64,000 nucleotides of DNA from a virus: positions 1 through 64,000 of the IMG/VR virus record IMGVR_UViG_3300046167_000553; one strand, 5' to 3'. Shown here piece by piece: positions 1 through 64,000 of the stretch. Below the pieces are notes generated by a model. The model was not told the origin of the DNA. It saw only the letters and a list, made by a program, of their open reading frames with translations, and searched no databases. Position numbers and translations under genes: made by a program. Numbering within the stretch: the stretch's first letter is position 1; each line of letters starts with the position of its first letter.

Positions 1-539
1 ATAAGTCCAATGTCAGCTAACGTAACGGGGTCTACGGCAGTGCCGCCCGTTATAAAGTACCCGTCCAAATAAAGGAAATAGTCGGTATACATATTCCGCA
101 GCTTTCGCGGCTGGGCTGTACGGTTAAAACGAAATCCCCAAGTATCGACGTTGGCAGCATTAAGAGTCGTAAACTTGTCTACGCTTGCAACTACATAAAA
201 CCAGCCACCCGCGTATGTGTCCCTTCCAGCAACAGTTCTAAATTCAGCCCCACCACCGTCATCCATGTAAAATTCCATGCCTCCGTTTGCTTCTGTGTCC
301 AGAAACGAAACAAAGGTGAAATTCCACCAGCCCCGAAAGGTTCTACCAGAACCAGACGGGGGCGATGCGGTTGTATAACCTTGAGTCTGTAGGTCTGACC
401 GAAATTCCCCACCAATGGAATTGCTCCCTTGGATAAAAACCTCGTTATCTAAACCTACACTAGCCCCAAACCAGCCTGTTGTGCTTTCGGCTAGAGAAAT
501 TGTAGCGGCATTTTGCGGGGTTAAAGTTGGTACAGCCAT
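1..539 (-). CDS. Virion structural protein, 3' end cut by window edge
   Basis: An open frame starts with ATG at 539 and runs without a stop to base 1, so only the N-terminal 179 residues are visible (begins MAVPTLTPQNAATISL). It is rich in Gly, Thr and aromatic residues with stretches such as FRGWWNFTFVSF and MEFYMDDGGG, typical of beta-sandwich tail or decoration proteins. I do not recognise the family. Its ATG shares a base with the TGA of the upstream gene (TGATG), so it is translationally coupled within the late minus-strand operon. Whether it continues toward the gene cut at the right edge cannot be decided. Confidence 0.75.
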   Translation of the reverse strand, partial: MAVPTLTPQNAATISLAESTTGWFGASVGLDNEVFIQGSNSIGGEFRSDLQTQGYTTASPPSGSGRTFRGWWNFTFVSFLDTEANGGMEFYMDDGGGAEFRTVAGRDTYAGGWFYVVASVDKFTTLNAANVDTWGFRFNRTAQPRKLRNMYTDYFLYLDGYFITGGTAVDPVTLADIGL

Positions 540-775
540 CAGCTATAACTCAACGATGCACGATTATCCCACACGCTATCAAACTCGCTGTTTCCATTGG
601 CAAATGAAACTGAAAAAACGTTACCACTAGTTTCTAGTTTTTTAATTTGCCAAACTGCTGACGATGTAGGCGAGTTGGGAGCAGCCCTGCCTACATAAGA
701 CACACCTGCTCCCGTCTCATCCAACAAAACGGTATAAGGAAAAGTCGTTGAGGACGTTATACTTACGCCGCTCAT
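539..775 (-). CDS. Small structural protein, 78 aa, unknown
   Basis: Encodes 78 residues beginning MSGVSITSSTTFPYTVLLDE, with beta-prone composition and no charged clusters or membrane segment. It lies between a coiled-coil protein and the partial gene at the edge, with a one-base stop/start overlap downstream and a 3-base gap upstream. The sequence (VGRAAPNSPTSSAVWQIKKL) resembles short head or tail decoration proteins of marine phages only in general character. The function is unknown; the tight packing supports it as a real gene. Confidence 0.65.
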   Translation of the reverse strand: MSGVSITSSTTFPYTVLLDETGAGVSYVGRAAPNSPTSSAVWQIKKLETSGNVFSVSFANGNSEFDSVWDNRASLSYS

Positions 776-778
776 AGC

Positions 779-1297
779 TTACCCCAGTTTTTCTTTCAGT
801 CGGCTTAGAGAAGCCTCTACAGAATCACGCTTAGCTACGAGTTTTTTAATTTCAGAATCTAAAGCCTTTTTCTCTTTAGAAAATCCCTCTTCCAGCGCAG
901 CTACTTTACTTCTGTAAACATCACTAAGCCCGTCTATTTGAGACTGTCTGCTACGTAAAGCTTTCTCAGTTTCAGCTTTAAGATTTGCGGTTACGCTGAG
1001 TGCATTAGCTGAGGCTTCACTAAGCGTAGTTTCCACTTCAGATAAGTCATTTAACGCTTCGGCTTTTTTAAGGTAAACCTCTTGTAACTTATCTTCAGCA
1101 ATCTGCATGGACTTAGCTTTAGCAGCTAACTCTCGTTGGCAAACCTCTTCAATCTCCCTCAATCTATCCTCAGAAGAAGAGACAAGTTTTTCGTAATCTT
1201 TTACCTTAGACGCAGCTTCAATTACAGCAGGTATGGCTTCGATAGCAGGGCCAAACGTCTCAGCGAACTTCTTAAGAGCGCTTTCGTTAATGCTCAT
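779..1297 (-). CDS. Coiled-coil protein, 172 aa, unknown
   Basis: A 172-residue protein that is almost wholly heptad-like from about residue 30 on, rich in Ala, Glu, Lys, Leu and Ser (for example LAAKAKSMQIAEDKLQEVYL), predicting a long alpha-helical coiled coil. No signal peptide, membrane helix or catalytic motif is visible. It starts within the stop of the preceding gene (coordinate 1297 is shared), so it is cotranslated with the structural operon. A role as a virion fibre, assembly helper or tail chaperone is possible; nothing in the sequence chooses between these. Confidence 0.7.
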   Translation of the reverse strand: MSINESALKKFAETFGPAIEAIPAVIEAASKVKDYEKLVSSSEDRLREIEEVCQRELAAKAKSMQIAEDKLQEVYLKKAEALNDLSEVETTLSEASANALSVTANLKAETEKALRSRQSQIDGLSDVYRSKVAALEEGFSKEKKALDSEIKKLVAKRDSVEASLSRLKEKLG

Positions 1298-1623
1298 TAT
1301 ACTGGCCCTCCTGATTGAATTACCGTCAAAGTAACATCGCCGCTAGCAATCGCAGATACATCTAGACGTACAGCAGTCACAGGGAACGCAATGTTTCCTG
1401 TTGCTGATGCCGCTCCACCTACACCCGCGATACTCGACCAGTTACCACTTGCAGGTGCGTATCCATTGGCATAAATATCATCAGTTGTGTATTGAGCGGC
1501 GTAAGTAACCGATACTCCGTTTACAAGAACATCGACAGTTACATTAGACGGACTAATGTAGTGGTCTAAAGGGATAGGATCGCTACTGGCAATCGAACTA
1601 ACTGTTTTACGTATAGGTCGCAT
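1297..1623 (-). CDS. Small structural protein, 108 aa, unknown
   Basis: 108 residues starting MRPIRKTVSSIASSDPIPLD. After a short basic N-terminus it is beta-rich (NVTVDVLVNGVSVTYAAQYT, DVTLTVIQSGGPV). Small proteins of this general pattern occur next to capsid genes in marine phages, where they are treated as decoration or head-completion proteins; that is context, not proof. It overlaps the downstream coiled-coil gene by one base and follows the 77-residue protein after 12 bases. Confidence 0.65.
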   Translation of the reverse strand: MRPIRKTVSSIASSDPIPLDHYISPSNVTVDVLVNGVSVTYAAQYTTDDIYANGYAPASGNWSSIAGVGGAASATGNIAFPVTAVRLDVSAIASGDVTLTVIQSGGPV

Positions 1624-1635
1624 TTAGACCCCCTA

Positions 1636-1869
1636 TTAAGACAGTGCAGCGCCAGAACAAACAAGCCAAGCTGATCCAGACCAAACAACAACAGCGGTTT
1701 CGTCATTACCTACACCATTGTCAGTAACAACACGAAGAGTTCCGGTTGCTGCGTCTGTGATTGCGGTTGCTTCAGCCGTGGTTCCAACGGGCAGGGTTAC
1801 AGCACCGCTTAAAGCGCCAGTAAAGCCACCTGCGGATACAATTGGGCCAGAAAAAGTAGTAGTTGCCAT
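1636..1869 (-). CDS. Small Thr/Ala/Gly-rich structural protein, 77 aa
   Basis: Encodes 77 residues (MATTTFSGPIVSAGGFTGAL ...) with strongly low-charge, Gly/Thr/Ala/Val composition ending AVVVWSGSAWLVCSGAALS. This looks like the short repeat-like N-terminal module seen in head-fibre or decoration proteins of marine phages. A purine-rich GAGGAAAA lies just upstream of the ATG. It is the first gene after the terminator that closes the capsid gene, so a separate promoter probably lies in 1870-1988. The function is inferred only from position. Confidence 0.6.
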   Translation of the reverse strand: MATTTFSGPIVSAGGFTGALSGAVTLPVGTTAEATAITDAATGTLRVVTDNGVGNDETAVVVWSGSAWLVCSGAALS

Positions 1870-1988
1870 TGAGTTTTCCTCACATGCGAGTTAAGTATAA
1901 CAGTCTGCATGTCGTCAGCCGGGACTGTCTGTTATACCGGAATGCCCGGAACTTACTAAGAGTACGTTATTTTGTGCTAAACAGCAAA
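1870..1988. promoter_or_regulatory. Intergenic region with outward-facing GTATAAC/GTTATAC inverted repeat
   Basis: This gene-free stretch lies between the capsid terminator and the next minus-strand genes, so it probably carries a promoter. It holds a perfect 9-base inverted repeat, GTATAACAG at 1895-1903 and CTGTTATAC at 1929-1937, whose half-sites are the same 7-mers as the early-arm palindromes but in the opposite order and 25 bases apart. On the minus strand TATACT (within 1894-1899) could serve as a -10 box, but I see no good -35. Regulatory function is inferred. Confidence 0.35.
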
Positions 1989-2018
1989 CAAAAAAAGGAG
2001 GCCGAAGCCCCCTTTTTC
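1989..2018 (-). terminator. Rho-independent terminator after the major capsid gene
   Basis: Read on the minus strand: AAAAAGGGGGC, a TTCG tetraloop, then GCCTCC followed by seven T. The stem is six GC-rich pairs, including one G-T, extended by an A/T flank. It sits 15 bases past the stop of the major capsid protein and is the only clear hairpin in the left part of the late arm. It would limit read-through from the highly expressed capsid gene into the minor structural genes. Confidence 0.85.
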
Positions 2019-2032
2019 TACAAAGCTGAAAC

Positions 2033-2938
2033 TTAAGCTCCGGGCGAACCCCAGACAGCTAAAGGATCAGAAACACCAAACGAGTAACGCTCGCGGGCCT
2101 TGTAGCGGCTGTTGCCGGTATCAAAGTCGCCGTCCATTGAGGTCTGCATTGGCGTACGGACGAAGTGCTTAAGTCCGTTAGGAATGTCAGTCATCAAGAA
2201 CCATGCGTTAGTATCCGTCAGGTAATGGTTAATTGCATAACCTTCTGGGATAGAACCGTTACTCTTAAGAGCGTTCAGGTCATTATCCGCTGTTGCAACG
2301 CGACCTTCAGTTTCCAACAAGCGAGTTGCAACGAATTGCAATGCTGGTGGAACAATAAGCTTGCGAGGGCGAGCAGCAATTAACAAGCCGCGCTCGTCAG
2401 TCCACTGTGAAATCTGAATAACAGCAGCTTCCAAAGAAGTCTCATTCAGGTCAGCAGCAACCGTGGGGCGGTTAGAGTTAGTGCCACCGCTAATCAGCGG
2501 GTGAGCAGTTGAACATAAGGTAGTACCGTCACCGTAGTTCACACCAGAAAAAGCGTTGTTCAATACTGACGCAGCTTTAACTTGCTTGGTGTAAGCCATT
2601 GCGCGAGCAAGTGCCTTGGTGTAGCGAGCAGAGAGAGAATCATAAAGATTATCTTCCATCGCCTCTTCAGTAATACTGAAGCCCATTGCAACTGTTTCGT
2701 GCACATAACGAGCAGTCCACGCTTCTTGAGCATTATCATACTCAATGGCGGAACCTTCGTCTTTAACGGGAGCAGCGCTGAAACCGGACAACTTGGTTTC
2801 TTCTTCAAATGAACGATCTGAGGATTCAGTCTCGAACATCTGCTTATGCTCTTCTTCATACTTAGAATACTCCATACCGAAAAGAGCGTTTAGCCCCGGC
2901 AAGAGTTCCTTTAGTAGTTGGGCGCGTGAAATAGCCAT
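2033..2938 (-). CDS. Major capsid protein
   Basis: A 301-residue protein starting MAISRAQLLKELLPGLNALF. The early region with SSDRSFEEETKLSGF, then AWTARYVHETVAMGFSITEEAMED, the central TTLCSTAHPLISGG segment and the ending DPLAVWGSPG are the pattern I know from HK97-fold major capsid proteins of marine podo- and siphoviruses (Mu gpT-like group). Position fits: portal, scaffold-like protein, two head proteins, capsid, then a strong terminator. Monomers would form the icosahedral shell; no N-terminal scaffolding delta-domain is visible, consistent with a separate scaffold gene upstream. Confidence 0.85.
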   Translation of the reverse strand: MAISRAQLLKELLPGLNALFGMEYSKYEEEHKQMFETESSDRSFEEETKLSGFSAAPVKDEGSAIEYDNAQEAWTARYVHETVAMGFSITEEAMEDNLYDSLSARYTKALARAMAYTKQVKAASVLNNAFSGVNYGDGTTLCSTAHPLISGGTNSNRPTVAADLNETSLEAAVIQISQWTDERGLLIAARPRKLIVPPALQFVATRLLETEGRVATADNDLNALKSNGSIPEGYAINHYLTDTNAWFLMTDIPNGLKHFVRTPMQTSMDGDFDTGNSRYKARERYSFGVSDPLAVWGSPGA

Positions 2939-2950
2939 TAGTCAGTCTCC

Positions 2951-3547
2951 TTAAACGCCAGTTGTGTTGGTGTATTGATGACCAGCGTTCCACTTAACCA
3001 ACGCTTCGGTGAAGCCACCTGAAGAGTCTTTAGTCTCTTCAACGAAAGCTACGACCTTAACAGGCAGAGTGGCAGTTGTGGCAGTTGAATCAAGAACTGC
3101 TACGCTAGACTTACCGGTTGCGGTGTCACCAGAGTTGTCTACCAACTGAGCGTTACCGCCCAAATCAGTTTGCGCCATTGAGCCAATGGTAGTACCAGAG
3201 GAAACAACAGCTACCTTAAAGACAACGTTAGGATCGTCTACAACGTAAGCTACAATGTCAGACGCTACGGTATTTGCAGGGAGGTACTGACTGTGAATCG
3301 TGTACTTGAGTACAGGATCAGTGTAAGAACAACCTACAAAAATACCAATTACGTCCATTTGAGCATCGGCTGCTTCACGTACGACTGTTCCGGTTGAACC
3401 GTCAATTTTGACAGCATCACCATTGAAGATCGAAGTGTTGTAGCCACTTGCTACTTTAATCTGGCGGGTTGCGCCAGCGTACGGCATACCGTCTAGACGG
3501 TTTACCGGTACAAGCCCAGAAGGGGCTTCGATAGCGGGATAAGCCAT
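2951..3547 (-). CDS. Head protein upstream of the capsid gene, possibly decoration
   Basis: 198 residues, beginning MAYPAIEAPSGLVPVNRLDG. It is beta-rich with a PYAGATRQIKVASGYNT segment and an ending VEETKDSSGGFTEALVKWNA. I associate proteins of this start and size with marine phage head modules, where they directly precede the capsid gene and are annotated as structural. A decoration or capsid-stabilising role is plausible; no enzyme motif is visible. Spacing to neighbours is 12 bases on both sides, consistent with one transcript. Confidence 0.6.
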   Translation of the reverse strand: MAYPAIEAPSGLVPVNRLDGMPYAGATRQIKVASGYNTSIFNGDAVKIDGSTGTVVREAADAQMDVIGIFVGCSYTDPVLKYTIHSQYLPANTVASDIVAYVVDDPNVVFKVAVVSSGTTIGSMAQTDLGGNAQLVDNSGDTATGKSSVAVLDSTATTATLPVKVVAFVEETKDSSGGFTEALVKWNAGHQYTNTTGV

Positions 3548-3559
3548 TTTTGACTCCTA

Positions 3560-4030
3560 TTAATTCCCAGACCCGAAAGTGACCTTAGACTTTCTCTCGT
3601 TAAAGAGAGGCATCCTAGCGTCATTTTCGCGCATTAAGTTGTTGTCAACAGAGTTAATTTGAGCTTGAGTCTGATCATTATAATAATCAGTTCGCTCAGT
3701 GACCATCTCTTGTGGAGCCTTGCACAGCATTAAGCCGCCCATTACAACGTTGTCCTTGAAACGCGAGTTTTCAACAACACCGCCCGTATACAGCTCCATT
3801 TCTGGATGATCTGCGCTTTTTACAGGTGTCCATCCTTCACGGATTTTCGCTGAAACATTGGTAGGATCAGGTTGATTGTTTGTGCTAACACGCACCCAAT
3901 GAAAAGCCCAGCCTTCTTGGGGGTCAGGGGTAGGTAATACCTCTGGCTTACGCCAAGCTTGCTTTCTAGCTCCAGACTCTCGCGTTTCAACTTTGCGAGA
4001 ATTGCGATTTTGTCGTGTTGAATCAACCAT
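3560..4030 (-). CDS. Conserved-looking head-module protein, 156 aa
   Basis: 156 residues with a basic, disordered N-terminus (MVDSTRQNRNSRKVETRESG) followed by GWAFHWVRVSTNNQPDPTNV and REGWTPV, then LMLCKAPQEMV. The WxWV and REGW pattern is familiar from proteins encoded between scaffold and capsid genes of marine podoviruses, where no function has been assigned. It overlaps the end of the scaffold-like gene by 8 bases. Its charge and size would fit a small assembly or structural factor. Confidence 0.6.
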   Translation of the reverse strand: MVDSTRQNRNSRKVETRESGARKQAWRKPEVLPTPDPQEGWAFHWVRVSTNNQPDPTNVSAKIREGWTPVKSADHPEMELYTGGVVENSRFKDNVVMGGLMLCKAPQEMVTERTDYYNDQTQAQINSVDNNLMRENDARMPLFNERKSKVTFGSGN

Positions 4031-5027
4031 TTTTAGCCTTCCTTATTTCATTAGCAACCTGTTTGGCGTATAAATCTATGGGGACTCCTAGCCGCTTAGC
4101 AATTGCTATTTGGCTTTTTTCCAACTTAACTTTTTTTGGTGCGCGGCTACGAGTAGCCGGTGCTACGTTGGTCTGGGACTTTTTGGTTTCAGACGACTCC
4201 CCAAAGTAATCTGAAAACACTTCCCGCATACGGGAATTTATTTTCCCGTAGTACTCTTCACTTTTTGGATCGAACCCGCTTTTAACAAGTTTTTGATGCA
4301 GACCCAAAGCGAAGCTAGTCATTTCATCGTCGCTTCCGAACCAAGGGTTATCACTAGCCCAGTCTTCTGCTTTTTCATCCCTAACCGGTAACTCCGCAGG
4401 TTGTGGATTTGATGAACTTTGCAAGTTCTCTTTTACACTATTATCTTCTTTTTGTAAAGGAGTTTTGATGTTCTCTACCCTTGCGTGCTTCAATCTAGCA
4501 CTGGATAGCTTTTCTTCTGCCGCCATGACCTTATCTGTATCACCGCTTTCATAGGCAGCAGCATATTCACGTTTTGCCGTCTCTATCTCTGTAGTTAGCA
4601 TTCGCTTAACTTGTTCAATGATAGCGCTTCGACTTTTACCTACAGAAGTTTTTAAGGTCTTGTTCTCTTCTATAAGCTTCTTAGTGTAGTCCTCAAGTGC
4701 GACTCTTTCCCGGAGAGCAGCTTCTTTAGCTCTTCGCTCGTCATGGTAACCCTTACTAAAATGCTTGATCCTGTTAGCCACTTTCTCAGAGTAGTTTTCC
4801 AACTCTTCATCAGTCACATCTTCAGGTGGCGTTTTAGAGGGCTTGCGTCCTCTGTCTTCTACAGGGGTGTCGTCAACTACTTCAATTTCAAATTCATCCT
4901 CAGCCTGTGTGCTATGGCTGGGCATGTTAATGGTTTCAGCACTAGACGGTTCAAGCTCAATTTCAATCTCAGAAGGATCGTCTTTGGCTTCATGTGGAAA
5001 ATTATATTTAACCTCTTCAAAAGGCAT
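4023..5027 (-). CDS. Putative scaffolding protein
   Basis: 334 residues, highly acidic in the first third (SEIEIELEPSS, DEFEIEVVDDTP) and then mostly helical and charged, with coiled-coil character around residues 85-170 (RRAKEAALRERVALEDYTKK). The C-terminus is basic (RSRAPKKVKLEKSQIAIAKR). An acidic start, central coiled coil and basic capsid-binding tail, located between portal and capsid genes, is the usual signature of phage scaffolding proteins. No protease motif is present. Identification rests on composition and position, not on sequence family recognition. Confidence 0.65.
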   Translation of the reverse strand: MPFEEVKYNFPHEAKDDPSEIEIELEPSSAETINMPSHSTQAEDEFEIEVVDDTPVEDRGRKPSKTPPEDVTDEELENYSEKVANRIKHFSKGYHDERRAKEAALRERVALEDYTKKLIEENKTLKTSVGKSRSAIIEQVKRMLTTEIETAKREYAAAYESGDTDKVMAAEEKLSSARLKHARVENIKTPLQKEDNSVKENLQSSSNPQPAELPVRDEKAEDWASDNPWFGSDDEMTSFALGLHQKLVKSGFDPKSEEYYGKINSRMREVFSDYFGESSETKKSQTNVAPATRSRAPKKVKLEKSQIAIAKRLGVPIDLYAKQVANEIRKAKNG

Positions 5028-5037
5028 GGGCTACTCC

Positions 5038-5424
5038 TTAGACAGTAGTGACAGCAGTGGGGTTTTCGACAACAGCTTCAATGCTGTCATCATTCATTAG
5101 GCGGAACTCCTTACCCTTAACTTTAAATCGGGTTCCAGAGTTTGAGCGAAACATTACGTAATCGCCCTCTTTACACCAAGCTCCGTTCGGAAATCGGGAA
5201 GTATCGCTATAGGCTTCACCGCCCATATCAACAACCAGACCAACCATCGACAAGATAGACTCGTGATGAATGGTTGTATTGGATTTCAAGATACCGCTGC
5301 TAAAAGTCTCTTCGACTTCAGGCATAGCTATCAAAACGTGATACCCCACAGGTTTGGGAATGTCAGCCTCCAATACAGCTTCTTTCGGCTTAGGTGTTAA
5401 GTCCAACTTAATTGCGTCACTCAT
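5038..5424 (-). CDS. GroES-like co-chaperonin
   Basis: 128 residues from an ATG at 5424 that overlaps the upstream stop (ATGAGTGA) and has GAGG 9 bases before it; a longer reading from 5460 is possible but less likely. The core resembles the GroES beta-barrel: PVGYHVLIAMPEVEE, a mobile-loop-like SSGILKSN, VGLVVDMGGEAY, then CKEGDYVMFRSNSGTRFKV. GroES-like proteins encoded in head modules probably work with host GroEL to fold the capsid protein, as T4 gp31 does. The assignment is by motif only; length is above the roughly 95 of host GroES because of a charged N-terminal extension. Confidence 0.7.
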   Translation of the reverse strand: MSDAIKLDLTPKPKEAVLEADIPKPVGYHVLIAMPEVEETFSSGILKSNTTIHHESILSMVGLVVDMGGEAYSDTSRFPNGAWCKEGDYVMFRSNSGTRFKVKGKEFRLMNDDSIEAVVENPTAVTTV

Positions 5425-5614
5425 TATCTGAGTCCTCATAGTTTCGCGAGAGGTCTTCAATAGTCCTTATTGCGTACTCCAGACCTCGTATAGAGCCGCA
5501 GGATTCTTTATATTCTTCATAGCTAGAAAGCGTGCCTTTACTCATGGCTTCTTTGATTCTTTCTTGCTGCTGCTGACAATCAGCGACTAATACTTGGAAA
5601 ACAGACTTAGACAT
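5417..5614 (-). CDS. Small conserved-type phage protein, 65 aa
   Basis: 65 residues, MSKSVFQVLVADCQQQQERI then SYEEYKESCGSIRGLEYAIR, helical throughout and acidic at the end. Proteins with the YKxxxGxIxGLxxA pattern occur just downstream of portal genes in many marine podoviruses; no function is known to me. It overlaps the portal gene by 8 bases and the GroES-like gene by 8 bases, so the three are tightly coupled. Confidence 0.65.
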   Translation of the reverse strand: MSKSVFQVLVADCQQQQERIKEAMSKGTLSSYEEYKESCGSIRGLEYAIRTIEDLSRNYEDSDNE

Positions 5615-8057
5615 TATTATTTCCTAGTAGTCCTTGTACTTGTTGGAGACGGAGCCTTGCTCGTTCAAATTCTTCCTCAGAAGCTAAAGAACGTTGCTCC
5701 ATTTGGTACTTAAGCGCCATCTCTTCCTGCTCAAGCTCAAGCCTTTGTTGCTCGGTAATAGACTTAACTTGGTCATTCGTTTCTTTACGCTGCTGCTCTC
5801 GCAACTTGAGTAGCTGATTGTCTTGCTGAGTCTTCTCTTTCAACATCTGCTCACGATCCTTACGGGCCGCGTCTTGTTGCTGAAGTTGAATGAGTGGGTC
5901 TTGCTGCTTAGCTTGGTTTTGCTGAGCTTGCATTTCCTGCTTCTTCTGCTCGGTTATCTGCATGGAAGCGTCTGCCAGTAGACGAGAAAGCTGAAGTTCA
6001 ATCTCTTCAGGCATTTGCTCATCAGGCGGTGGTAACTCAACGCCCATCTTGGCTTCAATCTCGGCCCTGTACTTAAACGCTACGTGTTCCGTAATGTGCG
6101 CTTGCAACGACGACATAATCTGCGGCGTCATTGGGTTTTGACCAATAGCTTGCATGATTTGAGGGTTCTGCATCATGCTCGTATGGGTGGCAATGTGAGC
6201 ATCGTGGTCTTGATAAACAAACGCTTTGATAGGCTTACCTACCATAGCTGCCATGTTTTCACTTACGGGGTCTTTAGGTATGTGATCCTCTGTAAGCGGT
6301 ATGATCTTGTCAGCGTTTTTAATACCAATAACATCAACCATTTGCCGGTGAAGCTGAGGCAGGTCATAGATTTGTGGAGCAGACTGTGCCATTTGCATAA
6401 CGGCTTGGTATTGAACAACCTTTTGAGCCATTGTCGCGCTGTTTGGATCACTAACAGGGATCACATCAACCGTAAGATAGTCAGACTTACGCGCTTTTTG
6501 TTCACCAGTGCTAGGTAAAAAGTCATAGTTATCTTGCGACCTGTCAGCGATCAAGTCCTTGATCAGCCTAAACTCCGTCTTCATGGCATAGTGCACACGA
6601 GACTGAACAGCGGTCATTGGCTTAAGCGTTCGCTCAAGTAGAGCTAGCGTTGTACCAACAGGTGCGTTTGCCGACATATCAGAAATATCTATATCTGAAA
6701 TAGCGCCAAGCCTTCGACCTTCATTGGTGATTTTGTCCAGCAAAGCGAGCAATGTCTGACTAGGCTCTTTGTACGGGAGAGGCATTAAGTTCTCCCTAAG
6801 ACTTCCAGAGGTAACATCAACGTCCTTCCACTCGCCGGGGGCAATTGGAGTGTCATCGCCGCGCACCCTCAAGTCTCGGGTTTTTAGACCCCCCGGCAAG
6901 TTAGCTAGCGTACCCGCGTCTACTAGCTGTCGGATCAGGCTGGTTCCAGCACGAGCATATCCCCCGATAATGTGGATCAGACCTAATCCATAAAAACCAA
7001 AACCTTGAGAGTAAACGTAATGGACAAAGTGCTGTCTTCGCTTGTATAGCGTGTCACCTTCTTCCCAGTTACGGTAGATAGCAAGAATCTCGTTGCTGCT
7101 AGTGTCTATAGTAACGATGTACGGCTTAACTTGGTTGTCGTCAGCGTCTATATCGTCAAAGGCTAGGTCAACGTGCACCTCAAACAGAGTGTGACGCCCA
7201 TCCTCATTAATACTAAAACCGTCTGCTTCCGCCTTCTTCTCATCTATATCAGTCGTATAGGGGGCTGCATCGCCAAGATCAATGTCTCTATAGAACCCAG
7301 CTTGCATTAGGCGATCAACTTCGTTTGTCGTCTTACGCATAATGTGAGTTATGCGCTCTGCGTTTTTCAGATTGGACGCACCGTAGGGGACAACAATTTC
7401 CTCAGCGGGGACGTACATCGCAACTTGCCGTGCAACGGTATCGTCGTAGTAGACCTTCTTGAACGCACTGCCGCTAAGACCCAGACTGTAAAGCATTCGC
7501 TCATGCTCACTCCGGTACTCGTCCATGACCTCAGTAAGCTGGTAGTTCATATCGGACTTAACACGTTCCGCAGCTTCGCGTGTTTCTTTGTCTTCGATAC
7601 CAATAATTTTTGTCTTTACAGGCCCACTGGCGGGAAACGTCTCTGCCATTGTTTCCGCTTGGAAACGAATAGCCGCCTCACTTAAGAGGCTGGAGTAGAC
7701 CCCACAAGCGCCGTCCCAAGGTTCTCCACGTTCCTCATGTTTAATTCCTAGTAAGTCTAAACCTTCGACAAAAGTATCTGACCATTCTTTACGGCTAGTT
7801 ATGTCAGATTCCACATCGCCAACAATCTCATCACCCAGCGATTGAAGTACGTCCTCTGAAACAAACTCAGCTAAGTTGGCCTCAAAGGGGATATTTTCAG
7901 CCATCATGCTGTCAGGAATTAGCGCAATTTCCATGCCACCATCGTCCAACATAACAGCGTCAGGCGTCTCAATTTCAATCTCAATATCCGTATCCATCGA
8001 AGGCATTAAATCCCCCAGACCCATCGGCGCTTCGTATAAGCCTTTTTCAATAGCCAT
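5607..8057 (-). CDS. Portal protein
   Basis: 816 residues. The N-terminal 90 are acidic; the middle has EWSDTFVEGLDLLGI, then GVYSSLLSEAAIRFQAETM and GLSGSAFKKVYYDD, which match the large portal proteins of marine podoviruses. The last 130 residues are a Gln/Glu-rich coiled coil (QAQQNQAKQQDPLIQLQQQD). The portal dodecamer occupies one capsid vertex, docks the terminase during packaging and later holds the tail. Position directly after the large terminase, with a one-base overlap at 8057, supports the call. The long Gln-rich tail could form the barrel that extends into the head. Confidence 0.85.
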   Translation of the reverse strand: MAIEKGLYEAPMGLGDLMPSMDTDIEIEIETPDAVMLDDGGMEIALIPDSMMAENIPFEANLAEFVSEDVLQSLGDEIVGDVESDITSRKEWSDTFVEGLDLLGIKHEERGEPWDGACGVYSSLLSEAAIRFQAETMAETFPASGPVKTKIIGIEDKETREAAERVKSDMNYQLTEVMDEYRSEHERMLYSLGLSGSAFKKVYYDDTVARQVAMYVPAEEIVVPYGASNLKNAERITHIMRKTTNEVDRLMQAGFYRDIDLGDAAPYTTDIDEKKAEADGFSINEDGRHTLFEVHVDLAFDDIDADDNQVKPYIVTIDTSSNEILAIYRNWEEGDTLYKRRQHFVHYVYSQGFGFYGLGLIHIIGGYARAGTSLIRQLVDAGTLANLPGGLKTRDLRVRGDDTPIAPGEWKDVDVTSGSLRENLMPLPYKEPSQTLLALLDKITNEGRRLGAISDIDISDMSANAPVGTTLALLERTLKPMTAVQSRVHYAMKTEFRLIKDLIADRSQDNYDFLPSTGEQKARKSDYLTVDVIPVSDPNSATMAQKVVQYQAVMQMAQSAPQIYDLPQLHRQMVDVIGIKNADKIIPLTEDHIPKDPVSENMAAMVGKPIKAFVYQDHDAHIATHTSMMQNPQIMQAIGQNPMTPQIMSSLQAHITEHVAFKYRAEIEAKMGVELPPPDEQMPEEIELQLSRLLADASMQITEQKKQEMQAQQNQAKQQDPLIQLQQQDAARKDREQMLKEKTQQDNQLLKLREQQRKETNDQVKSITEQQRLELEQEEMALKYQMEQRSLASEEEFERARLRLQQVQGLLGNNNV

Positions 8058-9607
8058 TAGTAGTATCCACCTTTACGCCGTTTAAAGTATTGAGTCTCTT
8101 CCGCTTCATCAGTGGGGAGGCGTATAAACCCACCTTGTCGGAAACGCATTAGAGCCATTACGGTTGAATCCACTCGGTCATCGTTCGACCCAAAAGGAAA
8201 GGCAGCGACTTCTTCAACTAGCTCGTCTGCCCAACGTGTTTCAGGAACCCACACCATACCTGATGATACTATATCGCTAACAGAATTTAACCTTGCTAGC
8301 TTATCACCCGTGCCACGGTGGGGCGTATACTCAGAAACAGGCAACCCTGCTCTACGCATTTCTTGATAAATCGCTGTACCTGCGCTCTTTTTCTCTACGA
8401 TAAAGGCGTCAGGTTCCCAGTCTTCATAGTTAGCCATACACATCTGTTTAAGCTCTGGGAACTCGTACCGTTCACAAATACTGTTTAACAGGATGATGTG
8501 GTATGCATCTTCTTGATCGTTAAAGAACACACCCCAAGTTGTCAATGATGTGAAGTCAGCACGGTTATGCTTCTCGGCGGCGGCGTCCAACGACATGATG
8601 ACGTATTCACAAGAGGGTGGGTTCTCGGCTCGCCAGCGTTGCCACCAATGGCGTTTTATGAGCGCAGCCTCTTCGGCGGTGGGGTTCTGTTGATACTGAG
8701 CGTTCCACTGGAACACCGGCATACTTTCACGCGTACGGTGCAATGCCTTAAGATCAAAGAACTCAGGCCACAGAGGCACTTCCTTCTCTTTACCCTTACG
8801 ATCTACGCTAAGAATCGCTGGAAACTCTACAATCTCGTACTGATCAATGTCTTCGTTTTTCGCCATATCCCGCGTTAGTCGGCCTGTTAGGTCATCCAAG
8901 TGCCAACGTGTATGTACAATAGCGACTCGACCTCCGGGCATAAGACGCGTTCTTGCGCCATAACGGAACCAGTCGTACGCTTTGTCAAAAATTTCGTAGT
9001 TACCGTTGAGGATTTCTTGCTCGTTGTGCGGGTCATCGACCAGTAGCAGATCAGCACCTCGTCCTGCCAAGGCTGAGCCAACGCCCGTTGCGTAGAACTC
9101 GCCACCGTGGTCTGTGTTCCAGCGTCCCGCTGATTTAGAATCGGACGCGAGCTTCACATCTTTAAAAATATCACGGTAAGCATCACTTGCGATGATGTTT
9201 CGTACCTTTCGGCCAAAGTCCACAGCAAGGTCAGCCGTGTGCGAAATCAGCATAACTTTCTTGTCAGGGTTTCGACCCAAGAACCAAGCGGGATAATAGG
9301 TCGATGTAAGCACAGACTTTCCGTGACGAGGGGGCATATTGATGCAAACACGATCTTTCGCTCCAGACTCGGTTGCCATGAGCATATCGGCAAGCTTCCG
9401 GTGATGCTTACCGACAAGATAATCATTTTGCATGTGCTTACAAAACTCAATCAAATCATCCTTACAGCTTTGTACATAGTCCCTTCTCTGTAATTCATCA
9501 ACCATTCGGTTGATTTCTTCTATCTCAGCCTCAGTATACTTATCGAGGTTGTTTAACATTATCTGAAGCTCAAGCTTCGTGAATGGCAGACCTTCACTCA
9601 CTGTCAA
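8057..9607 (-). CDS. terL: Terminase large subunit
   Basis: 516 residues from a TTG at 9607; a GTG at 9601 and an ATG at 9559 are alternative starts, none with a clear ribosome site. The ATPase domain has a Walker A MPPRHGKS (about residues 91-98) and a Walker B LLLVDDPHNE (about 187-196). The C-terminal RNase H-like nuclease shows MSLDAAAEK, FIVEKKSAG and DDRVDSTVMAL, giving the acidic metal-binding residues. The protein cuts concatemeric DNA and drives it into proheads through the portal. It overlaps the small-subunit candidate and the portal gene. Confidence 0.93.
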   Translation of the reverse strand: MTVSEGLPFTKLELQIMLNNLDKYTEAEIEEINRMVDELQRRDYVQSCKDDLIEFCKHMQNDYLVGKHHRKLADMLMATESGAKDRVCINMPPRHGKSVLTSTYYPAWFLGRNPDKKVMLISHTADLAVDFGRKVRNIIASDAYRDIFKDVKLASDSKSAGRWNTDHGGEFYATGVGSALAGRGADLLLVDDPHNEQEILNGNYEIFDKAYDWFRYGARTRLMPGGRVAIVHTRWHLDDLTGRLTRDMAKNEDIDQYEIVEFPAILSVDRKGKEKEVPLWPEFFDLKALHRTRESMPVFQWNAQYQQNPTAEEAALIKRHWWQRWRAENPPSCEYVIMSLDAAAEKHNRADFTSLTTWGVFFNDQEDAYHIILLNSICERYEFPELKQMCMANYEDWEPDAFIVEKKSAGTAIYQEMRRAGLPVSEYTPHRGTGDKLARLNSVSDIVSSGMVWVPETRWADELVEEVAAFPFGSNDDRVDSTVMALMRFRQGGFIRLPTDEAEETQYFKRRKGGYY

Positions 9608-10157
9608 TTATAACCGCGTCTTCTATGTCATCTAGCGTTTCATCACCCACTAGCTTAGACAATTTGTTGCGTAAACTTTCTCGTAACTCGTCACTGGTCT
9701 GGTGGGTCACGGTTATCTCGCGTTTTTCGGAAAACAAGCCCACATCAGAAATCTTACCTAGCAACTCCAATGCGCGTAACCGCACCTTGGCATCGTCATG
9801 TTCGCTCTCCAGTAACAACTTGTTGGTAATAAGGTTACGAATCTTCACAGAGTCGGTAACAACTAGTCGTCCGAACTCATCTAATATGTTACCGACGAGT
9901 ATCATAGAACTCGGTGTCATAGAACTCATGCGCTGGTCGTTAACTTCTTTTGAAATTTTGTGAGGGTCTTCGGCGTAGCTACCGGCAAGTGTTGCAGCTA
10001 GCTCGTGATCAGCGTCGGTGAGGTTTGCAATGTCCAACCCGTACATCTCTAGCTGTTGGGCAGTCGCACAGGCAGCTTCAATCCGCTCTTTCAGGTCTAG
10101 ATACCCGAGGTCATCAGGTATTTCCACGCCCAGTTCAGGGACTACCTCTATTGTCAT
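9594..10157 (-). CDS. Putative terminase small subunit
   Basis: 187 residues directly upstream of the large terminase and overlapping it by about 14 bases; it is the first gene of the late arm. The second half (KVRLRALELLGKISDVGLFS followed by EKREITVTHQTSDELRESL) resembles the oligomerisation and C-terminal part of small terminase subunits in marine phages. No helix-turn-helix could be picked out with certainty at the N-terminus. It would recognise the packaging site and recruit TerL. Call rests on position plus partial motif. Confidence 0.65.
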   Translation of the reverse strand: MTIEVVPELGVEIPDDLGYLDLKERIEAACATAQQLEMYGLDIANLTDADHELAATLAGSYAEDPHKISKEVNDQRMSSMTPSSMILVGNILDEFGRLVVTDSVKIRNLITNKLLLESEHDDAKVRLRALELLGKISDVGLFSEKREITVTHQTSDELRESLRNKLSKLVGDETLDDIEDAVIIDSE

Positions 10158-10639
10158 ACTAAATTTTTCGCAGGTTGTTCACCGATTCCAGTGAGTATAT
10201 AGCAAAAATTATAGAAAGAGTAAAGTAGTTAGGAGTCCCATAGGGGGGTACTTCCATATAAGAGGGGGTAGGTGCATCCCCCACCCCTGCGGAGCAGCCT
10301 CTTCCGCGAAATTTTTTATGGCCGACAGCATAACCTACTAGGGTCGCATCCGTTTTGAGAAAAATCGTAATCATTCGTCTGGAATAGTAATAGTAGATAG
10401 TAGATACAAAATTTGTATATCGCGGGGGTCGGTATACCGTGGGTTGCCCCGCGCCCCCTATATCGGGCTGGAGTCCCTACGTCCCAAGCGTTACAGTAAC
10501 AGGTTATGATAAAGTCGGCGATGTTGTTGTAAATGGTTGGCTGTTGTGAGTTAATGATCTCACTGGCGGCGCAGACTGCCAGTGTCATATAAAGTTATAC
10601 ATTTGGTATAACTATTGACAATCAATAGAGACTATTACT
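10158..10639. promoter_or_regulatory. Divergent intergenic control region between late and early arms
   Basis: No supported gene lies in these 482 bases. It separates the first late gene (minus) from the first early gene (plus), so both arms probably start here. Contents: several G5-6 or C5-6 runs (about 10235-10290); a GC-rich inverted repeat CGCGGGG (10421-10427) / CCCCGCG (10447-10453) enclosing the perfect palindrome CGGTATACCG (10430-10439); and, at its right end, the first early-arm palindrome (10594-10612) followed by TTGACA (10615-10620). On the minus strand TATAAT (about 10201-10206) precedes the terminase gene without a good -35. It could also hold a packaging site. Confidence 0.5.
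10594..10612. promoter_or_regulatory. Early-arm palindrome copy 1
   Basis: GTTATAC-ATTTG-GTATAAC, two perfect 7-base arms, 28 bases before the first early ATG. Among the nine copies this is the one best placed to act as an operator for the early arm. Confidence 0.7.
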
Positions 10640-11266
10640 ATGGATAAGAAAGCAGAAAAGATCATTGTTACTGCGGCAGCTAAGCGTACTATCAATGAAG
10701 TAGCAAACGCGTTCACCTCTGGTGAAATCAATATAACCAACGCGCTGAGAGACGCGCAGACCGGTGCAGAACGCGCTGCTAAGAAGCTACTGAAAGCCGG
10801 TGTGACGGCCAACATGATGGGCCTCAACAAGCAAGACCAACGCGCTCTCGAAATTGAGTTTGGCGGTAGCAAGTTAACGGTACTGCATGTTAGAAGCTTG
10901 ATAGATCAGGCGATGGCCGAGGGCCTCTGCAAGTCTGGAGGTATATTCGGGGCGCACCATTTGAAGGCTTTTAACAAGCCCGCGAAAGAACGCACCGTCA
11001 ACGAGGCTAAGGATGCCAAACTGGTACAGCAGCGCCTAGGCGTACTGAGAGCGCGGCTCAAGGCGACTATGGGAGCTAAGCCAACAAAATCGGCTGAGCC
11101 AAAGCAACCGGTGTCACCTTCTGAGAAACTACTGAAGCAAGTGACCGCGTTGATCAACGGTATGCAGAAACTTGAAACACCGGAGTTTGATGTGACCGAA
11201 GCGTGCAAGGCGGCATTTACACTCGCCTTCACAATTGATCCAACGTTCAAGATGGAAAGCAAGTAA
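10640..11266 (+). CDS. First early gene, 208 aa, unknown
   Basis: 208 residues starting MDKKAEKIIVTAAAKRTINE. It is basic and helical, with a repeated AAK/AKR pattern, a linker rich in Pro, Ser and Lys near residue 150 (AKPTKSAEPKQPVSPSEKLL) and a helical C-terminus. I recognise no family. Its setting is telling: it is the only gene between the divergent control region and the iteron-rich stretch, has an operator-like palindrome before it and a strong terminator after it, so it is expressed as a single-gene unit. A regulator or origin-binding role is possible but not shown by any motif. Confidence 0.75.
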   Translation: MDKKAEKIIVTAAAKRTINEVANAFTSGEINITNALRDAQTGAERAAKKLLKAGVTANMMGLNKQDQRALEIEFGGSKLTVLHVRSLIDQAMAEGLCKSGGIFGAHHLKAFNKPAKERTVNEAKDAKLVQQRLGVLRARLKATMGAKPTKSAEPKQPVSPSEKLLKQVTALINGMQKLETPEFDVTEACKAAFTLAFTIDPTFKMESK

Positions 11267-11275
11267 CACCAACCA

Positions 11276-11307
11276 GCCACCTCCAAACGGGGGTGGCTTT
11301 TTTTTCG
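11276..11307 (+). terminator. Rho-independent terminator of the first early gene
   Basis: GCCACCTCC (11276-11284), loop AAAC, GGGGGTGGC (11289-11297), then a run of eight or more T. Nine pairs including one T-G. It begins 9 bases after the stop of the 208-residue gene and shields the origin-like region from its transcript. Confidence 0.92.
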
Positions 11308-11396
11308 CCTCAATTTTGATGCCAGTAGGTTAGTGTAGCATGTAGTTTTTGCTGGCCGCGTTCGTCGCGTGTATACCGCACTGTTAGATACTTATA

Positions 11397-11415
11397 GTTA
11401 TACGTAATGTATAAC
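11397..11415. promoter_or_regulatory. Early-arm palindrome copy 2
   Basis: GTTATAC-GTAAT-GTATAAC, perfect arms with a divergent centre, in non-coding DNA about 60 bases before the first TTGTTATCGG iteron. Confidence 0.7.
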
Positions 11416-11472
11416 TTAATAACAGCATGAAACCAGTAGATCGTGTAGCATCGTGTAGCTGTAGGTTGTAGG

Positions 11473-11522
11473 TTGTTATCGGAGGTTGTAGGTTGTTATC
11501 GGTTTCGTTAGGTTGTTATCGG
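11473..11522 (+). repeat. Three 20-bp direct iterons (TTGTTATCGG)
   Basis: TTGTTATCGG occurs at 11473-11482, 11493-11502 and 11513-11522, exactly 20 bases apart, i.e. about two helical turns, so bound proteins would line up on one face. Each is preceded by TAGG. An inverted copy CCGATAACAA follows at 11546-11555. This regular spacing is the strongest origin-like signal in the window. Confidence 0.75.
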
Positions 11523-11665
11523 TATTGTTACCTTTTTTGGACTTCCCGATAACAAAATACCATTTATAGGAACAGCTCACTACATCCAATCAACTGACTC
11601 TGATTACACTTATAAATGATTGCAGATAGTGAGTAGTAGTAGTAGTAATTTATTTATTTATTGTA

Positions 11666-11993
11666 TTGTTATCGTTTTTTATTATTAAGCAATTATTGGG
11701 GGATGCGCTAGACCCCGCTGGAATGCATTGCCATCCTCCGCACACCTCAGTTCCCACCCTATAGCCACGATAACGCGATAACAATATAACAAATCAATGA
11801 TTTCAACAACTTACACAAAAAAGCGATAACAATACAATAACAAAACGATAACAAAGCAAAAGTTATACAAAATGTATAACTAAATAACAATACAATCGCC
11901 AACGATAACAATACAATCACGCTCAATAACAATACCCCGTCCACCAAATAACAAAAAGGTAACAATACAATCGCCAACGATAACAATACAATA
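11666..11993 (-). repeat. Cluster of inverted iterons (CGATAACAATACAAT family)
   Basis: After a forward copy TTGTTATCG at 11666-11674, minus-oriented copies of CGATAAC occur at 11768, 11776, 11824, 11847, 11903 and 11978, several extended to CGATAACAATACAAT; related ATAACAATAC copies fill the gaps. A 33-base block beginning TAACAATACAATCGCCAACG is directly repeated at 11885-11917 and 11960-11992 (75-base offset). Together with the copies at 11473-11555 they form an iteron field of about 500 bases. Confidence 0.7.
11862..11880. promoter_or_regulatory. Early-arm palindrome copy 3
   Basis: GTTATAC-AAAAT-GTATAAC, perfect arms; the centre is the reverse complement of the common ATTTT centre. It lies inside the iteron cluster, flanked on both sides by ATAACAA repeats. 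Confidence 0.75.
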
Positions 11994-12043
11994 CTGAGCC
12001 AATAACTAAAGAATTGGGCCTTGTTTAACTTGGTTGGTTTTAC

Positions 12044-12072
12044 TTGACTCTAACGTGTTCTCAGCGTATAAT
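12044..12072 (+). promoter_or_regulatory. Sigma70-type promoter
   Basis: TTGACT (12044-12049), a 17-base spacer, and a perfect TATAAT (12067-12072). Transcription would start near 12079 and run right. It is the closest match to a host housekeeping promoter seen in the early arm and probably drives the genes from 12541 onward, with an operator-like palindrome about 110 bases downstream. Confidence 0.8.
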
Positions 12073-12186
12073 GGTTGTTCAATGGTAGTAATTTGTGTTT
12101 GGACGCGTTGCTACCTATGCCGCATGACCCGCTTTTGGTTGTGCTGTGTTGTTGTTGTTATAGAGCCAGTGGTAGGGAGTGCGAAA

Positions 12187-12205
12187 GTTATACATTTTGT
12201 ATAAC
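12187..12205. promoter_or_regulatory. Early-arm palindrome copy 4
   Basis: GTTATAC-ATTTT-GTATAAC, with arms extendable to 10 bases (AAAGTTATAC / GTATAACTTT). It lies in non-coding DNA downstream of the sigma70 promoter, in the probable leader of that transcript. Confidence 0.8.
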
Positions 12206-12540
12206 TTTTGGTCTGAAAGCCGTAGCAGCCATGCAGTTTGTGGTGATGCGCGATCCTATCCAACGCCGGTCAACGCAATACAGTTCCTCCCATCTGCGAC
12301 GATGCACTAACAATCCAAACTAGCCAGCGAAGACCGCGACGGGTACTGGCGAATCACGCAGCGAAAGCACATACCGAGTATGTGTGAGTTGCGCGTGGAG
12401 TGGCTATTCGATGAACCCTCGTTACCAATCCGAGTCAGTATCCAATGAGCCTCGCGCCAAGCGGTAACGCTGGCGAAAAAAACCTGTCCACGGTTTCTCA
12501 ATACCGTGTTGATAAAGCCACAGCAGAAACAGGAGCAAAC

Positions 12541-12780
12541 ATGGATAAACAAAATCTGGAAGTACGTCGTACTCTAAACTCGTTAGAGCTATGGCGCAAA
12601 CGTGCCGTTGGCGAAAGCATCCGGTGCAGCAGTGTGATGCACGCGTTGTTTGATGTAAGGAAAGAGTTAGAAGAAGCAAAGAAAGCACTAACAATGGGCG
12701 ACGAGTCTTGGGCAGACGCGGCAGTTGATCGCGCACAGTCCCTTGTATCCGAAGCACTCACTAGGAGTAACCATGAATAA
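12541..12780 (+). CDS. Small helical early protein, 79 aa
   Basis: Start chosen at 12541, where ATG follows AGGAG by 5 bases; a longer in-frame ATG at 12445 lacks a ribosome site. The 79-residue product (MDKQNLEVRRTLNSLELWRK ...) is highly helical with alternating Lys/Glu and ends in LVSEALTRSNHE. It contains no recognised motif. The downstream gene starts 8 bases before its stop. Its position first after the promoter marks it as an early protein, possibly a host-interaction factor. Confidence 0.65.
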   Translation: MDKQNLEVRRTLNSLELWRKRAVGESIRCSSVMHALFDVRKELEEAKKALTMGDESWADAAVDRAQSLVSEALTRSNHE

Positions 12781-12991
12781 GCTACGTAAACGTTCGTATC
12801 AGCACGCTTGCTTTGGGCGCAGTACCGCAGCAATACCGAGCGCACCCATCGCACCGTTCAACCCCGAGGCCGAAGGTAGGGTAACCCATCAGACCTACAC
12901 CGGTTCCTTGGTTAAAGGTATTGCCACCATGCACAAATCAAACCTGATCCCTGTTACTGAGGGTATCGGCACCAATCCTAAAATTACGTAA
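12773..12991 (+). CDS. Small early protein, 72 aa
   Basis: ATG at 12773 with TAGGAG 4 bases before it, overlapping the previous stop. The 72-residue product begins MNKLRKRSYQHACFGRSTAA and is basic at the N-terminus, then rich in Pro, Ala, Thr and Ile (APIAPFNPEAEGRV), suggesting a partly disordered peptide. No family recognised. The next palindrome begins 9 bases after its stop. Confidence 0.55.
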   Translation: MNKLRKRSYQHACFGRSTAAIPSAPIAPFNPEAEGRVTHQTYTGSLVKGIATMHKSNLIPVTEGIGTNPKIT

Positions 12992-12999
12992 AGCCAATA

Positions 13000-13018
13000 G
13001 TTATACATTTTGTATAAC
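13000..13018. promoter_or_regulatory. Early-arm palindrome copy 5
   Basis: GTTATAC-ATTTT-GTATAAC, directly upstream of the TTAAGGAGAC ribosome site (13021-13030) of the next gene. In RNA the hairpin would end two bases before that site, so it could affect translation as well as transcription. Confidence 0.8.
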
Positions 13019-13020
13019 TT

Positions 13021-13108
13021 TTAAGGAGACACATGGGAACAAGAAGAAGCAACAACATTCAGTATCCAATGAGCTTAAGGAGACACATGGGAACAAGAAG
13101 AAGCAACA
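13021..13108 (+). repeat. Duplicated 34-base ribosome site and start codon
   Basis: A 34-base block (TTAAGGAGACACATGGGAAC ...) occurs at 13021-13054 and again at 13075-13108, an offset of 54 bases or 18 codons. Each copy has the same strong AAGGAG site and ATG, and both ATGs are in one frame. The spacer holds TCAGTATCCAATGAGC (13059-13074), also found at 12435-12450. It looks like a recent duplication. Confidence 0.85.
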
Positions 13109-13440
13109 TGGCGCGTGCGAAACTTACAAGGCCGTCGCATCTAGCCACCATCAGCAAGAACTTGCCTTGCCCAAGCGAATCAGTCATCAGCCAATCGCGT
13201 GACAACATGACGGTACTCGACGCCGTGCTGTTATGGGACTTATATGATGACTGGGCGTACGAGTTGCACATAGAGAACTATGAGCGGCGATCACGAAGGC
13301 TGAGCAACGCGTGTGATGTACTCGCGAAGTGGCTCAGCAATGAGTATGGCATAACGCCAATTGACTGTCTGATTCCTGATCGGACACCTGAACCCATAAA
13401 CAACCCATTCAAAAAAATCTTTGGAGAAAACCATGACTGA
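13033..13440 (+). CDS. Early protein with duplicated start, 135 or 117 aa
   Basis: Two equivalent starts exist, at 13033 and 13087, each 6 bases after an identical AAGGAG. The longer form repeats the peptide MGTRRSN. The shared body begins MARAKLTRPSHLATISKNLP and continues through LLWDLYDDWAYELHIENYER to a short C-terminus; it is helical with no motif I recognise. It overlaps the DUF3150 gene by 8 bases, so it is the leading member of the DUF3150-MoxR-VWA operon and may act with it. Which start is used cannot be read from sequence. Confidence 0.65.
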   Translation: MGTRRSNNIQYPMSLRRHMGTRRSNMARAKLTRPSHLATISKNLPCPSESVISQSRDNMTVLDAVLLWDLYDDWAYELHIENYERRSRRLSNACDVLAKWLSNEYGITPIDCLIPDRTPEPINNPFKKIFGENHD

Positions 13441-14335
13441 ATTAAACTTCAACACCCCTGACATTCAAACCGATGTATCCCTCGCAACCTCAGCGTGTCT
13501 TGTAAGCTGGAATGTATCGTCTTGGTCTGGACGTAAGAAGGACTCTAAAGCTGCTGACAGTTTATCAGTAGCTACCGGCGCACGATCCAAGGCCGTGTCT
13601 GTTCACAAGAAGCTGATCACACTGCCTGAGTTTGAGGCCATCGGTAAGCACGTTGGCTGGGTACGTAATAACTTCCACTACTCTAAGACGCTACCGTGGT
13701 CTGATACAGGCTTGCGATTGCTAGCCACTGAAGAGTTATTTGAGTACAAGCCTCAAATGGAGGAGCATCAGCAGGAGTTCGATAGGCTTGTCAGTGAGTT
13801 CTTCTCAGTATATCTAGACGCGATCAACCGAGGCCGTAACGAATTAGGCACGTTGTTTGATGAGACGCAGTACCCCACGCTTGACGAGCTTGCGGGTAAG
13901 TTCTCTTGGCGTACGACGTTTATCCCTGTACCCACGAGTAATGACTTCCGCATTGATGTATCGCAGGTGCAGAAGGACACCCTAGCAAGTGAGTATGAAG
14001 ATTTCTACCAAGCTGAGATGAAGCGTGCAATGGATACCGTGTGGGTAGACTTGCATACGTCACTGGTAGAGCTAAGCCAGAAACTAGACTTTGAGGCTTC
14101 CGGTAAGAAAAACAAGCTGTTCGCATCACGGCTGGATACCATACGCCAGCTAACCCGATTGCTGGGGTCATGTAACTTTACCAACGATCCCAAGATGGCA
14201 ACGATGCAGCGCAAACTGGCATCAGCGTTTGACGGCTTGACGGTCGAGCAGCTTCGCCATAGTGATTCATTGCGTGTCGAAACCAAGGCTGAGCTTGACG
14301 ATGCCATCCGACAACTTCCTAGCTTGGACTTCTAA
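13433..14335 (+). CDS. DUF3150-family protein
   Basis: Start taken at 13433 (ATG after TTTGGAGAAAACC) rather than the in-frame ATG at 13421. The 300-residue product shows the pattern I know from DUF3150 (PF11348): LVSWNVSSWSGRKKD near residues 23-37, then ARSKAVSVHKKL, then TLPWSDTGLRLLA (86-98), LGTLFDETQYPTLDELAGKF and a PVPTSNDFRI segment. Its biochemical role is unknown. In phages and proteobacteria it is encoded beside a MoxR-type ATPase and a VWA protein, exactly as here, so it is probably the third partner or substrate adaptor of that complex. Confidence 0.72.
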   Translation: MTELNFNTPDIQTDVSLATSACLVSWNVSSWSGRKKDSKAADSLSVATGARSKAVSVHKKLITLPEFEAIGKHVGWVRNNFHYSKTLPWSDTGLRLLATEELFEYKPQMEEHQQEFDRLVSEFFSVYLDAINRGRNELGTLFDETQYPTLDELAGKFSWRTTFIPVPTSNDFRIDVSQVQKDTLASEYEDFYQAEMKRAMDTVWVDLHTSLVELSQKLDFEASGKKNKLFASRLDTIRQLTRLLGSCNFTNDPKMATMQRKLASAFDGLTVEQLRHSDSLRVETKAELDDAIRQLPSLDF

Positions 14336-14336
14336 A

Positions 14337-14355
14337 GTTATACATTTTGTATAAC
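14337..14355. promoter_or_regulatory. Early-arm palindrome copy 6
   Basis: GTTATAC-ATTTT-GTATAAC with 10-base extended arms. The AAAGTTATAC arm begins inside the TAA stop of the DUF3150 gene, and the other arm is followed by a T run, so as RNA it would be a weak terminator-like hairpin inside the operon. Confidence 0.8.
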
Positions 14356-14363
14356 TTTTTAAC

Positions 14364-14570
14364 ATGAAGTATTACGTTGAAGCTTACTACGAGGATGGTG
14401 GTCAAATCCTCGGCAACTGCGACGGGCAAACGGTGCTTAGGTGCCGTAACCCCCGTCGAACAAAGCACTACCGTCATCTACGTGACGTTATTGCTAACCG
14501 CAAGTACCCCAAAGTCTCTTACTACAAGATAGTAGACGACAAGGGCCGACTGTTTGAAACCATCCTATAA
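14364..14570 (+). CDS. Small basic protein, 68 aa
   Basis: 68 residues, MKYYVEAYYEDGGQILGNCD then RCRNPRRTKHYRHLRDVIAN, ending YYKIVDDKGRLFETIL. It is rich in Tyr and Arg and looks like a compact alpha-beta fold. It sits between the DUF3150 gene and the MoxR gene, with a palindrome just before it and no obvious Shine-Dalgarno sequence (TTTTTAACATG). No family recognised; as a member of the cassette it may bind nucleic acid or one of the partners. Confidence 0.6.
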   Translation: MKYYVEAYYEDGGQILGNCDGQTVLRCRNPRRTKHYRHLRDVIANRKYPKVSYYKIVDDKGRLFETIL

Positions 14571-14585
14571 TCTTTGGAGAAAACC

Positions 14586-15674
14586 ATGAATGCATTAAAA
14601 ACTTACGCAGTAAATTTTGAAGAAGCTGTCGCAGCTATCGTGAACCTTGGCGATGAGGTCACCTATGTTTTTGAGGGTGATATGGGTATTGGCAAATCTG
14701 CCATGTTGAAAATGGTCGCGGCGCAACTGCCTGACCACGTACCCTGCTACTTCGATTGTAATACTAAGGACGTAGCCGATGCCTTTGTACCTGACATTTC
14801 CTCAGCGCAAACTGAGAATGTGGTACGTATGGTGCCTAATGCTGAGTTCGGTATTCAACACGGTAAACCTGTTATCCTGATGATCGACGAGGTGGGCAAG
14901 GCTGAGGGTGCTTTACTTAAAGCATTGTTTGCAACGTTCCACGAGCGCAGCATTGGCATGACCCCGTTACCTGAAGGCTCTATCGTCTTTGCAACAACTA
15001 ACCTAGGTGCCGAGAATCTTGGTGACCTGATCCCTCCGCATGGCTTAGACCGTGTAACTAAAGTACGACTCCGAAAGCCGACCCCTACCGAATGGATGGA
15101 GTGGGGCTTCAACAATGACATTCACCCTACCGTTCTGGCGTGGGTAAAAGACAATCCTCAGTTATTCAACTCCTTCGACGATGTATCATCCCCTGAAGAT
15201 AATCACTACATCTACCATCCCAACGTTGTTCGCGACGGCTTCGTTACCCCTCGTGGTTTGGAGCGTGCGTCTAAGATCATTCACAAGATGGACTTGATTG
15301 GTGAGACTATGACTCGTAGCTCATTGATCGGCACGCTAGGCTCTCATGGTGCCGGTGATCTTATGGCGTTTGTGACATTGTTTAATCAAATCCCCTCGCA
15401 TGACGCAATACTATCTAGTCCGACTACAGCCATCGTACCCACCGACGCAGCAGCAGCGTGCATGGTGGTGGCGCGTGCGCTTGTCAAGCTGGAAGCTAAG
15501 GACGTATCTAAGTGGATGAACTACCTAGTACGTTTGGACAAAGGTGCACAAGTATTGTTTGGCTTGCAAGCTAAGGCCAAAACCTACAAGCGTCAGAAGG
15601 CTGTCGTTACTAATGCTGACTTCAACAAGTGGGCCTTGGACAACAGCTACATCTTCAGTGCTGACAAGCGATAG
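14586..15674 (+). CDS. MoxR-like AAA+ ATPase
   Basis: Start at 14586, using the same TCTTTGGAGAAAACCATGA leader as the DUF3150 gene. 362 residues: Walker A GDMGIGKS (31-38), Walker B ILMIDE (97-102), sensor-1 TTN (137-139) and HGLDRVTKVRLRKPT following, all typical of the AAA_5/MoxR group. These ATPases act as hexameric chaperones that remodel or load metal into targets presented by a VWA partner. The VWA gene follows after a terminator. The roughly 170-residue C-terminal part is helical and less typical. In a phage this may remodel a host or virion complex; the target is unknown. Confidence 0.85.
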   Translation: MNALKTYAVNFEEAVAAIVNLGDEVTYVFEGDMGIGKSAMLKMVAAQLPDHVPCYFDCNTKDVADAFVPDISSAQTENVVRMVPNAEFGIQHGKPVILMIDEVGKAEGALLKALFATFHERSIGMTPLPEGSIVFATTNLGAENLGDLIPPHGLDRVTKVRLRKPTPTEWMEWGFNNDIHPTVLAWVKDNPQLFNSFDDVSSPEDNHYIYHPNVVRDGFVTPRGLERASKIIHKMDLIGETMTRSSLIGTLGSHGAGDLMAFVTLFNQIPSHDAILSSPTTAIVPTDAAAACMVVARALVKLEAKDVSKWMNYLVRLDKGAQVLFGLQAKAKTYKRQKAVVTNADFNKWALDNSYIFSADKR

Positions 15675-15692
15675 TTATACAAAATGTATAAC
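15674..15692. promoter_or_regulatory. Early-arm palindrome copy 7
   Basis: GTTATAC-AAAAT-GTATAAC; its first G is the last base of the TAG stop of the MoxR gene. It is followed 6 bases later by a classical terminator, giving two stacked hairpins. Confidence 0.8.
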
Positions 15693-15698
15693 TTTGTG

Positions 15699-15727
15699 GG
15701 GTGACAATTTGTGTCACCCTTTTTTTT
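15699..15727 (+). terminator. Terminator between the MoxR and VWA genes
   Basis: GGGTGACA (15699-15706), five-base loop, TGTCACCC (15712-15719), then eight T. It lies between two functionally linked genes, so it may act as an attenuator that lowers VWA protein relative to ATPase. Confidence 0.9.
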
Positions 15728-15744
15728 ATCAATGGAGAGTTAAC

Positions 15745-17019
15745 ATGAACATGTTAAATATAGGCATGAAGTTCACACTCGAACAGCGTCTCGATAAAGC
15801 CTTGGGCGATCTAATGGACGGCCCCAATGGTGAAGCACGTTACCGTGCAATGGCTGGCATCTTTATGCTGGGCAACTGTTCGGTCAGTGACGAAGCCGAT
15901 GTTACTGCATACACCAATGGTATTGATGAGGTGTATGGTCGTAAGTTCTTTGAGACGTTGAGTGACGCGCAACTGCGCTACGTACGTGTGCACGAGAACA
16001 AACACAAGATGTATAAGCATCCGTCTTTGTTCAAGTGGCTGTTTGATATAGATGCATCAGCAGCAGGTCAAGCTACAGATCACTATATCAACTTACAGAT
16101 AAACGCTGAGAACCCTGACGGCTTTTGCACAATGCCTACCGATGACGCAGGTAACCCTGTAGGCTTTGCCGATCCCAAGTACAAGGGCAAAGACCCAGTG
16201 GCTATATTCTGGGACATTGTTAACGAGAAGAAAGCTAGTGGTGGCAGTGGTAGCAATGACGATGATGCCGACCAGCAGCAAGGTAGTGGTAGTCAGCAAT
16301 CTGACGATGACAACTTCGACGATCACGGACACTTCGATGACACCCTAAGTGCCGAACAAGAAAAGCAAGTGGAGCGTGCTGTCGAGGACGCAATCCGTCA
16401 AGGGCTACTGGCATCAGAGAAGAGCGGTCACGGCGACGTACTGGGGCTAGCTAATCTAGTGGAACCCAAAGTCGATTGGAAAGTAGCGCTTAGGGACTTC
16501 ATACAAGCTAACTGTAAAGGTCGTAGGTTAACAACATACCGCAGACCAAACCGGCGTTTCATGGGTGCGCGTATCTACCTACCAAGTTTGTATGATCAGC
16601 GTGTCGATGACCTGATCATCGCACCGGACTGTTCTGGTTCAATGCTGTCGGCCCGTCAGTGGTCAACTATGATTACCGAGCTACACGCGGCTATTAAAAT
16701 GGTAACACCCAAACGTGTTCACATCTTGTACTGGGACTCCAAAGTACGTGCACATGAAACGTACACCGATCAAACGGCTGATGATATTCTTAAGAGTGTA
16801 CGGCCCAAGGGTGGCGGTGGCACTGACCCTCAATGCATACCTGAGTACATACTTGAGAACAAGATCAAAGGTCAATGTGCGGTAGTGCTGACCGATGGTT
16901 ATTTCTTTTATGGTCAAGGTGAGTGGACTATGCCTGTGCTGTGGGGCGTTATTGACAACAAAGCCTTTCAAGCTAACAAGGGTAAAGCCTTGCACATTGA
17001 GTCGAGTAGCATACGATGA
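15745..17019 (+). CDS. Metallopeptidase-like / VWA protein (DUF2201 type)
   Basis: Start at 15745 (ATG after GGAGAGTTAAC). 424 residues. The N-terminal half has a zincin-like HENKH (83-87) and TDHYIN (111-116), matching the putative metallopeptidase domain of DUF2201 proteins (PF13203). A very acidic Asp/Gln/Ser linker follows (165-200). The C-terminal VWA-like domain (PF09967 type) has an intact MIDAS: DCSGSM (295-300), GGTDP (359-363) and TDGYF (383-387). Such proteins pair with MoxR ATPases; here the ATPase is the gene just upstream. Whether the peptidase is active is unknown, but the HExxH residues are intact. Confidence 0.85.
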   Translation: MNMLNIGMKFTLEQRLDKALGDLMDGPNGEARYRAMAGIFMLGNCSVSDEADVTAYTNGIDEVYGRKFFETLSDAQLRYVRVHENKHKMYKHPSLFKWLFDIDASAAGQATDHYINLQINAENPDGFCTMPTDDAGNPVGFADPKYKGKDPVAIFWDIVNEKKASGGSGSNDDDADQQQGSGSQQSDDDNFDDHGHFDDTLSAEQEKQVERAVEDAIRQGLLASEKSGHGDVLGLANLVEPKVDWKVALRDFIQANCKGRRLTTYRRPNRRFMGARIYLPSLYDQRVDDLIIAPDCSGSMLSARQWSTMITELHAAIKMVTPKRVHILYWDSKVRAHETYTDQTADDILKSVRPKGGGGTDPQCIPEYILENKIKGQCAVVLTDGYFFYGQGEWTMPVLWGVIDNKAFQANKGKALHIESSSIR

Positions 17020-17243
17020 AACAACCTATTGTTAAAAAACTTCCTACCCACAAAAAAGTCAAGTACATGATTGATAACCCCGAGCTTGCGGGAGTATTAT
17101 TAGATCACTGGGCAGGTAGCAGCACCAAAGCCTTTTCTGTAAAAGACGCTAAGAGGTTCAGCAAAGACGTACGTTCGTCTCCGCTTACTATGGGAGAATG
17201 GATGGACATTCAGTGGGAGGGTATGGCTGATGACAAAAGCTGA
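17016..17243 (+). CDS. Small protein, 75 aa, unknown
   Basis: 75 residues, MKQPIVKKLPTHKKVKYMID followed by AFSVKDAKRFSKDVRSSPLT and an acidic end. Starts inside the stop of the VWA gene (ATGA overlap), so it is cotranslated with it. Lys-rich N-terminus, no membrane helix. No family recognised. Confidence 0.6.
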   Translation: MKQPIVKKLPTHKKVKYMIDNPELAGVLLDHWAGSSTKAFSVKDAKRFSKDVRSSPLTMGEWMDIQWEGMADDKS

Positions 17244-17409
17244 AATGCAAATGTTTCACGACGTTAATGATAAGTGTCAAGAGTTAATCCGTGAAAACAA
17301 TGCGCTGAAGAAAAGCCTGAAAGAAGTAACCCATGCCAACGAAGCGTGCCAGTCACTTTCTAGGCATCTAATAAAAATAGTTAGGACTAGGAGAGATAAA
17401 GATGCCTAA
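17230..17409 (+). CDS. Small coiled-coil protein, 59 aa
   Basis: ATG at 17230 with GGGAGGG 8 bases upstream; overlaps the previous gene by 14 bases. 59 residues, MTKAEMQMFHDVNDKCQELI then RENNALKKSLKEVTHANEAC, a clear heptad pattern predicting a parallel coiled coil, with a basic tail. Unknown function; possibly a subunit of the adjacent cassette. Confidence 0.55.
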   Translation: MTKAEMQMFHDVNDKCQELIRENNALKKSLKEVTHANEACQSLSRHLIKIVRTRRDKDA

Positions 17410-17482
17410 AGATTGTGTGTACGCCCTGTCGTTTTTGTTCGCGTTGATTTCTATTTACTCAATCGTTGCTGAGCTACCGTAA
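17402..17482 (+). CDS. Single-span membrane peptide, 26 aa
   Basis: ATG at 17402 preceded by AGGAG at 10 bases; 26 residues with a hydrophobic stretch (YALSFLFALISIYSIVAELP) long enough to span the membrane once. It overlaps the preceding stop and its own TAA overlaps the next ATG (TAATG), so it sits in a chain of coupled genes. Tiny membrane peptides in phage early regions often inhibit host enzymes or act at the membrane; that is inference. Confidence 0.5.
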   Translation: MPKDCVYALSFLFALISIYSIVAELP

Positions 17483-17778
17483 TGAAAGTGGAGGAGCGAG
17501 AGAAGGCAGAGGCCATTATTGCGGCGGCTGATCAGGTGTTGGAAGAGAACTATTACAGGAAGTGGTGTCGAGATTTCGCCACGTTCTGTGGCATGACGCC
17601 CGATGAAATGCATGATGAGTTGCTGTGTCAAACCTTCGGCAGCGGGATGCGTCGGCGTCCTGCAAAGCGATCATCCAAGGCGGCAAGAACTGATTACAGT
17701 GAACTTGTTGAGACCTTGTGCCGAGTGGCTGCGGAGACCGGATACTACATCCCACCCCCGCATGAGGATAGGGAATGA
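17482..17778 (+). CDS. Small protein, 98 aa, unknown
   Basis: 98 residues, helical (MKVEEREKAEAIIAAADQVL), with RKWCRDFATFCGMTPDEMHD in the middle and a Lys/Arg-rich patch before TDYSELVETLCRVAAETGYY. Coupled to the membrane peptide upstream by TAATG and to the next gene by ATGA. No family recognised; four cysteines are spread rather than paired as a zinc site. Confidence 0.6.
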   Translation: MKVEEREKAEAIIAAADQVLEENYYRKWCRDFATFCGMTPDEMHDELLCQTFGSGMRRRPAKRSSKAARTDYSELVETLCRVAAETGYYIPPPHEDRE

Positions 17779-17951
17779 AAGTTATACAAATGTATAACTT
17801 AGCATACGGATATGCTGTTCAGTTACTAGAAGCTGGTTACACATTGGACGAAGCTGGATCAGCAGCATGTATCATGCACAACTTAGATGAGTTTCAGTCT
17901 GAAGATTTGTGCATAAGACTTAATCGTTTCTTTGGAGAAAACACTGTATGA
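17775..17951 (+). CDS. Small protein, 58 aa, with palindrome in its 5' end
   Basis: ATG at 17775 with GAGG 7 bases upstream and ATGA overlap with the previous stop. 58 residues, helical (LAYGYAVQLLEAGYTLDEAG), no known motif. Codons 3-8 are made from palindrome copy 8, so the first residues MKVIQMYN come from regulatory DNA; an internal ATG at 17790 gives a shorter product. The gene overlaps the next ATG. Confidence 0.5.
   Translation: MKVIQMYNLAYGYAVQLLEAGYTLDEAGSAACIMHNLDEFQSEDLCIRLNRFFGENTV
17781..17798. promoter_or_regulatory. Early-arm palindrome copy 8 (4-base centre)
   Basis: GTTATAC-AAAT-GTATAAC. The centre is one base shorter than in the other copies. It lies inside the 5' end of a small gene rather than between genes, and the shorter centre is needed to keep that gene free of stops. 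Confidence 0.7.
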
Positions 17952-18142
17952 AAAATAACACGGTCATTGGAAAGCTTGCACACCCTGAGACTATGGGTAG
18001 AGCAAAACCTGTGGACGACATTATTTCAATTGACAGACTAGAAAAGTTTGTTAACAGGACGTTTCATTGGAAAGGTCTAACAACTTCTGACCAGATGAAA
18101 ATGGCTAAGGAGTTACTACTAAGGAGGCTGGCAGATGATTGA
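17948..18142 (+). CDS. Small protein, 64 aa, unknown
   Basis: 64 residues, MKNNTVIGKLAHPETMGRAK then ISIDRLEKFVNRTFHWKGLT and a helical end. Starts at ATG 17948 overlapping the previous TGA. The upstream TTTGGAGAAAACACTGT resembles the leader used by the DUF3150 and MoxR genes. No family recognised. Confidence 0.6.
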   Translation: MKNNTVIGKLAHPETMGRAKPVDDIISIDRLEKFVNRTFHWKGLTTSDQMKMAKELLLRRLADD

Positions 18143-18224
18143 AGGTGCACCTGAAGTAATCCTTTTTTATGGAATGATCGCTGGAATAATTCTTTGGGCG
18201 TTCTTTGAAGCGAGGGGTAAATGA
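18135..18224 (+). CDS. Single-span membrane peptide, 29 aa
   Basis: ATG at 18135 with an excellent AAGGAGG 8 bases upstream. 29 residues; VILFYGMIAGIILWAFF forms one membrane span, followed by a positively charged EARGK end, so an N-out orientation is likely. Its stop overlaps the start of the DUF3310 gene. It is the second such peptide within 0.7 kb. Confidence 0.55.
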   Translation: MIEGAPEVILFYGMIAGIILWAFFEARGK

Positions 18225-18451
18225 TGGAAAACGATGTGGTCAACAGGCCCAATCATTACATGGTAGCTGGCATTGAAGTTAGGGATATACAAAAGGAGTT
18301 ATGTTCACCCTTCCTAGGTCAAGAAGCAGCAGACCTGAGCAATGCAATCAAGTACCTACTGCGATCCCCGAGAAAGGGAAAGCTTGTAGAAGATTTGAAG
18401 AAGTGCCGCAAGCACATTGACTGGCTAATACAATCAATGGAGGGAAAATGA
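18221..18451 (+). CDS. DUF3310 protein
   Basis: 76 residues (75 if the second ATG at 18224 is used). NRPNHYMVAGIEVRDI at the start, then LSNAIKYLLRSPRKGKLVED and LKKCRKHIDWLI match the DUF3310 pattern (PF11753), a short phage protein sometimes called a nucleotide kinase-like protein without firm evidence. It is widespread in phage early regions. Overlaps flanking genes by 4 bases on each side. Confidence 0.85.
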   Translation: MMENDVVNRPNHYMVAGIEVRDIQKELCSPFLGQEAADLSNAIKYLLRSPRKGKLVEDLKKCRKHIDWLIQSMEGK

Positions 18452-18681
18452 AAACTAAGATTCATGTTAACCAACATGTGATAAGAAGAAACAACAAGTT
18501 AAAAGACCCAGACGCTTTCCATGAACCGCCTATTACTGTCAAGCAGGGTACGTTAAATACCTACTGCAAAGCAGTGGAGGTCACAGGGCCGTGCGTCATA
18601 AAGTATTCACCCGACAAGCCACTATCTTGTGGTGCGAAGGTTTGGATAGAAACCGATTCATCCATCATCTATATAAGTTAA
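18448..18681 (+). CDS. Conserved-type small phage protein, 77 aa
   Basis: 77 residues starting MKTKIHVNQHVIRRNNKLKD and ending in VIKYSPDKPLSCGAKVWIET. I recall the IHVNQHVI start and YSPDKPLSCGAxVWIET end from many phage early regions; the function is unknown. Beta-rich and compact. Starts within the DUF3310 stop. Confidence 0.75.
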   Translation: MKTKIHVNQHVIRRNNKLKDPDAFHEPPITVKQGTLNTYCKAVEVTGPCVIKYSPDKPLSCGAKVWIETDSSIIYIS

Positions 18682-18689
18682 GGAGGTAT

Positions 18690-18941
18690 ATGAAATCCAA
18701 GAAAGCTGATAACCCTGACATACCACTAGACGCCTACCTGTATGGTAGTCCTGAATGGAGAGTAGCAACGTCTAGTTTAGAGTTTGACATATTGCTGGCT
18801 GTTGAAGCAGCAGAAGTTACAAGTGAACACAGAAAAACAAATATGGCTGTTCTTGATGACTTACGTGTTGTACCAATGGACGAAGTAACACCAGAGGAAC
18901 GATCACGTATTGTTGAAATCGTAAAATATCACTTTAGTTAA
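18690..18941 (+). CDS. Small acidic protein, 83 aa
   Basis: Start set at 18690, where ATG follows AAGGAGGTAT; the upstream in-frame ATG at 18591 lies inside the previous gene and is unlikely. 83 residues, MKSKKADNPDIPLDAYLYGS then LEFDILLAVEAAEVTSEHRK, acidic and helical. No family recognised. Confidence 0.65.
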   Translation: MKSKKADNPDIPLDAYLYGSPEWRVATSSLEFDILLAVEAAEVTSEHRKTNMAVLDDLRVVPMDEVTPEERSRIVEIVKYHFS

Positions 18942-18958
18942 TTAATAGGAAACTAACC

Positions 18959-20041
18959 ATGACTTCATTTGAACAAATGCAAATTAATAGCCGACTGGTA
19001 TCAAGCTTAGCGCTACCTTGTGAACACCAAAGCGAGGAATCTAAGCACATGTCATTGAAATCCGGTTGGGTCGTTGACTGTCTGCCGGTCACCCAAGAAC
19101 TTCACGACTACTGCAACGAACTTAGGAAGGCAATGCCCAGTCTACGTTTTGGTGTTGACAGATATGAGTTAGAAGTAGCGCAATCACGCAACGGTGCACG
19201 GCCATTTTCAAAGTGCTTTGTCTACAGGGCAGATGACATTTATGTAATGGGCGCGTTGGGTTTTGGTACTCTAGGTTGTGCTGACCAAGACAAATATCTA
19301 ATCAAGTCTCCGCATATTGAAAACAATATGTTCTGTGCATGGAACCATGCTCACCGATGTAAAGCTACAAAGAACTTAAGGCCAGCCGTAGGCAATGCGT
19401 TGACCTACCTGAGACGGCCAGCTGACAGCGAAGTACTTAACAGTACCATTAGCTCTTATGTGCAAGCAGTGTCTAATTTCCTAGAAAGTGAGCGTCATGG
19501 AATTGCTAAACAAATGCACGAGTTTTACTCAAAGGCTACTGGCATAATGTTTGGTAAGCACTGGGAGGCCAATGAATCTAGGCACGACTTCATTGCTATG
19601 TTGGGTGCGTATCGTTCAAGGCCCGAAAATTGTAGGCCAGCGGCGGGGTCACCTTGGGTTGACGATCCGATGATTCGTCCTATTAACGAGCTAGCTAATA
19701 GTTATTACAAGCTGGTCGATACTAAAACTGATGTGTGTTTGGTTCACCCTGTTAAAAATGTTGATAATGAATTAATAGGCTACAACATCACGACTCTGTT
19801 TGAACAGGAAGCGCGTAAGAATCTCAGCATGCATGAAAGCACGGATGTTACGGTTAAAAAGAATTTAGTGACAAGTGACAACGTTGACCAAGAAATAGCA
19901 ACCAAAGTGGCTACTCTGTCTATGCTTGAAGAGCGCGATTACACGCCGTTGCTTGGCATGAAGCTGGACGGTGACATTTACTACGTAGAAACTAATGTCG
20001 AAGCGTTACCTGATGACTACTATGAAAGGGAGGCTGGCTGA
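18959..20041 (+). CDS. Unknown early protein, 360 aa
   Basis: 360 residues beginning MTSFEQMQINSRLVSSLALP. No motif of a known family is visible. Features seen: YELEVAQSRNGARPFSKCFV, YVMGALGFGTLGCADQDKYL and an acidic C-terminus ending DDYYEREAG; it appears to be a globular alpha-beta protein without membrane segments. It stands directly before the VRR-NUC nuclease and overlaps it (shared base 20041), and is thus coregulated with the DNA polymerase. A DNA-transaction role is a guess from position only. Confidence 0.7.
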   Translation: MTSFEQMQINSRLVSSLALPCEHQSEESKHMSLKSGWVVDCLPVTQELHDYCNELRKAMPSLRFGVDRYELEVAQSRNGARPFSKCFVYRADDIYVMGALGFGTLGCADQDKYLIKSPHIENNMFCAWNHAHRCKATKNLRPAVGNALTYLRRPADSEVLNSTISSYVQAVSNFLESERHGIAKQMHEFYSKATGIMFGKHWEANESRHDFIAMLGAYRSRPENCRPAAGSPWVDDPMIRPINELANSYYKLVDTKTDVCLVHPVKNVDNELIGYNITTLFEQEARKNLSMHESTDVTVKKNLVTSDNVDQEIATKVATLSMLEERDYTPLLGMKLDGDIYYVETNVEALPDDYYEREAG

Positions 20042-20349
20042 TGGCTATGACTCCAGAGGCAAAAGTTAAGCGCAAGGTAACTGACATTCTTAAGAAGTTA
20101 GAATGTTACTACTTTTATCCTGCTACCGGCGGCTATGGTAAGAGCGGTGTGCCTGATATTGTGGCTTGTTACCGAGGTTTGTTTATTGGTATCGAATGTA
20201 AAGCAGGTAAAAACAAACCCACGATGCTGCAAGAGCGCAACTTGGATCAGATAAGAACGGCTGGGGGACTGGCCGTTGTTGTTAATGAAAACAACATAGA
20301 TGCATTGACTGCTCTGATTATTAATTTAAGGATTGATGTATGCGGGTGA
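20041..20349 (+). CDS. VRR-NUC domain nuclease
   Basis: 102 residues. The whole protein is one VRR-NUC module (PF08774): KRKVTDILKKLECYYFYPAT, then GGYGKSGVPDIVACYRGLFI and GIECKAGKNKPTMLQ, giving the catalytic GxPD...ExK residues, then RNLDQIRTAGG. Stand-alone VRR-NUC proteins are common in phages next to helicases and polymerases and act as structure-specific nucleases, probably on branched DNA. It overlaps the polymerase gene by 10 bases. Confidence 0.92.
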   Translation: MAMTPEAKVKRKVTDILKKLECYYFYPATGGYGKSGVPDIVACYRGLFIGIECKAGKNKPTMLQERNLDQIRTAGGLAVVVNENNIDALTALIINLRIDVCG

Positions 20350-22259
20350 TAACGTTAGACACTGAATGCTATGTTAATTACTTTCTTATGGTGTTCACCA
20401 ATCAATCTGGAAAGTCTAAATCATTTGAGATATTTAATGACGATGACTCTACGTTTGATAAGGGTGAGATTGCTAAGATTCTGCTAAACCCTGAACACGA
20501 GATTGTAACGTTTAACGGGAATGGCTACGACATGCCGATTGTTAATCTTGCATTGACAGGCAGGGCATCCAACTCCGATCTTAAAAGAGTTAGCGACGAC
20601 ATAATCGTAAACAACCAAAGGTCTTGGCAGGTTTACAGGAAGTACGGCATTGAACCTTTGCCCGTGAATCACATTGACCTGCAAGAAGTAGCGATCGGTA
20701 TGGTCAGCCTGAAGATATACGGAGGTAGGATGCACAGCAAAAAGCTGCAAGACCTACCGCTTGAACCTGATACCGTAATCCAACCGGAACACTTGTCTGA
20801 TATGCGTAAGTACTGCAAGAACGATACGCTATTAACTCTTGATCTGTATAACACGTTAGAGAAACAAGTAGAGTTAAGACGAACCATGAGTGCCGAGTAT
20901 AAAACAGACCTGCGCTCAAAATCAGATGCTCAGATAGCAGAGGCCGTATTAAAAGCTGAGTATAAACGTATACACGGTGACTTCCCTGAGCGAGTGCCGT
21001 TAGACTACAAAGAGTTTTACTATGCGCCGCCGAGCTATATTAAGTTTATATCACAAGAACTTAAGGACATGCTCAATACCGTAGTGTCTGCAAAGATGGA
21101 AATATCAGATACCGGTCACGTTGCAATGCCCAAAGAGATTGCCAAGCTGAAAATAAAGATAGGCAATGGCACATACAAGATTGGTATTGGGGGATTGCAC
21201 AGTCAAGAGTCTGAAGTATCTCATCACGAGGATGAAGATTATATACTTCTTGATAGAGATGTAGCCTCTTACTATCCCACCCTCATGCTCAATCTCAAGC
21301 TATTTCCCAGCGCCTTTGGCGACACTTTCCAAACAGTTTACCGTAATATCCTAGAGACAAGACTGAAAGCCAAGGCTGATGGCAACAAGACTGTTGCTGA
21401 CTCATTGAAGATTGTTCTCAATGGTACGTTTGGTAAAACTTCAAACGTTTATTCCAGCCTGTATAGTCCTGACTTAATGATAGCTACTACTCTGACAGGT
21501 CAGTTGTCGTTACTTATGTTAATAGAAGCTATTGAATACATCGGGTGCGAGGTCGTATCAGCCAATACAGATGGTGTGGTTATTAAATCAGCACGTAGTT
21601 TAAAACCTACACTTGATAACTTAGTCGCTCAGTGGGAGAGACGCACCAATCTTGAGACAGAAGAGACGCTATATACTTCTTTGTATTCCAGAGATGTTAA
21701 TAACTACATAGCGATAAAGCCTGATGGTGTAAAGACCAAAGGAGTGTACGCCCCAGACGGTTTAAACAAAAACCCCCAAGCACCTATCTGCGTCGAGGCT
21801 GCTACCCAATACCTTTTAAATGGAATACCTTATGAGGAAACCATAACGTCATCCGGGGACATGACACGTTTTGTAACCGTGAGAAGAGTTACGGGTGGTG
21901 CAGTCAAAGACGGAACCAATCTAGGAAAAGCTATACGCTGGTACTACAGCACCGACAACAAGAACCCCATAACATATTTAAAGAATGGCAACATCGTTCC
22001 GCGTTCCGAGGGTGCAAAGCCTTGCCTAGATTTACCTACCGAGTTTCCAACAGACATTGATTACCAATGGTATATTGCCGAAACCAAAGATATACTGGTA
22101 TCAATTGGCGCTTTGCCTAGACCTGTGTATGAAAAGCTACCACGTAAAAATAGCAAGAAGTGGAAAGAGTTATTTCAAGCAGGTGAAATACAATTAGACG
22201 TTAAAGGTAAATCGCAATGGGTACACCCCGAGCAGCACCTTGGAGTTTCAGCAAGATAA
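20340..22259 (+). CDS. Family B DNA polymerase, short form
   Basis: 639 residues. An N-terminal 3'-5' exonuclease has DTE (7-9), TFNGNGYDMPI (57-67) and YCKNDTLLTLDLY (158-170). Polymerase motifs: A, DVASYYPTLM (307-316); B, KIVLNGTFGKT (357-367); C, SANTDGVVI (407-415), where the usual DTD is NTD, as I recall for other short phage members. At 639 residues it is shorter than cellular family B enzymes (750 or more) and lacks an obvious uracil-sensing N-domain. No terminal-protein gene was recognised, so the primase-helicase downstream more likely primes it. Confidence 0.9.
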   Translation: MRVITLDTECYVNYFLMVFTNQSGKSKSFEIFNDDDSTFDKGEIAKILLNPEHEIVTFNGNGYDMPIVNLALTGRASNSDLKRVSDDIIVNNQRSWQVYRKYGIEPLPVNHIDLQEVAIGMVSLKIYGGRMHSKKLQDLPLEPDTVIQPEHLSDMRKYCKNDTLLTLDLYNTLEKQVELRRTMSAEYKTDLRSKSDAQIAEAVLKAEYKRIHGDFPERVPLDYKEFYYAPPSYIKFISQELKDMLNTVVSAKMEISDTGHVAMPKEIAKLKIKIGNGTYKIGIGGLHSQESEVSHHEDEDYILLDRDVASYYPTLMLNLKLFPSAFGDTFQTVYRNILETRLKAKADGNKTVADSLKIVLNGTFGKTSNVYSSLYSPDLMIATTLTGQLSLLMLIEAIEYIGCEVVSANTDGVVIKSARSLKPTLDNLVAQWERRTNLETEETLYTSLYSRDVNNYIAIKPDGVKTKGVYAPDGLNKNPQAPICVEAATQYLLNGIPYEETITSSGDMTRFVTVRRVTGGAVKDGTNLGKAIRWYYSTDNKNPITYLKNGNIVPRSEGAKPCLDLPTEFPTDIDYQWYIAETKDILVSIGALPRPVYEKLPRKNSKKWKELFQAGEIQLDVKGKSQWVHPEQHLGVSAR

Positions 22260-22900
22260 AAGCTTTTGAGCAATGCCCTAGACAGTTTCACCAAGTCAAG
22301 GTTATAAAAGCTTATCCACAAGAAGAAACAGATGCCATGTTATATGGCACGGCCTACCACGAGGCGGCTGAGTTTTATGTTAGAGATAACACGCCGCTCC
22401 CTCCGCAGTTTGAGTTCTCTCAAAAACTTCTTGATTCATTAAATGCAAAGACAGGTAAAAAGCTCTGCGAGTACGAGTTGGGTTTAACCGCTGATCTTGA
22501 GCCTTGCACATTCAAGGCAGACGATGTTTGGTTCAGAGGTATCGTTGACCTACTTATATTAGATGAGGAAAACGAGTTAGCGTGGGTCATTGACTACAAG
22601 ACGGGTCGGAACACAAAGTATGCCGATACGGGTCAGTTGGAGCTTATGGCACTTGCAACCTTCAAACACTTCCCTCAAATCAAAAAGGTAAGAGCAGGGC
22701 TGCTCTTTGTTGTAGCTGATAAGTTAATAAAAACAAGTTACGATAAAGAAGATAGCATTAAGTTGTGGCAAAAATGGTTGTCTGACTACAGTAGAATGGA
22801 AAAATCGTTTGACAATGACGTTTGGAACGCCCATCCTAGTGGCTTATGTCGTAGGCATTGCCCAGTAAAGGAATGCCCACACAACGGGGCTTATGGTTAA
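22217..22900 (+). CDS. PD-(D/E)XK nuclease, RecB/Cas4-like
   Basis: 227 residues. SFSKIKAFEQCPRQF at the start, then GTAYHEAAE (44-52), GIVDLL (108-113), VIDYKTG (124-130) and GQLELMA (139-145) are the motifs of the PDDEXK_1 superfamily. Cys20 and Cys211, Cys215 and Cys220 have the one-plus-three arrangement of the Fe-S cluster in Cas4 and AddB, so a 4Fe-4S site is likely. Overlaps the polymerase gene by 43 bases. A role in processing DNA ends for recombination-dependent replication is plausible; no CRISPR array or cas1 is nearby. Confidence 0.88.
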   Translation: MGTPRAAPWSFSKIKAFEQCPRQFHQVKVIKAYPQEETDAMLYGTAYHEAAEFYVRDNTPLPPQFEFSQKLLDSLNAKTGKKLCEYELGLTADLEPCTFKADDVWFRGIVDLLILDEENELAWVIDYKTGRNTKYADTGQLELMALATFKHFPQIKKVRAGLLFVVADKLIKTSYDKEDSIKLWQKWLSDYSRMEKSFDNDVWNAHPSGLCRRHCPVKECPHNGAYG

Positions 22901-23157
22901 TGGCTAGAGATTACAAAAAAGAGTACCAGACGCAAAAGAAACGGGGCGAAACCCCTGATCGGATGGAACGTCAGCGTGCACGCAGGGCCATTGATAAGCG
23001 CGATACAGGGACAGTTACAAAGAAGTCTCCCAAGCGTAAAGGTAAAGATGTAAGTCACAACAAAATGCTCAGCAAAGGCGGCAGCAATAAAGACGGCTAC
23101 CGCTTAGAAAGCCCTTCAAAGAATAGGGCAAGGAACGGCCAAAAGAAAAAGAAGTAA
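22900..23157 (+). CDS. Small basic HNH-like protein, 85 aa
   Basis: Start placed at 22900, where TAATG couples it to the nuclease stop; an ATG at 22858 is out of context. 85 residues, MARDYKKEYQTQKKRGETPD, then KGKDVSHNKMLSKGGSNKDG and SPSKNRARNGQKKKK. The H..MLSKGG..DGYRL.S.SKNR pattern recalls the C-terminal half of small HNH-type proteins found in phages, but the usual first His-Cys part is missing. Strongly basic, probably nucleic-acid binding. Confidence 0.65.
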   Translation: MARDYKKEYQTQKKRGETPDRMERQRARRAIDKRDTGTVTKKSPKRKGKDVSHNKMLSKGGSNKDGYRLESPSKNRARNGQKKKK

Positions 23158-23158
23158 A

Positions 23159-23177
23159 GTTATACATTATGTATAAC
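23159..23177. promoter_or_regulatory. Early-arm palindrome copy 9
   Basis: GTTATAC-ATTAT-GTATAAC with 10-base extended arms; the left arm begins inside the TAA of the preceding gene. It is the last copy, in the 78-base gap before the SNF2 helicase gene. Confidence 0.78.
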
Positions 23178-23235
23178 TTTAGTATCTGAGTGACGCACAC
23201 GCGTTTCGCTCCGCTCTGTTATGCAAGGAGACTGC

Positions 23236-24771
23236 ATGGAGATTATAAAAGATAAAGCACTTAAGCTTAAAGTGAAGCATCCAAAACGAATTACCGAGGT
23301 TATACCAAAGAGCAAACAAGTATCCGAACATGAAGTCCTAGTTAATTGGGGCGTACCGGAAACCAAGGTGCTTCGTAACCTAAACATAAACGCCCCTTCC
23401 CCTATCGAACGTCAGTATAATTGGACAGGTAAATACTCACCGTTTGATCATCAAGTTGTAACCTCTTCATTCTTCACCATGCACTCGCGATGTTTCTGTT
23501 TCAACGAAATGGGTACAGGTAAAACGGCTAGTGTGATATGGGCCTCTGACTTCCTTCTAAATCAAAAAGAAATTAACAGGGTCTTAATTGTATGCCCGCT
23601 GTCCATCATGGATTCCGCTTGGCGTGCTGATCTTTTCACCTTTGCGATGCACAGACGAGTTGACATTGCACACGGCACACCCACCAAGCGCAAAGCAATC
23701 ATAAACGGCGATGCCGAGTACGTAATCATAAACTATGAGGGTATTGAGATTGTTCTTGATGAGCTTCTTAACGGTGGCTTTGATCTTGTTGTAGTTGATG
23801 AAGCAAACGCTTACAAAAACGCTAAGTCTAAAAGATGGAAAGTTCTTAATCGTTTAATAGATAGGGATACCCGCCTATGGATGATGACCGGTACACCGGC
23901 AGCGCAGTCCCCGCTTGATGCGTATGGGTTAGCAAAGCTAGTTAATCCCTCAGCAGTGCCGCAGTTCTTCGGATCATGGCGTGATCAAGTTATGAACAAA
24001 GTCACTCAGTTTAAATACGTGCCTAAAGCCGACGCTACTGATACGGTGTTTAGAGTTTTGCAGCCAGCCATACGGTACACCAAAGAGGAATGTCTTGACC
24101 TGCCAGAAGTTACGATGGTCAAGCGTAAGGTAGACCTGACGCCACAGCAATCCAAGTACTACAAAGATATTAAGAATAAGATGGTGATAGCCGCTGATGG
24201 CGAAGAAGTTACCGCAGCCAACGCAGCCATTGTGATGAACAAGCTACTGCAAATTAGTTCCGGTGCTGTCTACAGTGACAACGGCGAGTCGCTGATGTTC
24301 GATATAAAGAACAGATACAAAGTTCTTAAAGAGGTGATAGACGAGTCAAGTCAAAAGGTTTTAATCTTTGCTCCGTTTAAGCATGTGATCAGTTCCCTTT
24401 CTGATAAGCTACGTGCAGATGGTTTGTCGTGCGATGTAATTTCCGGTGCCGTCAACGTGTCCAAGCGCACAGAAATATTTAAGTCGTTTCAGCAAAACCC
24501 CGACCCCCAAGTACTGATAATCCAACCGCAAGCTGCCGCGCACGGTGTTACGCTAACCGCAGCCAACACAGTTGTTTGGTGGGGGCCAACGTCGTCTCTA
24601 GATATTTTCTATCAAGCTAACGCTAGGATTCATAGAGCAGGGCAGAAACACAAGTGTACAGTGGTACAGCTAATTGGATCAGCAGTTGAAGATCATGTGT
24701 ACTCGTTATTAGATCAGAGAATTGATGTTCACTCAAAAGTTGTCGATCTTTATAAACAATTACTTGACTAG
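23236..24771 (+). CDS. SNF2-family DNA helicase/translocase
   Basis: Start at 23236 (ATG after AAGGAGACTGC); the ATG at 23221 would put the ribosome site inside the gene. 511 residues: Walker A EMGTGKT (91-97), LIVCPLSIMDSAW (117-129), DEAN (188-191) as motif II, MMTGTPAAQSPLDAY (216-230), and C-terminal motifs VVWWGPTSSLDIFYQANARI followed by HRAGQKH. This is the compact two-lobed SNF2 form common in phages. Such enzymes move on double-stranded DNA and may remodel replication intermediates or displace bound proteins. Confidence 0.92.
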   Translation: MEIIKDKALKLKVKHPKRITEVIPKSKQVSEHEVLVNWGVPETKVLRNLNINAPSPIERQYNWTGKYSPFDHQVVTSSFFTMHSRCFCFNEMGTGKTASVIWASDFLLNQKEINRVLIVCPLSIMDSAWRADLFTFAMHRRVDIAHGTPTKRKAIINGDAEYVIINYEGIEIVLDELLNGGFDLVVVDEANAYKNAKSKRWKVLNRLIDRDTRLWMMTGTPAAQSPLDAYGLAKLVNPSAVPQFFGSWRDQVMNKVTQFKYVPKADATDTVFRVLQPAIRYTKEECLDLPEVTMVKRKVDLTPQQSKYYKDIKNKMVIAADGEEVTAANAAIVMNKLLQISSGAVYSDNGESLMFDIKNRYKVLKEVIDESSQKVLIFAPFKHVISSLSDKLRADGLSCDVISGAVNVSKRTEIFKSFQQNPDPQVLIIQPQAAAHGVTLTAANTVVWWGPTSSLDIFYQANARIHRAGQKHKCTVVQLIGSAVEDHVYSLLDQRIDVHSKVVDLYKQLLD

Positions 24772-24792
24772 CTCACAGCCCTCACCTATATT
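24764..24792 (+). promoter_or_regulatory. Sigma70-type promoter before the late-early genes
   Basis: TTGACT (24764-24769, overlapping the end of the helicase gene), a 17-base spacer, TATATT (24787-24792). It would start transcription near 24799 and drive the 130-aa, HTH, ssDNA-binding and primase-helicase genes. No palindrome lies beside it. Confidence 0.7.
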
Positions 24793-24834
24793 AACCAACC
24801 CCGAGTAATTTTCGGTGCGCGAAAGGAGAGTAAG

Positions 24835-25227
24835 ATGGATGTTTCTGTCGAGAAGTTAACTGATATATACCTTAAAATAAAAGGTAAAAGAGATATTTTA
24901 TCTCGCGATTTCAAGCAGGAAGATGAACGCTTGAAGACACAGCAAGAACGGATCAAACGGGCCTTGCTGGATTACTGCAAAGAAAACGATATTGAGTCTG
25001 TTCGCACAGAAGCAGGTACTTTTTATCGGTCTATAAAAACTAAGTACTGGACAAATGACTGGGCATCTATGCATCAGTTCATACTCCAGCATGAAGTTCC
25101 TGAGTTCTTAACGAAGTCTTTGAATCAAGCTAACGTTAAGCAGTTCATGGATGAAAACCCCACCCTTGTACCCGCTGGACTCAATGTTGATTCCGAGTAT
25201 GTGGTATCAGTGCGAAAAGCTAAATAG
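24835..25227 (+). CDS. Conserved-type phage protein with coiled coil, 130 aa
   Basis: 130 residues: a helical N-terminus (DILSRDFKQEDERLKTQQER) followed by AGTFYRSIKTKYWTNDWASM, HQFILQHEVPEFL, and ending PAGLNVDSEYVVSVRKAK. I know the TFYR-W-HQF-VKQF-NP-P-GL-VRR pattern from many phage replication modules, where it has no proven role; its fold recalls Gam- or Gp157-like proteins that bind DNA ends. Strong GGAG ribosome site. Placed between a promoter and the HTH gene. Confidence 0.65.
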   Translation: MDVSVEKLTDIYLKIKGKRDILSRDFKQEDERLKTQQERIKRALLDYCKENDIESVRTEAGTFYRSIKTKYWTNDWASMHQFILQHEVPEFLTKSLNQANVKQFMDENPTLVPAGLNVDSEYVVSVRKAK

Positions 25228-25236
25228 GAGGCAGAA

Positions 25237-25500
25237 ATGTCTGATAAAGAACAACCGGCCACAAGCCCTTTTGAAACTACAGAGGGCGTTGCACAGTATT
25301 TTAACGTGTCTGTCTGGACAGTTAGAGACTGGGTTAAACGTGGCATCATACCCTCATCAGCTTACATAAAGGTAGCTAAGACTACTCGCTTTAAGCTGGA
25401 TCAAGTGGAAGCTGCATTGGTATCAGTAATGTCTCAAGACGAAACTGAAACCGAAGCAGACGACGAGCCTGTAACTGTAGAACCCATTTACCTTAACTAA
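25237..25500 (+). CDS. HTH DNA-binding protein (MerR/excisionase-like)
   Basis: 87 residues. Residues about 14-40 form a winged-helix type HTH (TEGVAQYFNVSVWTVRDWVK then RGIIPSSAYIKV), followed by TRFKLDQVEAAL as the wing and an acidic tail. This is the helix_turn_helix_17/AlpA-like fold used by excisionases, small regulators and some replication proteins. It is the only obvious HTH protein in the early arm, so it is the first candidate to bind the palindromes, but nothing links it to them directly. Confidence 0.8.
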   Translation: MSDKEQPATSPFETTEGVAQYFNVSVWTVRDWVKRGIIPSSAYIKVAKTTRFKLDQVEAALVSVMSQDETETEADDEPVTVEPIYLN

Positions 25501-25511
25501 GAGAGACTATT

Positions 25512-26405
25512 ATGAGTACGAACATGACAACTTGGAAAGACGGTTTAGGTGCAAACCTAAAAGATTTCGAGGAAGCAAGCAGTAATCTTTCAGATGCAAG
25601 CGGTGGCGGTAAGTCACGGCGCATCAGTGTGAACGGCAGTCGGTTTAGGAAGATTGTAGGTGGTGAGCAGGTTGAGGTCAGCAATTCAAGCTCAATGAAT
25701 ATCATCATTGTGAATGCCGCTCCGGTATCACGTACCTACTACGAGGGAACGTACGATCCAGAAAACCCCGCTCCTCCTGCCTGTTGGTCACAGGACGCAA
25801 ACGGTGGCGTACCTGCTAAAGATGTAACAGATGAAGGCCGACAGTCCTCACGTTGCGGTGACTGCCCTCAGAACGTCAAGGGATCAGGTCAAGGCCAGTC
25901 TCGTGCGTGTCGTTTTAACCAGCGACTAGCGGTAGCCATAGAAGGTGATTTAGATAATATCTATCAGCTTCAACTTGCAGCGACTAGCATCTTTGGTCAG
26001 GCTATTAATGGCAACATGCCGATGGGTGCTTATGCTAAGTACTTAAAGGAACACAGTGCGCCAGCTTCAGCCATCGTTACGCAGATGTACTTCGATGAGT
26101 CGGCCTCTGTTCCTAAGTTATTCTTCAAACCCGTCCGTCCTTTGGAAGAGGCTGAGCTTGACCAAATAAGAGCAAAGCTTAAGTCTGAAGATACGATGCG
26201 TGCCATTGAGCTTACCGTGGCTCAGACCGATGGGGTAGAGAAGAAGCCTCAGCTTGAAGCACCTGTAAAAAAGGCACCTGTAAAAGAAGCTCCGAAAGAA
26301 GAAGTGATCGAAGAACCCAAGAAAGCAGTTAAGTCAAGCAATGCTGTTGATAAAGAAAGTTTAGGTTCAGCACTAGACGAAGTGATTGATGAATGGGACG
26401 ATTGA
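25512..26405 (+). CDS. Putative single-stranded DNA-binding protein
   Basis: 297 residues: GGGKSRRISVNGSRFRKIVG near the start, a beta-rich core, a cysteine group (PPACWSQDANG, SSRCGDCPQNV, SRACRFNQRL) that could bind zinc, and a low-complexity Lys/Glu/Pro linker leading to an acidic tail (EVIDEWDD). A core plus an acidic C-terminal tail is the hallmark of phage and bacterial ssDNA-binding proteins such as T7 gp2.5. Encoded directly before the primase-helicase. The family is familiar from marine phages, but its SSB role is inferred. Confidence 0.55.
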   Translation: MSTNMTTWKDGLGANLKDFEEASSNLSDASGGGKSRRISVNGSRFRKIVGGEQVEVSNSSSMNIIIVNAAPVSRTYYEGTYDPENPAPPACWSQDANGGVPAKDVTDEGRQSSRCGDCPQNVKGSGQGQSRACRFNQRLAVAIEGDLDNIYQLQLAATSIFGQAINGNMPMGAYAKYLKEHSAPASAIVTQMYFDESASVPKLFFKPVRPLEEAELDQIRAKLKSEDTMRAIELTVAQTDGVEKKPQLEAPVKKAPVKEAPKEEVIEEPKKAVKSSNAVDKESLGSALDEVIDEWDD

Positions 26406-26410
26406 TCTGA

Positions 26411-26444
26411 CCCCCGCCCCTGCCATGTAGGTGGGGGCATTTTT
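26411..26444 (+). terminator. Terminator/attenuator before the primase-helicase gene
   Basis: CCCCCGCC (26411-26418) pairs with GGTGGGGG (26430-26437), one G-T pair, followed by CA and TTTTT (26440-26444). The ribosome site GGAG of the next gene starts at 26445, so the hairpin is only a few bases away and could set the ratio of SSB-like protein to primase-helicase. Confidence 0.8.
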
Positions 26445-26455
26445 GGAGACATACC

Positions 26456-29299
26456 ATGAACGCTTTAGATTTCTTTAAGGCGGTGCTGGGGGACTCTGGT
26501 TGGTATTGCGCGTTTAGTAAAGACCCGATAGTGCAAAAGTTCTATCAGACCATAGAAGAACTTGACCACGTAACTAAACAGTTTAGCCAGAATGAAAAAG
26601 ATTCCTACTTCGCACTAGCTACATTTAAGAACGGAGATTTAAGAGAAAGCAGCAATGCCTTGCAGATTAAATCTTTCTTTGTAGACATTGATGCAGACCA
26701 CGGAGCAATACGCTATGACAACAAGCAGGAAGCAGTAAAAGAGTTAAGAGGATTCTGTAAAGCACTCAGTCTACCTAAGCCGGTTATTGTAGATTCAGGC
26801 GGCGGTATTCACGCTTATTGGATTCTTGACGAACCGGTGTCGATGGATGATTGGAAGCCGGTGGCTCTCAGTTTTCGGCAAGCTTGTATAGATCACGGAT
26901 TACGTATTGACCCCAAAGTTACAGGCGACGGCGCTAGGGTGTTACGTACACCTAATACGTATAACACACGGTCGGATACGTATAGCAAGTTTTTAAGTGA
27001 CACTGTTAACTACGTACCCTTTTCCCTGTTTGCTGATAAGTTTGATACAGCACCCGCGCCGGTACTGGTATCAGATAACATTGACCAAGCAGACAGCGCG
27101 TTACTTGATTTACTGCAAAGTAACGTACAAGGAAGCTTCGCCAAAATAGAAGAAAAGAATGAAGTCGGTCAAGGCTGCGCTCAGCTTGACTACATACTTA
27201 AGCATCAAGACGAAGTTAGCGAACCTTTATGGAGAGCAGGTTTATCTATCGCTAAGTTTTGTGAAGAGTATGACGAAGTAATGCACCGTATGTCAGAAAA
27301 TCACCCTGAGTACGATCCTTCAGAAACCGAATACAAGTTATCAAGAATTAAAGGCCCGTACAGGTGTAGTTCTTTTGAAGAAGAGCGCCCTGAAGGTTGC
27401 GAAGATTGTCCCCACAAAGGGCAGATAAATACCCCTTGGTCGCTGGGCAGGAAGATAGCTGAGGCTGAAGGCGAAGAAGTGGTTTCTGATCTGTTTGATG
27501 ATCAAGTAACTTATACAATCCCTGAATACCCTAAGCCTTACTTTAGAGGGTTGAACGGCGGCGTGTATATTCGTTCGCAAACTCTGGCTGATGATGAGCC
27601 TGAAGAACGATTAGTTTATCATAACGACATATATGTAACCCGTAGGATACGTGACCCTGAGCTTGGTGAATCTATAATTGTCAATTTCATCTTACCACAA
27701 GACGGCAAGAAGGAGTTTGTACTACCTCTGACAGCAGCAACGTCACGAGAAGAGTTTAGAAAAGCTATGTCACATCACGGCGTAGTAATGATGAAGATGG
27801 AAAACCTTATGGCCTATATACAAAAGTGGGTGGAGGAATTGCAATTGAAAAGCAAAGCTGATGAGTCTAGACGACAATTTGGTTGGACTAAGGGCTTAGA
27901 CGGTTTTGTAGTCGGCGCTGAAGAAATCACTAAAGACGAGATATTGATAAATCACCCTTCGCCCCCTACAGCTAGGTTCTTTCCAGCGTTTGAGCCTAAA
28001 GGTACTTACGAGAAGTGGCAGGAAATGATCGAAACGTACAATCGACCCGATCTTGATGTGCACCAATTCTGTTTAGCCTTCTGCTTGGGATCACCCCTGT
28101 TTGAGTTTATACCGAAGATTCAAGGCGGTGGTGTCCATTTGTTCAGTGGTGACAGCGGTTTTGGTAAAACGTCTGTTATGGACGCAGGGAACTCTATTTG
28201 GGGTGGCCCCAGCTTGCGGATTAAGGGTAAGGATACAGGTAACTTCACAATGAACAGGGCGGAGATATGGAAGAACCTGCCTTTGCTGATAGATGAAGTT
28301 GGAGATGTGCCGCCTCACGAACTAAGTGCACTTGCTATGGTTATGACCGATGGTGAGCAGAAAGGTCGAATGTCAAGCGGGGCTAACCAAGAACGTATCA
28401 GGGGCGAACCTTGGTCACTGGGCGTGATGACCAACGGTAATAACAGCTTCATTGAACGTGTATCTACCTTTAAGAATGTACCTCGCGCTGAAGCACAAAG
28501 GATTCTAGAGTGGGAGTGTGACGGTGTTAACTTCAACCAAAACGCCGAAGGGGGAGAAGAATCGGACAGGTTCAATGACCTGCTTGAGAAAAACTACGGG
28601 TGGGCAGGGCCGATCTTTATTAGATACATATTAAATAACAAGGAAGAAGTACAGAAACTTGTTACAAAGACCAGTCAGGTGCTTAACAAAAAGCTCAGGC
28701 TGGCAGTGCAGAATAGGGTGTGGAAAGCCAATCTAACCGTTGCAATTGCTGCAAATATCATCGCTAACCGTTTAGGGATTTGGTCGTTCGATACCAATTT
28801 AATGCTTACGACTAGCGCCAAAATCGTCAAGTATAATCGTGAGAAAGTAGTGACCATTACGCGTAACGCAACAGAAACTATAAATGAATATGTGGCAGAG
28901 AATATACGTAACATATATATCATTAACAGCAAAAAGGATTTACGTAAGCAAGGCATTCATAACAACGCATTGGACAGCTTGGTAAAGAGTGTTGATCCTT
29001 ACAAGGTCGTGGGTCGGCTAGAGCCTGATACCGAAATGCTGTACTTGGCAGTCAGCCCTCTGCGTAAATGGTGTTTAGATCAAAGAGTGAATTACTCTGA
29101 GTTAGACCGTGATCTATGCCGAAACCATAACGCCCATAGAAAGAACAAACGATTACTGGCAGGGCATAATCTTGACACAGGCCCAGTCAAAGCTTTATGG
29201 GTTAACGTTAAGGATATTCTAGACTTGCAGGACGAAGATGCATTACGTGAACTAGAAAAAATAGCCAGCCTAGCAGAAAATGAAGACGATCAATCCTGA
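26456..29299 (+). CDS. Primase-helicase: AEP primase plus DUF927 helicase
   Basis: 947 residues. The N-terminal 210 resemble an archaeo-eukaryotic primase: FFVDIDADHG with catalytic DID/AD (77-81), VDSGGGIHAYWIL (112-124) and DPKVTGDGARVLRTPNTYN (152-170). A Cys-containing segment near residues 300-325 (CSSFEEERPEGCEDCPH) may bind zinc. The C-terminal half is a DUF927-type helicase with Walker A GDSGFGKTS (near 565) and Walker B LLIDEVGD (near 611). It would unwind and prime DNA for the family B polymerase. Its ATG is 12 bases after the attenuator's T run. Confidence 0.88.
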   Translation: MNALDFFKAVLGDSGWYCAFSKDPIVQKFYQTIEELDHVTKQFSQNEKDSYFALATFKNGDLRESSNALQIKSFFVDIDADHGAIRYDNKQEAVKELRGFCKALSLPKPVIVDSGGGIHAYWILDEPVSMDDWKPVALSFRQACIDHGLRIDPKVTGDGARVLRTPNTYNTRSDTYSKFLSDTVNYVPFSLFADKFDTAPAPVLVSDNIDQADSALLDLLQSNVQGSFAKIEEKNEVGQGCAQLDYILKHQDEVSEPLWRAGLSIAKFCEEYDEVMHRMSENHPEYDPSETEYKLSRIKGPYRCSSFEEERPEGCEDCPHKGQINTPWSLGRKIAEAEGEEVVSDLFDDQVTYTIPEYPKPYFRGLNGGVYIRSQTLADDEPEERLVYHNDIYVTRRIRDPELGESIIVNFILPQDGKKEFVLPLTAATSREEFRKAMSHHGVVMMKMENLMAYIQKWVEELQLKSKADESRRQFGWTKGLDGFVVGAEEITKDEILINHPSPPTARFFPAFEPKGTYEKWQEMIETYNRPDLDVHQFCLAFCLGSPLFEFIPKIQGGGVHLFSGDSGFGKTSVMDAGNSIWGGPSLRIKGKDTGNFTMNRAEIWKNLPLLIDEVGDVPPHELSALAMVMTDGEQKGRMSSGANQERIRGEPWSLGVMTNGNNSFIERVSTFKNVPRAEAQRILEWECDGVNFNQNAEGGEESDRFNDLLEKNYGWAGPIFIRYILNNKEEVQKLVTKTSQVLNKKLRLAVQNRVWKANLTVAIAANIIANRLGIWSFDTNLMLTTSAKIVKYNREKVVTITRNATETINEYVAENIRNIYIINSKKDLRKQGIHNNALDSLVKSVDPYKVVGRLEPDTEMLYLAVSPLRKWCLDQRVNYSELDRDLCRNHNAHRKNKRLLAGHNLDTGPVKALWVNVKDILDLQDEDALRELEKIASLAENEDDQS

Positions 29300-29483
29300 T
29301 GGTATTCAGGTAAACGTTTACTGGGATGCCGCTGTTCGCGGCAGTTCTTTCTTTATACCTTGTATAAACGTAAGCAAAGCAAAGCTACAAGTTAAGCGGG
29401 TGGCTAAAGAAAAAGAGTTACAAATAAAGAGTAAGACTGTAATAGAGCATGGTATTATTGGGTTGCGCGTTTGGATTCAATAA
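29280..29483 (+). CDS. Small protein, 67 aa, last early gene
   Basis: 67 residues, MKTINPDGIQVNVYWDAAVR then SSFFIPCINVSKAKLQVKRV and KELQIKSKTVIEHGIIGLRV. Basic and beta-rich; the pattern resembles small phage proteins that end replication operons. It overlaps the primase-helicase gene by 20 bases. A mostly compact fold with no signal sequence; function unknown. Confidence 0.65.
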   Translation: MKTINPDGIQVNVYWDAAVRGSSFFIPCINVSKAKLQVKRVAKEKELQIKSKTVIEHGIIGLRVWIQ

Positions 29484-29542
29484 GGCTATAATCGGATACC
29501 GCTCTTGTCATGGGGAGGGGTTATTCATGGTAGTCTCCTTTT

Positions 29543-29567
29543 AGCCCCCCTAACAGGGGGCTTTTTT
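29543..29567 (+). terminator. Terminator at the convergence of the two arms
   Basis: AGCCCCC (29543-29549), loop CTAACA, GGGGGCT (29556-29562), then TTTTT to 29567. On the plus strand it ends the early arm; on the minus strand the hairpin is followed by AAAA, so it would not serve late transcripts well. It touches the stop codon of the last late gene. Confidence 0.88.
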
Positions 29568-32500
29568 ATATCTCCAGTGCGTCCTTAGCCATCTGCGCTT
29601 GATCTTTGTCCTTGTACCTTATCCCCATAACTCTCTCTTCGACGGCCTTCATCCTGCTTCTAAATGATCGGTCAAAGGTTCCGTCTTTACCAATATCAAT
29701 TCTAAACTTAGAGTTTGCAGGTAGCGAGCGATTAAATTCAATAGCCTCCTTAATCTCATCTGAGTATCCAACCCCGTCACCCATTCGGTATGCAAGCCAA
29801 GCTCTCTTCAGAATCATTGATCGGTCTTGTGCACGCTCAGTCTCTATGCGTTTCTGATTAGATGTAAACCGCTGAGACTCTGTAACCGATGTAGGCGCAA
29901 AGCCTAAGAATTGCCCAGCCAGTGACAATCCTCCGAAGTCATTAGTAATCATATCCCCGCTTGTGGTTTTCGCACCAGACGATCCATACCTTATAGCTTT
30001 TAAAGGGTTACTAATCGCTGGAGGCAAAAAGCTTTCAGCAGCTCTTGCATAATCGTTTCTCTCCAACGCGCTAAATGCTCTTGGGACTCTACTCACTACT
30101 CCCCATACAGGGCCAAGGGCCAAGGTTGCGTACAGTTCAGAAGGAGTCTGATCGTAGTTACGGTTGCTACGATAGAGCATATCAGTCAGCGAGATTCTGT
30201 CGGCAACGTTTACTCCCGCAAAGGTGTTTACAAGACCAGTCGATAAGCCAACGCCGATTTTCTTACGTAGCATGTTATCAAAATCGTCCTCGTCATCGTC
30301 AGTCAATATCATATCCCACAGAAAAGCAAATATGCCTATCATTGGAATACCTCTAACTCCCGCAAAAGCAACCGACGCAAGATAAACGTTAAATATATGG
30401 TTCCGCGCTGCCTCTCTAGCTTCAGGGGTTTCTCCCCCCAGTGCGGCCTTAAACATTTTAAGCTGTAGGTACATCATGCGCGTACCATAGCTCTTATACA
30501 TAAAGGCCATTGACATTAGCGGTTTTTGTCCGAAGCGCGTGTTAGACAAGGTGGACATTGCACCGTTCACCATCTGACTATCAGTGATGGCTTCTCGTGC
30601 GGCCTTTTCGTAATCTACCTTATCCCCTGCCTTTCTTTGATCCTCCAGCCTCATCCGATAGCTGGCTAAAATCGTAGCTTCTCTTCGCACTCTTTCACTG
30701 CCTTGCATCAGTGAACCCATTAAGTTGTTAAAAAAAGAAAGTATCGGTCTGCTAGTTTCACCCGTCATTTCACCACTGTCTTGTGTCCATGCCGTTTGGT
30801 GAATCTGACCGTAGTTACGCATGGCATCGACAAGCGGCCTTAGCTCTCTTGAGTTTCTATCGTTACCGCTCAAATCCATATTAGCTAAAGAATACCAAGC
30901 TCTTTTTTCGCGAACATCCCTTTTTTCAAGACCGCTTTCTTCAATCTCTTTATCGCTTAGCCCTTTAGTGGTGTAGCTTTCCACCGTCGTTTTCATGGGT
31001 GTACTCATAACATCTTTGACGGCTTTTAAAAGTATCTTGTTGGTATTTACAATACCTCTGTCAAACTTAGCATTTAGATGCGGAGCAATGACCATCGGCA
31101 AAGAAAAGGTATCAATGAGCGCCGAGGATGCGTTTACTCCTAACGTATAGCCATAGGCCACTGTTTTAGCTATGTTCGCTGCGTCTGTAACAGTTCCCGT
31201 AATAGGATTCCGTGCCAGCGCTATACGATTTTTTAATTCTTCACCTATAATCAGCTTTCTTTCGTTTTCTGGGCTGTTGTTTTCGGCTGCAATGATCTTC
31301 ATTTCAGCATCCAACTCAGCCTCAGTTCTAGAAAGCTCATCCCTCATCTTCATGCTATTGATCTTTCTTGCAAGATCAGTCAAAGAAGAGCCATAGACAT
31401 TAACAACGTCATCGTTATATCCAGCTTTGCCTGTACGCTTCTTTAACGCATTCAAGACAGTTCGCTGCGGAGCAGCTTCAATAGCTGTCCTTATCAGTTC
31501 TTCTTTGATCACTTCAATCTCAGGGGTATTACCCAACCTATTGATAAGGGATAAGCTCTTACCTACAAAGCTGTAAGGTATTTTGTCCCCTGTGAGATAG
31601 TCTGTTAGCTTTGTCGGTGTTCTGATCAGAGGAATTTGCTCTGGTTCTAACAGGTTTTCCTTCAAGAATGCGACACGCGAATCTCGTTCGGTTGCATTGG
31701 GGAACATCTCAAAAGCATCCCTAGCTTTACCTTCTGCATCAGTAAATGTGTAAGACAGAAGATATTTACCTCTGCGCTGCAAGGGGAAGTAACCTTCAAG
31801 TGCGTTGTTCTTAAAGTGTTCGTACAGTTCGCTGTATATCTTAGTTCCAGTTTCGGGATCAATAGCCCCAAGTGCTACCTCTAACTGACTAAGCAAATCC
31901 TTGTACATTCGGTCATAGTTAGACCTGACCTTTTTGTATTCAAGCTGCCCTCCGTTGTCCTTCAGGCTATTCCATATCGGCTCTAGCTTTTCGTATGCCG
32001 CCCTCTGCTCACCTCTGTACTCATTCTTAGCTTTTCTGAAATCAATCTGAGCCAAAGTGCCGTCCAGTAAAATCTGCTTTAGGTCGGTTAAAGCTTCGGT
32101 GTTTTTCTGTCCCCACTCTTGCAAGTCCTTAGCTGCCGTTACTGCAATTGCTTGCTGATCGCCATACAAACGACCTTCGTACTCACTGATTGTGTTTTGT
32201 ATGGGAATAGCTGACTTAAATGCATCTTTAGCGGTATCGACAACTAGTGATAGCTGCAAAGAACCTAACATAGAAGGGAGCGCTTTATTGTTAAGTCTTT
32301 TTATCGCTGCCATCCCTTCTTCTTTTGTTGTTGTTACATCTTGATTTATTATCTTAAGCACTCGCTCATTGTCGGTGATCAAGTTATAGACCTTGGAAGT
32401 AGCAGCAGTAGCACTAGGAGCAAGCAACTGTTCCATTGTATCGTTAAGATCACCACGCGTTGCTATGTTTCCGAATAGTCGTTTTATCGCATCTGTCAAG

Positions 32501-35500
32501 CGTTGGAAAATACTTTTTCTTTGGCTATCTCTCGGGAACATAAAGCTGAGTTCCCTACGAAAATTAGAATTACCAAAGTATTCAGCGACAAATTCATGTA
32601 TAGTTGATGTTGCGTAACTAGCAGGAAGTTCAGCCTTGGCTTGTTTGTATAGCTTTGTTATTTTTTTAGTAGTTGGGTTTGCTTTACTCTTAAGTGTTTT
32701 ATGAGTTAAAGCATGAGCGATTTCATGTAAGACGCCGTGATTAGTTATCGGCTCGTCTTCAAGCAGATATACTGTGTTGGTGCTAACCCGATATTGACCC
32801 TTAATTAAAACGCCGTCTTTTTTACCCAAGTCGTCAACAAACTCAATCTTAAGGTCATCCACTAATCCAGAAAACAACTTAGCAATACGTGAAAGTGCGC
32901 CAGTTTCCCGGTTAGACATTATTGTTAACGCTTCTTGCACATCACCACTTCTAAGTGCAGTGGCAGCAGTGCTATCCATAGGCGCGGCTAGTTCTAACAA
33001 ACCCTCATGCGCTAGCATATTGAAATCAGACTCAGACAGACCGAATGCTGCTAGGTCACTTTCGGCATCACTCAATGCGCCGGTTTCTTCAGCGGTAAGG
33101 TCTACGGCATCGTCAATTATCTTCTGCTGTTTCTTGGCGGCTTGGCGCTCTCTTCGGTTTTCTTGAGCTTCTTCAGACTCACTCCTACGCTGCCTTTCTT
33201 CAACCTGCCTCTGCTCCATCGCTTTTCTAGCAGCAACGCGATCATCAAAAGATTGGCGTTGTTCAGCTTGACCCTTGTTGGCCTCTACCAGTACATCAAC
33301 TTCTTTCTGCGCTTTAGCAAGGGCTTTCTTTTGAGACTCAGTGCCGCTCTTTTCTATAAACTTAACAGCAAGTTTGGCGCGTTGTTTTGACGTACCCTCT
33401 AGTTCTTTACTGACTCTTGGGCTACCTTCTTCTTTGATTCTGTTAGCTGTTTCGTTGCTGGTGTACCCAAGCTCAGACGCATCAAACGCCAGTCGCCTAG
33501 CCGCAACATCAGGCTCAAACTTACTATAGTAAGTCTTGATGACGTTCACATCTTTAACAGAACCTTTCTTGCTTGCTTGTACCTGCTTAACGTCCTTGAT
33601 CTTCTTGTCGGCTACAACAGCAGCGACCTTATCTTCAGGATCGACAGGTTTGGCAACTTTTACTTTAGGCTTGGGGGCTAGTGGAGCAGACTTAGTTCTT
33701 TTTCTGCTTCTAGTATCTGGTACGTCACTCCGAGTACTTGCCACGCTAGGCCGTCCAGTTTGTCCAGCGGCGGGGGCAGTTCGCTCTGTAGTAGGTATAG
33801 CTCGTCTTCGTTGCTGTGTGACGCTTCCGCTAGTACCTTTAGCGCCATCTCCATCTGTTCCTGTGTCAAGTTTAACAGGGCTTTCGACATTAGCGGTTTC
33901 CGTTACTTTTTTTTTACTGACAGGAGCTTTAGGTGCAGCAGATTTAGCTGCCTTTGGAGCTTTCTTTTTTGCAGCTATTTGCGCTGCGGCCTTAACCGCT
34001 GCGTCCCGAGCTACTTTTCTATTAGGTACTGCATTTCCGCTCTTATCGACGCCGAACAGTCCTACATTAGAACCGAACTCACTCTTATCGTCAAAGAACT
34101 TTGTAGTTAACAACTTAGTTCTGTTGTTACCGCTCTTGTTCGCAAAGGCTTGTAGTTCTCTTTTTACGAAAGCCTTTTCTATTGGCTTGTTTAAGTCCTT
34201 GCCCTTAACTCTGGCTCGCACGCGCGCATACTTTGGAACGCTAAGCGCATTTAACATCTCATCGTTTACTACAACCGGCGTTGCTGCTGGTGTAGCTTCG
34301 GATTTGGCTTGAGGTACAACAGGAGCTTTAGCTTTTGCGCCCCTAAACTTATCTTGAACGCGTCCCAAAGGCTGACCTTTTTGACTAAGCATTCGCCCTT
34401 GTACTGGGGCTGGGGTCTGATCGGTAGTAACAGGCAACTCGCCTTGAACCGCTTGTGTGGGCAGCTTTGTCTGTGGCTCTGCTTTCGGTGCAGTCACGGC
34501 ATCTAAACGTTCGCTAGGAAATAAATCACCCTGTCCATCTGAGTCTTTAAGTAGTTCTGATAAAAGGGCAATTTGCTCTGTAGGCTCTTTTACGTTTTCT
34601 ATCTGAGCGAGGGCTGCGTCTAGAGTAGAATCATCAACAGGACGCTGAGGCATGTTCATTTGAGCGGGTCTGTCTTTTCTAGGTTCGTTCAACTCCAAAG
34701 AGTCAAGTCTGTCTAGTAGACTATCAAGATCGTCTATCTCAGCAGGGCGCTGAGGCATGTTCATTTGTGAAGGTCGGGCTGATCTAGGCTCGTTTAACTC
34801 TAAAGAGTCAAGTCTGTCTAGTAGGCTATCAAGATCGTCTATCTCAACAGGGCGCTGAGGCATGTTCATTTGTGAAGGTCTAGCTCGCCCTTCGGTTAAA
34901 GGGGGCGGGGTCATATCGCTCATAGGATCAAAAGCTGATGGCTGCAAAGGAGCGTCATCCATTGGAGCGTCAGACAACTCCGATTCTATATCAGGAGCGT
35001 CTTCAGACGACGAGACTCTTCCTCTTGAGGGAATCAGTACACTTACGATAGCACCTACAGCCGCGCCAATACCGCCCGACTCTAAAACGCCCTCCATCAG
35101 CGATTCTAATTCAGGATTGTAAATTTTACGCTCGGTTACGTTTTGCAGGTACTCGTAAACAGCTTCTTGTGCACCTTCGTAAGAACCGCCTCGGATAGCT
35201 TTGACTGCTTTACCTTTAATGCCGTTAGGTAATGCCTGTGTAAGTTTAAGTATCCTATTAATAGGAAGGGCTTGCGTAGCACCAATAAGGCTACCACTCA
35301 TAGCAGCTTGATTTCGTTGTTCCTCTGTAGCGCCAGCGGCTCTAGCTCTCTCCGATGCATCACCTGTACCGGCGGCGGCACCCAAACCTGCTGCTCCCGC
35401 AAAACCCGCTACGGGGCCACCTACCATACCGGCAGCTAAATACGGGCCAATTGAACCTAGACCTTCAACAACTTTAGTTAAAGTATCATCTTCAAGTCCC

Positions 35501-35814
35501 GGCTCTCGCTCTGGTCTTAGAGTTTCTGCTGAACTCCTAATGAAATCTCTGGCCTTGTCTTCATATTCTTCTGGCAGCAGAGTCGCTAGACCCAAAGCAC
35601 CAAGCTCACCAGTGTTTACTGCCCCGCGACCTAACGCGGGAAAAAAGTCACCAGCCCGTTCGCCAAGCGTAACCTCTTCAGCATCTCTGATTCTTGCTCT
35701 TTCTTTTATGTCTTTTTGACGAACTAATGAAGCAAGCTCTCTGCGACCAATACCCGATGGCCCTTCAACTTCAACAACTTGTCCATTCTGCTTAGTGACT
35801 TCATAGATTGGCAT
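29566..35814 (-). CDS. Giant internal virion protein with metalloprotease motif
   Basis: 2082 residues. The N-terminus (PIYEVTKQNGQVVEVEGPSG) is followed by Gly/Ala-rich membrane-active segments (GPYLAAGMVGGPVAGFAGAA, about 130-180). Then come three 35-residue repeats and a long Pro/Ala/Lys linker (about 430-720). A zincin signature HEIAHALTH starts at residue 1030, with EFVAEYF about 35 residues on. The remainder is helical, with RSNRNYDQTPSELYATLALG near the end. Giant proteins of this plan in marine podoviruses are ejected with the DNA and help cross the envelope; the protease may cut peptidoglycan or other virion proteins. It is the last late gene. Confidence 0.75.
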   Translation of the reverse strand: MPIYEVTKQNGQVVEVEGPSGIGRRELASLVRQKDIKERARIRDAEEVTLGERAGDFFPALGRGAVNTGELGALGLATLLPEEYEDKARDFIRSSAETLRPEREPGLEDDTLTKVVEGLGSIGPYLAAGMVGGPVAGFAGAAGLGAAAGTGDASERARAAGATEEQRNQAAMSGSLIGATQALPINRILKLTQALPNGIKGKAVKAIRGGSYEGAQEAVYEYLQNVTERKIYNPELESLMEGVLESGGIGAAVGAIVSVLIPSRGRVSSSEDAPDIESELSDAPMDDAPLQPSAFDPMSDMTPPPLTEGRARPSQMNMPQRPVEIDDLDSLLDRLDSLELNEPRSARPSQMNMPQRPAEIDDLDSLLDRLDSLELNEPRKDRPAQMNMPQRPVDDSTLDAALAQIENVKEPTEQIALLSELLKDSDGQGDLFPSERLDAVTAPKAEPQTKLPTQAVQGELPVTTDQTPAPVQGRMLSQKGQPLGRVQDKFRGAKAKAPVVPQAKSEATPAATPVVVNDEMLNALSVPKYARVRARVKGKDLNKPIEKAFVKRELQAFANKSGNNRTKLLTTKFFDDKSEFGSNVGLFGVDKSGNAVPNRKVARDAAVKAAAQIAAKKKAPKAAKSAAPKAPVSKKKVTETANVESPVKLDTGTDGDGAKGTSGSVTQQRRRAIPTTERTAPAAGQTGRPSVASTRSDVPDTRSRKRTKSAPLAPKPKVKVAKPVDPEDKVAAVVADKKIKDVKQVQASKKGSVKDVNVIKTYYSKFEPDVAARRLAFDASELGYTSNETANRIKEEGSPRVSKELEGTSKQRAKLAVKFIEKSGTESQKKALAKAQKEVDVLVEANKGQAEQRQSFDDRVAARKAMEQRQVEERQRRSESEEAQENRRERQAAKKQQKIIDDAVDLTAEETGALSDAESDLAAFGLSESDFNMLAHEGLLELAAPMDSTAATALRSGDVQEALTIMSNRETGALSRIAKLFSGLVDDLKIEFVDDLGKKDGVLIKGQYRVSTNTVYLLEDEPITNHGVLHEIAHALTHKTLKSKANPTTKKITKLYKQAKAELPASYATSTIHEFVAEYFGNSNFRRELSFMFPRDSQRKSIFQRLTDAIKRLFGNIATRGDLNDTMEQLLAPSATAATSKVYNLITDNERVLKIINQDVTTTKEEGMAAIKRLNNKALPSMLGSLQLSLVVDTAKDAFKSAIPIQNTISEYEGRLYGDQQAIAVTAAKDLQEWGQKNTEALTDLKQILLDGTLAQIDFRKAKNEYRGEQRAAYEKLEPIWNSLKDNGGQLEYKKVRSNYDRMYKDLLSQLEVALGAIDPETGTKIYSELYEHFKNNALEGYFPLQRRGKYLLSYTFTDAEGKARDAFEMFPNATERDSRVAFLKENLLEPEQIPLIRTPTKLTDYLTGDKIPYSFVGKSLSLINRLGNTPEIEVIKEELIRTAIEAAPQRTVLNALKKRTGKAGYNDDVVNVYGSSLTDLARKINSMKMRDELSRTEAELDAEMKIIAAENNSPENERKLIIGEELKNRIALARNPITGTVTDAANIAKTVAYGYTLGVNASSALIDTFSLPMVIAPHLNAKFDRGIVNTNKILLKAVKDVMSTPMKTTVESYTTKGLSDKEIEESGLEKRDVREKRAWYSLANMDLSGNDRNSRELRPLVDAMRNYGQIHQTAWTQDSGEMTGETSRPILSFFNNLMGSLMQGSERVRREATILASYRMRLEDQRKAGDKVDYEKAAREAITDSQMVNGAMSTLSNTRFGQKPLMSMAFMYKSYGTRMMYLQLKMFKAALGGETPEAREAARNHIFNVYLASVAFAGVRGIPMIGIFAFLWDMILTDDDEDDFDNMLRKKIGVGLSTGLVNTFAGVNVADRISLTDMLYRSNRNYDQTPSELYATLALGPVWGVVSRVPRAFSALERNDYARAAESFLPPAISNPLKAIRYGSSGAKTTSGDMITNDFGGLSLAGQFLGFAPTSVTESQRFTSNQKRIETERAQDRSMILKRAWLAYRMGDGVGYSDEIKEAIEFNRSLPANSKFRIDIGKDGTFDRSFRSRMKAVEERVMGIRYKDKDQAQMAKDALEI
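33678..33890 (-). CDS. Possible overprinted gene inside the giant virion protein, 70 aa
   Basis: A 70-residue frame on the same strand as the giant gene but in another frame. Its product (MSKALLNLTQEQMEMALKVL ..., ending WQVLGVTYQILEAEKELSLL plus His) reads like a real folded helical protein, with LPPPLDKL in the middle; I recall similar small proteins in marine phages. The host gene at this place encodes a disordered Thr/Arg/Pro/Ala linker, which would leave the second frame free to evolve. The ribosome site is weak (ACGGAAACCGCTA before ATG). Confidence 0.4.
   Translation of the reverse strand: MSKALLNLTQEQMEMALKVLAEASHSNEDELYLLQSELPPPLDKLDGLAWQVLGVTYQILEAEKELSLLH
34628..34880 (-). repeat. 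Three 105-bp tandem repeats in the giant virion gene
   Basis: Units start with a segment encoding QMNMPQRP and recur at 105-base steps (matching points at 34644, 34749, 34854). Each encodes about 35 residues ending LDSLLDRLDSLELNEPR. The near identity of the DNA suggests recent expansion. In protein they would be short amphipathic helices in a linker. Confidence 0.85.
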
Positions 35815-35832
35815 TGTATTATTTACCTAAGC

Positions 35833-37575
35833 TTATTTGACAGTTACTTGTGCTATACCTTGACCGCTTAGCGCGTCATTCTCTTCGTAATACGCTGCCC
35901 AGTAAGGCGAAGATTGTTCTAACGCAGCGCGAACTAGCTCTTGTTGCATTTCTGGAGACTGCTCTGCGTAACCCTCACTCATCATTAAGGTCTGCTGTGC
36001 AAACTCTCGTGCTTCTCTGAAAGCTTCCTCTCTTTCAATTCTTCCTTTTTGAGCGTCTAGCGCAAGCTGTTTCATTTGTATATCTAACGCAGCTCTGGCG
36101 TCTCTTTGTTTTATTATCTGTGCTGATTCTTCTAGGTCTAACTTTCGATTCTCTCTCGCAACTGCGCTATCGTACTTGTCTTTGTCTTGAAGTGCAGCGC
36201 TTCCCGCCGTCATAATTCTTCCAAAGTTGCGGTTGTTACTATTAACAGCACCTCTTGCAAAAGTCTTGAACTCGTCAGAACGTAACCCTTCTAAGAATTT
36301 TGCAATACCGGTCTTAGGGGCAGGGGTAGTTGCTGATGTTGCTATGCCTTCTTTAGCTGCGGTCTTAGGGTCTAACGTGGTGTCTTGACCGCTAATTGCA
36401 TCTAAGCTGTCAAATGGCGTACCCCTAACAACATCTCTACCAAAGTCAGTACCCATAAGATCAAGAAGCTCTTGGTCTTCCTTCGGCAAATCCTTTTCAA
36501 CGGCAGGGCCGGTAGTAGTGTCAGCGCTTTCTTGGCTAACCTGTTTGGTTTCACCTTCTTCAGAACTCGTTTCTCTTTCGACACCGTTCAAATCCATCAT
36601 GCGAGCGCCAACGTCTTCAAGATCAATGTCACCTAAGAAGTCAAGAGCGGAACTCCCTGCACTTGCTATATCTTTAAACACATTGTCAGAACCTTCAGGC
36701 CCGCCAGCAGTCATATATTGCAGCGCCTTGAGTACGGCGTCTTCATCTGAGGTTTTACTATCCTCTTCTTTTCTTTCCGCTATCTTATCTCTACCGCTCA
36801 GTAATTCGTCTTCTGTGGGTGACGTTAGAAGCTCATCTTTCAAAACACCAGTTTGTTCGTCATCAGGCGTTAGAATAGCCATAAGCTCTGCAACGATAGC
36901 TGGCTCCAAGTCGCCAATTCTTTCTAAAAGAACATCGCCGTCTTGCTCGTCACGAAGGCTAGGCGCGAAGTAGTACTCGTCATCTTGAGAAAGTGGGTCG
37001 CCAGAATTAGTTATAATTTCGGAAAGAGGGTCATCTGCTCTGTAAGGGGTTATCTTCTGTTCTTCGTCAACGTCACCACCTACTTTAAAGTTAACAATAC
37101 CACCACTTGCCATGCCCATAGGACGCGTAGGTAATCCTGCAACACCGCCCATTGGATTAGGACGTTGGCCTTGTGCACCAGCTATGCCTTGAGGTGCGCC
37201 TTGCATGGGAGGACGAGGACGAGCGCCAGCAATACCAGCGGGAGGCATACCGCCCATAGGAGGCCGACCACCCATAGCGGGATTAGGCATACCACCCATA
37301 GGGGGGCGAGGAACAGACATACCCATTTGTTGAGCAACTTCTTGCTGAGTCCTCTGTTGAATCTCTTTCTCACGTTGCCCCTTTATGGTGTCAGTGGGAA
37401 TGTTACCTGCGGCAGCGGCTTGCATTTGCTTAGCAACCGCATTTTTATCCGATTGTAGTTTTTGCAAAGTAAGAAGATCAAGCAAATCTTTACTGTAGCT
37501 GTAACGCTGTGCAAGCTTAGCGGGGTTTCCAGAAAACGCTCTAACCCTGTCGTTAATTTGCTGGTCGATGCTCAT
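35833..37575 (-). CDS. Virion protein, possible ejection protein, 580 aa
   Basis: 580 residues. The N-terminus is helical (NPAKLAQRYSYSKDLLDLLT), then a Met/Pro/Gly-rich stretch (about 90-150) with repeats of PPMGGMP and IAGA, then RPMGMASGGIVNFKVGG, a short motif seen in many marine phage structural proteins. An acidic, probably disordered middle leads to a C-terminal coiled coil (REEAFREAREFAQQTLMMSE). Located between the giant protein and the repeat protein, all in one transcript. A DNA-ejection or internal-core role is inferred from neighbours. Confidence 0.6.
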   Translation of the reverse strand: MSIDQQINDRVRAFSGNPAKLAQRYSYSKDLLDLLTLQKLQSDKNAVAKQMQAAAAGNIPTDTIKGQREKEIQQRTQQEVAQQMGMSVPRPPMGGMPNPAMGGRPPMGGMPPAGIAGARPRPPMQGAPQGIAGAQGQRPNPMGGVAGLPTRPMGMASGGIVNFKVGGDVDEEQKITPYRADDPLSEIITNSGDPLSQDDEYYFAPSLRDEQDGDVLLERIGDLEPAIVAELMAILTPDDEQTGVLKDELLTSPTEDELLSGRDKIAERKEEDSKTSDEDAVLKALQYMTAGGPEGSDNVFKDIASAGSSALDFLGDIDLEDVGARMMDLNGVERETSSEEGETKQVSQESADTTTGPAVEKDLPKEDQELLDLMGTDFGRDVVRGTPFDSLDAISGQDTTLDPKTAAKEGIATSATTPAPKTGIAKFLEGLRSDEFKTFARGAVNSNNRNFGRIMTAGSAALQDKDKYDSAVARENRKLDLEESAQIIKQRDARAALDIQMKQLALDAQKGRIEREEAFREAREFAQQTLMMSEGYAEQSPEMQQELVRAALEQSSPYWAAYYEENDALSGQGIAQVTVK

Positions 37576-37585
37576 TTATTAATCC

Positions 37586-38932
37586 TCAATCTGGAAACAG
37601 TATGTCTAAAATATCGCCTACGCCCGAAGCCCCGCCAAGTATTTCTTGTAGGAGGTTAATATCACCATACTCGTTTTGCCTAGCCGTAATGGGCAGACCT
37701 TGCAATAAAGACTGTTGAAACAGTAATTGCTCGTAAGGGAAGTCGCGCTCTTGCTGGAACTGAGCGTAATCGGCAGAAAGGGCTTCCTGCTGCATATCTC
37801 TTTCTGTACTACCTAGCATGGCTTGCTGATTAATCAAGTCACTTTGGGCAGCTAAGTTACGAAGTCCTGCTGTACCTGCTTTATCATAAGCACCTAACTG
37901 AGAAGTCAAAGCATCTAGTCCAAACGCAGACTCGTATTGTCGATCTTTCTGACTCAGTTGATCTGCGGTCACACCGTACTTAGCTGCTAAGTCGCGATCT
38001 TTCAAGCCCATCTCATCGGCAGCTAAGCCATACTTAGCGGCTAAATCACGATCTTTCAAGCCCATCTCATCGGCAGACAGGCCGTACTTAGCGGCTAAGT
38101 CGCGATCTTTCATGCTCATTTCGTCAGCGGCCAAGCCAAACTTAGCACGCTGCGCTGCCGATTCAAGACCTTGTTGCCCTGCTACTTGCATAGAGCGGTC
38201 TTGTGCAATTTGAGCTTGTAGGTCGCGACCTTGATCTGCACCGAAAGCACTCAAGGCTTTATCGTAGGCAGTGTTGTAGCCTTGTGTCAGCATTTGGTTT
38301 TGCTTATCCATTAGGTTTCGGTTTAGTTCCGAATCCATAATAGCTTGGCGTGATCCACCGAAAGCACCGGCTTGTGTCAATCTACTGGCATCACCTAACC
38401 TAGATACCTCTGCCTGTCGCCTAGACTCATCCAACATTGGATTAAGTGCGCTCTGAACATAAGGGTTCATGTATTGCTGAGCGTAGTCTTGGTTAAATGC
38501 GTCGGTGCTAATATTACCGGCTTGGTACATACCATCAGGTACTTCATACTGACTTTGATAGCCGCCATCTTGCGCTTGATACTGACTGCTGTATGGGGTA
38601 TTGGCTTGCTGAAACTGACTGCCGTACGTACCTTGACCTTGGAACTGACTGGCATAGTCCTGAGCATCGTAATCCATCGCACCCATCTGATTGGCAACGT
38701 TGGTCATCGAATCAGCGCCATACATTGCAGCGTCAGGAACGGCCAAACCCGCAATGCCAGAAAAGGCATCTTGCAGGTTTTGATTCATTTCAGGAGTAAG
38801 TTGACCGCCGTAGGACTGATAGGGTGTTTCTGATAAACCCCATCCTTTTCCAAGCATATCAGCAATATACGGGCCAATCCATTCAGCTAACGTAGATTGT
38901 GTGCCAACGAGAGGGGCATCGCCTTCTGCCAT
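37586..38932 (-). CDS. Tail or ejection protein with 18-residue repeats, 448 aa
   Basis: 448 residues. STLAEWIGPYIADMLGKGWG at the start, a Gln/Tyr-rich region (about 75-140), then QYMNPYVQSALNPMLDESRR and TQAGAFGGSRQAIMDSELNR, a pattern familiar from marine phage virion proteins. Next come tandem copies of DRDLAAKYGLSADEMGLK (about 270-330). The end is QEILGGASGVGDILDILFPD. The repeats predict a regular helical rod. It probably belongs to the internal core or tail tube; no enzyme motif. Confidence 0.6.
   Translation of the reverse strand: MAEGDAPLVGTQSTLAEWIGPYIADMLGKGWGLSETPYQSYGGQLTPEMNQNLQDAFSGIAGLAVPDAAMYGADSMTNVANQMGAMDYDAQDYASQFQGQGTYGSQFQQANTPYSSQYQAQDGGYQSQYEVPDGMYQAGNISTDAFNQDYAQQYMNPYVQSALNPMLDESRRQAEVSRLGDASRLTQAGAFGGSRQAIMDSELNRNLMDKQNQMLTQGYNTAYDKALSAFGADQGRDLQAQIAQDRSMQVAGQQGLESAAQRAKFGLAADEMSMKDRDLAAKYGLSADEMGLKDRDLAAKYGLAADEMGLKDRDLAAKYGVTADQLSQKDRQYESAFGLDALTSQLGAYDKAGTAGLRNLAAQSDLINQQAMLGSTERDMQQEALSADYAQFQQERDFPYEQLLFQQSLLQGLPITARQNEYGDINLLQEILGGASGVGDILDILFPD
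37980..38147 (-). repeat. 54-bp tandem repeats (18 residues each)
   Basis: Matching points at 37987, 38041 and 38095 are exactly 54 bases apart; each unit encodes DRDLAAKYGLSADEMGLK or a close variant. A fourth, diverged unit lies at each end. The regular heptad-like content suggests a helical rod whose length changes by unit gain or loss. Confidence 0.85.
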
Positions 38933-38944
38933 AATGATTTACCT

Positions 38945-39784
38945 TTAGTTTGGTAAGAACTTGTTTGGTTTAATTTCAGTACCTTGGCTTTTCTGACCTG
39001 TACGAGCTTGCCGTATACGATCCATCATATCATAAAGTTCTTTAGCACCAGCATTGGAATTACCGTTGCCTAAGTGACTTACTACATCAGCAGGGACTAC
39101 AAACTCACCGTCGCTAAGAGCAGCTTCTTGTGCGCCACCAATATTGGCCGGTATCTGATCAGCCATACCGTCTGTAACGCCGCCAAGATAATAGCCTTGC
39201 GCGGGCTGCATTGATGCTAAGCCGCCTTGAGCAAACGTTAAGTCTTGAGGAACTTGACCTAAATCTTCAGTTATTCCATATTCGCTTAATCTTTCAAGTA
39301 ACCTACTTAGGAAGTCACCACTGTACTGATCTTGGCTTTGTTGGACTTCTGAAGTGGTGGGAGTATAGCCGTAATCTATCGGAGTTGAAAAAGGATTGTC
39401 TGCCAAATCAACGCCAGCAACAATGTCTTGCGCCTGTTGATTTACAAAAGCATCGGCTTCTTCGTAAGTAGGTATTTGCAAGCCTTCAGGAACGTCATCT
39501 TGATTCTTCTGAACACCCTTTGGTAAAGAATACACCATATCGCTAAAGTAGCGTCGTCCCAAGTTACCTACGCCTCTGTTCATTGCTTCACTTTCGTAGT
39601 CGTAAGGAGCTTGCTCACGGTTAGCTTTGAATTTCTCAATCTTACCTTGATAGCCGACTGGGCGTGTATTTTCTTGAGAAAGCCCCAATAACGGTATAAT
39701 TGCACCTAGACCTGCGCCTATTGCATCTTTGTTATCCCCAAATATATCAAAGGCTTTATCAATTACGTCGTCAAACCAACTCAT
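38945..39784 (-). CDS. Conserved-type marine phage virion protein, 279 aa
   Basis: 279 residues. MSWFDDVIDKAFDIFGDNKD opens with an amphipathic helix and a Gly/Ile hydrophobic segment (AIGAGLGAIIPLLGL). The C-terminal third is distinctive: GGLASMQPAQGYYLGGVTDG, MADQIPANIGG, AALSDGEFVVPADVVSHLGN and AKELYDMMDRIRQARTG. I know this SDGEFVVPADVVSxLGNGN pattern from many marine podovirus and pelagic phage genomes, always in the ejection or tail region; its function is not established. The start overlaps the stop of the upstream frame by ATGA. Confidence 0.7.
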   Translation of the reverse strand: MSWFDDVIDKAFDIFGDNKDAIGAGLGAIIPLLGLSQENTRPVGYQGKIEKFKANREQAPYDYESEAMNRGVGNLGRRYFSDMVYSLPKGVQKNQDDVPEGLQIPTYEEADAFVNQQAQDIVAGVDLADNPFSTPIDYGYTPTTSEVQQSQDQYSGDFLSRLLERLSEYGITEDLGQVPQDLTFAQGGLASMQPAQGYYLGGVTDGMADQIPANIGGAQEAALSDGEFVVPADVVSHLGNGNSNAGAKELYDMMDRIRQARTGQKSQGTEIKPNKFLPN

Positions 39785-42700
39785 ATCTGTATTCCCATTG
39801 AGTTAAGAAAGTCATCAACATCTGAGTCCGTATCGTAGTCGTATGATGTATCTGAACCGTTGCCGTAAAGCAAATCGTCTATATACGAGTCCAGTTCGGC
39901 TTCTTGTTGACTTGCACCTACAGACTGAACTGTTGGTGCTTGCCCTCCTGCAACGCCCAATTCTCTCATTAACTCATCAAGAGGGCCACTATATTCGTAA
40001 CTTTCTATGTTTGTTACATTTTCAGGAGCAGTGCTTGTATTGGTGCGTGAAGCACCCGAAACCTGAGTAGCAGTCCCATCACCGTCACCGTTACGTCGGT
40101 GTCACCGTCACCGTTACCGTCACCGTCACCCACACAACGTTCTAGGGTGAAATCAAAGGTAAATCCAGCCTTACAGTCGCCACAGCCACCTTCGTCTAAT
40201 TGAACGGCATTGGGATCATTACATTCTCCAACGCAATTTCCCGTAGCTCCACCGCCTAAACTTAGACCTGTTCTGACAAAACCCTCTTCACATGGGCCGC
40301 AGCTTCCATCGTCATTGACGGTAGCATTAACATCTTCACAAGTTCCAGTTCCGTCGCCGCCTTCTTGGCATATACCGTTAGCGTCTTTTTCGTAGCCCTC
40401 GTTGCAGTCCCCGCAAGCGCCTTGCTGCCCATAGGTTGTGCTGTTGGGATCACCGCATTCTCCGGTGCCTTGGCAATTGCCATCGGCGTCCTTTACATAT
40501 CCTGATTTACAGGGGCCGCACTCTCCCTCTTGTTCATAGGTAGTGCTATTAGGATCACCACAAGTACCATCACCAGTACCATCACCAGTGTCACCCTTAC
40601 AACCGCCGTTAGGGTCTTGATTATTGGGATCATCGCAAGCCCCCACACACAGTCCAGTAGTTTGGTTCTTTACAAATCCCTCTTTGCATGGGCCGCAGCT
40701 TCCATCGTCATTGGTGGTGGCGTTCGCATCGCCACAAGTTTCACCCTCACCGTCAACAGGGCCATCGCCACCGCCGGTACTAGCTACACACAGTCCCGTC
40801 TCATCATCTTTTACGTAACCTGATATACAGTCACCGCACGCCCCGAAAGCTCCTTCTAACGCGTTAGGGTCATCACAAACGGCTGTACAGTTGCCGTCTA
40901 TATCTTTTGTAAAACCTTCATTACAGTCGCCACACGCGCCATTTTGGCCGTAAGTAGAGCTATTGACATCATTACAAGTTTGTCCAGCTGGGCCTTCAGT
41001 GGTATCTGCAATGCAGTCGCCATCTTCATTTTCAGTGTATCCAGCCTTACAGCCTAGACAGCCTCCATTTGGGTCTTCATCTCTATTTAATTCGGTACAG
41101 TCAGGGCCTTCTCCACCGTCAACAGGGCCATCTATAGTTGTGTCTGTTTCTTCGCACAGACCTGTTTCTATGCTTTTGGTAAATCCTTCTTTACAAGGGC
41201 CGCATCGCTTAGTCTCAGGATTGACGGTTGCATTAGGATCGCCGCACAAAGAAGTAGTTTCTTCAACTGACTCACACTGTCGGCTGTTAGGATCGCGTTC
41301 AAAGCCCGCATTACAAGGGCCACACTCACCGGCAGTCCCGTAAGTGCTGCTGTTTGGGTCTGAGCAAACAGGTTCAACTACAGGTGGATTAATAACTGTA
41401 GTGGTGCCGTCTTCTTCACAGACACCCGTTTCTGTATTTTTTGTAAATCCAGCATTACAAGGGCCGCATTCACCCGCTTCTCCATAAGTAGTGCTATCGG
41501 GATCAGTGCATCTTGTTACACAGTTACCATCCGAGTCTTCAACAAGATCACCGGCACATTCTCCACAACCCCCTGCTGGATTTTGCAACCTAGTAGGGTC
41601 ATCGCACTCTTCTATGCAGTTTCCGTTACCATCGTCAAATGAACCGGCTGGACAACCGCTAGGTGGAGGGTCTACGCAGTTGCCGTTACCGTCATCAATT
41701 TTACCGGCTGGGCAACCTTCATTTGGGTTTCCATCTGGGTTTGTTGGGCCATCGCCGTTTCCGTCAGGGCAAAGATCAAAATACTGACCTGTAGGTTTAT
41801 AGCGAATAATGCAGTCGGTTATTGTTTCGTAACAATCGCTATTGTTTATATCACCCCCGTCAGGACAGGGTGTATCACCAGTTGAGACTTCTAGATTTGA
41901 TTCACAAACTTGATATTCTTTCCCGTCGTTTTCTCCCCCATCTTTACATCGGGCAGTGAAACATCCATCAGCGTCTATTTCTGAAATACGCTCATAGTCG
42001 CCACATAGCTGATTAATTTGCTCGCCTTCTTCTAATACCGTAGTACCATCGCCGTTTCCGTCAGGGCAAACGTCATACTCAACACCTGTAGGTTTATAGC
42101 GAATAGTGCAGTCGTCTATTGCTTCGTAACAATTGCTATTGTATATATCACCGCCGTCAGGACAGGGTGTATCACCAGTAACATCAACCGAATCATCACC
42201 TACGGTTCCGCTACCTTCTACGGGGTTTATTGTAGTAGGCACACATATAAGGGGTGCAGTTCCGCCGAACCCTAAATAGTCTGGGTCGGGCTGCAAAGTG
42301 CCTCTAACGCCGTTAGTTACACAAGGATCACCTGCCTTTGGGTCGTCTTCGGTAACTGGGTCGTCTTCGGTAACTGGGTCTTCAACTTGGCCTTCAACTA
42401 CTACTATTTCTTCGCACATATCCCATACAAGACCGTTGGGTTTATAGCGAATATAGCAATCGTTACCTTCTACTGGTTCCCAGCAATCGGGATCGCTAAG
42501 CTCATTACTACACTCTCCATCAGATATGGGGTCTAGCGTCTCGTTATCGGGGTCTGGGTCTGGGGTGTAAGTCGTGCCACTTAGTACCTCATATTCTTCA
42601 AGTAAATCATTGACTCTATCAAAGTCTCCCGATTGTTCTGCTTCTAGAAGCTCATCAAGAATTTGATCTAACGTTCTATCGCCACCGGATTCACTAGAGG

Positions 42701-43325
42701 GGCTAGAGTCTTCAGTCGCTTCTTCAGTCGCTTCTTCATTAGTTTCTTCATCACTAGATTCACTAGATTCTTCAGTCTCTTCTTCTTCTTCTGCCGGTGG
42801 TATGCCTATAATAATTTCTTGAGTTTCGTTATTAAGGACTATGGGATCGCCGTTTGAAATGCCCGTTACCGTGTAAAGCTCTGGATCAAACAACGCATCA
42901 ATTTGTGCTTCATAATCGTCAATGAGTTCTTGGTTGGGATCAATCTCAACGACTTCGGTTGTTTCTTCTGTATCAGGGCCAGTTCCAGCGTCCGTACCTT
43001 CGTAGTAATCGGCAAGCCAGTCTTGAGCGCGATCATAAGCGGGTGCGTTTTCGCCAATATTGGTAACTTTATCGACAGCATCTTGACCAAAGTAACAAAC
43101 TAAGTTATCACCGCTTCCGTGGTGAAAACCTCCGTTAGCGGTGCAACCTTGTTTAAAAGCTCTTACAGCGGCCCTATATGAAGCGTTAGCGCTTTGTGCG
43201 TCTCCCGGCCCTGTAGGTAATTCAGGCGTGCTTTGACCTATGTTGGGATCAAACGTAGACGTATTCTTATCATTTAAAGCGTCGTAATATTCTTGATCTA
43301 GTGTTTGACTGTTATCGGCTGGCAT
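39781..43325 (-). pseudogene. Cys-rich acidic repeat protein, broken by an apparent 1-base deletion
   Basis: Reads as 1103 residues from 43325 to a stop at 40014, but the last 24 residues (after GDGDTDVTVTV) are in the wrong frame. Adding one base near 40094 (TTAC-GTC where neighbouring repeats have TTACCGTC) restores GDGTATQVSGASRTNTSTAP and runs on to DDFLNSMGIQI at 39781, giving about 1180 residues and an ATGA link to the next gene. The protein has an acidic N-terminus, three IRYKPTG/CPDGNGDG modules and about 12 EGF-like modules of the form CxDPN..G.CGxC..GF..(T)G.C. No signal peptide. Probably an adhesive virion fibre; function unknown. Confidence 0.65.
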
Positions 43326-43345
43326 TATTTATTCCTTAGCATCCA

Positions 43346-43949
43346 TTAGCCATTACTCACAAACGATAACGATGCATATACTGAAGGCACTCCGCCGTGA
43401 ACCCCATCGTCAGCTTCGGCTGTTAGACTTAAGCTAGTGTTGTCTACATCAGCAGCAATTTCAATGTAATCACCCGCACTCAAAGCAAGCTGTTCAGTCA
43501 AGGTAATCGACCCTGAGACGGCGTTATTAAACTCTCTAGTAGCGGCTGTCATTGGCATTGTTACTCCGTTCTTTTGAACAAAAATATAAGCCGAAGTGTT
43601 ACCGCTAGATGTGTTGAAATGGCAGTTAACGTGCAATGCAAACACACCATCGTCAGTCACATTTAGCCTACTGGCGTTTGTAAGAAACACACCGCTGGAT
43701 AAGTTAGTATCAGTAAACGTTAACGGCTGGGCGAACGTTAGAGGCTACAAAAGTCTGAGTAACATCACTAAAAAACGCACCGTGAGGCTTATAAATAAAA
43801 CGACCTCCCCCGCCAGCTACATCTGGCTCAGTTAGCGTAACCAGAACTGCTGTAATTCTATTAAAAAACAGTCGTAATACGTTGTTATAGCCAGTTGCCG
43901 AAGTCTCTGGTAACGCGGGTGACTGTGGCTTATTTAACAGATTTGCCAT
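43346..43949 (-). pseudogene. Virion protein with C1q/TNF-like fold, split by an apparent 1-base insertion
   Basis: Two frames, 43949-43710 (79 residues) and 43690-43346 (114 residues), form one domain. Removing one base near 43733 joins ASNV directly to AQPLTFTDTNLSSGVFLTNA, restoring a 200-residue protein: KPHGAFFSDVTQTFVASN, VTDDGVFALHVNCHFNTSSG, GDYIEIAADVD and SVYASLSFVSNG. This is the HGAF...QTF...G.Y..Q pattern of C1q-like trimeric domains common in marine phage tails. The start overlaps the upstream stop (TAATG). Either an assembly error or a recent mutation. Confidence 0.65.
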
Positions 43950-45836
43950 TAACGTCTACCGTCAGTCCGTATGTCAATGCGAGGTAAGCCCAACTGCCAA
44001 GAAACGCCAATGTCGTCAGAGTCAAGCTGAAACACAAGCTGTCTGCCTCTGACTCTTATATTTAACTGTTCTGTAAACTTCTCTACAGTACCGCCTGAGC
44101 TTTTAATTATCTCACCAGCGCTAAGTCCACCTTCCGAAGCAGGGGATTGATAACCGGCTCCAGCGTTTTTAAGACCTTGCACCCTTACATTTACACTAGG
44201 GTCAGGAATAGTTGACCCGTCGAACGTCACATCAGGCAGCATTCTCCACATAAAGGAAAACTGATCGCCGTCACCAATGTCTGTCTGTGCAGAGGTAATA
44301 TGAGATGAAATCGCTACAGCAGTATTTCCTGTTTGATCGTCATAACCGACTTCATGCTCTACAATCTTTTGACTGTAAGTGGCAGCTAAAACCGCTGATT
44401 TGTCTTCCCATGCACTACGTTCTAAATTACCGTGATACCACAAGCCTTCTGCATAGTTAAAGATAACGTACTTGTCAGGTCGATCACTGTTTGCTGAAGG
44501 GTAGAACCACCAAACTTCACCAAATTCGTCATTAGTCCCGGCGAATACTTGTTCAAGCTGAGAAGTGTTTATGTCGTTAAATACATAGCGCAATAGAGAA
44601 CAAGGAAGAGCCTTTACTTGGCCGCTGTAGGCATAAAACTCATTAACACCCATCCAGTAGGTAACACCATCAGCATAAATAGCTGAGTTTTTTGAAGCTA
44701 TTGTTAGGTTATCGCCCACAATCTGAGAACCCCAAACAATAGGTGCACCTAAATACTGTAAAGAATATAAAGAGGTGTCAGTCCAGACCAATAGTTCCTG
44801 CCGTGCTTGCACCGCACTGACGATGCGACTGCCTCTAGACAAACGTAAGCTGCCCGCTTGATTAGTAGCACTAGGTTGCCACTGCAAATAGCTTTCTTGG
44901 TCTGACCAACGAACAAGAAGGGGGTCTTTTATCGAAGTAAACACATCGTTAGTACCCAAGCAGAATACGAATCGGCTTACATCAGATACGAAAACTAGGT
45001 TTTGACTAAGTGGAACCTGATTGGCGCCCGGGCAAGGTATCTATTTTAACTGCCCTGCTATTTACACCAGCAGACAAATCCCAAAGAAACAATGACCCTT
45101 CAGAGGGTGATAATATTAAGTCTTCTCCAAAGTTAAACAGCGACCATGTTCTCGCTCGCTGAAACAAGTTCTCATCTTCAGATTCACCCCAACCCAAATT
45201 GTTCCACGGCCCAGCGCCCCAACCAGAAACAGGCTGATTAATTGGTACACCACTTAGTATCTGATACTCTGCAATTGTTGCAGCGCCCCCACCAGATGCC
45301 ACAGTGCCATCAGCCACTAAGGTATCGCCATTGCTGTCAGTAGCTAAAATTTTGTAATTAGAGCCATCAACAATCTCAATGATTTGATACTCTTTATTCA
45401 ACACTGAGGCAAGTATGTTAGTAGCACCTAGCCCTACGGCGTTGCTAAAAGTAACGAAATCGTTAACAGATGCAGTGTGACCTATATCAGTAACTAAAAT
45501 CTCAGCACTTCCTGATGTAGAACTAAAAGTAGCTTCACCAGAAGTAGTCGTGTCTCTGATAGGCGTAATGTCGTAAAACGCACCACCTATGTCTATATAA
45601 AGTTTAGTGTGCGTACCATAGGCTCTAAATAGGACGCCGCTAAGAGAGTTCCAAGAAAAGATAGATCGGCACACACCGTTATAAGTTGCTTGACTTACGC
45701 TAGACCAACCACCTATTTTCTCAGGCAAACCTTGTCTAAAGCGAACCTTGTCACTGTCATACCAACCGCCTTCTGCGGCATACCGCGTAGTTTCTTTATT
45801 GATACCCGCCTTAAACTGTAGCTTCTGCAAGGGCAT
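43949..45836 (-). pseudogene. Large virion protein of the PLQKL family, split by an apparent 1-base insertion
   Basis: Two frames join into one protein of about 628 residues. The first (start ATG 45836, MPLQKLQFKAGINKETTRYA) stops at 45006 after DTLPGRQSGST; dropping one base near 45028 continues as ANQVPLSQNLVFVSDVSRFV and CLGTNDVFTSIKDPLLVRWS, in frame with the second. I know this single-chain family (start PLQKLxFxPGIN, then GGWxDxDKxRFRxGxPEKIG, later DPLLxRWSDQE) from marine podoviruses, where it is near 600 residues and structural. Start set at 45836 because TAATG links it to the endolysin stop. Confidence 0.7.
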
Positions 45837-46192
45837 TAGTAGCTCCAAATACGAGGATAAGGTAAGTCCAAGTCGTGATCTAAATGGATAAACCTACTGT
45901 TCCCTTTTTGATTAATACCAATACGGGGAATGTTATGTTGTATCGCTACTTGCAGTAACCGGTATGCTTTTTGTCCAGAAACGGCTATGTCAACAGCCTT
46001 GCCAGAGGCGTGTGCGCCAACAGTATCTTTGGCTACCTCAATGGGGTGGTTAGGGCATCTATAACCAGAGCTAATGGGTAAAGGGAAACCGCAATCATGG
46101 CGAATGCTGTTGAGTATGCTTTTAAAATCGTCATCGAAAACCAGACCTCCACAATGCTGGCATTTTAGCTCGTCGTCGCTAAAGTAATTCAT
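45836..46192 (-). CDS. Endolysin, M15-type peptidase
   Basis: Start at 46192, overlapping the holin stop (ATGA). 118 residues: KCQHCGGLVFDDDF, SSGYRCPNHP (41-50), GAHASGKAVDI (59-69) with zinc ligands His61 and Asp68, and FIHLDHD (101-107) with the third ligand His. This is the compact Peptidase_M15_3 (D-Ala-D-Ala or L-Ala-D-Glu endopeptidase) used as endolysin in many Gram-negative phages. It degrades peptidoglycan once the holin opens the membrane. No signal peptide, consistent with holin-dependent release. Confidence 0.88.
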   Translation of the reverse strand: MNYFSDDELKCQHCGGLVFDDDFKSILNSIRHDCGFPLPISSGYRCPNHPIEVAKDTVGAHASGKAVDIAVSGQKAYRLLQVAIQHNIPRIGINQKGNSRFIHLDHDLDLPYPRIWSY

Positions 46193-46584
46193 TGCTTCAT
46201 AATCTTGGCTATTTTCTCCGCACTGCGACCAACAACGTAACCACCGAGGCCCAGTTCTAAAAGAACCCATGCCTCTTTTTTAAGCTCGTTTGGTAGCCAG
46301 CCCAGAGAATCGCCAACGACGAGGACTAGAAAGGTCAGCATTGTGATGGGTCGCCAGTTCGCCGTCAACCAATGTTTTGACGAAGCTTCAGCATGTACGT
46401 TTTTTGCTCTAGTTTCTAGAATTTCACGCTCATAAGTGAACGCTTGTTGCATAGCTGCGGCCTGTACGTCAAGTAGATGGGATTTGGCTGTCAGCTTTTC
46501 CTCAGTGCTAGTGTGCAGGTTGTCAACCAGATCGGCGGCAGGTTTAAAAATTCCCGCGATTAAGTCTGTGACACCTAAAGACAT
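46189..46584 (-). CDS. Holin of the GTA_holin_3TM type
   Basis: 131 residues. An amphipathic N-terminal region (MSLGVTDLIAGIFKPAADLV) is followed by a soluble helical part, then NWRPITMLTFLVLVVGDSLG and WVLLELGLGGYVVGRSAEKI as the membrane part. The NWRP motif and order match PF11351. Holins accumulate in the inner membrane and open at a set time. Encoded between a TM/coiled-coil protein and the endolysin, with overlaps on both sides. Confidence 0.85.
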   Translation of the reverse strand: MSLGVTDLIAGIFKPAADLVDNLHTSTEEKLTAKSHLLDVQAAAMQQAFTYEREILETRAKNVHAEASSKHWLTANWRPITMLTFLVLVVGDSLGWLPNELKKEAWVLLELGLGGYVVGRSAEKIAKIMKQ

Positions 46585-46838
46585 TACTTATCAGCCTTCT
46601 TATCTAGCTTGTGATCTATTGAGTCTAACTTGTTGAATATTCTATTAAACTCTTGACGTAATTCGTCGCGAGTGGGGTAAACTTCAGCTACTCTTACTTC
46701 AAGTTCATTGATTTTTTCGGACAACTTATCATCTACTTTTTGCAAATCTCTAACAGCTTCCCAGATAGATTTCAGAATCCACCCGAACACGCCGCCGCAT
46801 AAACCTAACAATATATTTATAAAACTCTGAGATTCCAC
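46584..46838 (-). CDS. Membrane-anchored coiled-coil protein of the lysis cassette, 84 aa
   Basis: 84 residues: SFINILLGLCGGVFGWILKS forms one membrane helix, then a charged coiled coil (DLQKVDDKLSEKINELEVRV, RQEFNRIFNKLDSIDHKLDK). Such proteins precede holins in many phages and may act as an antiholin, pinholin partner or inner-membrane spanin; the sequence does not decide. The stop overlaps the holin start (shared base 46584). Confidence 0.7.
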   Translation of the reverse strand: MESQSFINILLGLCGGVFGWILKSIWEAVRDLQKVDDKLSEKINELEVRVAEVYPTRDELRQEFNRIFNKLDSIDHKLDKKADK

Positions 46839-46880
46839 AACAACGTCCTCAAAACTGATTAATAGATTCGCTGATTGTAC

Positions 46881-47057
46881 CTAATCGTCGCTACCTAATC
46901 CAGACAAGGGGTAAACTTCCCCACACTCAGCGCACTCCAAGGCGTGTAAAAGGTCGCACTGGTCATAGGTCTGCCAAGTAAAGATACTTGAGCCACACTC
47001 GCCACATGATCGGTCATAAGCTTCTGATTTATCAGGAAAATCTATAACATTAGCCAT
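46881..47057 (-). CDS. Small zinc-ribbon-like protein, 58 aa
   Basis: ATG at 47057 with AAGGAT 8 bases before it, overlapping the phosphoesterase stop. 58 residues with CGEC (residues 18-21) and CAEC (42-45), forming a likely four-cysteine zinc ribbon: MANVIDFPDKSEAYDRSCGE ... LECAECGEVYPLSG. Similar small CxxC proteins follow replication or lysis genes in phages. Function unknown. Confidence 0.6.
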   Translation of the reverse strand: MANVIDFPDKSEAYDRSCGECGSSIFTWQTYDQCDLLHALECAECGEVYPLSGLGSDD

Positions 47058-48219
47058 ATCTAGCCATCCTTATGTCACATCGGTATCTAGCTATTTCTCC
47101 GAAATCCTTATGTAAAACGATAGCATTCATATCCCGCCCTGCGCGGTAACCTTTACCAGCGTGCCACGCGTCTTTGGCGGCGAGGGTACGGAAGCTCTCT
47201 ACAGTACAGCCCCGAAGCTCCATTTTACGGGAATTGTGTATGTGACCACAATACCAATATCTATGCTCAGAAGCCCCCCATTCTTCGGCTTTATCTGTAG
47301 CCATCAGGGAACCTAAATCGGCGTGCTTTACAGTATCGCCGTGTGTTACACCTATTAGGTTTTTACCAAAAGCAAAGTAATGGAACTTAGAAGTTGTAGG
47401 TTGAATAGTGACCCGAGGCTCGTTACTGAAATAGGCATCCATAAATGCTGCTAACATCACACTAGAATGATCGTCGTGGTTACCGATGGCGTTAATGACT
47501 TCTACCTTTGGGTGCTTCTTTAACGCTAGCTTAACTACGTCCACCATTAACATGCAGCCTAGCTTTAAGACTTTGGCCCATCGGGTATCAACGTCAAGCG
47601 CGTGACCGCTACGAGAAGTTGTGTTAGACATATTATCGGCGTGAAAGAAATCACCTAGATTTATGATTAGGCAGGTGCTAGCAGGGGGCGTAGCTTTAAC
47701 AAGCTGGTTTGCAGCGGAAAGTAGGTCTTCTCGGGCAATGTTTATATCGAAGTCTTCGCCTGATTCCTCAGCCCACGCATACATACCGATATGGGGATCA
47801 CCCATAGGGATGGCGACAACAATATCATCAGTAGAGGATTTAGGCATTTTGGTGGGCTTAGCCACGCCTTTGTAATCAGCCATCATTTCGTCAATGGCTT
47901 CTTTCATCGCAAGTAGACGTTGCTCTTCAGCGAGTTTAGACTTTACCCACTGGCCTGTCGGCACACCGTCTTCGTTGTAATAAGTCGATACCCCTGAGAC
48001 TACAAACCCGTCTGGGACGGGTCGGGTCATATCGTTACTAGGGGCATAACCCTGCTTTGCGGCTTTCTTACGTATCCCTGCAAAAGAAGCGCGTGCTGTT
48101 CGCTCACCAATACCTATAACTCTAGCGGCTTTAGCAATCGAACCTTGTTTAATAGCTTCTTCGACGAGTTTTTTTTGCTTCGGCGTACAATAGGGCAACA
48201 GCCCCTTTAAATCAGACAA
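47050..48219 (-). CDS. Metallophosphoesterase with N-terminal HTH
   Basis: 389 residues. Residues 15-50 read as an HTH (VEEAIKQGSIAKAARVIGIG then ERTARASFAGI). The rest is a calcineurin-like phosphoesterase: GDPHIG (140-145), GDFFHAD (189-195), GNHDDHSS (246-253), THGDTVKHADLG and CGHIHNS, all metal-site residues intact. Phage enzymes of this form are often encoded next to lysis or tail genes and called putative DNA phosphatases or nucleases; substrate unknown. The HTH could target it to DNA. Confidence 0.85.
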   Translation of the reverse strand: MSDLKGLLPYCTPKQKKLVEEAIKQGSIAKAARVIGIGERTARASFAGIRKKAAKQGYAPSNDMTRPVPDGFVVSGVSTYYNEDGVPTGQWVKSKLAEEQRLLAMKEAIDEMMADYKGVAKPTKMPKSSTDDIVVAIPMGDPHIGMYAWAEESGEDFDINIAREDLLSAANQLVKATPPASTCLIINLGDFFHADNMSNTTSRSGHALDVDTRWAKVLKLGCMLMVDVVKLALKKHPKVEVINAIGNHDDHSSVMLAAFMDAYFSNEPRVTIQPTTSKFHYFAFGKNLIGVTHGDTVKHADLGSLMATDKAEEWGASEHRYWYCGHIHNSRKMELRGCTVESFRTLAAKDAWHAGKGYRAGRDMNAIVLHKDFGEIARYRCDIRMARYG

Positions 48220-48241
48220 ACTTGCCCCCTTACGATAACCG

Positions 48242-48508
48242 TTACTGTCGTCTTAGAGTTTGACTTGCCCTCTCTATGTCTGCTCTATAAGCAGCGCGAC
48301 AGTGGTTATCTTGCCATAAAAATAAGTAGTTTATAGCAATTTGTAATAAATACCAGAAGGTACTTATCTTACGCATACGGTACGCTCTACCGCTTACTGA
48401 CTCGTTAGGGTTGTCACTTAGGAATATAACCACGTTAAGCAACTGCGAAAGCGCATCGCCAATACGGACAATATAATCAAAGAGTGGCTGCAAGCTTGAA
48501 AAGGTCAT
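48242..48508 (-). CDS. Conserved-type phage protein near lysis genes, 88 aa
   Basis: 88 residues with DALSQLLNVVIFLSDNPNES and VSGRAYRMRKISTFWYLLQI then WQDNHCRAAYRADIERA. I know the LNVVxF...NPNESxSGRAYR...W..HCR.AY..D..RA pattern from many phages, usually next to holin or endolysin genes and with no function assigned. One or two hydrophobic helices suggest membrane association. Overlaps the upstream gene by 32 bases. Confidence 0.7.
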   Translation of the reverse strand: MTFSSLQPLFDYIVRIGDALSQLLNVVIFLSDNPNESVSGRAYRMRKISTFWYLLQIAINYLFLWQDNHCRAAYRADIERASQTLRRQ

Positions 48509-49106
48509 CTAGCTGTGTCTCCGTTAATCCAAGAGCGCCACCCAAGGACGCAACCAGCGGCGAGTTACGCTCTACCTGTGCAGCGTACTCCCATTCAATT
48601 TGGCTTTCTTCTGGCATCTGAGAAATATTGCCTTCGACTGTGGCTAATAAGCCTTGCTCTTTTAAAGCAAGTCGGGCTTGCCGCATAGTGACATTGGCTT
48701 GAGTGCGCCACTGCGCTAAAAACGCAGACTGTTCAGCCGCCGAAAGCGCGACTATATCCCAGCCCTGTATGATTTGCGTATCAGTCTCACTTGCCGTTTC
48801 TTCTAAACGCTGAGTAAATTCATCATAAACAGGCGGATCGGTAGGCACAAACTCTTTCGTTACAGGCGCTACATACGAGCCTGAACCAGCAGGAGGCAAT
48901 TCAACACTTTCTGGCGCGGCGTCAACAGCTTGCCAATACGCTACTACGCTTGCAGCATTGCGTTCAACTAGCTCATTAAGACCTTCTACAGAAAAATCAT
49001 TTGCCCTAAGATTTCTATACTGGGATTCTCGCCCTTCAGAGCTGTACTCTACTTGTACAAATAGCTGCTTAGGTTCTATTTTTAAAAACTCATACGTGTA
49101 ATTCAT
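48477..49106 (-). CDS. Putative tail-fibre-associated protein, 209 aa
   Basis: 209 residues; YTYEFLKIEPKQLFVQVEYS at the start, Pro-rich middle (SGSYVAPVTKEFVPTDPPVY), and helical C-terminus (GGALGLTETQLDDLFKLAAT). It lies directly after the S74 tail fibre and the 265-residue protein, the place where tail-fibre assembly proteins are usually found. The N-terminal beta segment resembles those of proteins that cap fibres. Assignment by position, weak by sequence. Confidence 0.5.
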   Translation of the reverse strand: MNYTYEFLKIEPKQLFVQVEYSSEGRESQYRNLRANDFSVEGLNELVERNAASVVAYWQAVDAAPESVELPPAGSGSYVAPVTKEFVPTDPPVYDEFTQRLEETASETDTQIIQGWDIVALSAAEQSAFLAQWRTQANVTMRQARLALKEQGLLATVEGNISQMPEESQIEWEYAAQVERNSPLVASLGGALGLTETQLDDLFKLAATL

Positions 49107-49114
49107 TTATCCGC

Positions 49115-49912
49115 CTATATTATAAATGCGATTTTGCTTACGTCGATTCTAAACGATGAGTCGCCAATATATCGAAGGTAGTCAAAATTACCTCCCGTAG
49201 CTATGTAAAGGCGTAGCTCTATTGTTTGACTGTTATCTATAAAATCTTGGACTGTGTTTGTGGTCGTAACTGTGCCGCCACCGCCGAACCATTCACCCCC
49301 GCTGCCCGTGCTATAAGCAGTTAAACTAGTTGTCGGCAAGTCATAATAAGCGGCGTGAGTTGGAGTTCCACTTCCATTGTCGTCAGCAGGAAAACTTACG
49401 CTAGTAGTTATTTCAATCCTACACAGCAAGTCGGTATCTATAACGCTGAAGTTAGAAGGACTCCATACAATTTTCTGCTTAGGATTATAAAACCGAGTAA
49501 ATGCACTTCCGCTTATTGAATTTACGTTAAGCCTGTACTGCATCGAATAATAGGTGCCACTAATAACGGTTTGGGTAAAGCTTGTCGTTGTGCTGGCAAT
49601 ATTATCTGGACTGCCACTCGGCCTTATAGCGTTAGCTACCACCGAATTAGTGCCTACCGCGCCTACAGTAGAGGGATTAGTGGTAGTATTTGACTCCCAA
49701 AGAGTTCTAGCTACAGGGTCAGGAATACTAGAAGCACCATAAAAGTCATTAATGCTTACAGTCGTTCCTGATCCGGTATTAATAGTTTTTCCAGCAGCAG
49801 GGGTAAGACCACGAATATCAGAGTCATTGATGGTACACGCGGTTTGCGAAGTACCGCCAGCCTCTATGTGAATGTCATTAAGACTCAACGCTCCGTTTGT
49901 TGGTAATACCAT
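49115..49912 (-). CDS. Structural protein, receptor-binding region, 265 aa
   Basis: 265 residues starting MVLPTNGALSLNDIHIEAGG, then SDIRGLTPAAGKTINTGSGT and SINDFYGAS, a repeated start known in short head or tail fibre proteins of marine phages; the rest is beta-rich. Its ATG overlaps the TAA that ends the tail-fibre gene once that gene's frameshift is undone. Probably a second fibre or adhesin. Confidence 0.6.
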   Translation of the reverse strand: MVLPTNGALSLNDIHIEAGGTSQTACTINDSDIRGLTPAAGKTINTGSGTTVSINDFYGASSIPDPVARTLWESNTTTNPSTVGAVGTNSVVANAIRPSGSPDNIASTTTSFTQTVISGTYYSMQYRLNVNSISGSAFTRFYNPKQKIVWSPSNFSVIDTDLLCRIEITTSVSFPADDNGSGTPTHAAYYDLPTTSLTAYSTGSGGEWFGGGGTVTTTNTVQDFIDNSQTIELRLYIATGGNFDYLRYIGDSSFRIDVSKIAFII

Positions 49913-52741
49913 TATTTAGCTGCCTTTAAAGTGTCAACTTCAGCTTTTAGTTCTTTTACTGCTTCGATCAGCACAGCCGACCATTTTTGAGTAATCAACG
50001 GTAAGGTGTGTTTGATCTTCTTCACCCATTGTCTGAGCCTCTACAACTAGCTCGGGCAATACTGATTGAACCTCTTGCGCTATTAGGCCAATGTCTTTTT
50101 TACCTTCTCGCTTGGTTTTTTCATTCCAAGTGAAACTTACACCGCGCAACGCTTGTACTGTATCTAACGGATTTTCTAGCGTCAATACATCGTCTTTAAA
50201 TCGCGCATCAGAAGTAAACGCTGCCGTATACGCTGTAATGTTCCCGGCTACGTCCCAAGAAGCTTCATTTGACCCTGTTCCCGTAAGCCTTGCACCTTCG
50301 TCACCATTAACGTACAGACGATGATATGCAGTTGACCCGTCTTGGTAACGCACATAGGTATCAGAGCCGCCAGCATAAACACTAAGCCCTGAACCAAGGC
50401 GCTGGTCAGTCGCTAGACCTACTGTATCTGCTGCTACGGATATTCCTGTTCCCGCACCTACGTTAAAAGACCTGTCTGCTGTTAGATTACCGCCTCCGGT
50501 AAGGCCGTTACCTGCGGTTAGAGATAGTGTGTTAACAGCAAAACGTCCGTCAATATCTACGGTAGCCCCTGCGTTACCGACACCCGTAAGTGTAATTATG
50601 CCGTTCCCTGAATTGAAAGAAGCGCCACTTACGTAGTCAACACTGTTGGTGTCAGTATTGGTGTCAGTAGAGCTTATTGTAATGGTATTCCCGCTACGAC
50701 TAATGGTAGTGGCACCGGCTTCTTGAAACGTTATTGTCTCATCAGCACTTATATTCGTGCTAGTACCTGCGTTAGCTTTAATGTTAAAGCTTGTGGTGTC
50801 GGTATCAACATAATTTGAAGTCAATAGATAACGATTATCTAAGTTAACAGTGGCTCCTGCATTACCGGCACCTGAAAGGGTTAACAAGCCGGTGGAAGTG
50901 TTAAAAGAAGCGTTGTTTATGTAGTCAATCGCATTCGGCGCACTTGTAAGGTAGCGATCATCTAAGTTAACAACTACGTCGCTTAAGCTTGACGTTCCTC
51001 CACGACCAAGGGTTAGATTGCCGTTTGTGTCGTCAAATGTGGCACTTGTAACGTAGTTGTTAGTGTCAGCAGCCGCGTAACGACCATCAAGATTTACTGT
51101 TAAATCAGATAACCCTGTCCTTCCTATTGTTAAAACACCAGTACCCGAACTAAAAGCTAAAGTGTCAGCATAGTTATTAGTGTCACTGTAAGATGCAATG
51201 GGTAAATAGCGCCCATCCATACTAAAAACAATGTCACTTAAGCTACTACTACCTGTTCGACCTAGTGTTACGTTTCCAGTAGCAGAGCTAAAAGAGGCAC
51301 TGTTAACATAGTCGTTGGTGTCTGCCGCTGCGCTTGTAAGATAACGGCCATCTAAGTCAACAGTGGCCCCTGCGTTACCTTGCCCTGTGAGCGTTAACAA
51401 GCCGGTGGAAGTGTTAAAAGAAGCACTATTTATATAGTCAACAGCATTCGGTGCACTTATAAGGTAGCGATCATCTAGATTTACTGTTACATCAGAAAGA
51501 GAGCTAGTCCCTCCAAGACCAAGGGTTAGATCGCCGGTTGTGTCGTCAAATGTGGCACTTGTAACGTAGTTGTTATTATCAGTGTCAGTGTCAGTTGAGC
51601 TTATTACAAACGTACTACCGGTACGACTAATTGACGTAGCACCCCCTTCCTCAAATTCAAGAACATCGTTAGCATTAAGAGTTACGGCTGTTCCTTCACT
51701 TGCAACCTTTGCTTGAAGATCGGTGGTGTTGACGTTTTGATCTGCATATATAGTTACTGTGCCGTTGGTTTGTGTAACAACAGCACTACCGGAAGTGTTG
51801 AAACGAATTTCATCTCCAGCGTCAATTTGAAAACCAGAATCAAGGTTAGTAGCTAACAGAAAGTCAGTAGTATTGGTGTCGGTCTGCGAGTACCTTCCGT
51901 CTAAGTTTGTGACTATTGTTCCCGCATCTTGTTGAGTTAGGGTAAGGTCACCATTAACAAAAGTAGCTGAGGTTATTGTGTCGCTATACGCTGCGTTCCA
52001 GTTAGCATTGTTGTAACCGGTTTTAGGCGTTGAACCGTCAAAGAAGTCATCAATCTGAGACTCAGTAAAGTACCTGTCATCGTGGTTGTGGCTATTGTTC
52101 GTTACTTGCAGGTTGTCATAAGTGCCTGAAACGTCACCACCAAAGGTAGTGCTTGTCGTTAAACCATCGGTGGCTAGTTGAAAAGCAGAAGCTTGCAAAC
52201 CATCAACAGTATCAGCGTCAAGGCCGTTGTTTTCACCCGTATCAGCTTCAGTAAGTACCCTATCTCCAGACACCGTTAGCGCTGTAACGTCTAAGGCACT
52301 GTTAACATCAGTAACACTGGATGCGTTACCCGTACCGCTAAACTTAATAAGAGCGTTAGCGCCGTTACGCAGCGTATAGAACACGCCACCGCCGAAGTTG
52401 CCTTGAAAAAACACTATATCCCTAGAACCGGATAGGTTGTTTTTAACGTTAACTATCTTTTCAGCCAAAGACGGGGTTAGTTGCACGTAAGCTGTGCCAC
52501 CTAAGTCCCCTGCATCAGTAAACTCAATAAACGCATTACGCCCTTCAGACACGGAGTTATTATCAATAGGCAGTGCGTTAGGCGAACCTTGTGACCCTGT
52601 ATCAGTCAGAGTTTTTACTAAAACCCCTGAAATCGCCTGATCAATCAAGTCCATGTTGGTGTTAACTGTCTGCCCCCAAGTACCGGTTTGAGAGCCATCA
52701 GCGGGTTTCTGAATACCTAAATTAGTTGTATTGGTAGTCAT
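49912..52741 (-). pseudogene. Tail fibre with S74 chaperone, C-terminus shifted by an apparent 1-base insertion
   Basis: As read, 933 residues ending MVGCADRSSKRTKS at 49940. Removing one C near 49977 restores VAVLIEAVKELKAEVDTLKA with a stop at 49912, overlapping the next ATG (TAATG). N-terminus: NTTNLGIQKPADGSQTGTWG, the usual tail-anchor start. Middle: repeated DDRYL/LDGRYL beta modules. C-terminus: SDARFKDDVLTLENPLD and NEKTKREGKKDIGLIAQEVQ, the peptidase S74 intramolecular chaperone that trims itself after trimerisation. The lost coiled-coil end probably matters for trimer formation. Confidence 0.8.
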
Positions 52742-52752
52742 TTATAACTCCA

Positions 52753-53280
52753 TTAATCCTTATCAACATCACTGTATATTGGGCTTTGGTTTGAATCAGT
52801 TTCAGTCCAAAGATTAACCTGTTCGTTGGGTACGCTAGCGTAACTACCTAAAGCGGGGCCAGTTACGATAGAATAGCTACCGGATTGACCGTCCAACACT
52901 ACCGTCCAGAAACTTAAACTTCCAACTGAACCTGTTAGACTGAAACCAGTAGTTTCCATTAATGCGTTAGCTTGTACATTGTACCCTTCAAAACTTAAAG
53001 ATAACAATAAATCGTTAACCGTAGCTCCTGCTTTAGCCAACACATTAACATCATCTAAGGATAAAGCTAACTGCTGCCCAGTAAGGTTAAATCGCGAGGA
53101 TGCCGTTACAATTTCATCACCTGTCGCAATATTTAAAGCCTGTCCAACTATGGGACTTCTACTATTAGCCCCGACAAGGACTGAATTTAAAATTAAAGCA
53201 GCCTCAACTCCAGCAACAGTAATGCCCGTATCAAGCTGACTTGAAAAAGGACGGCTCGCAAATGAAGCATTACCAAGCAT
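52753..53280 (-). CDS. Small structural protein between tail fibres, 175 aa
   Basis: 175 residues, mostly beta, with internal pseudo-repeats (NATGDEIVTASSRFNLTGQQ-like: LTGQQLALSLDDVNV, SFEGYNVQANALMETTGFSL). Similar to repeat decoration proteins seen next to fibres in marine phages. It shares its ATG region with the upstream fibre stop (53280), so is coupled. Function unknown. Confidence 0.6.
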   Translation of the reverse strand: MLGNASFASRPFSSQLDTGITVAGVEAALILNSVLVGANSRSPIVGQALNIATGDEIVTASSRFNLTGQQLALSLDDVNVLAKAGATVNDLLLSLSFEGYNVQANALMETTGFSLTGSVGSLSFWTVVLDGQSGSYSIVTGPALGSYASVPNEQVNLWTETDSNQSPIYSDVDKD

Positions 53281-56200
53281 TAGGGTGTGTTGTTCATGTG
53301 AATAAGCTTGCTAACCATATCTTTAAGTTCTTCTATTTCACCTTGCTGCTCTTTAATTGCTTCTATTAACAGTGGCACAAGCCTTTCATATCTAACAGTT
53401 TTATACTCATCGCCAGAAATTGAGTTCCCGTCAATATCCCTATCAAAAGGCGCATCACATACTGCGTCAGGCACTACCGTTTCGATTTCCTGAGCTATAA
53501 CACCGTGTTCATGTACGTTCGCTGGCTTAAAGCCTAGGCTATCGCACTTGTCCATATCCCAGTCAAAAGTATAACCACCTATAGACATAATCTTATTTAA
53601 TGCGCCGTCTATAGGCGTCTGGTTAAGCTTTAACCTAGAGTCGGATGAATACGCTGTAACATTACCTGCGGAAACTATAGAGCTAGTAGCAGAAACCGTA
53701 GGAACGACTAGAGTGTTATTACTGGTGTTGAAGTACAAAGAATTTCCACTGTCTTTGTATAAAGTAGCCGTATTGTCAGTAGTGCCGTTTGCCACGGTAA
53801 GGACTAAAGCCCTATTGCCAGCAGCATCGCCAACCACCCTAACTTCCGTAGCACTAGCTGAGTTACCTGTACACGAAGCAGCAGTGGTAGCTGAAGTGGC
53901 ACTACCTGATATGTTCATCGTTGAACCGCTGATAAACGTGGCTATGGCCGCTGCGGTTCCGTGACGTATAAAGCCGTCATTGCCGGTTTCAACGCAAACT
54001 TGAGTTACACCACTAGTAACTGTGTTTGGTGTCGTATTAAAGTAGTTCGCGTAGATATACCCGTTACCAGTGCGCTGAACCACAGTGCTATTGCCAGCGG
54101 AAGAGCTTACCGTGAATGGAAAAGAATAGTTGTTTGCGTTAGTGTCACCCGTATAACCAAGATTAGCTAATGTAAGCGTTCTAGTAGAGACTGTACCATT
54201 TGCATCTGTTACGTGACCTAAAGTATCAGTAGTCACGTTTATGTCTATGTCGCTAACAACCGTTGCATTGGTTAATGCGCCTGTATCTACGCTGAAGTCG
54301 TCGCCGTTATAGCTTGGGTGTACGTAAGCATTAGCGTTAGTCGCACCCGTATAACCAAGATTAGCTAATGTAAGCGTTCTAGTCGTCGTACCTGTTACGT
54401 GGCCTAAAGTGTTTATGGATACGTCTGAATAAACATTTGCGCCTGTAAGTGCTGTTTGGTTACCGCCACCGTCGTTGGGATGGACGTAAGCATTGGCGTT
54501 AGTCGCACCCGTATAACCAAGATTAGCTAATGTTAAGTTTCTAGTGGCAACAGTTCCATTTGCATCTGTTACGTGACCTAAAGTATTAGTAGTAATATTA
54601 AAATCAAGATCACTAATAACCGTTGCACCGGTTAACGCACCCGTATCTATATTAATGTCATCGCCAGTAGCGGAAGGGTGTACGTAAGCATTAGCGTTAG
54701 TCGCACCCGTATAACCAAGATTAGCTAATGTAAGCGTTCTAGTGGCAACAGTTCCGTTAGCATCTGTTACGTGACCTAAAGTATTAGTACTAATATTAAA
54801 ATCAAGATCACTAATAACCGTTGCACCGGTTAACGCACCCGTATCTATATTAATGTCATCGCCAGCAGCGGCGGGATGGGTGTAGTTATTTGCGCTAGGA
54901 GCTATGGTATCTAGCTTTGCTCCGTCGGAAGCAACATCCCTGCCGTCTACCGTTCCAGTTAAGGTTATATTGCCGGGAAAATCAGAATTACCACTAGCGT
55001 TGTTAATAACTGCGGTTTTGCGTCCAGCCCATCCTGAACCCCAGTTATCGGGAGATGAGGTAACAGTTAGACCTGATTCGGCGTTAATGTAGACCGCTTC
55101 GGCGGTTTGACCCGTAGCCTGACCGTTAGATTCACCTCCGTTTATTACAAGCGCTCCGCCAGAATAATTAGTTACCTTATCGGTTACAACGCCAGCATCG
55201 GCGGTTAGTACGTTAGCAAGCCAGTTAGTACCTAAAGAGCCTCCTGCGGGAGCATAACTGCCTACAGGTTGTTTGCCATCTAGAGCAGTTTGCAGTCCAT
55301 CTACGTTAGCAATTATGTGATTATGGCTGTCGTCAGCCACTACAATGGCGTTATACGCACCACTTACATCACCACCAAATGCAGTAGATGTAGTTAGATA
55401 ATTTCCTGAAGGTTGATAACTACCTACAGGTTGTTTGCCGTCTAGAGCAGTTTGCAGTCCATCTACGTTAGCAATTATGTGATTATGGCTGTCGTCAGCC
55501 ACTACAATGGCGTTATACGCACCACTTACGTCACCACCAAATGTAGTAGATGTAGTTAGATAGCTACCTGTAGCCTGTTTGCCATCTAGAGCAGTTTGTA
55601 GTCCATCTACGTTACCAATTGTATGATTGTGGCTGTCATCAGCTACTACAATCGCATCATAAGTTCCACTTACGTCACCGCCAAATCCAGTAGATGTAGT
55701 TAGATAGCTACCTGTAGCCTGTTTGCCATCTAGAGCAGTTTGTAGTCCATCTACGTTACCAATTGTATGATTGTGGCTGTCATCAGCTACTACAATCGCA
55801 TCATAAGTGCCTGAAACATCACCACCAAAGCTATCGGCTGTAGTTAGATAGCTACCTGTAGCCTGTTTGCCGTCTAGAGCAGTTTGCAGTCCATCTACGT
55901 TAGCAATTATGTGATTATGGCTGTCATCAGCTACTACAATCGCATCATAAGTTCCACTTACGTCACCGCCAAAGCTATCGGCTGTAGTTAGATAGCTACC
56001 TGTAGCCTGTTTGCCGTCTAGAGCAGTTTGCAGTCCATCTACGTTAGCAATTATGTGATTATGGCTGTCATCAGCTACTACAATCGCGTTATACGCACCA
56101 CTTACGTCACCACCAAATGTAGTAGATGTAGTTAATCCGTCTGTAATTAAGCTTTGAGCTTCATCGGCAGGAAGGTCTACAAATACTGCTTTTTCGCCAG

Positions 56201-56456
56201 CAGCAAAATTAACCAATGCGCCGTTGTTACTAGAAGACTTTACCGTGGTACGAGCTAGTGTTGAGGCATTGTATGTACCCTCACCCACTTCCCATTCATT
56301 AGCAATTTCGTCTACGATGACGTAGAACGTAGTGTCTCCGTTAGAAAGGTAAGAAGAAAAAGCAACAAAACCCGTAACGGCACCTGATAAGGTTATTGAC
56401 CCTGTGCCAGTTGAAGTTGTGGTTTCTTGAACCCTATCAGCTAATACAAAAGCCAT
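53280..56456 (-). CDS. Repetitive tail fibre with S74 chaperone, 1058 aa
   Basis: 1058 residues. Start MAFVLADRVQETTTSTGTGS with a jelly-roll-like head segment. Residues about 110-400: seven modules GGDVSGxYxAIVVADDSHNH followed by VDGLQTALDGKQ. Residues about 510-760: four modules with LANLGYTGATNANAYVHP and DTLGHVTDANGTV. C-terminus: SDSRLKLNQTPIDGALNKIM, GVIAQEIETVVPDAV and a final coiled coil IEAIKEQQGEIEELKDMVSK, i.e. an intact S74 chaperone. It shares the DSHNH module with the 933-residue fibre, so the two are paralogues in part. Adsorption fibre. Confidence 0.85.
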   Translation of the reverse strand: MAFVLADRVQETTTSTGTGSITLSGAVTGFVAFSSYLSNGDTTFYVIVDEIANEWEVGEGTYNASTLARTTVKSSSNNGALVNFAAGEKAVFVDLPADEAQSLITDGLTTSTTFGGDVSGAYNAIVVADDSHNHIIANVDGLQTALDGKQATGSYLTTADSFGGDVSGTYDAIVVADDSHNHIIANVDGLQTALDGKQATGSYLTTADSFGGDVSGTYDAIVVADDSHNHTIGNVDGLQTALDGKQATGSYLTTSTGFGGDVSGTYDAIVVADDSHNHTIGNVDGLQTALDGKQATGSYLTTSTTFGGDVSGAYNAIVVADDSHNHIIANVDGLQTALDGKQPVGSYQPSGNYLTTSTAFGGDVSGAYNAIVVADDSHNHIIANVDGLQTALDGKQPVGSYAPAGGSLGTNWLANVLTADAGVVTDKVTNYSGGALVINGGESNGQATGQTAEAVYINAESGLTVTSSPDNWGSGWAGRKTAVINNASGNSDFPGNITLTGTVDGRDVASDGAKLDTIAPSANNYTHPAAAGDDINIDTGALTGATVISDLDFNISTNTLGHVTDANGTVATRTLTLANLGYTGATNANAYVHPSATGDDINIDTGALTGATVISDLDFNITTNTLGHVTDANGTVATRNLTLANLGYTGATNANAYVHPNDGGGNQTALTGANVYSDVSINTLGHVTGTTTRTLTLANLGYTGATNANAYVHPSYNGDDFSVDTGALTNATVVSDIDINVTTDTLGHVTDANGTVSTRTLTLANLGYTGDTNANNYSFPFTVSSSAGNSTVVQRTGNGYIYANYFNTTPNTVTSGVTQVCVETGNDGFIRHGTAAAIATFISGSTMNISGSATSATTAASCTGNSASATEVRVVGDAAGNRALVLTVANGTTDNTATLYKDSGNSLYFNTSNNTLVVPTVSATSSIVSAGNVTAYSSDSRLKLNQTPIDGALNKIMSIGGYTFDWDMDKCDSLGFKPANVHEHGVIAQEIETVVPDAVCDAPFDRDIDGNSISGDEYKTVRYERLVPLLIEAIKEQQGEIEELKDMVSKLIHMNNTP
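54140..54900 (-). repeat. Four diverged 165-195-bp repeats in the tail fibre
   Basis: Copies encode LANLGYTGATNANAYVHP plus TGALTGATVISDLDFNI. Matching points near 54148, 54345, 54508 and 54702. One copy lacks the TVATRT part. DNA identity is high in the core, favouring recombination. Confidence 0.75.
55260..56136 (-). repeat. Seven near-identical fibre repeats, period 144 bp in the core
   Basis: Units containing TAGCTACCTGTAGCCTGTTT start at 55561, 55705, 55849 and 55993, exactly 144 bases (48 residues) apart; two longer units of the same type lie at 55260-55560. Large blocks are identical between copies, so copy number probably changes by recombination or slippage. Confidence 0.88.
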
Positions 56457-56875
56457 TAGACTATCCTAATAATAGCGCTAGTTGCGTCCCCTACTGGAAG
56501 CTGTACTTCAAAATCACCTGTCGTTGAAGTCTTATCTTCACCAAAGTCTAAAACAGCAATTGCTCGGTTACCTTTACTAGAGTTGTAAATTAAAGCGCCT
56601 CTAGCAGTAAGACTTACATTAGAGAAAATAACATTATCAAAATCAACAAAAGCTGTATTTCCTGTTAAAGAAATAACAACATTGGTAATGTTGGCTCCCC
56701 CTGCGGTATAATTAGTACCTGAAGTTTCACCACTTGTGGTATACGCAGTCGTCGATGAGCTTAGAGATGCACTATCTAGGAAGAGCGCCATTTTAAGCTG
56801 ATCTGTGTCAAGATCGTGAATGCCGCCAAAGAGTTCTTCTTTGAATGACCCACACATAGATTGCACTATTGCCAT
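56456..56875 (-). CDS. Structural protein, 139 aa
   Basis: 139 residues, MAIVQSMCGSFKEELFGGIH then LKMALFLDSASLSSSTTAYT, TNYTAGGANITNVVISLTGN and ARGALIYNSSKGNRAIAVLD. I recall the SFKxELLxGxHxF...YT...E...tGY.AGG start-to-middle pattern from many marine phages, where it is a virion protein near tail fibres. Beta-rich and compact. Shares base 56456 with the tail-fibre start. Confidence 0.75.
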   Translation of the reverse strand: MAIVQSMCGSFKEELFGGIHDLDTDQLKMALFLDSASLSSSTTAYTTSGETSGTNYTAGGANITNVVISLTGNTAFVDFDNVIFSNVSLTARGALIYNSSKGNRAIAVLDFGEDKTSTTGDFEVQLPVGDATSAIIRIV

Positions 56876-56887
56876 TACGTTCTCCTA

Positions 56888-57517
56888 TTAAATAACGCTA
56901 GCTACGGTTTCACCAAAACGATAAGTGTCTTGTCGTAGCTTACCATCACCTAAAGATTTTAGCATCAAAACTGCTTGATCGCGCATTTGCTGATACGTTC
57001 CCATAGTGTCGGGGTCAGATTTCATAAATCTAGCTGCTTCCACAAGGCAAGTATTCAATAGAGCGTTATCAAAATTGTCTCCAACCCAAGACGTTCCAGC
57101 AGTGACAATGCTTTCAGGACGATAGCCGTAATGAACCTCCACTGAATAGTCAGAATCAGGGGTAGGGCCAATAATAAGAGAGTCTGTATCAAAAATGCCG
57201 TAGTGTTTAGGAAATCCTACACTGGTGGCGTTAGGGTAAGCTTCTCTTATAAAGTTAACGTCTTTAAATAACAAAAAATTAGTATTTCCCGAACTGTCTA
57301 CCGCTGAGACGCTATATAAATATAGAAAATCACTAGGCAAGGACAAATATGAGTTGTTTTGCGATACATTACCTAACTGATTTTTACGTAAAGCGGGTAT
57401 CTGCACGGATTCGTACAGAAACTTCTCAGCCTGTCGCGTAAACAGCGCCAACTGAGCAGCGGTGTACGTGTTTTCAGTAATATCCTGAATGTTGTCAGTC
57501 AGTTCGGAATAATTCAT
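56888..57517 (-). CDS. Head-tail adaptor-like protein, 209 aa
   Basis: 209 residues: YSELTDNIQDITENTYTAAQ, LALFTRQAEKFLYE, SYLSLPSDFLYLYSVSAVDS, KHYGIFDTDSLIIGPTPDSD, HYGYRPESI and a helical end. The order (helical start, Y(L)xLPxDFL, then PxPD, YYRP) is typical of phage adaptor proteins that bind the portal or tail tube in marine podoviruses. I am fairly sure of the type, not of the exact place in the virion. Confidence 0.7.
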   Translation of the reverse strand: MNYSELTDNIQDITENTYTAAQLALFTRQAEKFLYESVQIPALRKNQLGNVSQNNSYLSLPSDFLYLYSVSAVDSSGNTNFLLFKDVNFIREAYPNATSVGFPKHYGIFDTDSLIIGPTPDSDYSVEVHYGYRPESIVTAGTSWVGDNFDNALLNTCLVEAARFMKSDPDTMGTYQQMRDQAVLMLKSLGDGKLRQDTYRFGETVASVI

Positions 57518-57526
57518 AAGAACACC

Positions 57527-57664
57527 TTATGCCATTGGCCCACGGCATGTTTTTCCTCGCTTAGCGGCACCAGCGCCGCGCATTACCACGCCACCGCTCT
57601 TCATTTTTTTACATGAACACTTGGCGCTTCCGCAATTAGTGCACTTTTTAGAGGATTTTTTCAT
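57527..57664 (-). CDS. Tiny Cys/Lys-rich protein, 45 aa
   Basis: ATG at 57664 with AGGTG 6 bases upstream. 45 residues: KKCTNCGSAKCSCKK (paired cysteines, possible zinc knuckle) and GGVVMRGAGAAKRGKTCRGP. The RGAGAAxRGKxxRGP end is a signature I know from small basic proteins of marine podoviruses, encoded among tail genes. Too short for most gene finders. Confidence 0.7.
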   Translation of the reverse strand: MKKSSKKCTNCGSAKCSCKKMKSGGVVMRGAGAAKRGKTCRGPMA

Positions 57665-57671
57665 AATACAC

Positions 57672-57989
57672 CTATGTTGTTTGTACGTTTACGGAGTTTA
57701 GGAACATCGCAGTAGCTATTTTGCTACTGTTAACAGCAATAATGTGCGCTCTACTTGCAGCGTAACCCGCATAATCGGGTCGTGGGTCACGAATAGCTTG
57801 AGGATCGTAAATTGGCTTTTCGCCTAAATGGCGCTGAGGGTGATCTTTCTCCCAGCACTCGCTACAAACCTTAGTATTCGTATCTTTACCTTTTATAACT
57901 AGCTTTTTTAAGTCCTTTAGCTTGTAACGAAAGCCGCAGCGATCACATTCAGCTAACGCTCGCTTAGTCGAAGCGTAAATTTTACCCAC
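57672..57989 (-). CDS. Zinc-ribbon-containing structural protein, 105 aa
   Basis: Start set at GTG 57989, which overlaps the upstream stop; the longer reading from 58088 lies in the upstream gene and reads as out-of-frame. 105 residues: CDRCGFRYKLKDLKK and CSECWEKDHPQRH form a four-cysteine zinc site; PQAIRDPRPD follows, a pattern conserved in marine phages between the adaptor genes. Role in the virion unknown. Confidence 0.7.
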   Translation of the reverse strand: MGKIYASTKRALAECDRCGFRYKLKDLKKLVIKGKDTNTKVCSECWEKDHPQRHLGEKPIYDPQAIRDPRPDYAGYAASRAHIIAVNSSKIATAMFLNSVNVQTT

Positions 57990-58656
57990 GAGCAGGAACC
58001 AACCTAAAGGTAGCTTTCTCTCTGTCCTGTTCCGCTGCCAATTGAAACTGCTGCTCGTATTCAGACTTAAGCATTTGACCGCGAGCAAACAGATCAGGGT
58101 CTTTCATACTAATGTAATAGGCTAAACCAGAAACAAGTGCCGGGAGAAATCTAAAGTTTGCGTCGGCAGTCTCAATTCCACTACCTGCGTCTTCAATTCT
58201 ACGTAGATACCAGTATGCGAAGGTATAGGAATCATCGTTTGGAACAGGCCATACCACTATTTTAGGGTTATCACGAAGTCTGCGAACCCACACTTGAATA
58301 GGACGGCCCTCTACGTTCTTATTCGGGATAGAAGCATAGCTGCTAGCACTGATTCTATTGATTGTTACGTCGCTTTGGTTCTGCCCAGAGCCTCGTCTAA
58401 CAACATGATCCATTACATCAATAGCATCAGCAGGTAGATCATACTCTTCTACCCCTGATGTTAGCGCTAGCGTTCCAGAATCAATAGTCCACATATTGAT
58501 TCCACGGTTCTGCCACTCAATTGTCATTAAATTCATAGACCGTCGAGCAGTTTTCAGATCATAACCGCTACGCATAGCGCGACCCGCTCGTTCCCAAGCT
58601 TCCTCAGCTATTTCCGTAAAGTCTAGATTAAAGTTTGAAGTGCCAGAAGTTGCCAT
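57982..58656 (-). CDS. Head-tail adaptor (connector) protein, 224 aa
   Basis: 224 residues: NFNLDFTEIAEEAWERAGRA, SGYDLKTARRSMNLMTIEWQ, NRGINMWTIDSGTL, YDLPADAIDVMDHVVRRG, ISASSYASIPNKNVEGRPIQ and PKIVVWPVPNDDSYTFAYWY. This is the adaptor type I know from marine podoviruses, binding below the portal; its first helix pair and RPxQxWxxR segment are typical. Ends in a coupled overlap with the zinc-ribbon gene. Confidence 0.75.
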   Translation of the reverse strand: MATSGTSNFNLDFTEIAEEAWERAGRAMRSGYDLKTARRSMNLMTIEWQNRGINMWTIDSGTLALTSGVEEYDLPADAIDVMDHVVRRGSGQNQSDVTINRISASSYASIPNKNVEGRPIQVWVRRLRDNPKIVVWPVPNDDSYTFAYWYLRRIEDAGSGIETADANFRFLPALVSGLAYYISMKDPDLFARGQMLKSEYEQQFQLAAEQDREKATFRLVPARG

Positions 58657-58657
58657 A

Positions 58658-59071
58658 TCAACCTCGCATTAGCTTAGAAAGCAACATACGCTTCTGAGCA
58701 GTGGACATTCCTTTAGGGCCACGCATATTTGCCATACCGCCTCTAGCGTAGCCTCGCTGCTGCGGAGGACGACCTGCGGATTCTTTCATCTGCTTATCCA
58801 TCATCTGCTGCTTAAGCATGTTCTTGAGCTTCTGTATGTCTTGAGGGGCCATCTTTGAAGAGTCCCTGCTTTGCTCAGTACGTTGAGTCTTCTTTAGTTG
58901 CTGTGCTGACGGGTTAGGTCGCATCATTTCAGCAGGAGGCATATCGGGTCTAGCGCCTATATCCTTGGGCTGACCGCCCTTGGCATAACGCTTGACCTTT
59001 CCCCCACAGGACATTCTATAGCCCTTGCCTTTAGTTTGAGGCTTTGCACACTTAGACCTAGTTTTCTTCAT
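58658..59071 (-). CDS. Basic Met/Lys/Arg-rich protein, 137 aa
   Basis: 137 residues, highly basic: MKKTRSKCAKPQTKGKGYRM, GGQPKDIGARPDMPPAEMM, QQMMDKQMKESAGRPPQQRG and a Gly/Met/Arg-rich end. Largely disordered. Marine phages often encode such basic proteins beside the adaptors; they may be packed with DNA. Overlaps the gene upstream by 4 bases. Confidence 0.6.
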   Translation of the reverse strand: MKKTRSKCAKPQTKGKGYRMSCGGKVKRYAKGGQPKDIGARPDMPPAEMMRPNPSAQQLKKTQRTEQSRDSSKMAPQDIQKLKNMLKQQMMDKQMKESAGRPPQQRGYARGGMANMRGPKGMSTAQKRMLLSKLMRG

Positions 59072-59352
59072 TTTTTCTTCCCTTTACGTTTCAAAGCCTT
59101 AACTCTTTTAGGCTTACCGGCGGGTTGCCCAAGCTTGTTCTTTTGGGCGATTCTACTTTTTTTCTCACTAGAAGTCATCTCAGAAGATGTTTTAGGGGTC
59201 TTTGACGACACTCTTTTGGTGGGCCTACAGTAAGGTGTACTGCGCCCGTCGCCTTTTTTACGACCACATGACTTTCCAGTTTTAACGTCCTTCCAGTCTT
59301 CCTTAAACCAACGCTTCAGGGCTGCGCCCTTTTCGGTCTTTCTGACCGCCAT
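59068..59352 (-). CDS. Basic conserved-type protein (DUF5872-like), 94 aa
   Basis: 94 residues. ALKRWFKEDWKDVKTGKSCG followed by RSTPYCRPTKRVSSKTPKTS and a Lys-rich end. The WFKEDWxDxxTGKxCGR...PYCRP pattern is found in small basic proteins of cyanophages and other marine viruses (DUF5872 as I recall). Probably nucleic-acid or protein binding; function unknown. Confidence 0.7.
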   Translation of the reverse strand: MAVRKTEKGAALKRWFKEDWKDVKTGKSCGRKKGDGRSTPYCRPTKRVSSKTPKTSSEMTSSEKKSRIAQKNKLGQPAGKPKRVKALKRKGKKK

Positions 59353-59492
59353 TACTTTTTGCCGCCCTTATTTTTTCGGCATTTTGCAATAGCACCAGAC
59401 GCATACGCAGAGGGAAAAACCTTGTAGTTCGCTTTGACCTTCTTATAACAGGCATCTTTTACAGTTCCGCCTTTCTTGTAATAACAACGCAT
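59352..59492 (-). CDS. Tiny basic protein (PSAYASG motif), 46 aa
   Basis: ATG at 59492 with AAGGTGG 8 bases upstream; its stop overlaps the next ATG (TAATG). 46 residues: MRCYYKKGGTVKDACYKKVK then KVFPSAYASGAIAKCRKNKG. The W/FPSAYASGxxxxCRK motif is widespread in marine phages and giant viruses as a short basic module of unknown role. Confidence 0.75.
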   Translation of the reverse strand: MRCYYKKGGTVKDACYKKVKANYKVFPSAYASGAIAKCRKNKGGKK

Positions 59493-59785
59493 TAGCATTT
59501 CCACCTTTTTCTAGCTTGACGTAAACGGGAATTGGGGTCTTTGGCGGCTTTTGGAAACTGCTTCATCTGTCCCGCTGACCTAGCACAGTAAGATTTTCGG
59601 CGTTTTGCGTCCTTGCTTCCTGCTTTTACCTTACCAGTAACAGCAGTCTTTAGCTTAGAGCCGGGATTTGCTTTGCGGTGAGCAGCTACGCCCTTCTTAG
59701 TCATCCCCGCACCTGATTTGGTTTTACGGTAGTTACCGCCCTTACCAGTGGTTTTAGCTATAGGTTTGTCTTTCTTACTAGCCAT
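59492..59785 (-). CDS. Basic protein (DUF6321-like), 97 aa
   Basis: 97 residues: GAGMTKKGVAAHRKANPGSK, LKTAVTGKVKAGSKDAKRRK and SYCARSAGQMKQF, ending RLRQARKRWKC. The LKxxVTGKVxxGSKxxKRRKSxCARSxG core is a motif shared by marine phage proteins (DUF6321 as I recall). Very basic, likely binds DNA or is packed in the head. Its stop overlaps the next gene start at 59492. Confidence 0.75.
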   Translation of the reverse strand: MASKKDKPIAKTTGKGGNYRKTKSGAGMTKKGVAAHRKANPGSKLKTAVTGKVKAGSKDAKRRKSYCARSAGQMKQFPKAAKDPNSRLRQARKRWKC

Positions 59786-59787
59786 GA

Positions 59788-60276
59788 TTAATCCTTAAGA
59801 GCGATAAACTGTTCAAGAGTTAACGCATTTATAGCCGCTGCTATTGTTTCAGGAGAACCACTTACCACGTTTTCTGTGTTAGTGACTGTACTTACCAGAG
59901 ACGATATTTGCGCGGGGAACACCGCTGACCCGTCTTCCACAAAGTAGTAAGGAGTAGGGTAGTCGTCTGAGAATAAAACTCCTGTTACGGCGACAACTCT
60001 AGGGTCATATAGTAACTTCCAGTTGTTAATTAAAAAGTAACTGTCCCCTGTAAAACCACCGGGAATTGGATCAAGTCCAGTAAACCGTAGAGCGAAGTAA
60101 TATCGCTCGTTGTCGGCCCGCTCAACCCATCTAACCCAAGCCGAGTAAACCTCACTACGTATATCTAGGTTAGTAACACCCTCGTTAACTCGGATTATGC
60201 GCGTTTCGCCGTTGAAGCTGACTTTATCAGCATCCAGCCATTCTTCGCCATGCGCCGCCCAGAGTGGTACTGACAT
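59788..60276 (-). CDS. Tail structural protein, 162 aa
   Basis: 162 residues: LDADKVSFNGETRIIRVNEG, VTNLDIRSEVYSAWVRWVER, RYYFALRFTGLDPIPGGFTG, NNWKLLYDPRVVAVTGVLFS and a helical end. I recall FNGxxRxIxVNxGVTxLDVxxxxYSxW as a pattern of distal tail proteins in marine phages. It lies one base from the 661-residue protein. Likely part of the tail tip. Confidence 0.65.
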   Translation of the reverse strand: MSVPLWAAHGEEWLDADKVSFNGETRIIRVNEGVTNLDIRSEVYSAWVRWVERADNERYYFALRFTGLDPIPGGFTGDSYFLINNWKLLYDPRVVAVTGVLFSDDYPTPYYFVEDGSAVFPAQISSLVSTVTNTENVVSGSPETIAAAINALTLEQFIALKD

Positions 60277-62262
60277 TTACTGAATTATCTCTTTCCAGTT
60301 GACGGTTACCATTATCTTGGCGTTAGGGTAGTAAGCCGTTCGTGTCTTAGCAAAGAAGCTCCATACAACCCTAGAACCTTGAAAGCCTTTGATATTGCCG
60401 CCAGTTGCCGCGCCCAAGGATATGGGTGTCGTTAATCCAGCGTCCGAGTAAAGCTCCGCGCTATTGACGCTGACAGGTTTAACATAGACAGTTAGATCAT
60501 CGTAGCTAGCGTTGTCAGTACCCGTAATTGTGTACCCGCCAGCGTTGAATGGGAAAGTAACCGTCATAGGCTCTCTGACGTTAATCCGTCCTGTTGTCGT
60601 CATAACAGCGGGTGATCCCGCAGAGATTGCCGCTATCGTGTTCTCAACCGTACCGCCATCATCGGGGAAGTTCTTAACCGCGCCATACTGCAAGTTGTTA
60701 AACGTGTCAGTAAGAATGCTGTCGTACCGACCTTTAAACATATCCTGAAGAATTATCTTGCCGCCTTCAAAGCTGGCTCCAGCCGTTGATATTTCGACAT
60801 TAGTGCCAGTAACGGTAGAAAAAACATTGTCGTTATCGACGCTGTTAATTTCCATCTTCAGATCAATGATTGCATCGGCACCGTCGAATTGACCTACAGC
60901 AGCGCCCGTGTCGTTAAACGCATACGCGTTAATGGATGTAGGCACATACAGACTATGGTTGACCTCTCCATTTGCATGAAGCTCTCTTGGACTCAGTGCG
61001 AACAAGCGCTGCCAGTTATCACTGATGTTTGCTGTGACCGTCGTGTGGGGCGAAGCGTAAGTCGCGGGTGAGCCGTAGGCCCGAAGATCAATGTCACTCT
61101 CAGTCCATACTGCCGCAGACCATGATTCAACATACAAGTTAGTAGACGAGCCACCCGTAGATTTACAAGAGTAACAAGCTGGCAGAGAAGCTGTTTGGCT
61201 CATCGCCTGAGCATATTCATTACCCTGATAATAGCTATGACATACAACTCTCTGTCCTTCCTCGTACACACCGAAGCGTACACGACCAGCGCCGTGCCAC
61301 TGTACGTCGATCCACCACAAGTTTACCTTTGCCAGATCAAGAACAACCTGACTGTCGCCGGTTCCATCCAGCTTATCACCGTTCCACGACGACCTTGGGA
61401 TAATTGTGTCTTTCTGTGCTGCCTCGGGAATGCTTGACCTGATTACAACAGAAAGTCCGGTAGCGTCAGTGGCGTCAACACCGCCAGTGCCAACGCGGAA
61501 CAGGAACCCGTTGTTAGCGTCGAACAATCCCCATTGACGAATGTTACCTGTCGTAGCAGGGGCGTTTAAAAGCGCAGTACCCGCCCAGAGATGGCTAGAG
61601 CCAGCTACATAATGGTGGTACTGGTTGGATGACGAAGACGCAAACCCATTGGCAGCGTCAACGGTGTTGTCCACACCTATCTTTATAGAGTGCCGTGTGT
61701 TGCTGTAATCGGCATAGCCTCCAGATAACTCGACAGGCGAGAAGTTGGCCGTAAATACTTCTTCCTGACCAAATACATAGTCGCCTAACTGAGTGCCGCC
61801 ACTGACACGTAACTTACCCCAAGCATCTAGCTGAGGCAGTCCCTCGGCAAATCGAATGTTTGCAGAGCCAGTAATGTCTACGTCCAAGCCATATTCAGGG
61901 TTATCGAAACCCATAATGTTTGCGCTGGGAATATAAACATCGTAAGCAGCTACGACTGTACCAACAACGGCAGAAGTATCGGGGTCAAGAATATCTTGAC
62001 CCGCTATAGGTTGCCTGTCCTCAGTGTACCTATCCACGTTACTGTAGTGCACGGATAAATGCCCTGCGGAGTCAGTACCTTGGCGACCATGCAGATGCAC
62101 CATCATAGTGGGGCCACCGGCCCCGCTTATCGTGTACATACGCCCAATCTTCCAAGGCCCAACACCACCAGCGAACTCTACTTCGGCGGTATGGACATGA
62201 TAAATCCTATCGCCCTGTCCTCTCGGTGGTAGTTGAGTATTCCTTCTTTCGTTGTTAGGCAT
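60277..62262 (-). CDS. Tail structural protein, 661 aa
   Basis: 661 residues: MPNNERRNTQLPPRGQGDRI, GGVGPWKIGRMYTISGAGGP, NVDRYTEDRQPIAGQDIL, a large beta-rich middle and a C-terminus MTVTFPFNAGGYTITGTDNA with PNAKIMVTVNWKEIIQ. No enzyme signature. It forms a block with the 162- and 472-residue proteins, all beta-rich, as in the tail-tip or adhesion modules of marine phages. Function inferred only from position and composition. Confidence 0.65.
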   Translation of the reverse strand: MPNNERRNTQLPPRGQGDRIYHVHTAEVEFAGGVGPWKIGRMYTISGAGGPTMMVHLHGRQGTDSAGHLSVHYSNVDRYTEDRQPIAGQDILDPDTSAVVGTVVAAYDVYIPSANIMGFDNPEYGLDVDITGSANIRFAEGLPQLDAWGKLRVSGGTQLGDYVFGQEEVFTANFSPVELSGGYADYSNTRHSIKIGVDNTVDAANGFASSSSNQYHHYVAGSSHLWAGTALLNAPATTGNIRQWGLFDANNGFLFRVGTGGVDATDATGLSVVIRSSIPEAAQKDTIIPRSSWNGDKLDGTGDSQVVLDLAKVNLWWIDVQWHGAGRVRFGVYEEGQRVVCHSYYQGNEYAQAMSQTASLPACYSCKSTGGSSTNLYVESWSAAVWTESDIDLRAYGSPATYASPHTTVTANISDNWQRLFALSPRELHANGEVNHSLYVPTSINAYAFNDTGAAVGQFDGADAIIDLKMEINSVDNDNVFSTVTGTNVEISTAGASFEGGKIILQDMFKGRYDSILTDTFNNLQYGAVKNFPDDGGTVENTIAAISAGSPAVMTTTGRINVREPMTVTFPFNAGGYTITGTDNASYDDLTVYVKPVSVNSAELYSDAGLTTPISLGAATGGNIKGFQGSRVVWSFFAKTRTAYYPNAKIMVTVNWKEIIQ

Positions 62263-62274
62263 TACTAACTCCTA

Positions 62275-63693
62275 TCAGTCCGTATATGCTCTATCTTGCT
62301 CAGCAGTTAGTGTAACAACGTTGGACTTACTTCGCTCAACTGTAGCCGTAGCTACCACTGGCTTAGCTACGCCCTTGTTACCCGCGATAACTGTGATCGG
62401 TATGGTTGCGGAGTTTTCGTCTGCATCCACTCGACCGCCTTGCGTATTGTTATCGAAGTCGATAGAGAACGTCAACGACGCAGCGTTGATCGTGCCTGAT
62501 ATATCTGTATCAGTATTATCGTCTAGGACAATCGCGGTAGCTGTTCCGTAGTCATCTGTTCCACTAACCGAGTCTGTGATGTAAGCAACGAAGTAGCCTG
62601 TGCTGCCTGTTTGTAGGAAGCTGTTAAAGTTAAGCTGCAACGTAGCGGCGAAGTCAAAGATTCGCTTGGTGCCAGCGTTATCGAAGAAGTCTACGTTGTT
62701 CTTGTCTTGAGGACGTAGGTTCTCAATAAACACACTGTTTGAGCAGATTAGCTGGTTACCCTCAAACCGCATAAGCAGGTCTTGAATATCACCGCGCTTT
62801 GTGCCGTCGTCACCAGCAGTGTTTATGTCAGTCGTCTGCCGTAGCAGATATTGGACTTTGGTGTAAATCTGCTGGAGCGTTTTATTGTCCCCATCAATAA
62901 TGATTCGGAAATCAAAATCGTCGGCAGCGTCGTTAATGTCGATTGACTGAGAAGAAGTGTAGTAGCTTACGTCAATGTTGGCGTAGGTGGCTGATTGTGA
63001 CCCAGTAATCTCTGCGTCAGTGTTGACAACGTTGGAGTCAACAGCGTTAGACAGCAGTGCGTTAACGATAAACGCGCCTGTACTTGTCTGACCTGTATCA
63101 GAAAGAATAGAGTCGTCGTACGTAAAACCTTCCTCTCGGATATAGCCTTTAAAGAACGTCTGAGAGTCAAAGTTTCCGTTTGTCGCATCCCCGAAAATCT
63201 GGATAGCTTGGTTAGGCTCGTCGTCAAAAACAAAGTCAGCAGGAGTCGCGCCTGAGACAAGCTGATAATACGCTTGACCGCCGGTATTGAACTCTCCCAA
63301 GCTCACCAAGCCTACATAACGACGCTTTAGGTTTCCTGTATCGGAAGTCCCTGCAATGTCGGGAGTACCTGCGGCTTCGTATTCGTTAAAACCACCGTCA
63401 CGAATCGCGTTTCGCGTTGCGTCGTTAGCTGGCCCCCAGTCGTTGAACCTAGAACCGTCAAAACCAAATTCAAACTGACCAGATTTTGCGTCAATTGCGT
63501 ACATAGGGAACGGGAAGCTGTTATAAGCAGAGGTTTCCCAAAGCTTAATAAACTTAGAATACAGCGCTTGGGCTGTAACACCGTCTTTAAAGACAAGGTT
63601 ACCCGCCTCTAAAAGTGTGAAAGTACGGGCGGTGGTGTCAATCGTAATCTCGGTGCCAACAACAAGATCATCACCATCAATAATTTTAGCCAT
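62275..63693 (-). CDS. Tail structural protein, 472 aa
   Basis: 472 residues: MAKIIDGDDLVVGTEITIDT, TARTFTLLEAGNLVFKDGVT, AQALYSKFIKLWETSAYNSF, FPMYAIDAKSGQFEFG and TRNAIRDGGFNEYEAAG in the first third, then beta-rich repeats. The ALYSxxxxLW...YxFPxxxIxxxxGxxxxG pattern is familiar from virion proteins of marine phages. Probably forms part of the tail tip with the proteins on either side. Confidence 0.65.
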   Translation of the reverse strand: MAKIIDGDDLVVGTEITIDTTARTFTLLEAGNLVFKDGVTAQALYSKFIKLWETSAYNSFPFPMYAIDAKSGQFEFGFDGSRFNDWGPANDATRNAIRDGGFNEYEAAGTPDIAGTSDTGNLKRRYVGLVSLGEFNTGGQAYYQLVSGATPADFVFDDEPNQAIQIFGDATNGNFDSQTFFKGYIREEGFTYDDSILSDTGQTSTGAFIVNALLSNAVDSNVVNTDAEITGSQSATYANIDVSYYTSSQSIDINDAADDFDFRIIIDGDNKTLQQIYTKVQYLLRQTTDINTAGDDGTKRGDIQDLLMRFEGNQLICSNSVFIENLRPQDKNNVDFFDNAGTKRIFDFAATLQLNFNSFLQTGSTGYFVAYITDSVSGTDDYGTATAIVLDDNTDTDISGTINAASLTFSIDFDNNTQGGRVDADENSATIPITVIAGNKGVAKPVVATATVERSKSNVVTLTAEQDRAYTD

Positions 63694-63707
63694 TTGTTAA
63701 TCCCCCT

Positions 63708-64000
63708 TTAAGGAACGTAGTTTCTATCAAGTTGTTGCGCTACGGGCAGCGTAGCACTGGCCGATCCAAGCTCAAATCCGTATATGAAGAACGGTGTGTA
63801 CCCTTCCGCGTATACTTTTATGTCTACGAATGTTCCCGCAGAGAAAGTGTACGTGTAGGTAGACGTAGTTCCAGATATATCCTGATCGTCTTGCAGTTTT
63901 GTAATAGAACCGGCGGTATATATTACCACATCAGAGCCAGCTATTACCCCACTAATTGTCAGGGTAGCTAGTCCTGATTGAACAGTTACCGTGCCTGTGT
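63708..64000 (-). CDS. Structural protein, 5' end cut by window edge
   Basis: The frame stays open from 63708 to the window edge, so the N-terminus is missing and the internal GTG at 63929 is not a start. The visible 97 residues are beta-rich with an Ig-like or carbohydrate-binding-like look (TVTVQSGLATLTISGVIAGS, TSTYTYTFSAGTFVDIKVYA, GFELGSASATLPVAQQLDRN). Beta-rich repeats like this are common in tail fibres and tips of marine phages. Ends 14 bases before the next gene. Confidence 0.65.
   Translation of the reverse strand, partial: TGTVTVQSGLATLTISGVIAGSDVVIYTAGSITKLQDDQDISGTTSTYTYTFSAGTFVDIKVYAEGYTPFFIYGFELGSASATLPVAQQLDRNYVP

Follow-up and report, generated by a model that had tools for sequence, protein, structure and literature searches.

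Palindromes dispersed along the early arm of a viral genome change together with the first early gene and resemble stoperators

The operators of phage lambda overlap promoters and are located in two clusters. In the cluster A mycobacteriophages, the sites of the repressor Rep, known as stoperators, are dispersed and mostly not associated with promoters; they act by blocking elongation and are served by type-specific repressors (PMC6550527). These stoperators are asymmetric, and Rep binds them as a monomer that has two DNA-binding domains (PMC9283540). Here we describe a set of dispersed palindromes in a viral genome that invites comparison with these systems, and for which no earlier description was found in the open-access literature, including the paper on the HTVC023P group (PMC9599517).

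The first-pass annotation of the window (the whole stretch of 64,000 nucleotides that was analysed) had reported nine palindromes of the form GTTATAC-N4/5-GTATAAC. All nine were recovered where it had placed them (Table 1), with perfect 7-bp arms in every case and with arms that, as it had claimed for several of them, are longer and in several reach 11 bp. One palindrome with 11-bp arms, AAAGTTATACATTTTGTATAACTTT, has an MFE of -8.6 and a z of -5.0. The centre, which includes versions such as ATTTT and AAAAT, measures 5 nt in eight palindromes and 4 nt in the one at 17781. All of them are confined to the rightward early arm (10.6–23.2 kb), and the complete record of 64,692 bases contains no copy outside the nine and none of the reversed pattern used as a control. 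The absence of the motif from the late arm thus held, and it is not equally frequent in the late genes. When three mismatches were allowed, a search with the N5 pattern returned the same eight sites only, a number that none of 100 shuffled sequences reached (mean 2.9). The described contacts with genes were likewise found: the palindromes at 14337, 17781 and 23159 begin 1–2 nt past a stop codon, the one at 15674 shares bases with the TAG that ends the ATPase gene, and the one at 13000 adjoins a ribosome site. The equal spacing of 1337 nt between 13000, 14337 and 15674 was discarded as a coincidence, given that the spacings in the near relative G006 are 1278 and 1336.

Table 1. Positions of the palindromes and of other features in the window
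Feature	Coordinates	Strand	Context
Palindrome 1	10594..10612		27 nt 5' of the ATG of the putative regulator gene; probable autoregulatory site of that gene
Palindrome 2	11397..11415		Non-coding region
Palindrome 3	11862..11880		Within AT-rich, iteron-like non-coding region
Palindrome 4	12187..12205		About 108 nt past the predicted start of the 12044-12072 promoter
Palindrome 5	13000..13018		Just 5' of the ribosome site of the gene at 13033
Palindrome 6	14337..14355		Between a 304-aa gene (stop 14335) and the gene at 14364
Palindrome 7	15674..15692		Overlaps the ATPase-gene stop; followed by a terminator-like hairpin (15698-15720) and then the VWA gene
Palindrome 8 (4-nt centre)	17781..17798		Past the stop at 17778; overlaps the start region of ORF 17775
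Palindrome 9	23159..23177		Between an ORF ending at 23157 and the SNF2-helicase gene at 23221
Putative site-specific DNA-binding regulator, 208 aa	10640..11266	+	First gene of the early arm; all-helical family not recognised before
Candidate specificity segment of the 10640 protein	residues about 131-148		QQRLGVLRARLK...
Terminator-like hairpin with T-run	11275..11298	+	3' of the regulator gene
Strong sigma-70-like promoter, TTGACT-17-TATAAT (11/12)	12044..12072	+	Best plus-strand match of the early arm
MoxR-like ATPase gene	14574..15674	+	Landmark for finding relatives
HTH_17 protein	25237..25500	+	Conserved whatever the site word

Some other features of the same region are worth recording. 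An AT-rich non-coding stretch at 11460–12000, containing directly repeated GGTTGTTATCGG along with numerous inverted iterons of the CGATAACAATACAA type, is a likely replication origin. An exact duplication of 34 bp, TTAAGGAGACACATGGGAACAAGAAGAAGCAACA, at 13021–13054 and 13075–13108 includes the ribosome site and the start codon, so that one ORF has two starts, stacked one behind the other. A replication module is marked by a Hjc-like resolvase (20041–20349), a PD-(D/E)XK exonuclease (22217–22900) and a DUF927 primase/helicase-like protein (26456–29299).

Relatives were collected by alignment of the ATPase, which gave 332 in viral contigs, of which 80 loci were read, and by alignment of the terminase, which contributed 80 more loci, including more distant ones. 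The near relative G006 (65.4 kb), most of whose proteins are 70–99% identical to those of the window, carries eight copies at corresponding places, so that relatives do not lack the motif at syntenic positions; seven of these are clearly syntenic, the counterpart of 17781 is only approximate, and there is none for 11862. The centres in G006 (ACCGT, ACACT and others) differ from those of the window while the arms are the same; therefore, the arms are held constant while the centres drift. A blind count of repeated inverted repeats revealed, in nearly every relative with the ATPase, a repeated palindrome particular to that phage, in 2–13 copies per locus. These share a common build, i.e., arms of about 7 bp around a centre of 3–5 nt whose length differs by 1 nt within single genomes, and they occupy homologous places (the counterpart of palindrome 6, for instance, is kept ahead of the ATPase gene), with arms that differ from phage to phage. 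The words seen include GTTATAC, GTTAGTG, GTTAGGG, GTTAGTC, GGTAGTC, TGTAGTG and TTTACGG, and further TTTAGGG, TCTATAC, AGTATGG, TTCGGGC, GTTATAG and CTAGCC. Wherever a full or long record was examined, its sites were restricted to the early arm. No repeated palindrome was found in the first 50 kb of each of the isolates HTVC023P and DSL-LC04. The AT-rich G003 (L133) was set aside as a relative, as it shares no protein with the window; it has two exact GTTATACGCTGTGTATAAC sites, at 30031 and 30640, inside a duplicated 5' leader and each ahead of a ribosome site. A second recurring element, GAAACCAGTT..GCG..GAGCC (ACCAGTT...), accompanies many of the palindromes that relatives have in their non-coding region (L168: 7215, 7370; L173: 8114, 8165, 8278; L185: 8177, 8247, 8292; L213: 5682, 5730, 5801), and is not enriched in the window.

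The whole set of palindromes can differ between phages that are 91–96% identical in DNA, and pairs alike in DNA and unlike in word were aligned. Locus L149 (GTTAGGG) and loci L148/L151 (GTAGTC) are 96% identical across 12.8 kb, and the main unaligned block (7145–7713 in L149, 7248–7949 in L148) is the first gene of the early arm. In the pairs L172/L185, L203/L207 and L173/L160 the first early gene is likewise unaligned, together with other, smaller stretches. The positions of the sites are retained through the change: for 10 of the 11 sites of L172 there is a site of L185 no more than about 50 nt away, and this holds even within the VWA gene. In the window, the first early gene is the ORF at 10640–11266, between palindromes 1 and 2, whose product the earlier annotation had listed only for a gel shift, and which this co-variation points to as the candidate regulator. 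Two words are found in one genome in G004 (L136/L137; 14862–24560), where AGTTAGA-N5-TCTAACT sites surround the regulator gene (14862–17477) and GTTATAC sites follow downstream at 18310, 21775 and 24542, with an imperfect one at 19561; this genome looks like an evolutionary INTERMEDIATE, with an apparently half-completed specificity switch.

Homologues of the first-gene protein amount to 74 ORFs from the loci (for example in G023, E 9e-20, and G001, E 1e-14). Family members are clear in the window, G001, G006, G014, G017 and G023, and weak in G004 (E 0.003); none was found in G020 and G002, whose contigs start inside the early arm. Two copies with different recognition segments occur in L196 (5782–6420 and 7393–7974) and in L240 (minus-strand ORFs 5703–6224 and 6563–7081), and no second palindrome word was found near the first copy of L196. 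Among 42 non-redundant members, with words assigned by the analyst from repeat counts, the distance between site words correlated with that of a 23-residue segment of the protein at r=0.61 and with that of the terminase/ATPase backbone at r=0.08; partial Mantel tests, which correct only partly for relatedness, gave p=0.0005 for the segment given the backbone and p=0.0005 given the rest of the protein, and the reverse test (the rest of the protein given the segment) gave no clear signal (p=0.057). Because the segment had been seen before testing, an unselected sliding-window scan was added, which peaks at residues 131–148 of the window protein (r=0.63). The best single columns are W139, 138, 135, 136 and 140, a spacing compatible with one face of a helix. 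The arms GTTATAC are common to the window, G001, G005 and L239, of which the last three are without a GVLRARL-like segment, so the code is not one-to-one. From the co-variation as a whole, the first-gene protein is very likely the reader of the palindromes.

The earlier annotation had proposed the HTH protein at 25237 as a repressor candidate. This proposal was abandoned, since the protein is nearly identical between phages of different word, as in G019 and G029 (TTTACGG versus GTTAGTG), and a protein conserved across site types is not the site reader. Used as a control in the correlation with word distance, it gave r=0.28 (p=0.014).

The first-gene family has no Pfam or PHROG identity. AlphaFold2 models of its members are all-helical and confident (pLDDT 86.5 and 90.3); a search of the PDB with these models gave no match below E 0.001 and no known DNA-binding fold, and one viral model, A0A6J5RDQ4, was matched by fold at E 0.04. 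Queries with the L161 and L168 homologues found no isolate phage that encodes the protein.

Another aspect is whether the palindromes act as duplex DNA or in the transcript. As RNA, they would be boxB-like hairpins, with the first early gene encoding the N-like antiterminator that binds them, or processing sites, the latter being one of the roles that the annotation had suggested. The sites do lie in transcribed leaders behind promoters, the first early gene occupies the position of N, the stems fold, the loop length differs by 1 nt, some sites are followed by terminators, and GC-rich relatives allow pairing between the 5' flank and the centre. However, a role of the transcript loop would make the centres repeat in one orientation, and of 686 pairs of centres within genomes 108 are identical and 106 are reverse complements. 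Likewise, the 22 imperfect sites with one mismatch give no sign of tolerance for wobble pairs (A-C 5, G-U 1, other 16), and at 208 residues the first-gene protein is bigger than typical N proteins. Indirectly, the equal orientations and the lack of a G-U preference favour duplex DNA, and in all likelihood the palindromes work as such, the variation of the spacer by 1 nt being the best argument to the contrary; an action in RNA is unlikely. The flank pairing just mentioned, which forms a nested alternative hairpin in G001 (L127), G004 (L136) and G005 (L112) as in GCCCC-GTTATAC-GGGGC-GTATAAC, resembles a pseudoknot; it is found only in these GC-rich genomes and is absent from the window and G006.

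The placement of the sites bears on what a bound protein could do. Strong sigma-70-like promoters were defined as matches of at least 11/12 to the consensus, with starts that are predicted and not mapped; in 22 of 24 of them across relatives, against 3.6 expected by placement, the start is followed within 0–140 nt by a palindrome, and none of the 24 is overlapped by a palindrome, the nearest site being 32 nt past the predicted start. A counterpart of the 12044–12072 promoter is present in most relatives, and no minus-strand promoter of at least 11/12 occurs in the region. Of the sites, 81% are intergenic, against 35% of positions drawn at random from the span that they cover; they often lie 0–9 nt past a stop codon and within about 35 nt ahead of the next start; about 45 of 251 are inside coding regions. 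A roadblock to elongation would be expected to give this order of promoter, site and gene, recurring from one gene junction to the next, and repression of transcription by such a roadblock of the putative regulator is probable.

The same DNA sites could instead have a positive role, in which the bound protein loads onto or pauses the passing RNA polymerase and allows it to read through early-gene terminators. The site at 15674 fits this idea, as a terminator-like hairpin comes directly after it, then a gene, and little space is left for a new promoter, and the order is similar in L160, L173 and L196. Against it, many sites precede no terminator, the palindromes have no direction, and known Q-type sites are located within promoters; we consider this role slightly less likely still than an action in RNA. 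A role outside transcription, in DNA replication, in partition or in the organisation of the genome, is very unlikely: three of the nine palindromes are in or near the iteron-rich non-coding region at 11397–12205, but the rest occupy gene junctions along 10 kb, and sites lie behind strong promoters. The same dispersal along genes and behind promoters does not fit the centromere-like array that the annotation had also entertained. A mobile or selfish MITE-like palindrome without regulatory role, to which the near identity of copies within one genome could be attributed, is hardly conceivable given that position is kept while sequence switches, that the sequence is tied to the recognition segment of one gene, and that placement is intergenic and behind promoters.

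The explanation that we prefer is that the palindromes are duplex DNA binding sites of the first-early-gene protein. The protein would probably bind as a symmetric dimer, with each GTTATAC half-site contacted by one subunit, and read the bases mainly with the helix around residues 131–148. It would occupy its own leader, the site behind the 12044–12072 promoter and the gaps between early genes, where it would block or slow the elongating host RNA polymerase and so limit or shut off the early genes, its own included. It could also silence a superinfecting phage with the same site word, and phages might evade each other, as heteroimmune phages do, through exchange of the regulator gene and a rewriting of every site. 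That the small first-gene protein reads the word to hold back early gene expression is thought very probable; the whole reading, with restraint of early transcription at stoperator-like sites and immunity-like switching of specificity, is judged from sequence comparison to be rather likely. Several facts speak against it: a spacer that varies by 1 nt within genomes is unusual for a rigid dimer, some sites are in coding regions, no known DNA-binding fold was found, and GTTATAC arms occur with unlike segments. A search of eight genomes for tyrosine and serine integrases found none, and lysogeny is therefore not evident. Immunity between virulent phages is a suggestion for which we would give equal weight to either outcome. 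Evenly balanced, too, is the broader proposal that virulent phages have a new DNA-binding family with an unrecognised fold, whose members read a helix-coded word at palindromes resembling stoperators, and that the 8–14 sites are rewritten upon regulator exchange because such phages repress one another on co-infection, a genome like G004 being half switched.

How a regulator and its many sites change specificity together is an old open question. These phages offer a natural library of matched pairs of protein and DNA site, with over a dozen words and dozens of cognate protein sequences, as well as near-identical pairs with a different word and one apparent intermediate, from which a code of protein-DNA recognition could be read and tested directly. 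If the reading is true, immunity-like repression exists in phages that have no visible lysogeny module, which bears on the competition of aquatic phages inside a cell.

Compared with known systems, the sites share with the hairpin promoters of the N4 virion RNA polymerase a short, hairpin-capable form ahead of early genes in podovirus-like phages; nevertheless, an N4-like promoter was rejected, as no conserved start-site sequence adjoins the sites, and host-type promoters are present. With the lambdoid N/nut system they share the association with the first early gene and the location of hairpin-capable, type-specific sites downstream of early promoters, but here the centres are blind to orientation, there is no G-U tolerance and no N-like protein. 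The lambdoid cI/Cro operators are also palindromic DNA sites whose immunity-type specificity is exchanged together with the regulator gene, whereas the 8–14 sites described here lie behind promoters and punctuate the whole early arm. The annotation's comparison with dispersed operators such as stoperators is the part of its interpretation that stood, since the sites are intergenic, lie behind early promoters, keep their positions and co-vary with one gene. As in the Rep/stoperator system of the cluster A mycobacteriophages L5 and Bxb1, many near-identical sites are dispersed in intergenic gaps, one of them is at the regulator gene itself, and the set of sites and the (here putative) regulator change specificity together; the elongation block, which is the stated mechanism there, fits the position of the sites downstream of promoters here. 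In contrast, stoperators are asymmetric 13-bp sites mostly in one orientation, while these are perfect palindromes with centres equally in both; Rep is a monomer with an HTH and a second domain, while the protein here is all-helical and, as judged by database searches only, without a Pfam, PHROG or PDB relative; and the cluster A phages are temperate, while the eight genomes searched here yielded no tyrosine or serine integrase. The present system differs further in that the sites of strong promoters are always downstream and that the whole set changes between genomes 91–96% identical. In view of its site symmetry and protein family, it is therefore not a member of the Rep/stoperator system, which it resembles in its logic and not in evident lifestyle.
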